Origin: a virus
Direction: 5' to 3' (one strand)
Length of the DNA stretch: 34,304 bases
IMG/VR virus record: IMGVR_UViG_3300033146_002768
Location: 1 to 34,304 of that record
The first letter of the stretch is position 1, and each line of letters opens with the position of its first letter. Below, one piece after another: positions 1 to 34,304 of the stretch. Position numbers and translations under genes: made by a program. Under the pieces are notes generated by a model, which did not search any database, had not been told where the DNA came from, and saw nothing but the letters and a program-made list of their open reading frames with translations.

Positions 1-408
1 TTTGATGGAGACTGCTGCCTTTTATCTATTATATATAAAAAAGAAGAACAAAATATAAAATGTCATATAAGTAAATTATTAGATAATGAAGAATTTGAAT
101 TTATATCTAAACAAGAAAAAAATAATGGAATTATTGTAACTAAATATAAACCAAAAAATAATATATGTATAGAATCTATAGATCCTAAAACTGGTAATAT
201 TGATAACAAAAAAATATCACAATACAGTAGACATGAAAATATAGAAATGTATAAAATAAAAGATAAGAAAAAACGTTTTGAAACATTTTGGTCTTCTTAT
301 GATCATTCATTAATTATATATGATTCTAATAAAGAACAAATAAGGAAAATGAGTCCCAAAGAAGTATTAGAAAATCCAGATGGTAAATTTTTAATTAGGA
401 AAAAATAA
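1..408 (+). CDS. RNA polymerase beta' N-part fused to split-intein N-half (3' end of gene only)
   Basis: Frame 1 is open from the first base to a TAA at 406-408. Its first four codons read FDGD, matching the end of the universal NADFDGD metal-binding motif of the RNA polymerase beta' subunit. The next codons (from base 13) read CCLLS, and the remaining roughly 131 residues no longer look like polymerase. They look like the N-terminal half of an intein: a Cys at the start and, near the end, a block-B-like stretch SSYDHSLIIY (the TxxH motif with Ser in place of Thr) followed by a KMSPKEVL segment. The identity is supported by the matching intein C-half at 1493-1654 and by beta' resuming where it should. 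The stop is followed directly by the ATG of the HNH gene. The beta' N-terminus lies outside the window. It is uncertain whether the first or second Cys is intein residue 1. Confidence 0.75.
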   Translation, partial: FDGDCCLLSIIYKKEEQNIKCHISKLLDNEEFEFISKQEKNNGIIVTKYKPKNNICIESIDPKTGNIDNKKISQYSRHENIEMYKIKDKKKRFETFWSSYDHSLIIYDSNKEQIRKMSPKEVLENPDGKFLIRKK

Positions 409-1500
409 ATGAAAAAGTTTGATGTGGAAATTGAAAAAATAAAAAAAGATATTTTATCTGGATTAGAATTTAAAAATATAGTAAAATCTTTTGTTAGAAC
501 TAATAATTTAAACATAGAATTGAAAAAGAGAACAACTTTTTTAGACAACATTTTTTCAAATATTAGAAATATTGATAGATTATGGTTATACATTAATAAT
601 ATTATTAATTATTCACAATTTCCAATATGTGAATATTGTAAAAAAAATAAAGTTAGAATGGAAGTTAATTTTAAAAAAGATATCGGTTTTTCAAAAACTT
701 GTAGTAAAGATTGTGGTATTAAATTAGGTTTATTGAATACAAAATCTCCAGAAGCTATTAAAAAAGCAGAAAAAACTAAAAAGAAAGTTTTAATGGATAA
801 ATATGGCGTTGATCATGTTTCTAAAATATCTGAAGTAAAAATAAAAAAACATAACACAGCTTTAAAAAATTATGGTAGTTTAAAAGCTGCTTATTATGAT
901 ACAGCCAAAAAAACAATTAATGATAAATATAATGTAGATCATGTTTCATTAATTCCTGGAATTAATGAAAAAAAACAAAAAACATCAATAAAACGATATG
1001 GTACTAAATATCCATGGCAATCAGTTAAAGGAAAAGAAAAACAAAAGAACGGGGTTTTAGTAAAATATAACGTTACTAATATTTCAAAATTAGATGAAAT
1101 AAAAGAAAAGAAAAAAGAAACTTATATAAAGCATTATGGAGTTGATAATTACACTAAAACTATAGAATTTATAGAATCAATTAGCGGAGAAAATAATCCT
1201 AATTGGAAAGGTGGTATTTCAAAAAATGAATATTGTGAAATATTTACATTACAAGAGTTTAAAACATTAATTATGGAAAGAGATTTTTGCAAATGTTTGA
1301 ATCCTAGTTGTAATGGGAAATGTAAGAATGATTTAGTTATACATCATATTGATTATAATAAAATGAATTGCAATCTTTTTAATTTAATAACAATTTGTAG
1401 AAGTTGTAATACTATCGCTAATTATGATAGAGAATGGCATAAATCTTGGTATAGTGCTATAATGTTAAAAAGATATAATAAGTGGGGTTTAAATGATTAG
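409..1500 (+). CDS. HNH homing endonuclease lodged between split-intein halves
   Basis: A 363-aa protein with an HNH nuclease domain at its C-terminus: a CLNPSCNGKC zinc-type segment, then VIHHIDYNKMNCNLFNLITIC and CRSCN, the usual HNH pattern of His-His, Asn and a Cys pair. The N-terminal part has a CEYCKK...CSKDC zinc-finger-like segment (about residues 75-105). Next are three or four repeats of about 35 residues of the form KYGVDHVSKISEVKIKK, probably DNA-contacting. A NPNWKGG motif precedes the nuclease domain. The ATG abuts the stop of the intein N-half, and the 3' end overlaps the ATG of the intein C-half by eight bases (1493-1500), so translation is probably coupled. By position it is the mobility enzyme of the split intein in beta'. 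The nuclease assignment is firm. The target site is inferred. Confidence 0.85.
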   Translation: MKKFDVEIEKIKKDILSGLEFKNIVKSFVRTNNLNIELKKRTTFLDNIFSNIRNIDRLWLYINNIINYSQFPICEYCKKNKVRMEVNFKKDIGFSKTCSKDCGIKLGLLNTKSPEAIKKAEKTKKKVLMDKYGVDHVSKISEVKIKKHNTALKNYGSLKAAYYDTAKKTINDKYNVDHVSLIPGINEKKQKTSIKRYGTKYPWQSVKGKEKQKNGVLVKYNVTNISKLDEIKEKKKETYIKHYGVDNYTKTIEFIESISGENNPNWKGGISKNEYCEIFTLQEFKTLIMERDFCKCLNPSCNGKCKNDLVIHHIDYNKMNCNLFNLITICRSCNTIANYDREWHKSWYSAIMLKRYNKWGLND

Positions 1501-1657
1501 TAAAAAAGAACTAATAAAAAATAATATAGAACTAATACCAATTTCTGATTTAAATATTGAATTAGATCCTAATGAAACTATAGCTTATGATTTAACTGTA
1601 GATGATTATTTTACATTTTGTAGTCATGATGGAATTTTTGTACAAGATACTAACTAG
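1493..1657 (+). CDS. Split-intein C-half (beta' intein), ends at TAG out of frame with the extein
   Basis: A short reading frame starting at ATG 1493, inside the end of the HNH gene, encodes 54 residues. The last part, AYDLTVDDYFTFCSHDGIFV followed by QDTN, closely follows the intein C-terminal blocks F and G (consensus like YDLTVEDNHNFVANGIVVHN). The frame then meets TAG at 1655-1657. The beta' sequence resumes in the frame one base further on (AGC at 1656, reading SGTSSGEF). As written, the C-half is therefore not fused to its extein unless there is a +1 shift near 1652-1656 or a one-base error. Two usually conserved His residues (block F and the penultimate position) are absent. That is either natural variation or a sign of loss of function. 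The start is supported by the overlap with the HNH stop. No clear Shine-Dalgarno was found. Confidence 0.7.
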   Translation: MISKKELIKNNIELIPISDLNIELDPNETIAYDLTVDDYFTFCSHDGIFVQDTN

Positions 1658-2807
1658 CGGCACTTCTTCTGGAGAATTTATTTTTGGTTTATCAAAAGAA
1701 ATGTGGGCTGGTTTATATACAATTTCAAAAGATAAAAAACCTAAAGGGTCTCCAATAGCTGTTTCAAATGAAGATTTATTAACCGCAAAAGATCCTTATA
1801 TAGCTGTTAAATATAGAGGTAATAAAACTACTATGGGGAAAGCTTTAATAAATAGTTGTTTTCCTAAAGATTTAGGTTTTATGGAAGCTCAAGCAACAAA
1901 GAAAACTATTGGAGCAAGAATAGAGCTATCTTATAATAAACATGGTGATGATGTAGTTAAAGCAGTTGTTGATAAATTAAAAGATGTAGGATTTAAATGG
2001 GCTACTATTATGGCTCCTTCTATGAATCTAGATGATTTTGCATTACCTGCATCAGTTATAAAAATTAAAGAAAAATTAAAAACTGCTAATCCAGAAGAAG
2101 CTCAAGATTTGATAGAGCAAGCACAGGTAATATTAGAAAAACATCTAGATAACACTGGGTTTGGAGATTTAGCAAATTCGGGATCAACTAAAGGTTGGGG
2201 TCAGCCAATGCAAATATTAGTTGCAAAGGGTGTTATCGCTGATCCTGATGGTAATGTTTTAGACCCTATATCAGGGTCATTTGCAGATGGTTTATCTAAT
2301 AGAGAATACTTTGACGCATCTCAAGGGGCAAGAAAAGGTATTATTGATAGGGTTATCAATACGGCTGATACTGGTTATATGGCACGTAAATTAGCATATC
2401 TTTTAAACACAGTTGAAGTTGAACGACTTATTAAAGATTGTAGAACTAAAAGAACTGTTGCTATTAAATTAGATGATATTTTAATCAAAAGATTTAAAGG
2501 TAGATATGTAATAAAAAATGGAAAATTAATGTTATTTGATGATGCTAAATTTAAAGTTGGAGATATAGCAAATTTCAGAACTCCTATTTATTGTGAATCA
2601 GAAAAAATATGTCATACTTGTTATGGTAAGTTATTAGAAAGACATCAAACACCTTATGTTGGAATATTAGCAGCACAAATTATTGGGGAACGTGGGACTC
2701 AGTTGATTATGAAAACTTTTCACACGGGTGGTGCCGTATCGCTGATAAAGCGTGATATGCTTGGGGATATCATCAATAATGATCCAATGTCAGGGTTAGA
2801 AAAATAG
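1602..2807 (+). CDS. RNA polymerase beta' subunit, central part (C-extein to trigger loop)
   Basis: The real polymerase sequence begins near 1656 (SGTSSGEFIFGLSKEMWAG). The open frame extends back to an ATG at 1602, but the codons 1602-1655 are intein sequence read in another frame. From FDGD to the GSPIAV segment the spacing matches E. coli beta' almost residue for residue (GEPIIV), which places the intein right after the catalytic loop. Later motifs are diagnostic: NKTTMGKALI, NSGSTKGWGQ, SQGARKGIIDRVINTADTGY, the zinc site formed by Cys in KDCRTK and in YCESEKICHTCYG, and the bridge-helix/trigger-loop segment AAQIIGERGTQL...FHTGGA. The protein stops at MSGLEK, between the two trigger-loop helices, so the jaw and C-terminal domains are missing here and are supplied by 3771-4484. 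As the catalytic subunit part, it should assemble with the N-part and the C-part. Confidence 0.9.
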   Translation: MIILHFVVMMEFLYKILTSGTSSGEFIFGLSKEMWAGLYTISKDKKPKGSPIAVSNEDLLTAKDPYIAVKYRGNKTTMGKALINSCFPKDLGFMEAQATKKTIGARIELSYNKHGDDVVKAVVDKLKDVGFKWATIMAPSMNLDDFALPASVIKIKEKLKTANPEEAQDLIEQAQVILEKHLDNTGFGDLANSGSTKGWGQPMQILVAKGVIADPDGNVLDPISGSFADGLSNREYFDASQGARKGIIDRVINTADTGYMARKLAYLLNTVEVERLIKDCRTKRTVAIKLDDILIKRFKGRYVIKNGKLMLFDDAKFKVGDIANFRTPIYCESEKICHTCYGKLLERHQTPYVGILAAQIIGERGTQLIMKTFHTGGAVSLIKRDMLGDIINNDPMSGLEK

Positions 2808-2860
2808 TTTGAGTTACAAACTATATGAAACAGGGGGTTAATAACTTAATTATTTAGAAT

Positions 2861-2892
2861 ATATTATAAATCAATATAAGGAGATATAATAT
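2861..2892 (+). promoter_or_regulatory. Hairpin with Shine-Dalgarno in the loop and start codon in the stem
   Basis: ATATTATA (2861-2868) and TATAATAT (2885-2892) form a perfect 8-bp inverted repeat. The 16-nt loop holds AAGGAG. The right arm includes the first two bases of the ATG at 2891. The structure could limit translation of the endonuclease fragment. Because the sequence is so AT-rich, chance cannot be ruled out. Confidence 0.35.
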
Positions 2893-3174
2893 GAAATTAG
2901 TTGAATTGTTAGAAAAAAATTAATTGTTTCTAAAGGTAAAAAGTATTTATGTGGTAGTTGTAATAAATTATTTACTAAAATTGGTATCACAAATCATTAT
3001 TTTTATGCCCATACAGAATCTGGAAGACTTAAAAAAGAAGAAATGAGTCAGAAAGCTAAAATTAAAAATAATACACCAGAAATGAAAAAGAAAATTTCAC
3101 AAGAAACATTAAAAGCATATAATGAAGGAACAGCAAGAGAGAATCATTTAAAAATAGTGCAGTCAAAAAAATAA
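2891..3174 (+). pseudogene. Frameshifted homing-endonuclease-like fragment with a C2H2-type finger
   Basis: A well-placed AAGGAG site precedes ATG 2891, but the frame ends after ten codons (MKLVELLEKN, stop). If the run of seven A's at 2913-2919 had one more A, the frame would continue to TAA at 3172. The continued protein contains a CGSCNKLF...NHYFYAH zinc finger of CxxC...HxxxxH type, then a basic helical segment resembling the linker of HNH homing endonucleases. No HNH catalytic domain is present. It is best read as the broken N-terminal piece of an endonuclease gene left at the second break in beta'. A sequencing slip in the homopolymer is the alternative for the frameshift, but the missing nuclease domain would remain. 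Confidence 0.55.
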
Positions 3175-3186
3175 AGAGGTAATATT

Positions 3187-3462
3187 ATGAATAAACAAAT
3201 AATTTCAATATACATTCAAGAAAATTTTAAAGATAAGCTTCCTACAATTAAAAAAATAAAAACAGAACAACGAAGAATTTATGGAGCTATATATAAATAT
3301 ACAGACTTTTTACCAAAATCAACTTCATTTGCTGAGAGAAGTTATTTATTATCACAAGGTCTTGATAGAAGACCAAAGTGTATGAAATGTGATAAATTAT
3401 TAAAGTTTAAAAGTTATAAAACTGGATATGGTAAAGTATGTTCAAAATCTTGTAAAGGATAA
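3187..3462 (+). CDS. Small zinc-finger protein, probable truncated homing-endonuclease N-terminus
   Basis: A 91-aa protein with its own Shine-Dalgarno (AAAGAGG, 3175-3181). The C-terminal third, KCMKCDKLLKF...GYGKVCSKSCKG, resembles the CEYCKK...CSKDC finger in the N-terminal part of the HNH protein at 409-1500, preceded in both by a similar YLLSQGL / LWLYINN helix. It stops right after the finger, where the full-length relative goes on to its repeats and HNH domain. I infer a truncated endonuclease remnant rather than an independent gene, though a small zinc-finger protein cannot be excluded. It lies between beta' pieces, next to another broken fragment. Confidence 0.55.
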   Translation: MNKQIISIYIQENFKDKLPTIKKIKTEQRRIYGAIYKYTDFLPKSTSFAERSYLLSQGLDRRPKCMKCDKLLKFKSYKTGYGKVCSKSCKG

Positions 3463-3466
3463 CTCT

Positions 3467-3760
3467 ATGAAAACCTTAGCTGAAGAATATGTTTTTAAAA
3501 TATTAAAGGAAGCAGTAAAAGTAGGTCAAATAACAAAGACTGGTTTAGTAGCTTCTGCTGTTGGTGGTGGTCTTGTAGGATTAGCTTCTTATTATCTTTA
3601 TAAAAAATATAAACAAGCTCAAGTCAGAGCACAACTGGAAAAAGATCCTTCTAAAAGAAATGAATTAAATGTTAAAGCTAATGATTTAAAACAAAAAGCG
3701 AATAAAACAAAAATGGATGAACAAAAGAAAAAACAATTACAACAACGAATGAAACAATAG
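3467..3760 (+). CDS. Small single-pass membrane protein, unknown function
   Basis: A 97-aa protein. An upstream ATG at 3428 is in frame but lies inside the previous gene, and ATG 3467 starts a better N-terminus (MKTLAEEYVFKILKEAVK). One glycine-rich hydrophobic segment (about residues 24-44, TGLVASAVGGGLVGLASYYL) is followed by a long, highly charged Lys/Gln/Arg-rich helix to the C-terminus, which could form a coiled coil. I do not recognise the family. It sits between two parts of beta', so it could be a cargo gene carried by the elements that broke the polymerase gene, or an original phage gene displaced by rearrangement. Confidence 0.7.
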   Translation: MKTLAEEYVFKILKEAVKVGQITKTGLVASAVGGGLVGLASYYLYKKYKQAQVRAQLEKDPSKRNELNVKANDLKQKANKTKMDEQKKKQLQQRMKQ

Positions 3761-3770
3761 GCAAGTTAAT

Positions 3771-4484
3771 ATGAAAATTAATAATGTTTTAAAACAAATA
3801 GATCAACAGTTAATATCAATTAAACCGATGACAATAACAATTGATCTTTCAAATTATGATAAGACTAGTTTGAAAGAAACTGAAACTAAGATTTGGGTAA
3901 AATCATTATTAGCATCCGCTGAATATGATAATATTGTTTTTGATATAACATTAGATTATGCTCTTGAATTATTTGTATATGATAGAGAAGATATCGGAAA
4001 AGAATATATTAAATTAAAATATGAAGCTAATGCTCCAGTTTTAGAAGTATCTACAGAAGCTGGTGAATCTGCTGTACAAATTGCTTATGTCGAAAGATTG
4101 ATTGGCGGTAGAGAAATACTAAAAGATGCTGCTCATTTATATAGAAAATTATTTGCTGTATATGGTAAATTATCTAATATGGATTCAGTACATTTAGAAA
4201 TTATGTGTTCACAAGTTTTGAGAGATAAAAAGAATATGCAGATTCCTGCTCGATTAGGAAAGAAGTGGGATCCTATATTAGTTAATTTAAAGAAAGTTAT
4301 TTTTTCAGAAGGGTTTGTTAATGGATTAGCTTTTGAAAATATTAATGATGCTATAAAAACAGGTCTAATAACAGAAGAAAAAGGTGAAGCAAGTATTATA
4401 GAGAAAGTAATGACTGGCAGTTTAGTTGATGAAAAACGAGGAAAAAATTCAAGATTAGGTGATAGAGGTTATAAAAATAGATAG
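3771..4484 (+). CDS. RNA polymerase beta' subunit, C-terminal domain as a separate protein
   Basis: A 237-aa protein whose second half matches the C-terminal region of beta'. AAHLYRKLFAVYGKLSNMDS then VHLEIMCSQVLRDKKN corresponds to the bacterial 'VYR.QGV.I.DKHIE.I.RQM' region. The downstream GFVNGLAFENINDAIKTGLI and IIEKVMTGSL correspond to 'SFQETT.VLTEAAI' and 'ENVI.GRLIPAG'. The start lies soon after the trigger-loop region where the previous beta' protein ends, so the two complement each other. The N-terminal 100 residues are divergent and probably form the jaw-side region. Shine-Dalgarno support is modest (TAGGCAAG). It ends in -YKNR just before an HNH gene. The assignment is by recognised conserved residues and order, not by search. 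Confidence 0.75.
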   Translation: MKINNVLKQIDQQLISIKPMTITIDLSNYDKTSLKETETKIWVKSLLASAEYDNIVFDITLDYALELFVYDREDIGKEYIKLKYEANAPVLEVSTEAGESAVQIAYVERLIGGREILKDAAHLYRKLFAVYGKLSNMDSVHLEIMCSQVLRDKKNMQIPARLGKKWDPILVNLKKVIFSEGFVNGLAFENINDAIKTGLITEEKGEASIIEKVMTGSLVDEKRGKNSRLGDRGYKNR

Positions 4485-4492
4485 GATAAATT

Positions 4493-5353
4493 ATGAGTAA
4501 ATATAAAGGAGATATATTATGTAGTTATGGTTGTGGTCATAAAGCTAAATATTTTTTTACATCAACAAAAAAATATTGTTGCTCATCTCATTTTTCTCAA
4601 TGTCCTATTAGAAGAAAACAATCTAAAAACTATATGACTGGTTTAAGAGTTGGTAATAAAAATCCTAGATATGGTGTAAAAATGAGCAATGAATTAAAAG
4701 AAAAAATACGAAAAGGAAATAAAGAAAATAATTATAATCCAAGTATTAAAACTCGAGAAAAAATGGCTATATCAAGTAAATTATCTATTAAGAATATTAA
4801 TATTAAATATAAATTATTTAGTAAAATAGAGAATTTAAGATATAAACCAGCTCATAAAAAAGAAAAAATAATTCAAGTTAGATGTAAATCTAATAATTGT
4901 AATAAATGGTTTACTCCATCTTATATACAATTATATGAAAGAATAAGAAATATTGAAATCAATGAATTAGATAATTCATATTTTTATTGTTCTGAAAAAT
5001 GTAAAGAAGAGTGTCCTTTATATGGAAAGAGAGTTGAAACTTTAATCAAAGAAGATAAAATAAATGTTGGGCATATAGAGGAATCTTGGTATACTTCTCA
5101 AGAATATCAAACATGGAGAGATCAAGTTTTTAAATTAGATAATAGTAAGTGTGTTTGGTGTAATAAAGAAGCTACGATAGCTCATCATATTTTACCTCAA
5201 AAGATTTATCCAAATCTTAGTTTAGATCCTGAGAATGGATTATCATGTTGTCAAAAATGTCATTATAAATATGGACATCGTGATTCTTTATGTAATACTA
5301 ATCATTTAAGTAAATTAATTTGTGATCGTACTTATAGAATTAAAAATAGATAA
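4493..5353 (+). CDS. HNH homing endonuclease with NUMOD3-like repeats
   Basis: A 286-aa protein. The N-terminus has a CSYGCGHKAKY...CCSSH zinc-finger-like motif. The middle has NUMOD3-type segments (NPRYGVKMSNELKEKIRKG). A second Cys set (CKSNNCNKWF...FYCSEKCKEEC) follows, then an HNH domain: KCVWCNKEATIAHHILPQ, DPENGLSCCQKCHYKYGH. It is a close relative of the protein at 13276-14370, with the same layout and similar ends. It begins eight bases after the beta' C-terminal gene. Both that gene and this one end in -KNR-stop within an identical 12-base string (4472-4483 and 5341-5352), a hint of insertion exactly at a gene end. It is probably a free-standing homing endonuclease. Confidence 0.85.
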   Translation: MSKYKGDILCSYGCGHKAKYFFTSTKKYCCSSHFSQCPIRRKQSKNYMTGLRVGNKNPRYGVKMSNELKEKIRKGNKENNYNPSIKTREKMAISSKLSIKNINIKYKLFSKIENLRYKPAHKKEKIIQVRCKSNNCNKWFTPSYIQLYERIRNIEINELDNSYFYCSEKCKEECPLYGKRVETLIKEDKINVGHIEESWYTSQEYQTWRDQVFKLDNSKCVWCNKEATIAHHILPQKIYPNLSLDPENGLSCCQKCHYKYGHRDSLCNTNHLSKLICDRTYRIKNR

Positions 5354-5367
5354 TAGGAGAAATTTGA

Positions 5368-6738
5368 ATGCTTGACGTGACATATATTTATACAAGCTAT
5401 ACGAATATTACAGATTTAAAAAAAGATAGATTAGATGCTTGGCCATCTACACCAAGAGTAATGACAAATATTTTAAATAATCAAAAAGATTTACGAGTAA
5501 CATATAGTACAATACCTTTACTTATATCATTAGCTTATATTGAATATTGTAAAAATGAACTAAATCCTAATTGGACTAAATTTCATTATGAGTTTTGTAA
5601 AGAGATAGTTAAAACTATTAAAACTGAATACGTATTATTAACTTTAGGTAATCCTTGGGAAATAATATTTTTAGGGATTTTAATAGATGCGGGCAAAAAA
5701 GTAGTTGTTGGCGGACCGTATGTAAAATCATATGATTTAGAAATTTTAAGAGAGATGTTTAAAGTAAATGGTTGTAAGAATCTTGATAATGTTATAATAG
5801 TTCGACCTTTTATTAATAAAGATGTTAATATTTATAATATTATTCAACTTTGGAAAGATATTGATATGGACATAGTATATGATTGCTCTGATATATATCT
5901 AACTGAATCTGATTTTTATTTATCATTTAAACCAACATTTAAAAATCATAAAATTCTTTTTAAACGATTTAGTATAATATCTCAAACAACATGTGGGTGG
6001 GGTAAATGCTCATTTTGTAAATATTCAGTTAAAACACATTCTAAAAAATTTATAAATTCTAAAAATTTTGAAGAAGTTATGAGAAATACTTTTAATTTAA
6101 TGAAACAAGTTGGTGCTACTAAACTTAATATAATGGATCCAGAGTTTTATTTTACTAAAACTAATTGTAAAATATTGAATGAGTTTAGAAAAAAAGGATA
6201 TAAAGTAATCTTTTTTGTTAGTGTAAGACAATTACTTAATGATGATTTCTTTGATAATATATTTATAAAATATTCAGATGTTATACAATCAATATTAATT
6301 GGGTTTGAATGTATTGAAGATTTTAGTTTAAAGTTATTAAATAAAGGTGTAAATGAAAACGATACATTTAAAATAATACAAAAGATTTGTAATTATAAAT
6401 CAGATGTAGGAATATTAGCTCTTTTTATGTCCAATCTTGCTACTAATAATAAAGATGCTGTAACTAAGAATTACAAAAATATTAAGAAATTTAAAGATAT
6501 GTGTAATCAAAATGATATTAAATATAATTTTTCTTTTTCTGAATTTAATGCAAATCCTTTATCTGAGTATACTACAAATAATCCTTATTTAAGATTAAAA
6601 TATCATCCATTATATGTATTGAATGATTATGATCGAGTTGATGAAAACGGAAACATATTTTCAAAACATGATTCAAAAATTATTGATAGTGAATTATATA
6701 ATGAAATAATAGAATTTTTTAGATGGGGTAATATATAA
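5368..6738 (+). CDS. Radical SAM protein with B12-binding-like N-terminal domain, copy 1
   Basis: 456 aa. The N-terminal part (about 1-180) looks like the Rossmann-type domain of B12-binding radical SAM enzymes: VLLTLGNPWE then GKKVVVGGPYVKSY. The radical SAM cluster motif is CGWGKCSFC at Cys209, Cys214 and Cys217, a Cx4Cx2C spacing instead of the usual Cx3Cx2C. Downstream, LNIMDPEFYF and LIGFECIEDFSLKLLNKGVN match the later strands of radical SAM barrels (the 'IG.ES..D..L..MNKG' pattern). Chemistry and substrate are unknown, and no RiPP precursor or known partner is seen nearby. The start has AGGAG (5355-5359). It is followed without a gap by a paralogue. Codons are very A/T-rich compared with rpoB, a possible sign of separate acquisition. 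Confidence 0.72.
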   Translation: MLDVTYIYTSYTNITDLKKDRLDAWPSTPRVMTNILNNQKDLRVTYSTIPLLISLAYIEYCKNELNPNWTKFHYEFCKEIVKTIKTEYVLLTLGNPWEIIFLGILIDAGKKVVVGGPYVKSYDLEILREMFKVNGCKNLDNVIIVRPFINKDVNIYNIIQLWKDIDMDIVYDCSDIYLTESDFYLSFKPTFKNHKILFKRFSIISQTTCGWGKCSFCKYSVKTHSKKFINSKNFEEVMRNTFNLMKQVGATKLNIMDPEFYFTKTNCKILNEFRKKGYKVIFFVSVRQLLNDDFFDNIFIKYSDVIQSILIGFECIEDFSLKLLNKGVNENDTFKIIQKICNYKSDVGILALFMSNLATNNKDAVTKNYKNIKKFKDMCNQNDIKYNFSFSEFNANPLSEYTTNNPYLRLKYHPLYVLNDYDRVDENGNIFSKHDSKIIDSELYNEIIEFFRWGNI

Positions 6739-8070
6739 ATGTTAGATATTACATATGTATATACTGCATTTTCAAGATATTTACCAAATAAATCTAGTAG
6801 ATCTTATCCTCTTACAACAAGAGTTATGACTAAGATTTTAAATAATCAAAAAAAATTAAATGTTATATATAGTGATATACCTTTATTAGCAATATTAACA
6901 TATTTAAAATATAAATCTACTTATGAAATATTTTATAAAAATTTTAGAAAAGATGCAATAAAAACTATAAATACTAAACATGTTTTATTGACATTAGGAA
7001 CATCTTATGATTTATTATTTGGAGTTGATTTATTAAATTCTGGTTTTAAAGTTATAGTTGGTGGTTCTCTTACAAAAATATATAATATTAAAGAATTAAG
7101 AAAAATATTTAAAACAAATGGTTGTAATAATTTAGATAATTTAATTATTGTTAGACCTTATATAAATAAAGATGTTGATTTATATGAAATAATAATAAAC
7201 AATAAAGATATAGGAATGGAATATAAATATGATATTTCTGATATTTATAATTCTGATGAAGATTTCTATCTAAATTATATTCCTTATTTAAAAAAATATA
7301 ATTATGATTTTACAATAGTATCATCCTTTTTTAATTCAATTTGTACATGGAGTAATTGTAATTTTTGTACTTATAAACAAAAAGATTGTCAAGTTAATTT
7401 TATGAATATGAATAATGTTTATAAAATTGCAGAATCTACAAAAAAAATAATGAATAAATATGATACAAATTGTAATTGTATTTTAGATCCAGATTTTCAG
7501 TTTAATGAAATAAGTGAAACATATTTAAAATTAATGTCTGATGATGGTTATAAAGTTGGAATTATGACTAGTATTAGATCATTAAAAGATAATACATATT
7601 TTGATAGAATATTTAATAATGAAAAAGATTTTTTTGCTATATATATTGGGATTGAAACTTTAGATAATTTTGCTTTAGGATTATTAAATAAAGGTTCAGA
7701 TGTAAATGATTCTATTAAAATTTTTGATAAAATAATCAAAAGAAAAAATAAAAATATTTTAGTTCATTGTTTATTAATGTTAAATTTAGCATCAAAAAAT
7801 AAAGAACATATTATTGAAGGATATAATAAATTAGCTGAAATTAGACTTAAATTTCTAAGAGCTGGGATACAGTTAGAAATATTACCTATTGATTTAGAAT
7901 TATATCCTGAAATTGAATATTCAAATAATAAATTTTTTAAATTATTAACACCTCCTGATAAAATACCTTGTTTATATGAAAGATATGATATAAATGGTAA
8001 AAAAATATTATTTGATAAACAAATAGTAGATAAAAAAATATTTAAATTTGTTAATTATTATAGAAAGTAA
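6739..8070 (+). CDS. Radical SAM protein with B12-binding-like N-terminal domain, copy 2
   Basis: 443 aa, starting on the base after the stop of copy 1 and clearly paralogous to it: both start MLD(V/I)TY(I/V)YT, both have RVMT(N/K)ILNNQK, LLTLG, V(V/I)VGG, and NGC(K/N)NLDN(V/L)IIVRP. The cluster motif is CTWSNCNFC at Cys202, Cys207 and Cys210, again Cx4Cx2C. The later barrel motif IGIETLDNFALGLLNKGSD is well kept. The two proteins have diverged strongly outside the motifs, so they may act on different substrates or as a heterodimer (inference). Translation is probably coupled to copy 1, since only a weak GGGG is seen upstream. The base composition is among the most AT-rich in the window. Confidence 0.72.
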   Translation: MLDITYVYTAFSRYLPNKSSRSYPLTTRVMTKILNNQKKLNVIYSDIPLLAILTYLKYKSTYEIFYKNFRKDAIKTINTKHVLLTLGTSYDLLFGVDLLNSGFKVIVGGSLTKIYNIKELRKIFKTNGCNNLDNLIIVRPYINKDVDLYEIIINNKDIGMEYKYDISDIYNSDEDFYLNYIPYLKKYNYDFTIVSSFFNSICTWSNCNFCTYKQKDCQVNFMNMNNVYKIAESTKKIMNKYDTNCNCILDPDFQFNEISETYLKLMSDDGYKVGIMTSIRSLKDNTYFDRIFNNEKDFFAIYIGIETLDNFALGLLNKGSDVNDSIKIFDKIIKRKNKNILVHCLLMLNLASKNKEHIIEGYNKLAEIRLKFLRAGIQLEILPIDLELYPEIEYSNNKFFKLLTPPDKIPCLYERYDINGKKILFDKQIVDKKIFKFVNYYRK

Positions 8071-8083
8071 AAGGAATAATATC

Positions 8084-8773
8084 ATGACTACTTTAGAAAT
8101 GCAATATGATTTAAATAATATTATGAATGAATCTAATTATGATGAATTGTTAGAAATTTATAATTCCATAACTAATAATTCTATTTTAACAGAAGGAATT
8201 GCTTCTATTCCTATGAATAAGGCAAAACAAATGTTGAAGAAAATTTCTTCATTTAAAAATCCAAAACAAATGGAATCATTTATTAAATCTAATAAAAAAT
8301 TTGTTAAATCAGAAAAAGATTTAAACGTTAATGTAAAAAAATTAGCTAAGAAATTAAATTATACAGACGCTGAAGTTCAAGCTTCAAGAGTTAGTATTAT
8401 GAAATCTTTAGCTTTAATTTCTCAATTTGCAGGATTAGCTTCATTATTAGGGATTCCTTTAATTATTATTATTATGTTAATTGCAGCAGCTAAAGGTAAA
8501 TCACTATCAGAAGTAACAGATCAAATTTTAGACGATATTAAAGTATCAATTAGAAAAGATGTTAAAGGTCCATACGAAACAAGTATTCAAAATATTATAT
8601 GGGGATTGATTATTTATATAGGTAGTTTGATTGTTATGTTATTAGGTGGAGCTTTAGCTGTTGATGCTATAGTGGCAATAGGAGCTATTGGATTTCTTGT
8701 TGGTTTAATTTTGTTAATTATTTCTGTTATTTCATTTATGTGGACTTTTGTTACAACTCCACTTCGTGACTAA
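8084..8773 (+). CDS. Multi-pass membrane protein, unknown function
   Basis: 229 aa. ATG 8084 with AAAGGAATA upstream is preferred over the in-frame ATG 8048, which lies inside the previous gene. The N-terminal half is soluble and helical, with charged Lys/Asn-rich segments. The C-terminal half holds at least three hydrophobic segments: around residues 104-125 (LALISQFAGLASLLGIPLII), about 165-190 (IIWGLIIYIGSLIVMLLGGA) and about 195-222. I do not recognise a family. It sits between the radical SAM pair and the nuclease/rpoB genes. It could be an internal virion or inner-membrane protein, but nothing in the sequence decides this. Confidence 0.75.
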   Translation: MTTLEMQYDLNNIMNESNYDELLEIYNSITNNSILTEGIASIPMNKAKQMLKKISSFKNPKQMESFIKSNKKFVKSEKDLNVNVKKLAKKLNYTDAEVQASRVSIMKSLALISQFAGLASLLGIPLIIIIMLIAAAKGKSLSEVTDQILDDIKVSIRKDVKGPYETSIQNIIWGLIIYIGSLIVMLLGGALAVDAIVAIGAIGFLVGLILLIISVISFMWTFVTTPLRD

Positions 8774-8786
8774 AAAGAGGTAAAAA

Positions 8787-9140
8787 ATGTATAATTATAA
8801 AGCAATAATTACAAGAGTTGTTGATGGTGATACTTATGATGCTGAAATAGATTTAGGGTTTAATATAAAAGTTAAACAAAGACTAAGATTAAAAGATGTT
8901 GATACTCCTGAAACATGGAGACCTAAAACTGAATCAGAGAGAGCACATGGAATGAAAGCATCTCAATATGTAATGGAATTAATTGAAGGTCAACAAGTAA
9001 CATTAACTTCAGTTAAATCAGCAGTATATTCAAGATATGAAGCATACATTGAAATTAAAGGATATGATTTAGGAACATTAATTACAGAACATGGATTTAC
9101 TAAATTAGATAAATACGAGGATATAAATGATTCAATTTAA
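8787..9140 (+). CDS. Staphylococcal-nuclease-like (thermonuclease) domain protein
   Basis: 117 aa, a minimal SNase-fold protein. The family signature is clear: VVDGDTYDAEIDLGF, QRLRLKDVDTPETW (Arg, Asp and Glu of the Ca2+/catalytic site), and a third-position Arg in YSRYEAYI. The family cleaves DNA or RNA with Ca2+. There is no signal peptide, so it would act inside the cell, perhaps in degrading host nucleic acid (inference). Shine-Dalgarno AAAAAGAGG lies just upstream. The 3' end overlaps the start of rpoB by 14 bases, so the two genes are likely co-translated. The C-terminus is short relative to full-length nucleases (about 150 aa), so activity is not assured. Confidence 0.82.
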   Translation: MYNYKAIITRVVDGDTYDAEIDLGFNIKVKQRLRLKDVDTPETWRPKTESERAHGMKASQYVMELIEGQQVTLTSVKSAVYSRYEAYIEIKGYDLGTLITEHGFTKLDKYEDINDSI

Positions 9141-12100
9141 AGCGTTAAAACCGTATGCACATGTTGTTAATGGAGTACGATTTCCTCAAAGTATGAAGAC
9201 TCCATTTATAATAGTTTACTTTAGTGAAAATTCATCGCTGATGGATGATTATTCAAAGTTGAATATGGTTCGTGTTGATGCTAAAAAAGTTATTATTCCT
9301 AAAACTAAAATTCCATTTAGCTTTATTACTCCAGAAACTAAAAAAGCATATAAAGCTCATGGATTAGTTGCTTCTAGTTCGACACAAGCAATACCTCAAG
9401 GACAGAATTTAATATATGATCTTAGTTTATTCTTACAAACTCTTGAGGATGCGTATAAAAGTAAAAACTATAGAGCAAGAAGTGGATTTATATTAAAAAA
9501 TTTAATAAGTAAGATATTTAATTCATTCCCAAGTAACTATCAAAAAGTATTTATGTATTCAGTTGATGCTACTAAAGAGGTTAATAAATATATAGATAGA
9601 AAGATATTCCCTTTTATATTAGAAATGAAAAAGAATAATATTTATTATGATCATTTTGTAATGAATACTATTAGCGGATCTTCATCAAGATATAGATTAC
9701 TAATGAAAGACAGATCACTTAATTTCAATAAAGCTAATCTATATTTAAAAAATATTAAAATAATTGATACAGATGAAGAAGTTGATAATAAAGTGGAGGT
9801 AGCATCTAATACAGTTGTTAAGAAAATATCAGATGAAATTAGATCTTCTAATAAAAAAGTATTCAAACAATCCATTCAGAAATTTCTTGAAAAGAATCCT
9901 AAAGCGTTGGAAAAAACACATAATGGAGAAATTTCTGATAATGAGGCTAAAGATATTGCTATAGCATCTGTTCTATATAGATCAACTGGTGATATGAATA
10001 AAGCTAAAATAACAGCTAAAAATATTCCTGGTATCAAAAAATCTATTGGGTTAAAAGTTATTGATAAAAGGTTCGCTGATGAATTACTTCAACCTCAAAA
10101 AACAGAATTAACATCTGAAAAGTTAGTTGTTCAAATGCATAATGTTGCTAAAGCTGTAGGTAATAAATCTCCAGAGCATATTTTTGAAAAAAGAAAAATT
10201 GATTTTGAGACTAATTTAAAGAAAGATATTGTTAATTCATTTAAAGTATTAGAAACTAAAGGTGTTCCTTTAAAGTTTAAAAGTGTTAAAGTTATTAAAA
10301 AAGCAGTTAGACATGGTGATTTATCTCCATCAGATATTAGTACTATTCATGTAACTTTAGTTGATAAATTTAATAGAACACATACTGTATTAATTGATGT
10401 ACCAAATGTATCGGATGATGGAACATTTAAAATTAATGGTAAAAAGAAATGTCTTATTAATCAATTAGTACTATGTCCTATAACATTTCCTAAAAAATTA
10501 GATAGTAAATTTGAAAGTTCTTATTCAACATTCCATATTTGGAGTAAGAGAACTAAGAGGGAACAATATTTAGAAGCTTATATTGGATCGTATAAAGTCC
10601 CATTATTAGTATTGTTATCTTTCTCATTTGGGTTTAAAGAGACGTTAAAATTATATGATATTAGGTATAAGTTAACCGATATAAAACCTGATAAAGAGGT
10701 CAAATGGACTGTTAAAGTTGATGATAACAACTGGTTATTATTTGATAATATAAACAATAAATTAAAAGAAGAGATAATTCAATCTCTTATTCATACCGAT
10801 TTATATTCATATAAAGATAAAATAAAAAACGGTGAATTATTTAGCCATGAATATTTTAATAACTTAATTATTAAAATGTCAGGTCGTATTAATTCAACAT
10901 TCTTAATTCAATCAAACCTTGAAAACATTGTTGATCCTGTTGCTAAGCAAGTATTAATTAATAAACAACTACCAAGTGATTTATATTTAATTATGCAATA
11001 TATGTCAACTAAGGTTGTTGAAGGATATACTCAAAAGAGAAATGATATATCTAATCAAAGAATAAGAAACTCTGAGGTTATAGTTCATTTAGCTCAAAAA
11101 CAAATTCTAGCAGCTCATACTGAGTATAAAGAGCAAGTGTTATCTGGTAATAAAAAAGCTATTTTTGATATTTCTCAAACTAAAGTATTAAGTGATTTTA
11201 TTAACTCTGAAATTGTTGCTGATATGGAGTATGCAAATCCTATTGAGGAAATGGCTACCAAAACAAGAGTATCACCAGTAGGTAAAGCAGTAGGTGGGAT
11301 TCCTGATAAACAAGCTATCCAAAATGAGGGTAGAAATGTACATGATTCTATGTTTGGAAATATTGATACCCTTGATACACCAGAAGGTGAAAATGTTGGT
11401 ATTGTACAGCAGTTAACAGTTGATGCTTTTATAACATCAGCAAGGGGTATCATTCAAACTAAAGATAAAAAAGAAGGCGAAAACTCTGGTTTGTTATCTA
11501 CAACAGCTGCTCAAATTCCATTTGTTGAAAATAATGATGGTAACAGAGTTATGTTTGGGTGTAGTCAAATGAGACAGGCAGTCCCTTTAAGAAATCCAGA
11601 GACTCCAATGATTCAATCAGGGTATGAATCTATATTAACAAGCGTTTTATCAAGTGATTTTATTAAAAAAGCACCATGTAATGGAAAAGTAACAAGAGTT
11701 ACAAAAGATGAAATATCTATTAAATGCACCAGTGGCGGTAATAAAGTAATCCCAATCATTCCAGTTCATCTAAGATCAGGTTCTGGTAAAGATACATTGA
11801 GTGTTTTTAAACCAACAGTTAAACCTGGTAGTGTTGTAAAAACTAAACAAATTATAGCAGAAGGGTCTTGTATAACTGGTGGTTCTATTGCAACAGGAAG
11901 AAGTATGTGTGTTGCTTTAATGCCTTATAAAGGATTTAACTTTGAAGATGGTATTGTTATATCTGAAAGAATAGTTCGTGAAGGTGTTTTAAATTCATTA
12001 CATGGTATTGTTGAAGAAATTGAAATAGGTAAAGATGATAGAGTTGTATTTATAAATGAACTTGGTAAAGAAACTATTAAAGGTGAACCGCTTATAAGAA

Positions 12101-13227
12101 AAAGTATCGGTGAAATTGAGCAGCTAATTGGGTTTGAAGAAGAGGAAGAAGGAATTGAAGTTGTTTCTGGACATATGATTAAAAAATCTCCTGGTGGTAA
12201 AATTGTTGATATAGAAGTATTTAATAATTTAAAAGAAGGTAAATTTCCTGAACTTGATGCTTTATCTAAAAAGACTAGAAAAAGATATGGATTACTTCCT
12301 AAAGAAAAGTTTTCACAAAAAGGAGAAGTAATTAAAGGCATATTAATAAAATTCAAACTTGAACAAGAACTTCCTGTTGGTATTGGGGATAAATTAACTA
12401 ATAGACATGGAGCGAAAGGTATTGTTTCCTTAATTGAAAAAGATGAATTAATGCCAAGAACTTCAACTGGAGATCAAGTAGATATTATTTTAAACCCAAT
12501 TGGAGTAGTTGGACGTATGAATGTTGGTCAGTTATATGAATTATATACTGGACTAATCGCTAAAGAACTTGGTAGACAAATAATAAAACTTAATAATAAA
12601 GTTAAGATCGGTACATTATTAAATAAAGTTTTACCTCTTTTAGATATGACAAAAAATAAAGAGTTTAGTAAAACTTTTATTGCTAAATTTAGAGCTATGT
12701 CTGATTCTAAATTTAAATTATTTGTTAAACAAGTTAAAGATTCTGATTCATATACTATTATTATACCACCATTTAAAGCGCCTGCATATAAAGAGATATT
12801 AGCTGCATTGAAGGTTCTTGGTTTAAAAGGTGGATATAATTTAATGTTGCCAGAGTTTAATACAAGAACAAAGAGTAAAGTTCCATTAGGTTATATGTAT
12901 ATATTAAAATTAGAACATATAGCGAAAGACAAGTTGCACGCTCGTTCTACTGGTCCGGTTACTAGTAAAACTTTTCAGCCAACAGCTGGGAAAAAAAGAG
13001 AGGGTGGACAGAGAATGGGAGAACTTGATACTTACTCATTTATAAGCTATAATTGTCCAAACTTACTAGCAGAATTTTTTGGTCCTTTGTCTGATGATCA
13101 TATTACAAAAAATGAAATTTTATCAGATATTATACAAACAGGAGCCGCTAAATATCGTACTCCAAAAGCATCTCCAGTAAGAGATTTACTTAATAGTTAT
13201 TTTATAAGCTTAATGATATGGCGTTAG
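9127..13227 (+). CDS. rpoB: RNA polymerase beta subunit, single full-length chain
   Basis: 1366 aa, close to the size of bacterial beta. The N-terminal half is divergent. The C-terminal half has the core motifs in order: NPIEEMATKTRVSPVG, NVHDSMFGNIDTLDTPEGEN, GFNFEDGIVISE (about 936-947), GIGDKLTNRHGAKGIVS (about 1086-1102), NPIGVVGRMNVGQ, and HARSTGPVTSK...GGQRMGELDTY. The conserved Lys of GDK and the His of RHG, which line the active centre, are present. The C-terminus ends ASPVRDLLNSYFISLMIWR, where bacterial beta would have the 'ESF.VL..EL.SLG' clamp helix, so it appears nearly complete. The start has GAGG (9117-9120) and overlaps the nuclease gene. The gene order is beta' before beta, the reverse of bacterial rpoBC. 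It is followed by an HNH gene. Confidence 0.95.
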   Translation: MIQFKALKPYAHVVNGVRFPQSMKTPFIIVYFSENSSLMDDYSKLNMVRVDAKKVIIPKTKIPFSFITPETKKAYKAHGLVASSSTQAIPQGQNLIYDLSLFLQTLEDAYKSKNYRARSGFILKNLISKIFNSFPSNYQKVFMYSVDATKEVNKYIDRKIFPFILEMKKNNIYYDHFVMNTISGSSSRYRLLMKDRSLNFNKANLYLKNIKIIDTDEEVDNKVEVASNTVVKKISDEIRSSNKKVFKQSIQKFLEKNPKALEKTHNGEISDNEAKDIAIASVLYRSTGDMNKAKITAKNIPGIKKSIGLKVIDKRFADELLQPQKTELTSEKLVVQMHNVAKAVGNKSPEHIFEKRKIDFETNLKKDIVNSFKVLETKGVPLKFKSVKVIKKAVRHGDLSPSDISTIHVTLVDKFNRTHTVLIDVPNVSDDGTFKINGKKKCLINQLVLCPITFPKKLDSKFESSYSTFHIWSKRTKREQYLEAYIGSYKVPLLVLLSFSFGFKETLKLYDIRYKLTDIKPDKEVKWTVKVDDNNWLLFDNINNKLKEEIIQSLIHTDLYSYKDKIKNGELFSHEYFNNLIIKMSGRINSTFLIQSNLENIVDPVAKQVLINKQLPSDLYLIMQYMSTKVVEGYTQKRNDISNQRIRNSEVIVHLAQKQILAAHTEYKEQVLSGNKKAIFDISQTKVLSDFINSEIVADMEYANPIEEMATKTRVSPVGKAVGGIPDKQAIQNEGRNVHDSMFGNIDTLDTPEGENVGIVQQLTVDAFITSARGIIQTKDKKEGENSGLLSTTAAQIPFVENNDGNRVMFGCSQMRQAVPLRNPETPMIQSGYESILTSVLSSDFIKKAPCNGKVTRVTKDEISIKCTSGGNKVIPIIPVHLRSGSGKDTLSVFKPTVKPGSVVKTKQIIAEGSCITGGSIATGRSMCVALMPYKGFNFEDGIVISERIVREGVLNSLHGIVEEIEIGKDDRVVFINELGKETIKGEPLIRKSIGEIEQLIGFEEEEEGIEVVSGHMIKKSPGGKIVDIEVFNNLKEGKFPELDALSKKTRKRYGLLPKEKFSQKGEVIKGILIKFKLEQELPVGIGDKLTNRHGAKGIVSLIEKDELMPRTSTGDQVDIILNPIGVVGRMNVGQLYELYTGLIAKELGRQIIKLNNKVKIGTLLNKVLPLLDMTKNKEFSKTFIAKFRAMSDSKFKLFVKQVKDSDSYTIIIPPFKAPAYKEILAALKVLGLKGGYNLMLPEFNTRTKSKVPLGYMYILKLEHIAKDKLHARSTGPVTSKTFQPTAGKKREGGQRMGELDTYSFISYNCPNLLAEFFGPLSDDHITKNEILSDIIQTGAAKYRTPKASPVRDLLNSYFISLMIWR

Positions 13228-13236
13228 TAAGAATAT

Positions 13237-13265
13237 TTTTATAATCTAAGTAACAAATTATAAAA
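13237..13265 (+). promoter_or_regulatory. Hairpin just upstream of the HNH gene's ribosome-binding site
   Basis: TTTTATAAT (13237-13245) pairs perfectly with ATTATAAAA (13257-13265) around an 11-nt loop. It ends directly before the GGA of the HNH gene's Shine-Dalgarno (AAAAGGA). It may tune translation of the endonuclease or mark the end of the rpoB message. It is AT-only, so the evidence is modest. Confidence 0.35.
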
Positions 13266-13275
13266 GGATATTATT

Positions 13276-14370
13276 ATGGAAATATGTGAATATGGTTGTG
13301 GTAAGGAAGCAATATATCAATTTAAAAATAAAAAATGGTGTTGTTCAAAAAATGTATCTAAATGTTCTGGTACAATTAATAAACTAAAAAATAGAAAAGT
13401 TTCTGATGAAACTCGAAAAAAACAATCAGCTTCATTAAAAGGTAAACTTCCATGGAACAAAGGAAAAGAATTATCTGAATCACATAAACTTAAAATAGGT
13501 TTAGGTAATAAAGGCAAAACTGTTTCTAAAGAAAGTAAAAAGAAAATGTCAGAATCAATGAAAGGTAAACAAAATAGATTAGGATTTGAATTATCTCAAG
13601 CAACTAAAAATAAAATATCTAATTCAAATAAAGGTAAAATTCCATGGAATTTAGGAAAAAGTCATTCATATGAAACTAGAAAAAAGATAGGATCTAAAAG
13701 TAAAAATAGATTTTGTTCTGATGATACTAGAGAAAAAATGAGATTATCAAAACTTGGTGAAAAAAATCATATGTTTGGAAGGAAACTTTCTAATGATCAA
13801 AAGTTAAAATTATTAGAATCTAATCAATATTCTATTAGAGATATTGAAAAAAAGTTTCCATTATTTTCTAAAATAGAAGAAATGAGATATAATCCAAATA
13901 ATCTTTTAGAGAATGAAATACAAGTACATTGTAAAAACCACAAATGCCAAAATTCAAAAGAACAAGGTGGTTGGTTTACTCCAATGAGATGGCAAATAAC
14001 ACATAGAATTCATAATATTGAAAAGGGTTTAGTTAATGATGGTTTATATTTCTATTGTTCTAACGAATGTAAATATGAATGTCCATTATATCATTCAAAA
14101 ATAAATACAAAAAATAATAAACCATATACACAAGAAGAATATCAAACTTTTAGACAACAAGTATTAAAACGAGAAGATGAAATTTGTGAGTATTGTGGAG
14201 AAAAAGCTACTCATGTTCATCATTCACGTCCTCAGAAATTAGAACCAGGTTTTGTTTTAGATCCTGATTTTGGAATAGCATGTTGTCAAAAGTGTCACTA
14301 TAAATATGGTCATAAAACTGGAACAGAATGTTCTACAGGAAATTTAGCAAATATTGTATGCTCTACTTAA
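13276..14370 (+). CDS. HNH homing endonuclease with several NUMOD3-like repeats
   Basis: 364 aa. It has an N-terminal CEYGCGKEAIY...CCSKN finger-like motif, then at least five NUMOD3-type DNA-binding repeats (for example GKLPWNKGKELSESHKLKIG, GKIPWNLGKSHSYETRKKIG, NHMFGRKLSNDQKLKL). A second Cys set (CKNHKCQN, FYCSNECKYEC) follows. The HNH domain reads CEYCGEKATHVHHSRPQ and DPDFGIACCQKCHYKYGHKT. It is the longest of the HNH genes here and a close relative of 4493-5353, differing mainly in repeat number. It lies right after rpoB, with hairpins at both ends. It is a probable free-standing homing endonuclease that targets the rpoB region (inference). Confidence 0.87.
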   Translation: MEICEYGCGKEAIYQFKNKKWCCSKNVSKCSGTINKLKNRKVSDETRKKQSASLKGKLPWNKGKELSESHKLKIGLGNKGKTVSKESKKKMSESMKGKQNRLGFELSQATKNKISNSNKGKIPWNLGKSHSYETRKKIGSKSKNRFCSDDTREKMRLSKLGEKNHMFGRKLSNDQKLKLLESNQYSIRDIEKKFPLFSKIEEMRYNPNNLLENEIQVHCKNHKCQNSKEQGGWFTPMRWQITHRIHNIEKGLVNDGLYFYCSNECKYECPLYHSKINTKNNKPYTQEEYQTFRQQVLKREDEICEYCGEKATHVHHSRPQKLEPGFVLDPDFGIACCQKCHYKYGHKTGTECSTGNLANIVCST

Positions 14371-14381
14371 TAAAGCAGAGC
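14360..14381 (+). terminator. Terminator-like hairpin over the HNH stop codon
   Basis: GCTCTACTT AATA AAGCAGAGC forms an eight-pair stem with one A/C mismatch and a four-base loop. It spans the HNH gene's stop codon and is followed by TTAATTAATAAT. The U-tract is poor, so it may be a weak terminator or an mRNA 3'-end stabiliser. Confidence 0.5.
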
Positions 14382-14415
14382 TTAATTAATAATATATATA
14401 GAATGGAGAAGAACA

Positions 14416-14757
14416 ATGGAAAAGAAAGATGGCGGGAATATAAGTCACTGGCAATTACATCATTTGAAGTTTCCTGAAGAAGATAGAGTAGCATTTGAGT
14501 CTTATAATTCAGAAGTTGATTTTGATAATATAATGATGGTTACTGGAACAGTTGTTAATGAACCAACAGAGAGATGGAACCCTGGCGACCATTTTAGATC
14601 ATCTATGATAATTGAGGTTGATAGAAAAAATAATACTATTGAAACTTTAAATACTATTTATCATTTTGATCCTAAAACAGAAGGTCAAGATACAATTTTT
14701 GATATTGAAACAGGTAATAAAGATATGGGCAATAAAGTTCTTGGTATATTTTATTAA
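14416..14757 (+). CDS. Conserved-looking phage protein, unknown function
   Basis: 113 aa, start supported by GGAGAAG. Acidic and beta-rich by eye (IMMVTGTVVNEPTERWNPGD, SSMIIEVDRKNNTIETLNT). It has no Cys motif, signal peptide or membrane segment. I do not recognise the family. It starts a tight run of three small genes (14416-15613) placed after the HNH insertion and before the hairpin-rich spacer. Before the HNH gene entered, these would have directly followed rpoB, so a role linked to transcription is possible but unproven. Confidence 0.7.
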   Translation: MEKKDGGNISHWQLHHLKFPEEDRVAFESYNSEVDFDNIMMVTGTVVNEPTERWNPGDHFRSSMIIEVDRKNNTIETLNTIYHFDPKTEGQDTIFDIETGNKDMGNKVLGIFY

Positions 14758-14765
14758 GGAGTATT

Positions 14766-15353
14766 ATGGATAATCTTCAAGTATTAGCAGGATCATCATT
14801 ACCTTTACCAGAAGATGATGATCCCAACCAAAATAATTTAAATTATGAAGCTTCTATTGAATATGATGGAATGGAAGTTGTTTCTGCTATTGGTACGTCA
14901 GAATTTAAAGAAATTTATATGTTATTTATAAATGGATTAAAACAAATGGCAATTGTCGACCAAAGAAGATTATGTTTAGATATTTTAGAAAAAGTTAAAG
15001 AAGTTTATGAATATGAATTTCTTCCTCACCCAGAATTAGAACATCAACTAAATATGAATAATGTATATGATTTGATAAAATTTCTCAATTATGATTATAC
15101 TGATTTCTTTGGAGATGTTTGGATGTATCAAAGAGGTATTAATTTAAAGACCATAAATGTAGAAAGTTATTGCAAACGTAATTCTGATTTAATAATAACA
15201 GAAGTTGAAGACCAGTTAAATTCACGAGATTTATCTGAGATGGTTTCTTTATTCCTTAGAACATATAATAAAGACAATCTTATAGAGTGGTTTATTGAAG
15301 CTACTGAAAAACAGAAAATGTTAATTTATTTAAGAATAATGGAGGAAAGCTAA
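14766..15353 (+). CDS. Acidic helical protein, unknown function
   Basis: 195 aa, with AAGGAG directly upstream of the ATG. The N-terminal 30 residues are low-complexity and acidic (LPLPEDDDPNQNN). The rest is mostly helical with many Leu/Glu/Asp and an amphipathic C-terminus ending EKQKMLIYLRIMEES. There are no catalytic motifs or membrane segments. The stop overlaps the next gene's start (TAATGG). The acidic surface would suit an accessory transcription factor or a DNA mimic, but nothing specific supports either. Confidence 0.7.
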   Translation: MDNLQVLAGSSLPLPEDDDPNQNNLNYEASIEYDGMEVVSAIGTSEFKEIYMLFINGLKQMAIVDQRRLCLDILEKVKEVYEYEFLPHPELEHQLNMNNVYDLIKFLNYDYTDFFGDVWMYQRGINLKTINVESYCKRNSDLIITEVEDQLNSRDLSEMVSLFLRTYNKDNLIEWFIEATEKQKMLIYLRIMEES

Positions 15354-15613
15354 TGGCAGAAGAAAAATATACTCTCACGGTTAAGAGAGGAAATATAGAA
15401 TTTACAATTGATAGAAAAGATGTTTTGGCGACAGATGAGACACCAGATGGAATAACTTTTAAATTTCAAGGCGGAGTTATTATGTCGATTGAAGATCTTC
15501 ATATGCCTCAGGATGTCAAACAAAGAGTTGCAATGGCTGATACTGGATTTAAGAAAGGAAATTTGTTATTTAATTTAAATGATTATAGGAACCCAGTATC
15601 ATTAACTCAGTAG
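15353..15613 (+). CDS. Small beta-rich protein, unknown function
   Basis: 86 aa with a strong GAGGAAAG upstream site that lies within the previous gene. Alternating hydrophobic and polar residues (YTLTVKRGNIEFTIDRKDVL, GITFKFQGGVIMSIEDL) suggest a small beta-sandwich or beta-barrel. A short loop DLHMPQDVKQRVAMADTG follows. I do not recognise a family. It is the last gene before a 238-base stretch of hairpins and likely ends the transcription unit. Confidence 0.7.
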   Translation: MAEEKYTLTVKRGNIEFTIDRKDVLATDETPDGITFKFQGGVIMSIEDLHMPQDVKQRVAMADTGFKKGNLLFNLNDYRNPVSLTQ

Positions 15614-15656
15614 GAAAAATAATTTTAAAACTCAAGAACTATATATATTAATATAC

Positions 15657-15683
15657 ATAATACAACACAAGTATTTGTATTAT
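15657..15683 (+). terminator. Hairpin downstream of the 15353-15613 gene
   Basis: ATAATACAA (15657-15665) and TTGTATTAT (15675-15683) form a perfect 9-bp stem with a 9-nt loop. Placed 44 bases after a stop codon at the end of a gene run, it may terminate transcription or protect the 3' end. There is no clean U-tract. Confidence 0.45.
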
Positions 15684-15722
15684 AATTCACTTAAAAACTC
15701 ACTTAATAACACAAAATTTAAC

Positions 15723-15789
15723 ACACAAGGAAACTCCATATTTGACATATTCTAATATTTAGAAAATGATGATATGCTTTTTCCTGTGT
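15723..15789 (+). ncRNA. Candidate structured RNA: nested rod-like hairpin
   Basis: Three coaxial stems can form: ACACA/TGTGT and GGAAA/TTTCC separated by one bulged A, then CATAT/ATATG after a 3x3 internal loop, with an apical TTCTAA-TAT-TTAGAA hairpin. The arms run from 15723 to 15789. It lies in a stretch without genes, between a gene-end hairpin and an isolated AAAGGAGG. It could be a small RNA, a leader element or an attenuator. No known family is recognised. Confidence 0.4.
15742..15770 (+). promoter_or_regulatory. Possible sigma70-type promoter
   Basis: TTGACA at 15742-15747 is a perfect -35 hexamer. After a 17-base spacer, AATGAT at 15765-15770 matches four of six bases of TATAAT. 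It lies in an intergenic stretch ahead of the small ORF. The same bases take part in the nested hairpin, so the reading is uncertain. Confidence 0.35.
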
Positions 15790-15792
15790 CGG

Positions 15793-15800
15793 AAAGGAGG
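15793..15800 (+). promoter_or_regulatory. Orphan perfect Shine-Dalgarno without a start codon
   Basis: AAAGGAGG is the best ribosome-binding match in the intergenic region, yet no ATG, GTG or TTG follows at normal spacing (the next bases are AAGTTCGTATTTTC). It may be a regulatory or ribosome-docking site, or the remnant of a lost leader peptide. Confidence 0.3.
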
Positions 15801-15863
15801 AAGTTCGTATTTTCATAATTTATAAACATTCATTTTATTAAGGATGGAAAGGTGTCACTTGGT

Positions 15864-16040
15864 ATGTCGAATAATAATACATTAAAGAAAAGTGTAACCA
15901 AAATTAAAAATAAAGTTATTAACTGGTTACATGTTGCTAATTTGAAGCAACTTTTAGAGATAAGTAAGTTTATTGGAATTCGCATTAGTTCTGAAGATTT
16001 AAAAAAGTTGAACGATAAAATTGATAAGGACCAGGGTTAG
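15864..16040 (+). CDS. Small basic helical protein, unknown function
   Basis: 58 aa from ATG 15864, with AAAGGTG about ten bases upstream. GTG 15852 is an in-frame alternative adding four residues. Lys-rich and helical (TLKKSVTKIKNKVINWLHVA, LKQLLEISKFIGIRISSEDL), compatible with a small DNA- or RNA-binding protein or a leader peptide. It is isolated between two hairpin-rich spacers. Its reality rests on the start site and length only. Confidence 0.5.
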   Translation: MSNNNTLKKSVTKIKNKVINWLHVANLKQLLEISKFIGIRISSEDLKKLNDKIDKDQG

Positions 16041-16197
16041 ATCACCTGAATCTCTATTAATTCACATGCCAAATAAAAGTTATAATATGATTGTATCATC
16101 TATTATAATTTTATTTCTAACAACGTTATAATTAGTTTATCAAGCATTTGTCCTTGATCTTCTATTTATAATTACGACGAATAAATCTTTTGTAATC

Positions 16198-16214
16198 AAC
16201 TAGCATGACTAGTT
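16198..16214 (+). repeat. Short inverted repeat
   Basis: AACTAG and CTAGTT surround CATGA (16198-16214), a 6-bp stem three bases before the long inverted repeat. It is possibly part of the same structured element or a protein-binding site. Confidence 0.35.
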
Positions 16215-16216
16215 CG

Positions 16217-16296
16217 GTGCCTTAAGTTTATTTCATATGATTTGTCTAATACATTAGTTTGTATTGGGTATTTTATATGAAATAAACTTAAGGCAC
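16217..16296. repeat. Perfect 22-bp inverted repeat with a 36-nt spacer
   Basis: The left arm, 16217-16238 (starting GTGCCTTAAG), is exactly the reverse complement of the right arm, 16275-16296 (ending CTTAAGGCAC). The spacer contains a second small palindrome, CTAAT-AC-ATTAG (16246-16257). As RNA it would be a very stable hairpin. As DNA it could be a cruciform, replication signal, transcription stop or recombination site. The rest of 16041-16369 holds no supported gene. Confidence 0.8.
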
Positions 16297-16369
16297 TGGA
16301 TTGGTCATGTATGTTAATAAGACACTAAAACTTTTTGTCGTTTTTTGTCGCTTGAAAAAAGGATATATT

Positions 16370-16939
16370 ATGAAATTAATTACAACAGAAAAATTTATAG
16401 AAAAATTAGAATGTGATATTTATCCAATCACACTTGTCAAATTTCTATTAAATAAAAGAAAGATATTAGATTATTTTTCAAAAGCAGCGAAAGATGACTT
16501 TTATTTAAAAGGACTAAAATATAAAGTCGATCATACTGATTGTCCTGTATGTTTACAAAAGAAAGATATGTTATGCAGACAACACACATCTATTCAAAGA
16601 GTTTTAAATACAGATACAGTTGCTTTTGATATGGATACTAAAGTTTTCTTTTATAAAAATGAGATTTTCAAAATGGTAGGAAATAGATTAGTTATTATAT
16701 ATTGTCCTCACCCAAAGTTGATTGATGGAGTTATAACTGATAAAAAAGTTAGAAAAATAATTCCTATCACTATTGAAGATCCTGAATTGATTGAATTGCC
16801 AGAGTATACAACTATAGTAAAATTTGTAGCGTCTCAGTTAGAAGATCAACATATGAAATGTTGGTTTAATAATGAATTTTATTTAGCAACTATGCCTGGC
16901 GAAAAAATAATAAACTTTTGTTTAATACCAAATAACTAA
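16370..16939 (+). CDS. Unknown protein with CPVC motif
   Basis: 189 aa from ATG 16370, chosen because AAAAAAGGA lies at good spacing. The frame opens upstream at 16301, but that region follows the long hairpin and lacks a site. Two Cys-containing spots, DCPVCLQKKDMLC (a CxxC plus Cys, followed by His) and YCPHPKL, could bind zinc. The C-terminal half is beta-rich. There is no membrane segment. I do not recognise a family. It is the first gene of the replication region and is 20 bases upstream of the possible SSB gene. A direct repeat of TTTTGTCG lies in its leader (16333-16350). Confidence 0.72.
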   Translation: MKLITTEKFIEKLECDIYPITLVKFLLNKRKILDYFSKAAKDDFYLKGLKYKVDHTDCPVCLQKKDMLCRQHTSIQRVLNTDTVAFDMDTKVFFYKNEIFKMVGNRLVIIYCPHPKLIDGVITDKKVRKIIPITIEDPELIELPEYTTIVKFVASQLEDQHMKCWFNNEFYLATMPGEKIINFCLIPNN

Positions 16940-16958
16940 AATAATAGGAGAACACGTT

Positions 16959-17915
16959 ATGGGACAAGATTTTAATGAGTATGCAGATTTAGGTCAAACA
17001 GGTTACAAGAGTACTGAACCCGTAAAACCCGAAGATGAATTTTTCCATTCACTATATATTTCTGGAGTTTCAAGACAGAATCATATTAATGTAACGGAAG
17101 AAGCTGGCAAAATGCAGATTAGAGGAATTCAATATAATCTAACAGATGTTAATATGATTATAACTCATGTTAAAAAGATTCTTTGTAAAAATGAAACTGG
17201 TGCTGACCAAAAACAAAAAGTTGGTTGTTTCAGTTTTAAGAAAGAACCTCAACCACCTTGGGTTGGTTGGAATAACAGAGTATGTGGTACTAACTCTGCT
17301 GAAAGAGCTGCAAATTCTTTTTGTAAAGACTGTAGAGAACAGATAATTGTGGCTGGTATTTTTGTTGATGATGCAGGAAATCCAATTCTTCATGCAGAAA
17401 CCAAATCACCATTGTTTATATTTTTAAGAGGTAGAGGAATGAAATATAATAATGTTTCACAATTCCTTGCTGATTGTTATAAAGAAGAAGTTGTAAACCC
17501 AATCTTCTTACCTGCAACTCCAGAAAGTACTGAGTTCGAAAAGATTGCTGTAAATAATAAAAGAGCTGTTACAAAAATTGGTATGGGGAAAGCTAAATCT
17601 AACTATGGTGATAAAGATGTATTTACATTCACCAAAGGAACTATATTAGATAATCAATCAATTTTCAATATCCTTGAAATTTCTAAGAAGTCTTTAGCTA
17701 AATTCAATGAGAAATTTGATTGGAGTAAACCTACTACAGAACCTGCTGGAACAACTGGATATGCTGATGCTGGTGGTCCTCTTGGTCAACCTGTAGATCA
17801 ATCAAATGTTATTCCAGAAGCAAAAGTTGAAGAAGGAGCGGCACCTAAAGAAACTGCAGCACCTCAACAACAAACTGCTCAACCTACATTTAATTTTGAA
17901 GATATTAAATTTTAA
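16959..17915 (+). CDS. Candidate single-strand DNA-binding protein
   Basis: 318 aa with AGGAGA upstream. About residues 60-240 form a globular region containing several Cys (ILCKNE, KVGCFSF, NRVCGTNS, SFCKDCREQ) that could hold a zinc ion. From about 255 the chain becomes a disordered Pro/Gln/Ala/Gly-rich tail, ending in a short acidic-hydrophobic tip, FNFEDIKF. A globular core, flexible linker and acidic tip ending in Phe is typical of SSB proteins (E. coli SSB ends DDDIPF). The position at the head of a replication region fits. I do not recognise the core sequence, so this is inferred from architecture. A phage recombination mediator is the main alternative. Confidence 0.45.
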   Translation: MGQDFNEYADLGQTGYKSTEPVKPEDEFFHSLYISGVSRQNHINVTEEAGKMQIRGIQYNLTDVNMIITHVKKILCKNETGADQKQKVGCFSFKKEPQPPWVGWNNRVCGTNSAERAANSFCKDCREQIIVAGIFVDDAGNPILHAETKSPLFIFLRGRGMKYNNVSQFLADCYKEEVVNPIFLPATPESTEFEKIAVNNKRAVTKIGMGKAKSNYGDKDVFTFTKGTILDNQSIFNILEISKKSLAKFNEKFDWSKPTTEPAGTTGYADAGGPLGQPVDQSNVIPEAKVEEGAAPKETAAPQQQTAQPTFNFEDIKF

Positions 17916-17924
17916 TCGAAAAAT

Positions 17925-17963
17925 AATATGATCTTTCTCTAATAGAATGAGGGAGATCATATT
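17925..17963 (+). terminator. Hairpin terminator candidate, 15-pair stem
   Basis: AATATGATCTTTCTC (17925-17939) and GAGGGAGATCATATT (17949-17963) pair over 15 positions, including two G-U pairs, with a 9-nt loop. It starts nine bases after the stop of the candidate SSB gene. It lacks a strong U-tract, but a strong 3'-end hairpin is clear. Confidence 0.65.
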
Positions 17964-18006
17964 AATCCAATGAAGGTTTTATTAATTAAAATCGGAGGAT
18001 GCTACT

Positions 18007-18363
18007 ATGAAAGATCCATGTGAAGATTGTTTAGTTAAAATTGTTTGTATTAGAATGTGTCCAAAAGTTATTAAATTCTATAAAGATCGAGTTAGGTTAA
18101 GACCTAAACATGAAGTTGAATTGGCTACTGGTTATCATTGGGAAGATGATTATACTGATAAAGATGGCAAAGTTCATATTTCAGGTACAATGAATAGAAT
18201 AGAAATAACTAAAAAAGAAGAAGAAGTTGATGAAAAAGAGAAAAGATTATTCGACTTAGAATCAGCAAGAATTAAGAAAAAATCAAAAAAGAAAGAATCA
18301 ACTGGATTCATAAAAATAACACCCAGGTTTATTGCAGCATTTTCACAATGGTTAAAAACATGA
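18007..18363 (+). CDS. Small protein with PCxxCLxxxxCxxxC motif
   Basis: 118 aa, with CGGAGGA upstream. The N-terminus MKDPCEDCLVKIVCIRMCPK holds four Cys in a PCxxCLxxxxCxxxC pattern, probably a zinc or Fe-S site. The rest is charged, with a Lys/Glu-rich coil (EKRLFDLESARIKKKSKKKE). The same N-terminal motif recurs in the next gene and at 29003-29179, so this is a small family of paralogues. Function is unknown. The stop overlaps the next gene's ATG. Confidence 0.75.
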   Translation: MKDPCEDCLVKIVCIRMCPKVIKFYKDRVRLRPKHEVELATGYHWEDDYTDKDGKVHISGTMNRIEITKKEEEVDEKEKRLFDLESARIKKKSKKKESTGFIKITPRFIAAFSQWLKT

Positions 18364-18569
18364 AGAATCCATGTGAAGAATGTTTAGTAAGAGTTAGGTG
18401 TTGTAAAATGTGTGAAAAAGTTAAACCGATTTGGGGTAAAAGATTAAATAATTATCCCAACGCTTTATCTGCTTTAGCTAAATTGTCAAAAGAATTAAGA
18501 GTTAAGAAAACCATATACTGGTGGTTTGAGAAATTAATTGAAGAGTCAAAAGAAAGGAAAATGTTATGA
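18360..18569 (+). CDS. Small protein with PCxxCLxxxxCxxxC motif, second copy
   Basis: 69 aa. ATG 18360 overlaps the upstream stop (ATGA) and gives an N-terminus, MKNPCEECLVRVRCCKMCEK, directly comparable to that of its neighbour. An in-frame ATG at 18348 lies inside the upstream gene and is less likely. After the Cys motif the chain is basic and helical, with KKTIYWWFEKLIEE near the end. It is overlapped at its stop by the MoxR-type gene, so it is probably co-expressed with the ATPase/VWA pair. Confidence 0.72.
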   Translation: MKNPCEECLVRVRCCKMCEKVKPIWGKRLNNYPNALSALAKLSKELRVKKTIYWWFEKLIEESKERKML

Positions 18570-19792
18570 GTACAACCGAAGAACAAAAATACTTTGAACG
18601 CTTGAATATTCCGGTTTTATCAATTGAAGGAATAAAGAATTTAATTAGAGATGATATAGTGGATACTTTAGCGGCTTGGAAAAGAGGACGTGATGTTGAT
18701 AAACAGTGTTTCCATATTATTGGACCTGCTGGAGTTGGTAAGACAGCCATTTGTGACCAGTTAAGAGCAGAGTTATCAGAAATAACTCAGAAACCATTTG
18801 AAATGATTATGTTGAAATCACCAGTATTATCAAGAGATGATATAATGATTCCATTTCCAGTTGTAGGTAATGGTAATAGAACATTTGAAATGTTATATTC
18901 AGACTTTGTTCCTCAAGGTGAAGATACTTTTGGATTATTTGTTATTGATGAATGTTCACGTGGAGATCATTCTCTACAACAAATGTTTTGGCAAGTACAA
19001 AATGAATACAAAATTCATTTAAAGGATTTTCCAAAAGGTTGGTTTGTTATAACAACTGATAACCCAGATGATTCTGAATATCAAATGGACACAATGGAAG
19101 ATGCTGCAGGGCTTAGAAGACAACTTCATCTTTATACAGAAGTTAGTACAAGAGATTTCCTTGCATTTGCTGATGAAGCAGAATTTCATCCATTAATCAT
19201 TGAATTTATATCAACGAATCCTGAGTATATTTATGATTTTCAAGCTCAGAAAATTGGATCAGTATTTGCAAATCCTGCAAGTTATGAAAAACTTTCAGAA
19301 CATCTTTGGAAAATTGATAAAGATGAGAAACAAAACTTTTCAACAAATGATATGAATAGAATAGAGGCATTAGCATCTGGTCTATTGAATGTAAATAAAG
19401 CAAGATTGTTTATTGAATTTGCAATGGAAGGTAAAGATATTAATCCAAAAGATATATTCTTCAATTATCCAAAAGTTAGGAAAAATATTAAAGAACTTAT
19501 CACTAAGAAAGATAATGCAGGTATTTCAAAAGTAGTTGGTAGTTTTATTAATTATATGACTGCTTCGATGCCTGAATATAAAAAAGATGGAAAAGAAGTA
19601 GGGTATGCAGGTGAATTTCTGACTTCGGTCCCAATTGATGCAGCAGCATTATTTGTTACAACAATTGACGGTTTGGATAGAGAATCTAAGCGATTTCTCT
19701 ACATGACTGATTTACACATTGAGCTTATGAAACAGGGAGCATATAAAAACGGATTCTATGATGATATAATTAAACTTAGTGAGCGAGAATAA
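18566..19792 (+). CDS. MoxR-type AAA+ ATPase
   Basis: 408 aa. Walker A GPAGVGKT at 53-60, Walker B LFVIDEC at 124-130, and the sensor-1 segment ITTDNP around 162-167 are in the order and spacing of MoxR/RavA-type AAA+ ATPases. The phrases 'LQQMFWQVQNEYKI' and 'ITTDNPDDSEY' resemble the MoxR pattern, where the ATPase remodels a partner. The partner is very likely the VWA protein encoded 11 bases downstream, as MoxR and VWA genes typically pair. In phages such pairs are not well characterised. The target is unknown and could be the RNA polymerase, the topoisomerase or a host complex (inference). Its start overlaps the preceding small gene. Confidence 0.87.
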   Translation: MSTTEEQKYFERLNIPVLSIEGIKNLIRDDIVDTLAAWKRGRDVDKQCFHIIGPAGVGKTAICDQLRAELSEITQKPFEMIMLKSPVLSRDDIMIPFPVVGNGNRTFEMLYSDFVPQGEDTFGLFVIDECSRGDHSLQQMFWQVQNEYKIHLKDFPKGWFVITTDNPDDSEYQMDTMEDAAGLRRQLHLYTEVSTRDFLAFADEAEFHPLIIEFISTNPEYIYDFQAQKIGSVFANPASYEKLSEHLWKIDKDEKQNFSTNDMNRIEALASGLLNVNKARLFIEFAMEGKDINPKDIFFNYPKVRKNIKELITKKDNAGISKVVGSFINYMTASMPEYKKDGKEVGYAGEFLTSVPIDAAALFVTTIDGLDRESKRFLYMTDLHIELMKQGAYKNGFYDDIIKLSERE

Positions 19793-19803
19793 AAGGTGAA
19801 GGT

Positions 19804-21240
19804 TTGAAAATAACTCCAGAAGAAAGATTGAAAGAATTAATTGCTCAAATGACAATCAAACCTGGAAATGAAAACATCTCTTATAATTATTTTGGTTATG
19901 TATTTAATAGAATTAGAAGAGTTCGTGATGACTCATTAAAATCTATAATGGGGGTATCACCACGAAAAGATGGGACTTTAGCATTGTTGTATAATACAAA
20001 TTATTTTGATGGAACTACTGATCAAGTAATGCGAAAAGTAATAGAACATGAAGGTATGCATGTGTTGAATAAACACATTCCAAGATTATTAAGACTTTTA
20101 GCAAACGAAGTTGATGAAAGAAAAAAATATGCTAAATCAAGAATCTTTAATACCGCTGCTGATTGTGCTGTTAATCCCGCTATTAATATGCCAAAGACGA
20201 TTATCATAGCTGATAAACCATGGAATGGTTGTTTTCCAGAATTGTATGAATGTGATGGTAAAGTGTTGGAAGATAATAAACCAACTGAATATTATTATTA
20301 TAAACTTTTAAAACAAGCAAAGAAGAACGCTAAAGAACAACAGAAAAAGTGTGATAAATGTGACGGTAAAGGAAGTAATTCTGATTGTCCATTTAGCGGA
20401 AAAGATGATGATGGTGAAGGCGAATGTAAGATGCCATCATCTGGTGATGGATTACCTATTGATGGTGCAGGCGAAATGTATGATATTGTTGGAGATCACT
20501 CTACATGGGGTGATGTAGCTGGTGAAGTTGCTGATTTAAATTCTCTATCAAGAAAGATTGATAGTCAGATTCAAGAGATTATAAGAGATTCAGTTAAAAA
20601 CTTTAGTCATAGACGAGGGTTTTTACCTTCTCATATTAACTCTTTGATTGATGCAGCCTTACAACCGCCTAAGGTTCCATATTATCAAATTATTAGCAAG
20701 TTGATTAAAGGATCAAGATATAGTAAATTCAAAAGATCTTTGTCCAGAATCAATAGAAAAAGAACATATGCTTTTGCAATAGGTGATGATGGTATACCAG
20801 CTATATCACCATTTCCTGGTAAGACGAGAGACTTTACTTTTAAAATTGTATTATTAATTGATACATCAGGTAGTATGAGTATTGATGATATTAGAGAAGC
20901 TCTTTCAGGTTGTAAGAACATAATTGAGAAAGATAGACATTGTGAAGTTACTGTTCTTGAAAATGATGCTCAACTTCAAAAAGAATATAAAGTTAAAAGA
21001 ATTAGCGATATTCAATTTAACATCGCTGGTCGAGGCGGCACAATGTTACAAGAAGGTCTTGAAAGAGCAAGACAAATTAATCCAGACGTAGTATTAGCAT
21101 TTACTGATGGTTATTGCGAAAATGTAAATGATTATTCAAAAAAAGAATTACCTAAAAAAATTATATGGGTAGTTCAAAAAGGAGGAACTATAGATACTAT
21201 TAATCAAACAGGTTATATTGTGAGGGTTGATAATGGATAA
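19804..21240 (+). CDS. Metallopeptidase-like plus VWA domain protein (MoxR partner)
   Basis: 478 aa. The start is TTG at 19804, with AAGGTGAAGG ahead of it. The N-terminal domain has a zinc-peptidase-like HEGMH (82-86) and a later NTAADCAVNPAI segment, the layout of DUF2201-type putative metallopeptidases. A Cys cluster CDKCDGKG...DCPF...GECKM (183-208) lies in an acidic linker. The C-terminal VWA-like domain has a complete MIDAS start, LLIDTSGSMS (D353, S355, S357), with a later VLAFTDGY. Proteins of this class act with MoxR ATPases as metal-dependent adaptors. Proteolytic activity is unproven. The 3' end (IVRVDNG) is repeated at the end of the following HNH gene. Confidence 0.85.
   Translation: MKITPEERLKELIAQMTIKPGNENISYNYFGYVFNRIRRVRDDSLKSIMGVSPRKDGTLALLYNTNYFDGTTDQVMRKVIEHEGMHVLNKHIPRLLRLLANEVDERKKYAKSRIFNTAADCAVNPAINMPKTIIIADKPWNGCFPELYECDGKVLEDNKPTEYYYYKLLKQAKKNAKEQQKKCDKCDGKGSNSDCPFSGKDDDGEGECKMPSSGDGLPIDGAGEMYDIVGDHSTWGDVAGEVADLNSLSRKIDSQIQEIIRDSVKNFSHRRGFLPSHINSLIDAALQPPKVPYYQIISKLIKGSRYSKFKRSLSRINRKRTYAFAIGDDGIPAISPFPGKTRDFTFKIVLLIDTSGSMSIDDIREALSGCKNIIEKDRHCEVTVLENDAQLQKEYKVKRISDIQFNIAGRGGTMLQEGLERARQINPDVVLAFTDGYCENVNDYSKKELPKKIIWVVQKGGTIDTINQTGYIVRVDNG
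21215..21236 (+). repeat. 22-bp direct repeat flanking the HNH gene (left copy)
   Basis: This string (ATATTGTGAGGG...GATAATGG) covers the last codons of the VWA gene, a GAGG Shine-Dalgarno and a start codon. It recurs at 22035-22056 with one T/C change. Each copy supplies the ribosome site for the gene that follows. Confidence 0.85.
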
Positions 21241-22060
21241 ATGTAAAATATGTGATTTAGAATTTAAATCAAGAAGAGCTTTAGCTATACATGTAACTAA
21301 ATCACATAAAAATATCAAATGGAAATTATATAAAAGAAAGTATGAAAATTCTTGTATAAATAATCCATTTGTATGTGAATTATGTAACTCATGTTATTCT
21401 ACCCCAAGAGGTTTAATAAATCATTTAAAAAGAACTGAAAAATTATGTCTTAGTGATTATTCTATTTTATATCCAGAAATACAGGAAAAAATAAATTCTT
21501 ATTATAAAGTATTTCTAAAAAATAGATATATTATAGATAATGAAACTGATTGTTGGAATTGGAATGGAACTATAGATAGAGATGGATATGGTTCTTATTA
21601 TAATAAACGAGCACATAGACTTTTTTATGAAATGTATATTGGAGATATTTCAGATGGTCTTTTGATTTGTCATAAATGTGATAATCCAAAATGTGTTAAT
21701 CCAAAACATCTCTATATGGGAACTAATCAAGATAATATGAACGATATGGTTAATCGAGGACGTTCTTTAAAAGGTGAATTAAATCCAGCTAAAAGAAAAG
21801 ATGTAAAAGTAAAAATAAGTAAAAATAATTCAATGTTAAAACAAGAACATAGAAACAAACTAAGTAAAAAATTTAAAGGTAGAAAAAAACCTAAATATAA
21901 TTACTTTATTGTTTCTCCAGATAATAAAAAATATCAAACAAATAATTTATTTAAATTTTGTAATGATATGAATTTGAATTATCGTTCTATGTTAGAATTA
22001 TCATCAAATCAAAGGAATACTTATAATAATTGGAATATTGTGAGGGTCGATAATGGCTGA
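21233..22060 (+). CDS. HNH homing endonuclease with C2H2 fingers and NUMOD-type tail
   Basis: 275 aa from ATG 21233, which has GAGG at good spacing. A TTG two codons earlier is possible. Two C2H2-type fingers lie at the N-terminus (CKICDLEF...HVTKSH and CELCNSCY...HLKRTE). The HNH domain is of the I-HmuI-like (HNH_3) type: CWNWNGTIDRDGYGSYY, AHRLFYEMYIG, CHKCDNPKCVNPKHLYMGTN. A NUMOD-like helix and a C-terminal module (FIVSPDNKKYQTNNLFKFCN...NWNIVR) finish the chain. It differs in family from the other HNH genes here. Its last residues, IVRVDNG, copy those of the upstream gene through the flanking repeat. It is a probable free-standing homing endonuclease. Confidence 0.88.
   Translation: MDKCKICDLEFKSRRALAIHVTKSHKNIKWKLYKRKYENSCINNPFVCELCNSCYSTPRGLINHLKRTEKLCLSDYSILYPEIQEKINSYYKVFLKNRYIIDNETDCWNWNGTIDRDGYGSYYNKRAHRLFYEMYIGDISDGLLICHKCDNPKCVNPKHLYMGTNQDNMNDMVNRGRSLKGELNPAKRKDVKVKISKNNSMLKQEHRNKLSKKFKGRKKPKYNYFIVSPDNKKYQTNNLFKFCNDMNLNYRSMLELSSNQRNTYNNWNIVRVDNG
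22035..22056 (+). repeat. 22-bp direct repeat flanking the HNH gene (right copy)
   Basis: A copy of 21215-21236 with one mismatch (C at 22048 versus T at 21228). It gives the HNH protein its IVRVDNG end and gives the next gene its Shine-Dalgarno and ATG (22053), so insertion of the endonuclease gene harmed neither neighbour. Confidence 0.85.
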
Positions 22061-22274
22061 ATTTTATGATGAATTGTTTGATGTATTGCCTATCAACGAT
22101 ATGGATGTTGATATAATCTATCCAGACGGTAGTAAGAGTGAGATGTATGTTCAAAAACTACCTACTATTGGTGAGATGTTTTGTGGTCATATTGTTGATA
22201 AAGTAATCATAAATAAAAAATATAAAGAGAATGAATGTGAAGCAAGAATTGAACTTATAAGAAAAAAGGATTAG
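22053..22274 (+). CDS. Small acidic protein, unknown function
   Basis: 73 aa. The ATG overlaps the end of the HNH gene and uses GAGGGT as ribosome site. The N-terminus is acidic (MAEFYDELFDVLPINDMDVD) and the rest is short beta-strand-like (VDIIYPDGSKSEMYVQKLP). There is no recognisable motif. Before the HNH insertion it would have overlapped the end of the VWA gene, so it probably belongs to that transcription unit. Confidence 0.65.
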   Translation: MAEFYDELFDVLPINDMDVDIIYPDGSKSEMYVQKLPTIGEMFCGHIVDKVIINKKYKENECEARIELIRKKD

Positions 22275-22278
22275 AAAA

Positions 22279-22587
22279 ATGAAACAAGTTAATTATTATC
22301 TTAGAGAAGATGGTCAGCCAAAAACAGCTGTAGCAATTCTGCAAAACGAACTTGGTGACACAGCAAGAGGTGTAGCTATCTGCAGTCCAAGAGATCAATT
22401 TATTAAAATCGAAGGTAGAACTCTATCTATAGATAGATGTGCTAAGGCATATAGAATGGAAAAATCTTTCGGTCCGATAAGACGTGAAGGAATGATTGTT
22501 GATGAAAAGTTTAAATTTAAATGTGAATTTATGCCTGAACTAACTGAATTTGAGAAAGGATTACTTGAAGACCCTGAGTCTGTATAA
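22279..22587 (+). CDS. Small protein, unknown function
   Basis: 102 aa, four bases after the previous stop, with AAAAAGGA upstream. Mixed charge, with GVAICSPRDQFIKIEGRTLS and a Cys-containing acidic C-terminus (FKCEFMPELTEFEKGLLEDP). There are no membrane segments or known motifs. A strong hairpin follows (22598-22627), so this gene likely closes the MoxR/VWA unit. Confidence 0.68.
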   Translation: MKQVNYYLREDGQPKTAVAILQNELGDTARGVAICSPRDQFIKIEGRTLSIDRCAKAYRMEKSFGPIRREGMIVDEKFKFKCEFMPELTEFEKGLLEDPESV

Positions 22588-22597
22588 TTATTAATAA

Positions 22598-22627
22598 TGT
22601 GAGGGTTATTATAGATTAACCCTCACA
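22598..22627 (+). terminator. Hairpin terminator candidate, perfect 11-bp stem
   Basis: TGTGAGGGTTA (22598-22608) and TAACCCTCACA (22617-22627) pair perfectly around an 8-nt loop in the 59-base gap before the topoisomerase gene. It is GC-richer than its surroundings. It lacks a long U-tract, but its position supports transcription termination or mRNA processing. Confidence 0.65.
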
Positions 22628-22646
22628 CAACTTTAAAGGAACATTT

Positions 22647-24461
22647 ATGACTAAATCGTATACTGCTGACGATATCAGAAAATTAGAACCGATGGAGCAG
22701 ATACAAATTTCCCCTGGTATGTGGATTGGTCCTACTGACGACCCACATCATTTAATAGAGGAAGCTCTGGACAATGCTCTTGATGAAGCACAGGGAGGGT
22801 ATGTTAGTATTATTGCAATTACTATTAATACTAAAACTAATGTTTGTTCTGTAATTGATAATGGTAGAGGAATCCCAATATCAAAAGATGTTCCCGTAAC
22901 TATTTCAACAAAATTGTTTTCAGGAGCTAAGTTTCAAGATAATAAATCAGCTTATGAAATAGCAAGTGGATTGCATGGAGTAGGGTTAGTATGTGCAAAT
23001 GCTTTAAGTGATTTTTATACAATTGAAATTTATAGAAATAACAGACATGCAATATTTAACTTTGAAAAAGGTAAATTAAAAAAGAAGTCAATTAAAAAAT
23101 TTGAAGGTAAAACTCCTTTCTCAACAAAAATTGAATTTAAACCTTCAAAAAAAATATTTGAATCAATAATGCCTGATTTGAATAGAATTAGAAAAAGATT
23201 ACAAATAGCTTCTGCAGAAATGTCTAAAGTAACATTTGTAATGATAGTCGACAATGAAAAAGAAATATTTAAAATGACTATCAATGATTATTTTGAACAG
23301 AGATGTTTGCAAGGTAATAATAAATTAGCAAAACCTGTTTTCTTTAAATCATTTATCAAACCAGAATCATTTAATGTAATGCTCACTTATACAAAGAGTG
23401 GGACAATAACTCCACGAGTATTATCATCAGTAAATCTATTGCCAGTTGACAATGGAGGAACTCATGTAAATTATCTTTATGAAATTGTTAAAGATTATTT
23501 TATGTCTAAAGGTAAGAAAATGGGGTATACATTCTTACCTCAAGATTGTTTAGTAGGTTTAAAAGCTTATATTATGTTAAGTTTAAAAGAACCTAAATTT
23601 GCTGGTCAAACCAAAGATAGACTAACCAACAATAAAAATTATCTTGAAAGATTCGCAATTCAAATTAAAACTCAACTAGAAGCTCACTTCAATAAAAACC
23701 ATAAAAACGATAAAGAAACAGAAGGTGAATTAGAAAGAATACTTTCACATTTTCAAATTTATCGTGCCAAACTCGATTCTAAGAAATTTAAAACTCCAAA
23801 TTCAGGAAAAAGAGTATCTACAAAATTTACAAAACTAAGAGATTGTTCAAGTGCTCTTGGGGAATTGTTTGTTGCTGAGGGTGAATCTGCTGCTGGCGGT
23901 CTTGTAACTTGTAGAGATCCAAGAAAGCATGCTATTCTTCCATTAAAGGGTAAGATTCCAAGTGCTGCAACAACTAAAGATATTTTGAAGAATAAAGAAA
24001 TAAGTGAATTGATAGGTTCATTGGGAACAGGAGTTGGTCCTCATTTTGATATTAGTACTTTAAAATATAGTAAAATTATATGCGCAACCGATGCCGATGA
24101 TGATGGCTTGCATATATTTGCTTTACTTACTTTAGCTTTAGCAGTATTAGTACCTGATATTATTAAAAACGGTCATTACTATTATGCAGAAACTCCTTTA
24201 TATGCAATCAATGAAAAGAAAAACTTTATACCATTGTGGACAAATGAAGAGATTACAAAAGCAAAGGAAAGTGGTAGAAGTCTTTTAAGAGTGAAAGGGT
24301 TAGGGGAAATGAATCCAGATCAATTGAAAACTGTATTAATTACTGAAAAAACGAGAAGATTGATACCAGTTACTTATACAAGTGATATGGATAAAATGGT
24401 CAAGTTATTTACTGACCCAATTGAAAAGCGTAAGTTGTTAGAGGGAACATGGATGATATAA
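22647..24461 (+). CDS. Type II DNA topoisomerase, ATPase/Toprim subunit (GyrB/gp39-like)
   Basis: 604 aa. The GHKL ATPase fold is complete: EALDNALDEAQGG, VIDNGRGIPI, and GLHGVGLVCANALS. The switch Lys loop is QTKDRLTNN, and GGTHVNYL matches the transducer start. The Toprim domain follows with AEGESAAGGL (Glu411) and DADDDGLH (D482, D484), which hold the catalytic Mg2+. Both domains are in one chain, unlike phage T4, where they are split between gp39 and gp60. It works with the product of 25016-26341 to pass one DNA duplex through another. Whether it supercoils or only relaxes cannot be told. The stop overlaps the next gene's start. Confidence 0.93.
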   Translation: MTKSYTADDIRKLEPMEQIQISPGMWIGPTDDPHHLIEEALDNALDEAQGGYVSIIAITINTKTNVCSVIDNGRGIPISKDVPVTISTKLFSGAKFQDNKSAYEIASGLHGVGLVCANALSDFYTIEIYRNNRHAIFNFEKGKLKKKSIKKFEGKTPFSTKIEFKPSKKIFESIMPDLNRIRKRLQIASAEMSKVTFVMIVDNEKEIFKMTINDYFEQRCLQGNNKLAKPVFFKSFIKPESFNVMLTYTKSGTITPRVLSSVNLLPVDNGGTHVNYLYEIVKDYFMSKGKKMGYTFLPQDCLVGLKAYIMLSLKEPKFAGQTKDRLTNNKNYLERFAIQIKTQLEAHFNKNHKNDKETEGELERILSHFQIYRAKLDSKKFKTPNSGKRVSTKFTKLRDCSSALGELFVAEGESAAGGLVTCRDPRKHAILPLKGKIPSAATTKDILKNKEISELIGSLGTGVGPHFDISTLKYSKIICATDADDDGLHIFALLTLALAVLVPDIIKNGHYYYAETPLYAINEKKNFIPLWTNEEITKAKESGRSLLRVKGLGEMNPDQLKTVLITEKTRRLIPVTYTSDMDKMVKLFTDPIEKRKLLEGTWMI

Positions 24462-24967
24462 ATGTACCATTACAAGACTGGATAAGTGCTAATATACCAG
24501 AAGAAAAAATGTATTGGAAACAATCTTGGTCTGATCAAGTATGTTTTGTTCGAGATCAAATTCCAAAGTTTTTATGCTCTGGTAATTCATATGAAGAATA
24601 TAATACAGTGAGAGAAAATATAACTGTTATTGAAACTCATATGTCAAAAAGTATATATTTACCAGTTTATTGTATTAAAGCTCAGGGTGATATTTTTATC
24701 ATGAGAGCAAATTTTCATGATTGGAAATTGTCAGTTGAAACTCATAATCTTCATGACATTGATTTTGCAAAATTAGGAATTTGTGAAACAAAGGATCAAA
24801 TTCACTCAGTGTATTGCGAAGGATTTAAAGAGGAGTGGGTATATAAACCTTACGATGAAGATAAATTTAAGTATACTGTCGAGATAAGAGATAAATTTAA
24901 TTTAAAATTATTCTTTTGGTTAATTCAACAAAAGGACATAAAGGAGAATGTTCAACTGGTAAATTAA
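24449..24967 (+). CDS. Unknown protein between the topoisomerase genes, C-terminus possibly altered
   Basis: 172 aa, starting within the end of the topoisomerase ATPase-subunit gene (ATGGATGATATAA). Trp/Tyr-rich and mixed alpha/beta: WISANIPEEKMYWKQSWSDQ, YLPVYCIKAQGDIFIMRANF. There are no recognised motifs. Its last codons overlap a short stretch that, in another frame, reads as the tail of an HNH endonuclease (24928-25023), so the natural C-terminus may have been replaced or cut when an endonuclease gene was inserted and deleted. A role with the topoisomerase is possible by position only. Confidence 0.65.
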   Translation: MDDINVPLQDWISANIPEEKMYWKQSWSDQVCFVRDQIPKFLCSGNSYEEYNTVRENITVIETHMSKSIYLPVYCIKAQGDIFIMRANFHDWKLSVETHNLHDIDFAKLGICETKDQIHSVYCEGFKEEWVYKPYDEDKFKYTVEIRDKFNLKLFFWLIQQKDIKENVQLVN

Positions 24968-25023
24968 GTACATTAGTATGTGAACGTATAGTTAGAATAA
25001 AAAGAAAGGAGGATTATGGATAA
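24928..25023 (+). pseudogene. Remnant of an HNH homing endonuclease 3' end
   Basis: In frame 1 this reads ..GHKGECSTGKLSTLVCERIVRIKR. It matches the C-termini of the two intact HNH proteins: GHKTGTECSTGNLANIVC in 13276-14370 and LSKLICDRTYRIKNR in 4493-5353. No upstream nuclease domain remains. The remnant overlaps the last codons of the unknown gene and supplies the AAAGGAGG ribosome site of the next topoisomerase subunit. I infer an endonuclease gene once sat between the two topoisomerase subunit genes and was deleted, leaving its last 25-30 codons. Confidence 0.7.
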
Positions 25024-26341
25024 ATTAGTTCCTAAAGCTTATAAAAAATATGGTTTATATGTTAATAATTTTAGATCGTTCCCACTTTGTGACGATGGAT
25101 TGAAACCTGTTGAGCGCAGAATATTATTAACAACATATTTAATAGCTCGTGATAAATTTGTTAAATCAGCCAGAATCGAAGGAACAACAATGGCACGTTT
25201 CCATCCCCATTCCGGGGCGTATGGTACTATAGTTCAAATGGTAAAACAGGGATTTATTGCTGGTCAAGGTAATTGGGGAAATAATCTTGGAGTTGATCCT
25301 TCTCCAGCTGCTGCAAGTAGGTATACAGAAGCCAAATTATCAAAAGAAACACATGATATGGCATTTCAATTAATTAAATATGTACCATGGTCAGAGAGTG
25401 AACTGGATGATGAACCTGAATATCTTCCAACTAAATATCCATTTTGTTTAATGGGGAATGAGTTTACTCAAGGTATTGGATTTGGTTTTAGAACTTTCAT
25501 TCCATGTTATTCAATTAGTGATCTTAAAGCAAGATTGTTATGGTTATTAGGTGGGAAGAAAGGAACCGAACCAGTAATTGCTCCAATAACTGATTGTAAA
25601 ATAACTGCATCAAAAGCTGAATTACAACAACTTTTAACAACAGGAAAAGCAAAAATTCCTATAGTTGGAGTTGCAAGTGTTAGTGCTGTCCAGTGTAAGG
25701 TCATTATTAAATCATGGCCTCCTGGTAAAAAGTTTGAAGCAGCTATTCTTAATAAGAAACCTATTAGGAAACAATTAGAAAATCTAGATGTTGGATTTCT
25801 TGATTCTTCAAATGGTAAAAATGGTACTGCAATTATATTTAGTGTTACCAAACAAAGAAATAGACAAAAAATCTTTACTGACTTAGTTAATAATGTGAAG
25901 GAAGCATTGAAAGGATCTATTTCATTTGAAACAATAATTGTTGATAGACAAAGAAATGTTCAAGTTACTTCTATAGATGATATGTTGGTTAATACATATA
26001 ATATGTTTACCCAAGCAAATCAAAAAATGTTGACTTCAGAGATAGCTAAAACTGGAGATGCTATACTTGAGATGGAATGTCTTGAAAAATTAAAAGATCC
26101 TTTAGTTAAAGTAATGGGACAGAAAGGAGCAACTTTAACTAAAAAAGAATTACCAAATATTATTAAAACTTTAGCAGTAATGAGTAAGCTTGATGAAGTT
26201 ATAGTTAAGGATTTGCTTGCAAAATATAGAATCCAAAGATTATTAACTTTTCATACGGATACTCAAGAATTAAACGATAGACAAACTGAACTTCAAAACT
26301 ATTTGGCTGAATTAGACAGTTATGTTTTAGCTCAGTATTAA
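25016..26341 (+). CDS. Type II DNA topoisomerase, cleavage subunit (GyrA/gp52-like)
   Basis: 441 aa, near the size of T4 gp52 and lacking the GyrA C-terminal beta-pinwheel. Motifs are those of the breakage-reunion domain: GLKPVERRILLTTYLIARD, ARFHPHSGAYGTIVQMVKQG, and the catalytic SRYTEAKL with active-site Tyr103 after Arg102. The tower and coiled-coil regions follow, ending in a leucine-rich helix (YLAELDSYVLAQY). It forms the covalent 5'-phosphotyrosine link to DNA and pairs with the ATPase/Toprim subunit at 22647-24461. Start support is strong (AAAGGAGG at 25006-25013). Without a pinwheel, relaxation or decatenation is more likely than gyrase-type supercoiling (inference). Confidence 0.93.
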   Translation: MDKLVPKAYKKYGLYVNNFRSFPLCDDGLKPVERRILLTTYLIARDKFVKSARIEGTTMARFHPHSGAYGTIVQMVKQGFIAGQGNWGNNLGVDPSPAAASRYTEAKLSKETHDMAFQLIKYVPWSESELDDEPEYLPTKYPFCLMGNEFTQGIGFGFRTFIPCYSISDLKARLLWLLGGKKGTEPVIAPITDCKITASKAELQQLLTTGKAKIPIVGVASVSAVQCKVIIKSWPPGKKFEAAILNKKPIRKQLENLDVGFLDSSNGKNGTAIIFSVTKQRNRQKIFTDLVNNVKEALKGSISFETIIVDRQRNVQVTSIDDMLVNTYNMFTQANQKMLTSEIAKTGDAILEMECLEKLKDPLVKVMGQKGATLTKKELPNIIKTLAVMSKLDEVIVKDLLAKYRIQRLLTFHTDTQELNDRQTELQNYLAELDSYVLAQY

Positions 26342-26351
26342 AGGTGAATTT

Positions 26352-26534
26352 ATGGGACTTATTAAAAGGACTGCTAATGATGTTCAGAAATATAGAGAAA
26401 ATAAACCAGTTAAAATTGAAGATGTTACTCCTGGTTGTGTTGATGGTAAAAGAATAATAATTGTCAATGGTGAAACTTATTATGCTGGAACTGTCAATAC
26501 ATGGGGAGATGTTGAAACAATTAAATGTAAATAA
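26352..26534 (+). CDS. Small protein sharing a C-terminal domain with the prepilin-like neighbour
   Basis: 60 aa with AAAGGTG upstream. After a basic N-terminus (MGLIKRTANDVQKYRENKPV) it has a compact module, CVDGKRIIIVNGETYYAGT then VNTWGDVETIKCK. The same module, with CxDG, an Ile-rich strand, G..Y..GT, NTWGD and a closing Cys, ends the next protein (26545-26856). The two Cys could pair as a disulfide or bind metal. There is no signal or membrane segment here. I know of no named family with this pattern. Close tandem placement suggests duplication. Confidence 0.72.
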   Translation: MGLIKRTANDVQKYRENKPVKIEDVTPGCVDGKRIIIVNGETYYAGTVNTWGDVETIKCK

Positions 26535-26544
26535 GGAGGATGTT

Positions 26545-26856
26545 ATGAATCAAAAAGGATTTACTATAATAGAATTATTGATAGTTATTCTTATAATCGG
26601 AATATTTACTTCAGTAGCAATTCCAAGCTTCTTTGAATGGGCAAAGGAAGAAAAAATAGCTCAGCAAGCTGGTAATCTTATTAAAGAGTTTAAAGAGGAA
26701 TCTGAACCAAAGGTTATAACTAACAATGTTGTAATTGATAAATTAGGAGTTAGTTGTCAAGATGGTCAAAAGATAATTGAACTTGACGGAGTTATATATC
26801 ATCTTGGTACTATCAAAAATACATGGGGCGATTTAGCTCCAGTAGAATGTCAATAA
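26545..26856 (+). CDS. Prepilin-like protein with type IV N-methylation motif
   Basis: 103 aa from ATG 26545 (strong AAGGAGG); an upstream in-frame ATG at 26461 lies inside the previous gene. The N-terminus MNQKGFTIIELLIVILIIGI is a textbook prepilin signal: short basic leader, Gly before the cut, Phe at +1, Glu at +5, then a hydrophobic helix. After a helical spacer the C-terminus carries the module CQDGQKIIEL...YHLGT...NTWGDLAPVEC seen in the neighbour. The host prepilin peptidase could process it and host type IV pilus or type II secretion machinery could take it up (inference). The C-domain is too small for a major pilin, so it resembles a minor pseudopilin or decoy. Confidence 0.75.
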   Translation: MNQKGFTIIELLIVILIIGIFTSVAIPSFFEWAKEEKIAQQAGNLIKEFKEESEPKVITNNVVIDKLGVSCQDGQKIIELDGVIYHLGTIKNTWGDLAPVECQ

Positions 26857-26866
26857 GGAGAAATAT

Positions 26867-27292
26867 ATGTATAGAGTTGAAAGAAGATTTACTGTCCCAT
26901 TTGGACATAGATTAAGTAAACATACTGGACGTTGTAAGAATTTTCATGGACATAATATGGTTATTTTAGTTGGACTTAAAACTAAAAAACTTGATAAAAA
27001 TGATATGGTAATGGATTTTAGTGAATTAAACTCTATGGTAAATGAAACTTTAGATTTTTGGGATCATACTTTATTTATTCATGATGATGACAGAGAGTTT
27101 GTTAAACCTTTAGAACAATTTGGACAAAGAGTTCTTATATTTTCACATGATCCAACAGCAGAAAGATTATGCGAAGTATTATATGATTGTGTTATACATG
27201 GATTAATAGATAGAAAATTAACTGATGTTGAAATTGACTATGTTACTATTTATGAAAATGAAAATTCCAAAGCAACCTTCAGTGAGGAGTAA
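26867..27292 (+). CDS. 6-pyruvoyl-tetrahydropterin synthase / QueD family enzyme
   Basis: 141 aa with AAGGAG upstream. Zinc and catalytic residues are in the family pattern: FGHRL (His14), then GRCKNFHGHN with Cys23, His27 and His29 (Cys-x3-HGH, as in QueD), DFWDHTLF, PTAERLCEVLY and a final Glu in TIYENENS. QueD makes 6-carboxy-tetrahydropterin, the second step toward 7-deazaguanine (preQ0, queuosine). Phages use this pathway to modify DNA or supply tRNA modification. No QueC, QueE, FolE or DpdA-like gene is in the window, so the route is unproven. A pterin role is the alternative. Confidence 0.87.
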   Translation: MYRVERRFTVPFGHRLSKHTGRCKNFHGHNMVILVGLKTKKLDKNDMVMDFSELNSMVNETLDFWDHTLFIHDDDREFVKPLEQFGQRVLIFSHDPTAERLCEVLYDCVIHGLIDRKLTDVEIDYVTIYENENSKATFSEE

Positions 27293-27297
27293 ATAGT

Positions 27298-28719
27298 ATG
27301 ATTGAATTGATAAGGCGTAGTGGAATAATAATTCCGAGAGAGTATGAAAACGAATCGTGGTATCACATGGTACGTGCCCACCTGTTTAGACGACAGGTAG
27401 ATTATAATTCTCCAACCTATACTACGACGATGTACTATTCAGAATCTGCGAAGTCCTTGACAATTCCTCGATACTTCCCTATACATGACTATGTTGATTG
27501 TAAAATTATTGACATAAGTCATGTTGGGGAAGATATTGTAATTGAGCATAATATCACGCCACGTAATGATGTCCAAATATTAGCTATGGATTATATGCGG
27601 GATAATAACAATGGTATGATAAAATTGGGTCCTGGTATGGGGAAAACAGTTATCAGTATTCATATGATAGCAACGAGAAAAAAGAAAACATTCATTGTAG
27701 TTCATAGAGATAGTCTTGATAAACAATGGAGAAATAGATTATTAGAACATAGTAGTCTATCAGAAAATGATATTGCTTTATTAAATTCTAAAAAGTTTGA
27801 AGAGCAATTTGCAGAATCACCAGTTATAATATCAACATCTCAAACCGTATGTTCTATATTAAAACGATACCCAATGGAATATTTAAAAGCATTACATTTC
27901 TCTAATATTGGGATAGGAATTTTTGATGAATTACATACCACTGTAGGTGCTCCAACATTTTCAAAATGTTCATTACATTTACCAGCTCAATCAATTTGGG
28001 GATTAAGCGCAACTCCATATAGAAGTGATGGTAATACAGATATCATTAAATATCATTTAGGAGATATGTTAGAAAGTGATAGTGATGAAGATACAATGCT
28101 AGCAGATGTAACATTTATATTAGTAGATTTTGATATTGATACTCCAAGAAGATTCACATATTTGAATTGGGAAGGTAACTTTCAACGATCTAGATATTTA
28201 AATATCATGAAAAATTCAAAAGTGTTTATGGATTTAGTTAAAGCATTATTGATGAAGTTAGCTCATGATGATAGACATTTATTATTTATTTCAGAGAGAG
28301 TTGATAAAATGATAAATATTTTATATAAATGGATGCCTTGGGATGATAAATCAAAATTTATTGCTGGATCAGGTTTAGAAGAGCTAGAAAAGAAAATTTC
28401 ATTCTCAACGCCAGGAAAAATTAGAGATGGAATAGATGTGCCTTGGAAAGATGCTTTATTAATTACATCACCAGTTAAAAATATAGAACAGTTAGCTGGA
28501 AGAATAACTCGTATATATCCTGGGCATGATAAATATACTCCTATAATATTAGATATGGTTGACATAGGGTCTAATAATATTAAAAAATCATTTTGGGATA
28601 GACGTGATTATTATATAAGTAAAGGGTGGAATATTAAGTATATATTTATTAATCAATTTACATATGAAAAATTTAACATTCGAGAAGAAGATGCTTTAAA
28701 AATCGTACAAGGAGAATAA
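27298..28719 (+). CDS. SF2 helicase, UvsW-like
   Basis: 473 aa. The N-terminal 90 residues form a DNA-binding region. Helicase motifs follow: Walker A GPGMGKT (111-117), motif Ia VVHRDSL, motif II DELH (210-213, in place of DEAH/DEAD), motif III LSATP, and a C-terminal domain ending in motif VI EQLAGRITRIYPG. The order and the early 'ILAMDYM' Q-tip resemble T4 UvsW and related phage helicases that remodel recombination and replication forks. It sits with SbcCD-like genes, as in T4-type recombination modules. DELH is an unusual but seen motif II variant. The start is supported by GTGAGGAG. Confidence 0.88.
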   Translation: MIELIRRSGIIIPREYENESWYHMVRAHLFRRQVDYNSPTYTTTMYYSESAKSLTIPRYFPIHDYVDCKIIDISHVGEDIVIEHNITPRNDVQILAMDYMRDNNNGMIKLGPGMGKTVISIHMIATRKKKTFIVVHRDSLDKQWRNRLLEHSSLSENDIALLNSKKFEEQFAESPVIISTSQTVCSILKRYPMEYLKALHFSNIGIGIFDELHTTVGAPTFSKCSLHLPAQSIWGLSATPYRSDGNTDIIKYHLGDMLESDSDEDTMLADVTFILVDFDIDTPRRFTYLNWEGNFQRSRYLNIMKNSKVFMDLVKALLMKLAHDDRHLLFISERVDKMINILYKWMPWDDKSKFIAGSGLEELEKKISFSTPGKIRDGIDVPWKDALLITSPVKNIEQLAGRITRIYPGHDKYTPIILDMVDIGSNNIKKSFWDRRDYYISKGWNIKYIFINQFTYEKFNIREEDALKIVQGE

Positions 28720-28721
28720 AA

Positions 28722-29006
28722 ATGAACAGAAGACAATTTGTTACAAAAACAAAAAATGTTGTAGTTAATAACAGAACATTACCATTCTTCAGCATGCTAA
28801 CATTAATTTTAATTACTTTAAAACTAACCGGCACTATAACTATTGGATGGGGTTGGATAGTTGCTTGCTTCTTTGCTCCATTGATAATTCTTTTGAGTTT
28901 TCTTGGAATAATATTTGGAGGGTTTTTAATATTTATAATTGGCGGAGGAATATGTATAGCTATTATGCATGCATATGAACAAATAAAGAAGAAAGCTTGG
29001 AGATGA
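28722..29006 (+). CDS. Small membrane protein with two hydrophobic segments
   Basis: 94 aa with CAAGGAGAA upstream. A basic N-terminus (NRRQFVTKTKN) is followed by two long hydrophobic stretches, about residues 24-45 and 46-80 (WIVACFFAPLIILLSFLGII, GGFLIFIIGGGICIAIM). It ends in a basic tail (QIKKKAWR). Both termini should face the cytoplasm by charge. There are no recognised motifs. It sits between the helicase and nuclease genes with no clear functional link. A holin-like role can be imagined but is not supported. Confidence 0.7.
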   Translation: MNRRQFVTKTKNVVVNNRTLPFFSMLTLILITLKLTGTITIGWGWIVACFFAPLIILLSFLGIIFGGFLIFIIGGGICIAIMHAYEQIKKKAWR

Positions 29007-29179
29007 CAACTTTAAGTCCATATTCTATTGGAGAAATTCCAAACTTTGATCCATGTGATAAGTGTTTAATTAGGGTTGCATGCACACAAGTATGTAAACC
29101 TAAATTAAGATTTGATAAAAATCAACCAAAATCAGAGAAAATTGTGATACGGGCAAGAAGAAGGAGAAAGAAGAAATGA
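29003..29179 (+). CDS. Small PCxxCLxxxxCxxxC protein, third copy
   Basis: 58 aa. ATG 29003 overlaps the upstream stop (ATGA). TTG 28997 is possible. It carries DPCDKCLIRVACTQVCKP, the same four-Cys pattern as the genes at 18007 and 18360, here after an 18-residue N-terminal extension and followed by a very basic tail (RARRRRKKK). It is likely a zinc-bound peptide that contacts nucleic acid. It overlaps the start of the SbcD-like gene. Confidence 0.7.
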   Translation: MTTLSPYSIGEIPNFDPCDKCLIRVACTQVCKPKLRFDKNQPKSEKIVIRARRRRKKK

Positions 29180-30168
29180 AAATAATCTTTACAGCAGATT
29201 TACATTTCAGTTTATATTCTCAAGATACTATTATAGAAGGTATACCAAGGAGATTATATTATTTAATAAAAATTCTTACTGATATATGTCAATATGCCAT
29301 TAAAAATAAAATATTCAATATAGGAATTGCTGGAGATACTTTGCATAATAAAAGTATTATTCATGCAGTTGCTTTTGGAATGTTATTAGATTTAATTAGA
29401 AGATTCCCTGAGATTACTTTTTATATAATTGATGGTAATCATGATGTTTCAAGTAAGTCTGGTGATGGAGTATCTGCTTTAAAGGGATTTGATAATGAAC
29501 CAAATGTTATAATGATTCATACCGAAACTCAAATTCAAAATATAGCATTTATTCCATGGAATCCTAAAACAATGAAACAAGAAATTAAAAATTCTAAAGC
29601 AGATTATTTAGTTTCTCATTTTGGTTTGAATGAAGCAATGTTAAATTCTGGTATATCAATTGTATCAGATATAGGGTTAAGAGATCTAAAACATTTTAAA
29701 AGATGTTTTATTGGACATTATCATACTCCTCAAGAGGTTGGCAATGTTATCATTCCAGGATCAATCATTCAACTTGATTGGGGTGAGAAAGGTGAAAATA
29801 AAAGATTTGTAATATTTGATTCCGATACAAATGAAGTTGAGTTTGTTGAAATTGAAGGATATCAAAAACATATAGAAGTTGAAATTAATGAAAATAATCT
29901 TTCTGAAGTTTTAAAAGCAGCAAAGAAATATAGAAAGGAAGGTCATTTTGTAAAACTATTGAAGGTTGAAAATGTTGATACTTCTGAGATTGAAAAAGAT
30001 TTTCATATAGTTGATAAAACCGTTAAAGATATAACTAATCGTGGGATTGATAGTTCAATGTCACTTGAAGACAAGTTAGAAGCTTATTTAAAAATTAAAA
30101 ATATTCCATTAAATAAGCATGGTGAATATATTTTAGAAGCAAAAAAAATAATTGATGCAATAGCATAA
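29176..30168 (+). CDS. SbcD/Mre11-like nuclease subunit (T4 gp47-like)
   Basis: 330 aa. Calcineurin-like phosphoesterase motifs are in order: FTADLHF (Asp8, His10), GIAGDTLHNK, IDGNHDV, a SHFGLNEA segment and GHYHTPQEV then IIPGSIIQLDWGEKG. These bind two Mn2+ ions for exo/endonuclease action on double-strand ends. The length fits phage gp47-type proteins. The partner ATPase is encoded just downstream (30474-32660), with one small gene between. The C-terminal region (about 230-330) is helical and would bind the SbcC coiled coil. Start ATG 29176 overlaps the upstream gene. Confidence 0.93.
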   Translation: MKIIFTADLHFSLYSQDTIIEGIPRRLYYLIKILTDICQYAIKNKIFNIGIAGDTLHNKSIIHAVAFGMLLDLIRRFPEITFYIIDGNHDVSSKSGDGVSALKGFDNEPNVIMIHTETQIQNIAFIPWNPKTMKQEIKNSKADYLVSHFGLNEAMLNSGISIVSDIGLRDLKHFKRCFIGHYHTPQEVGNVIIPGSIIQLDWGEKGENKRFVIFDSDTNEVEFVEIEGYQKHIEVEINENNLSEVLKAAKKYRKEGHFVKLLKVENVDTSEIEKDFHIVDKTVKDITNRGIDSSMSLEDKLEAYLKIKNIPLNKHGEYILEAKKIIDAIA

Positions 30169-30177
30169 GGAGATGAT

Positions 30178-30477
30178 ATGGCTGAAGTAAGTTTAGGTGG
30201 GAAACCAAAGAATGAAGAACCAGCAAAAGAGAAAATGATTTATTTGAATATCCCAACTGCAGTATTGATGATTATTGAACTAGGTGATTCAAAAAATATT
30301 AAAAAGTTTGCTGATCCAATAGTTAAAACTATTAAAGATTCAATGACTAATAAAGAGTTAAGAAAACTCTTATGTCAAATGTTTGGAGTTAAAACAGCAA
30401 AGAAATTTAAAAAATTCAAACTCCAGGAATTTAATGTTTTAACTAATATATTTGGAGATGTTTGGGGTCTAAGATGA
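30178..30477 (+). CDS. Small helical protein between sbcD-like and sbcC-like genes, unknown
   Basis: 99 aa with AAGGAGATG upstream. The N-terminus is Lys/Glu-rich and likely flexible. The rest is helical with a Lys cluster (FGVKTAKKFKKFKLQEF). There are no known motifs. It sits inside the nuclease pair's operon, overlapping the next gene's ATG (ATGA), so it may act with the SbcCD-like complex or with DNA ends. This is inference from position. Confidence 0.7.
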   Translation: MAEVSLGGKPKNEEPAKEKMIYLNIPTAVLMIIELGDSKNIKKFADPIVKTIKDSMTNKELRKLLCQMFGVKTAKKFKKFKLQEFNVLTNIFGDVWGLR

Positions 30478-32660
30478 AAATTGTAGAATTTTTAGAACAA
30501 GGACTTGAGAATTTTTGTAACCATCAAGAACCTGTTATTATAAATTTTTCTAAAGGTTCCATTACAATGATTACTGGTCCAAACGGTATAGGAAAAACAT
30601 CCATCTTTCAAGCAATTCCTTTTACATTATATGGACAATGTGAAAAGGGTAGAGGTGATGATGTTTTAAATAATAAAGCAGGTAAGAATTGTCATACTTG
30701 GACAATATTTACTATTGATGATGTTAGATATAGAGTTGATAGATATGTTAAATATACAAGGTTAGGCAATTTAGTAACTATAACTCGAGGTACAGATACT
30801 AAACCTTATTTAAAAGGACATAAAGAAGTCTTACCTGAGATTGAAAAACTATTGATGCCTTACAAATTATTTATCAATACTCTACTATTCTCTCAAAAAG
30901 TTAAAACATTCTTTACAGATCTTGCAGATTCAGAACAAAAAGAAATCTTTAGAAAGATATTAACTTTAGATGATTTTGTTTTATATATGCAACAATGTGG
31001 TTTTGAATTAAAAGAAATTGAAAAGATTATTCAAGATATAAATCAAAACATTGGGATTAATAAAGGTCTTTTAGAATCAGCACAAACTCGATTAAAAGAA
31101 AGTCTTGAATATGAAAAGATTTTTAATAAAAATCGAGAAGAGAGAATGTATAGTGCACAAACACAAGTTGGTATACATGAAGAAAGAATACTTCTTCATC
31201 TTAGTAAACAAAAAGATTTGCCAAAAGATACCTCAGCAGAACAACAAACCGTTTCAAATAAAATAAGTGTATTAAGGAATAATTTAGATAACTTAGATGA
31301 ATTATATTCAGACAAAACTGAAAAATTATATAATCTAAGTAAGTTAAAGATATCTGAATTAGAGAATCAAAGTCTTGAATTAGCTACTGTATCAACCTCT
31401 GAATTAAATGAAAAAATAACTTTAGTGAAAGAGGAATATGATATCAGAATTAAGAAAAATGATGAACAACTCAACTTAGTTAAAGATAAAAAAAGAATGT
31501 TAGAGATTGAATCAACAAAACTTAATTCTCAAATAGATTTTCTTGAAACTGAAATAGTTAATCTTGATATAGGGGATATTAAAATTTGCCCTACTTGTTT
31601 AAGAACTGTTGATGATTCATGTATTAAACATCTTGAAAATTTAGTGCAAGATAAAGTTGATGAATCTGGATCTTTAAGAACAAGTGTCATAGAGATATCA
31701 AAAGAGTTTCAAGATTTAACAATCAAAGAAACTTCTTGGAATGAGATTAATAAAAAAGATTATAACAAACGCAATGAAATAATCAAAACACTCCAAGAAG
31801 AAAATCAAAGAACAACTGCTCAATTTAGTGAGAGAAAGAACATTGCTATAAATAAAGTTAATGAAATGGTTAAAGTTAATTCTCGAGTAATTGCCAAAGA
31901 AAGAAATCAAGAAAGTGAAGATATGCTATTAGAATCTTCAAGTTTAGATTTTGATTTAAAACAGTTAGTTGAAACTCAAAATGAAATTGATAAATATAAC
32001 AAAAATTTAACTGAATTACAATCACTTCTTGATGGACATAAAACTGAATTACAACAAGCAGAAGAACTTATTTATGATATATCTTCAATTGAAAGTTGTA
32101 AAGAAGAAATCAAGGTAGCTAAAAATGTTATTAAGAAAGCTTTAAAAGAAAGAACTGAACATGATTTAAGGATGGAAATTATAAAGTTCTGGAAAGTTGG
32201 GTTTTCTTCTGCAGGTATTCAGAGTATGTTGATTGATGAAGCAATACCTTTTATGAATAAAAGAATATCTTATTACATGGGACTTATCTCTGGCGGAAGA
32301 TATACAGTTACTTTTGATACATTGAAAGCAACTAAAAATCAAAAAGAGTTTAGAGATAAAATATCTGTATCTGTATTTGATAATATTACACATTCAGATA
32401 AGAGAGTTAAATTCTCTGGTGGGCAAACAAGGTTGGTTGATATTGGGACTATCTTAACATTATCAGACTTAATGGCTAATGTTCAAGATGTAAGTTTTAA
32501 TATAATATTATTTGATGAAATCTTTGATTCTCTCGATGGAGAAAACATAAGATATGCATCAAATTTATTAAGATTAACTGCTAAAGAAAAGTGGGTAGGG
32601 ATAATATCACATACTAAAATTGATGATATTGAAGCGGATGAAGTCTTAGAATTTAGATAG
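30474..32660 (+). CDS. SbcC/Rad50-like ATPase subunit (T4 gp46-like)
   Basis: 728 aa from ATG 30474, which overlaps the upstream stop. An in-frame ATG at 30462 would add four residues. The N-terminal ABC-type head has Walker A GPNGIGKT (35-42). Long coiled coils flank a zinc-hook CPTC (Cys372, Cys375) near the centre. The C-terminal head has the signature FSGGQTRLVD, Walker B IILFDEIFD and a D-loop SLDGEN, ending with GIISHTKIDDIEADEV (H-loop). It pairs with the nuclease at 29176-30168 to process DNA ends in phage recombination. It is somewhat longer than T4 gp46 but much shorter than E. coli SbcC. Confidence 0.94.
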   Translation: MKIVEFLEQGLENFCNHQEPVIINFSKGSITMITGPNGIGKTSIFQAIPFTLYGQCEKGRGDDVLNNKAGKNCHTWTIFTIDDVRYRVDRYVKYTRLGNLVTITRGTDTKPYLKGHKEVLPEIEKLLMPYKLFINTLLFSQKVKTFFTDLADSEQKEIFRKILTLDDFVLYMQQCGFELKEIEKIIQDINQNIGINKGLLESAQTRLKESLEYEKIFNKNREERMYSAQTQVGIHEERILLHLSKQKDLPKDTSAEQQTVSNKISVLRNNLDNLDELYSDKTEKLYNLSKLKISELENQSLELATVSTSELNEKITLVKEEYDIRIKKNDEQLNLVKDKKRMLEIESTKLNSQIDFLETEIVNLDIGDIKICPTCLRTVDDSCIKHLENLVQDKVDESGSLRTSVIEISKEFQDLTIKETSWNEINKKDYNKRNEIIKTLQEENQRTTAQFSERKNIAINKVNEMVKVNSRVIAKERNQESEDMLLESSSLDFDLKQLVETQNEIDKYNKNLTELQSLLDGHKTELQQAEELIYDISSIESCKEEIKVAKNVIKKALKERTEHDLRMEIIKFWKVGFSSAGIQSMLIDEAIPFMNKRISYYMGLISGGRYTVTFDTLKATKNQKEFRDKISVSVFDNITHSDKRVKFSGGQTRLVDIGTILTLSDLMANVQDVSFNIILFDEIFDSLDGENIRYASNLLRLTAKEKWVGIISHTKIDDIEADEVLEFR

Positions 32661-32671
32661 AAAGGAAATAA

Positions 32672-33025
32672 ATGACTAAAGTAGAAATATTGAAAAAACA
32701 TTATCCATCTATATATTTTCTTCTTGAAAATGCAGAATATAATTCAAATCAAGATATAACAAAATATTTTGGTAAAACTATTATTGTTATTTATGGAGGA
32801 CATGGCGGATATGGATGGAATAAAAGGAAATTAATTGGAGAATCTGAATCTGAGCCTGATTCAGATTATTATATTCTTTCTAGATTTGAAGATGAAAAAG
32901 TATATCAATCTCTTATACATAAAGAAGATTGGTTTTGTAGAATAATTCTTCCCGAAAATTTTGATAAAATGGATGAATATTTTTCAAATTCATCAGTACC
33001 TGTATCACCAATAAGAATAGATTAA
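32672..33025 (+). CDS. Unknown small protein
   Basis: 117 aa with GAAAGGAA upstream. Features include a glycine-rich turn TIIVIYGGHGGYGWNKRK and an acidic patch ESESEPDSDYYIL. Mostly alpha/beta by eye, soluble, with no signal peptide. I do not recognise a family. It begins the run of small genes that closes the window. Confidence 0.68.
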   Translation: MTKVEILKKHYPSIYFLLENAEYNSNQDITKYFGKTIIVIYGGHGGYGWNKRKLIGESESEPDSDYYILSRFEDEKVYQSLIHKEDWFCRIILPENFDKMDEYFSNSSVPVSPIRID

Positions 33026-33044
33026 TAAAAGAAAGGAGAATAAA

Positions 33045-33122
33045 ATGGGATGGTATGGAGATTCTAATAAATGTAGAGAAGAAGTTGAATGTAAAAGAAT
33101 ATTAACTGTGAATAAGGAATAA
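33045..33122 (+). CDS. Possible 25-residue small protein
   Basis: ATG 33045 follows a good GAAAGGAG site and reads MGWYGDSNKCREEVECKRIL and five more residues to TAA, ending four bases before the CreA-like gene's ATG. The spacing and ribosome site favour translation. It may be a leader peptide for the next gene. Too short to assign. Confidence 0.45.
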   Translation: MGWYGDSNKCREEVECKRILTVNKE

Positions 33123-33125
33123 AAA

Positions 33126-33566
33126 ATGAAAAAGATTATAGCATTAACAATAATATTAGTATTTTGTTTAACATCAATTAGTTTTGCCGGCGGCGGAAGA
33201 AAAATAGCTGAAATCACCCTTAAAGGATTAATGTTTAAAGATAAAATTAATGTTTTGGTTTTCCAAGATCCTGACATGCCCTTTATTTCAATTTATCTAA
33301 CTCATATTAAAGCAGGTGGATTTGCATTAGCTGATCCATCTAACAATAGTATTGCTACTAGATTAACTGGACAGTTAGGAAAAATTGTAACTAAATCAAA
33401 TCCAGCAGTAATAAATCTAAAGAAATCAATAGGTTGGAAAACATTAAAGATTGCAAGATTTTATGATGAACCAAATAATACAATGATTTATGTAACTTAT
33501 TCAACAAAAATTATTGAAGGTTCATTAAAACATTCAATGTCTGTTGTACCTTTGGGGGTCGAGTAA
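33126..33566 (+). CDS. creA: CreA-family secreted protein
   Basis: 146 aa. The N-terminus MKKIIALTIILVFCLTSISF-A is a signal peptide with a cut after SFA (residue 21), so the mature protein should be periplasmic. The mature part matches CreA: a FQDPDMPFISIYL segment, AGGFALADPSNNSIATRLTG (CreA 'LAEDTSDASIACRQVGP'), then LKIARFYDEPNNTMIYVTYS and IIEGSLKHSMSVVPL, near-identical in pattern to 'VVRFYDEKRNTLVYLSYS..LIEGSPKNSVSVVP'. CreA's biochemical role is unknown. A phage copy with a signal peptide is unusual and may act on the host envelope. The stop overlaps the next gene's start. Confidence 0.85.
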   Translation: MKKIIALTIILVFCLTSISFAGGGRKIAEITLKGLMFKDKINVLVFQDPDMPFISIYLTHIKAGGFALADPSNNSIATRLTGQLGKIVTKSNPAVINLKKSIGWKTLKIARFYDEPNNTMIYVTYSTKIIEGSLKHSMSVVPLGVE

Positions 33567-33889
33567 TGTCTTTAAATAAACATTGGAATATCAGAACTTC
33601 TTCTGTTGATTGTCAAGCAAGAGATGTTGGATGTTGTAGTGATCATAGAAGAATGAAGGATGCTAAATTTGGCATTCCTCATATAAAATGTAGTCAAGAA
33701 AATTGTCCTACAAAAATTCCTATTGATAAGATGTTAGAATTTTTTAAAGAGCTTGTTTATGATAGATTTTTAAAAGAAGGCAATTGGTCAGAATTAGATA
33801 ATCCTCATTTTATAAATTCTGAAGCAGAAGAACTTTTAACTAAATTTATTGATAAATGTCAGGAGGGTCAGGCAAAATGGGTTATTTAG
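33566..33889 (+). CDS. Small Cys-rich protein, unknown
   Basis: 107 aa. Its ATG overlaps the upstream stop (TAATG). Cys and His occur in VDCQARDVGCCSDHRRM and IKCSQENCP, possibly a zinc site. The C-terminal part is helical and acidic. I do not recognise a family. Its end overlaps the next gene's start by 13 bases. Confidence 0.65.
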   Translation: MSLNKHWNIRTSSVDCQARDVGCCSDHRRMKDAKFGIPHIKCSQENCPTKIPIDKMLEFFKELVYDRFLKEGNWSELDNPHFINSEAEELLTKFIDKCQEGQAKWVI

Positions 33890-34140
33890 TTACTACACAA
33901 AACCCTTGTCCAAATTGTAATAATTTAAGTGCATTAAAAAGAGTTTCTGAAAATGGAAATACTTTATTAGTATGTCAAGAATGTGGATTGAAATTGTTTG
34001 CTGAAAAAAGAACAATTGTATTAGATTCATATATTGATAAAAGTATTATTGGAAAACCTTTTAATATATTCGGTAAAGAGTTATTTGACCCAACAAATGA
34101 TACCGAAGTAATAGCAAAGGAGAGTATTCTTTATGGATAA
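33877..34140 (+). CDS. Zinc-ribbon protein
   Basis: 87 aa from ATG 33877, with AGGAGG at 33861-33866. An upstream in-frame ATG at 33856 precedes this site and is less likely. The N-terminal CPNCNNLSALKRVS...LLVCQECGLKLF is a CxxC/CxxCG zinc ribbon, as in small transcription-type or nucleic-acid-binding proteins. The C-terminal half is unassigned. It overlaps the next gene. Confidence 0.72.
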   Translation: MGYLVTTQNPCPNCNNLSALKRVSENGNTLLVCQECGLKLFAEKRTIVLDSYIDKSIIGKPFNIFGKELFDPTNDTEVIAKESILYG

Positions 34141-34300
34141 AGTACCGTGTGATACATGTGGGGGATTAGTTGAATTATCTGGCAAATCAACCTCAGTTAA
34201 TATGTGTAATGTATGTTATTCTAGCATTGTGTCTTATGAATTACAATGTGAAAAAGAAGAGAATGAATTTACAGAACGTATAGAAGAGGGGACTGGATGA
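34133..34300 (+). CDS. Very small zinc-ribbon protein
   Basis: 55 aa from ATG 34133, which overlaps the previous gene's end. It carries CDTCGGLVELSG and MCNVCYSS, two CxxC pairs that can form one zinc ribbon, then a Glu-rich helix. Overlap with the next ATG (34297) suggests a translated gene in a coupled series. Confidence 0.65.
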   Translation: MDKVPCDTCGGLVELSGKSTSVNMCNVCYSSIVSYELQCEKEENEFTERIEEGTG

Positions 34301-34304
34301 AAAA
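34297..34304 (+). CDS. Start of a further gene, cut by the window end
   Basis: ATGAAAAA overlaps the stop of the preceding gene as ATGA, and GAAGAGGGG lies upstream. Only two codons and part of a third are visible, so no product can be named. Confidence 0.4.

Follow-up and report, generated by a model that had tools for sequence, protein, structure and literature searches.

GenD1 and GenK are cobalamin radical SAM C-methyltransferases of the gentamicin pathway, and GenD1 is a proven case of such an enzyme with a Cx4Cx2C cluster motif (PMC4340712). Among phages, the Campylobacter phages CP220 and CPt10 carry 11 and 12 radical SAM genes, respectively, some of which lie in a cluster that can be exchanged (PMC2853527). 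Why some phages should carry so much radical chemistry is a question that has stood since these phages were described in 2010 (PMC2853527), and B12-type radical SAM proteins from uncultured phages are already present in the databases. A further arrangement relevant here is that of the HEG islands, in which HNH genes bracket exchanged regions near essential phage genes (Barth et al., 2023; PMC10448857). The locus considered below comes from a large uncultured phage (IMG/VR record IMGVR_UViG_3300033146_002768). The window, that is, the whole stretch of DNA that was analysed, comprises 34,304 nucleotides, and its positions are used throughout unless the complete window-phage record (G000, 207 kb) is named.

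Two genes on the plus strand make up the pair: rSAM1 (5368–6738, 456 aa) and rSAM2 (6739–8070, 443 aa). The TAA stop codon of the former (6736–6738) directly abuts the ATG of the latter (6739), and an AGGAG sequence resembling a ribosome-binding site lies upstream of rSAM1. BLASTP aligns the two proteins over 453 columns at 38% identity (E 2e-89), which confirms the original prediction of tandem, abutting paralogues, at exactly the stated coordinates. That both would carry a Cx4Cx2C motif was also correct: rSAM1 has CGWGKCSFC at 5992–6018 (C209-x4-C214-x2-C217), the predicted [4Fe-4S] cluster site within a radical SAM barrel at residues ~195–390, which follows a B12-domain-like N-terminal Rossmann region (residues ~1–160), and rSAM2 has CTWSNCNFC. 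Chance open reading frames are excluded, since no stop-free stretch exceeded 155 codons in 500 surrogate sequences generated from this DNA with a first-order Markov model. The AT-richness noticed at first reading was borne out on the scale of the whole record: among the 137 genes that encode 150 aa or more, rSAM2 has the lowest GC content (18.2%, against a mean of 29.0%) and rSAM1 ranks 14 from the lowest (22.5%). A search of Rfam with positions 1–16000 of the window gave no matches.

Taken directly, the pair is poorly recognized by existing models and collections. The Pfam Radical_SAM model scores 16.1 bits on rSAM1 (E 0.013) and 21.6 bits on rSAM2 (E 2.7e-4), both under the cut-off of 29.5 bits, and direct searches with the pair or with single proteins gave no matches in IMG/VR, 50,697 phage records, GTDB genomes or PLSDB plasmids (for the genome and plasmid collections, the queries were rSAM1 or the pair). 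A DNA scan of IMG/VR for CxWxxCxFCxY, filtered by phmmer, nevertheless retrieved at least three relatives in two other uncultured phage contigs: proteins of 513 and 500 aa on L130/L148 and a partial one of 450 aa on L141. They are 22–29% identical to rSAM1 and rSAM2 (BLASTP), and the five-sequence alignment spans the full length. The two full-length homologues exceed the Pfam cut-off, with 49.3 and 38.5 bits, and the pair can therefore be taken as real radical SAM proteins. Residues invariant in the five homologues include the glycines GG 115–116, G-x-E 312–314, KG 326–327 and the cysteines of the Cx4Cx2C motif, which are the only invariant cysteines. Follow-up scans with the five-sequence alignment A2, with alignment A3 and with single members found no further phage members, while a scan of genomes with the family matched one distant bacterial protein. 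The Cx4Cx2C subfamily, absent from the 50,697 phage records, thus has at least three members beyond the pair, found in the present analysis. In a six-sequence tree, the 513-aa protein of L148 groups with that of L141 with full support, and rSAM1 and rSAM2 are split from the other phage sequences with support of 86/88; because of this split, their tandem duplication within the lineage of the window phage is likely, as far as sequences can tell.

The cluster motif had been called unusual. It is uncommon, but it is not unique to the pair: as a spacing variant of Cx3Cx2C it is already known, since it is shared by GenD1, by the queuine lyase QueL (6p78, CIWGKCSFC) and by bacterial B12-type radical SAM proteins. 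Among the nearest cellular matches, which come from 292 genomes of one phylum, 6 of the 12 readable proteins (with L155 included in the search) carry CYWxKCxFC together with GG, and the remainder mostly have the canonical spacing.

Structure prediction bears on the enzyme class. AlphaFold, run on the five-sequence alignment, returned a Rossmann domain followed by a radical SAM barrel (pLDDT 72.3, pTM 0.72); a two-sequence model of poor quality (pLDDT 53.5) was set aside. Barrel fold and cluster site are both present in the predicted model as judged by AlphaFold and Foldseek, and a prediction lacking either, which had been named beforehand as the refuting result, did not occur. Foldseek against the PDB matched radical SAM enzymes with a probability of 1.00, at moderate TM-scores of 0.46–0.53, and ranked OxsB (E 1.4e-8), MgmA (3.5e-8) and MiaB (1.8e-7) at the top. 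The best solved matches, OxsB and MgmA, are radical SAM enzymes that use cobalamin; the cobalamin-independent MiaB does equally well in score, and RimO is also high in the list. MiaB has a similar layout, but its N-terminal domain carries a second cluster, the cysteines of which are missing from the pair's family. The pair are almost certainly radical SAM enzymes. By predicted fold, with OxsB and MgmA matching over the full length and GG conserved in five of five homologues, a Rossmann domain of B12 type precedes the barrel, and the N-terminal region is very probably such a domain. The original prediction of a B12-like N-terminus accordingly stands on fold comparison, but not on Pfam: the B12-binding model (PF02310) has zero matches in the genome of the window phage, even at E 10. 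This silence says little, because the same model barely matches the clear B12-type relatives L155 (E 0.036) and L018 (E 5.7e-4). The NCBIfam matches of family members are mainly to B12-type families, such as TIGR04072 (4.4e-8) and TIGR03975 (1.3e-7); as all of them lie below the curated cut-offs, membership in TIGR03975, TIGR04072 or TIGR04014 was rejected. From fold and sequence matches, rather than from any single residue, cobalamin binding by rSAM1 and rSAM2 is probable, and C-methylation, suggested by the fold and by the motif precedent of GenD1, is an activity that they may have, to be named with some reserve.

The genes at this locus follow the order β′ C-terminal fragment, HNH, rSAM1, rSAM2, membrane protein, nuclease and β. 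Placement of the pair between β′ and β, as first described, is thus loosely right, but the HNH, membrane protein and nuclease genes also intervene. The HNH homing-type endonuclease gene (4493–5353, plus strand; Pfam HNH E 0.0033, below cut-off) lies just upstream of rSAM1, and its product shares 36% identity with an HNH protein encoded at another place in the sister record. With HNH genes at 409, 4493 and 13276, the polymerase genes are bracketed as in the published HEG islands (PMC10448857). In the sister virus L004, whose β is 84% identical to that of the window and whose β′ has the same C-terminal split, 21 bp separate the β′ C-terminal fragment from the membrane protein, which is followed by nuclease and β. 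Alignment by blastn showed that the flanks at 3590–4479 and 8143–8349 are conserved and that the intervening block of ~3.6 kb (4485–8083, plus strand), with HNH, rSAM1 and rSAM2, is missing. A profile of the pair had no match in the rest of the 203-kb record of L004 or in the 102-kb contig of the more distant L003, in which β′ is unsplit at the C-terminus. From this comparison it can be inferred that HNH and the pair entered as a single block, loss in L004 being the alternative, and the block was perhaps spread by the HNH endonuclease. The β′ gene has further peculiarities. Small open reading frames set off its last part in the window (3187–3760) and in L004 (7554–8218), the same part being fused in L003. 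At 1–1650 of the window, intein-like N- and C-halves with an HNH gene between them interrupt β′ immediately behind its catalytic FDGD motif, an arrangement resembling a fractured gene with a split intein. Beyond the interruption, β′ continues in a different frame and lacks ~20 codons by comparison with L004.

The pair is only a small part of the radical SAM content of this phage. The 207-kb record encodes 17 radical SAM proteins, a count made up of the pair and 15 others recognized by PF04055, some of them below cut-off. The earlier view that such pairs are a rarity among phages does not describe this one, and CP220 and CPt10 have 11 and 12 radical SAM genes (PMC2853527). Twelve of the genes of the window phage form a cluster beside tail genes (G000 151694–173935, minus strand; L013, L014), ~144 kb away from the pair, which also holds two NodU-like carbamoyltransferases, a methyltransferase-like protein and a weak polysaccharide-deacetylase-like protein. 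A triad of its radical SAM proteins, 51–61% conserved in the sister virus, is closest to PapB ranthipeptide maturases and stands beside tail-like proteins with Cys-rich repeats. These tail-like proteins (G000 169070–170218 and 170222–173935) contain repeated CNCNYxC units, adjoin the triad and are conserved in the sister virus as well; the CNCNYxC-repeat protein is a possible candidate for post-translational modification. Elsewhere in the record, five small proteins at G000 61997–65581 start with a DF(V/I)TNSSSxSF-like motif, near a radical SAM gene at 60353–61396. A distinct B12-type radical SAM protein of phages, with a Cx3Cx2C motif, is encoded in the sister virus G002 (L018 814–2322). It separates two genes of the head region that are direct neighbours in the window phage, and represents another radical SAM insertion.

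On L148 and L141, the relatives of the pair adjoin genes for acetyltransferases, aminotransferases and further radical SAM proteins, beyond which come portal and capsid genes. Two proteins of the L148 cassette belong to the pair's family; the cassette also includes a DegT-type aminotransferase, an acetyltransferase, relatives of the G000 radical SAM genes at 151.7, 152.5, 155.9 and 158.5 kb, and relatives of the G000 genes at 161.5 and 162.4 kb. The 152–166 kb part of G000 has a mean GC content of 23.0%, against 29.0% for the record, and the pair is similarly low. The relatives in the L148 cassette and the common low GC tie the pair to this pool of cassettes instead of the polymerase, a link that draws on one contig of 53.7 kb and one of 11 kb.

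On balance, the pair is best explained as tandemly duplicated, phage-borne and divergent radical SAM accessory enzymes of the B12-domain type (COG1032-like), linked to an HNH gene and marked by the motif CxWxxCxFC. Behind this explanation stand the homology of five members, the predicted fold, the invariant cluster cysteines, the absence from the syntenic site of the sister virus and the cassette gene families common to two phages. The block of HNH and pair would have been inserted beside the polymerase genes, perhaps through the endonuclease. At the predicted cluster site, rSAM1 and rSAM2 would bind a [4Fe-4S] cluster and SAM and generate a 5′-deoxyadenosyl radical, which would attack a C–H bond of the substrate; the N-terminal Rossmann domain would hold cobalamin as methyl donor or radical partner, and methyl transfer or rearrangement would follow, as in GenD1 or MgmA. 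The substrate may be a small molecule, sugar or peptide belonging to the accessory cassette of radical SAM proteins, carbamoyltransferases and transferases, rather than RNA polymerase. A wider proposal, offered as rather speculative, is that unrelated large phages swap modular radical SAM sets for making a modified product (a glycan, a lipid or a peptide) that might be attached to the tail proteins of the virion. In such a pathway, the pair would supply one or two steps of C-methylation or rearrangement.

Other explanations differ mainly in what the N-terminal domain and the genomic position are taken to mean. The Rossmann domain might be a relic or a substrate-binding module of a cobalamin-free enzyme for sulfur insertion, epimerisation or cyclisation; the silence of PF02310 and the high Foldseek ranks of MiaB and RimO agree with this, but the top two solved matches and the top sequence families are cobalamin enzymes, so that a cobalamin-free pair seems unlikely. 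Identity with the MiaB/RimO methylthiotransferases was rejected, since the second cluster of that type needs three further N-terminal cysteines and none is invariant in the five homologues. A role on 7-deazaguanine in phage DNA or tRNA, as in nucleobase enzymes related to QueL or archaeosine RaSEA, draws on the best PDB sequence match, QueL 6p78 (E 3.7e-4, CIWGKCSFCDY), on one family member that matches the RaSEA model TIGR01210 at 1.4e-5, and on a PTPS/QueD-like protein encoded at 26867–27292. The significant QueL match, however, covers ~60 residues around the cluster, the QueL chain of 251 residues is too short to accommodate the N-terminal domain of the pair, and the overall predicted fold is of B12 type. 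Genes for QueC, tRNA-guanine transglycosylase (TGT) and GTP cyclohydrolase I were sought in the record and not found, which lowers a nucleoside-modification reading further, to the level of the quite improbable.

The genomic position bears on two more explanations. With an HNH gene adjacent, the pair missing in the sister virus and a GC content among the lowest of the genome, the two genes could be neutral hitchhikers on an HNH element, useless to the phage; this is improbable given that both frames of ~450 codons are intact, that the motifs are kept in both despite 62% divergence and that relatives are retained in operon-like clusters of other phages. Least probable is that the pair modifies the phage RNA polymerase, its RNA or a host transcription factor, as the original prediction proposed from the location in the polymerase gene region. 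The suggested co-occurrence with a split β′ fails in L004, which has the same polymerase and the same C-terminal split but neither pair nor adjoining HNH gene, and the relatives stand in radical SAM cassettes next to capsid genes. The neighbourhood of essential genes is a common landing place for endonuclease genes (PMC10448857), and this explains the site beside the polymerase. Rather than modifying the polymerase, the pair probably serve as additional biosynthetic enzymes.

As accessory enzymes of B12 type, rSAM1 and rSAM2 resemble several known systems, each in part. GenD1 and GenK share with them, besides the motif in GenD1, an inferred layout of Rossmann domain plus barrel, a likeness drawn from published description; GenD1 is larger, at ~77 kDa against the 456 and 443 aa of the pair, and acts on aminoglycosides. 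MgmA, the glutamine C-methylase of methyl-coenzyme M reductase (PDB 9ccb, TIGR04014), is of similar size (417 aa) and is, with OxsB, the best full-length structural match, but identity is 11%, the NCBIfam score is far under cut-off and methyl-coenzyme M reductase is not expected in the window phage. The best NCBIfam matches of the family, TIGR03975 (RiPP maturation radical SAM C-methyltransferases) and TIGR04072 (B12-binding/radical SAM), all score far below curated cut-offs, and no precursor peptide was seen beside the pair. B12 radical SAM proteins of Melainabacteria type (L155, L163, L165, L167 and L173) share CYWxKCxFC, the Rossmann GG and the barrel GxE and NKG; they are ~600 aa long, and their homology to the family covers the barrel only (hhalign probability 95.6%, 171 columns). 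In the HEG islands, blocks close to essential genes are flanked, and probably mobilised, by endonuclease genes (PMC10448857); the likeness of the window block to these islands is one of gene arrangement. The cassette context is of greater interest than the pair alone: cassettes common to different phages are a concrete gene set with which to approach the question raised by the Campylobacter phages, which differ from the window phage in that the Cx4Cx2C family has no match among the 50,697 phage records, and which share with it one SPASM-type radical SAM gene at 37% identity.
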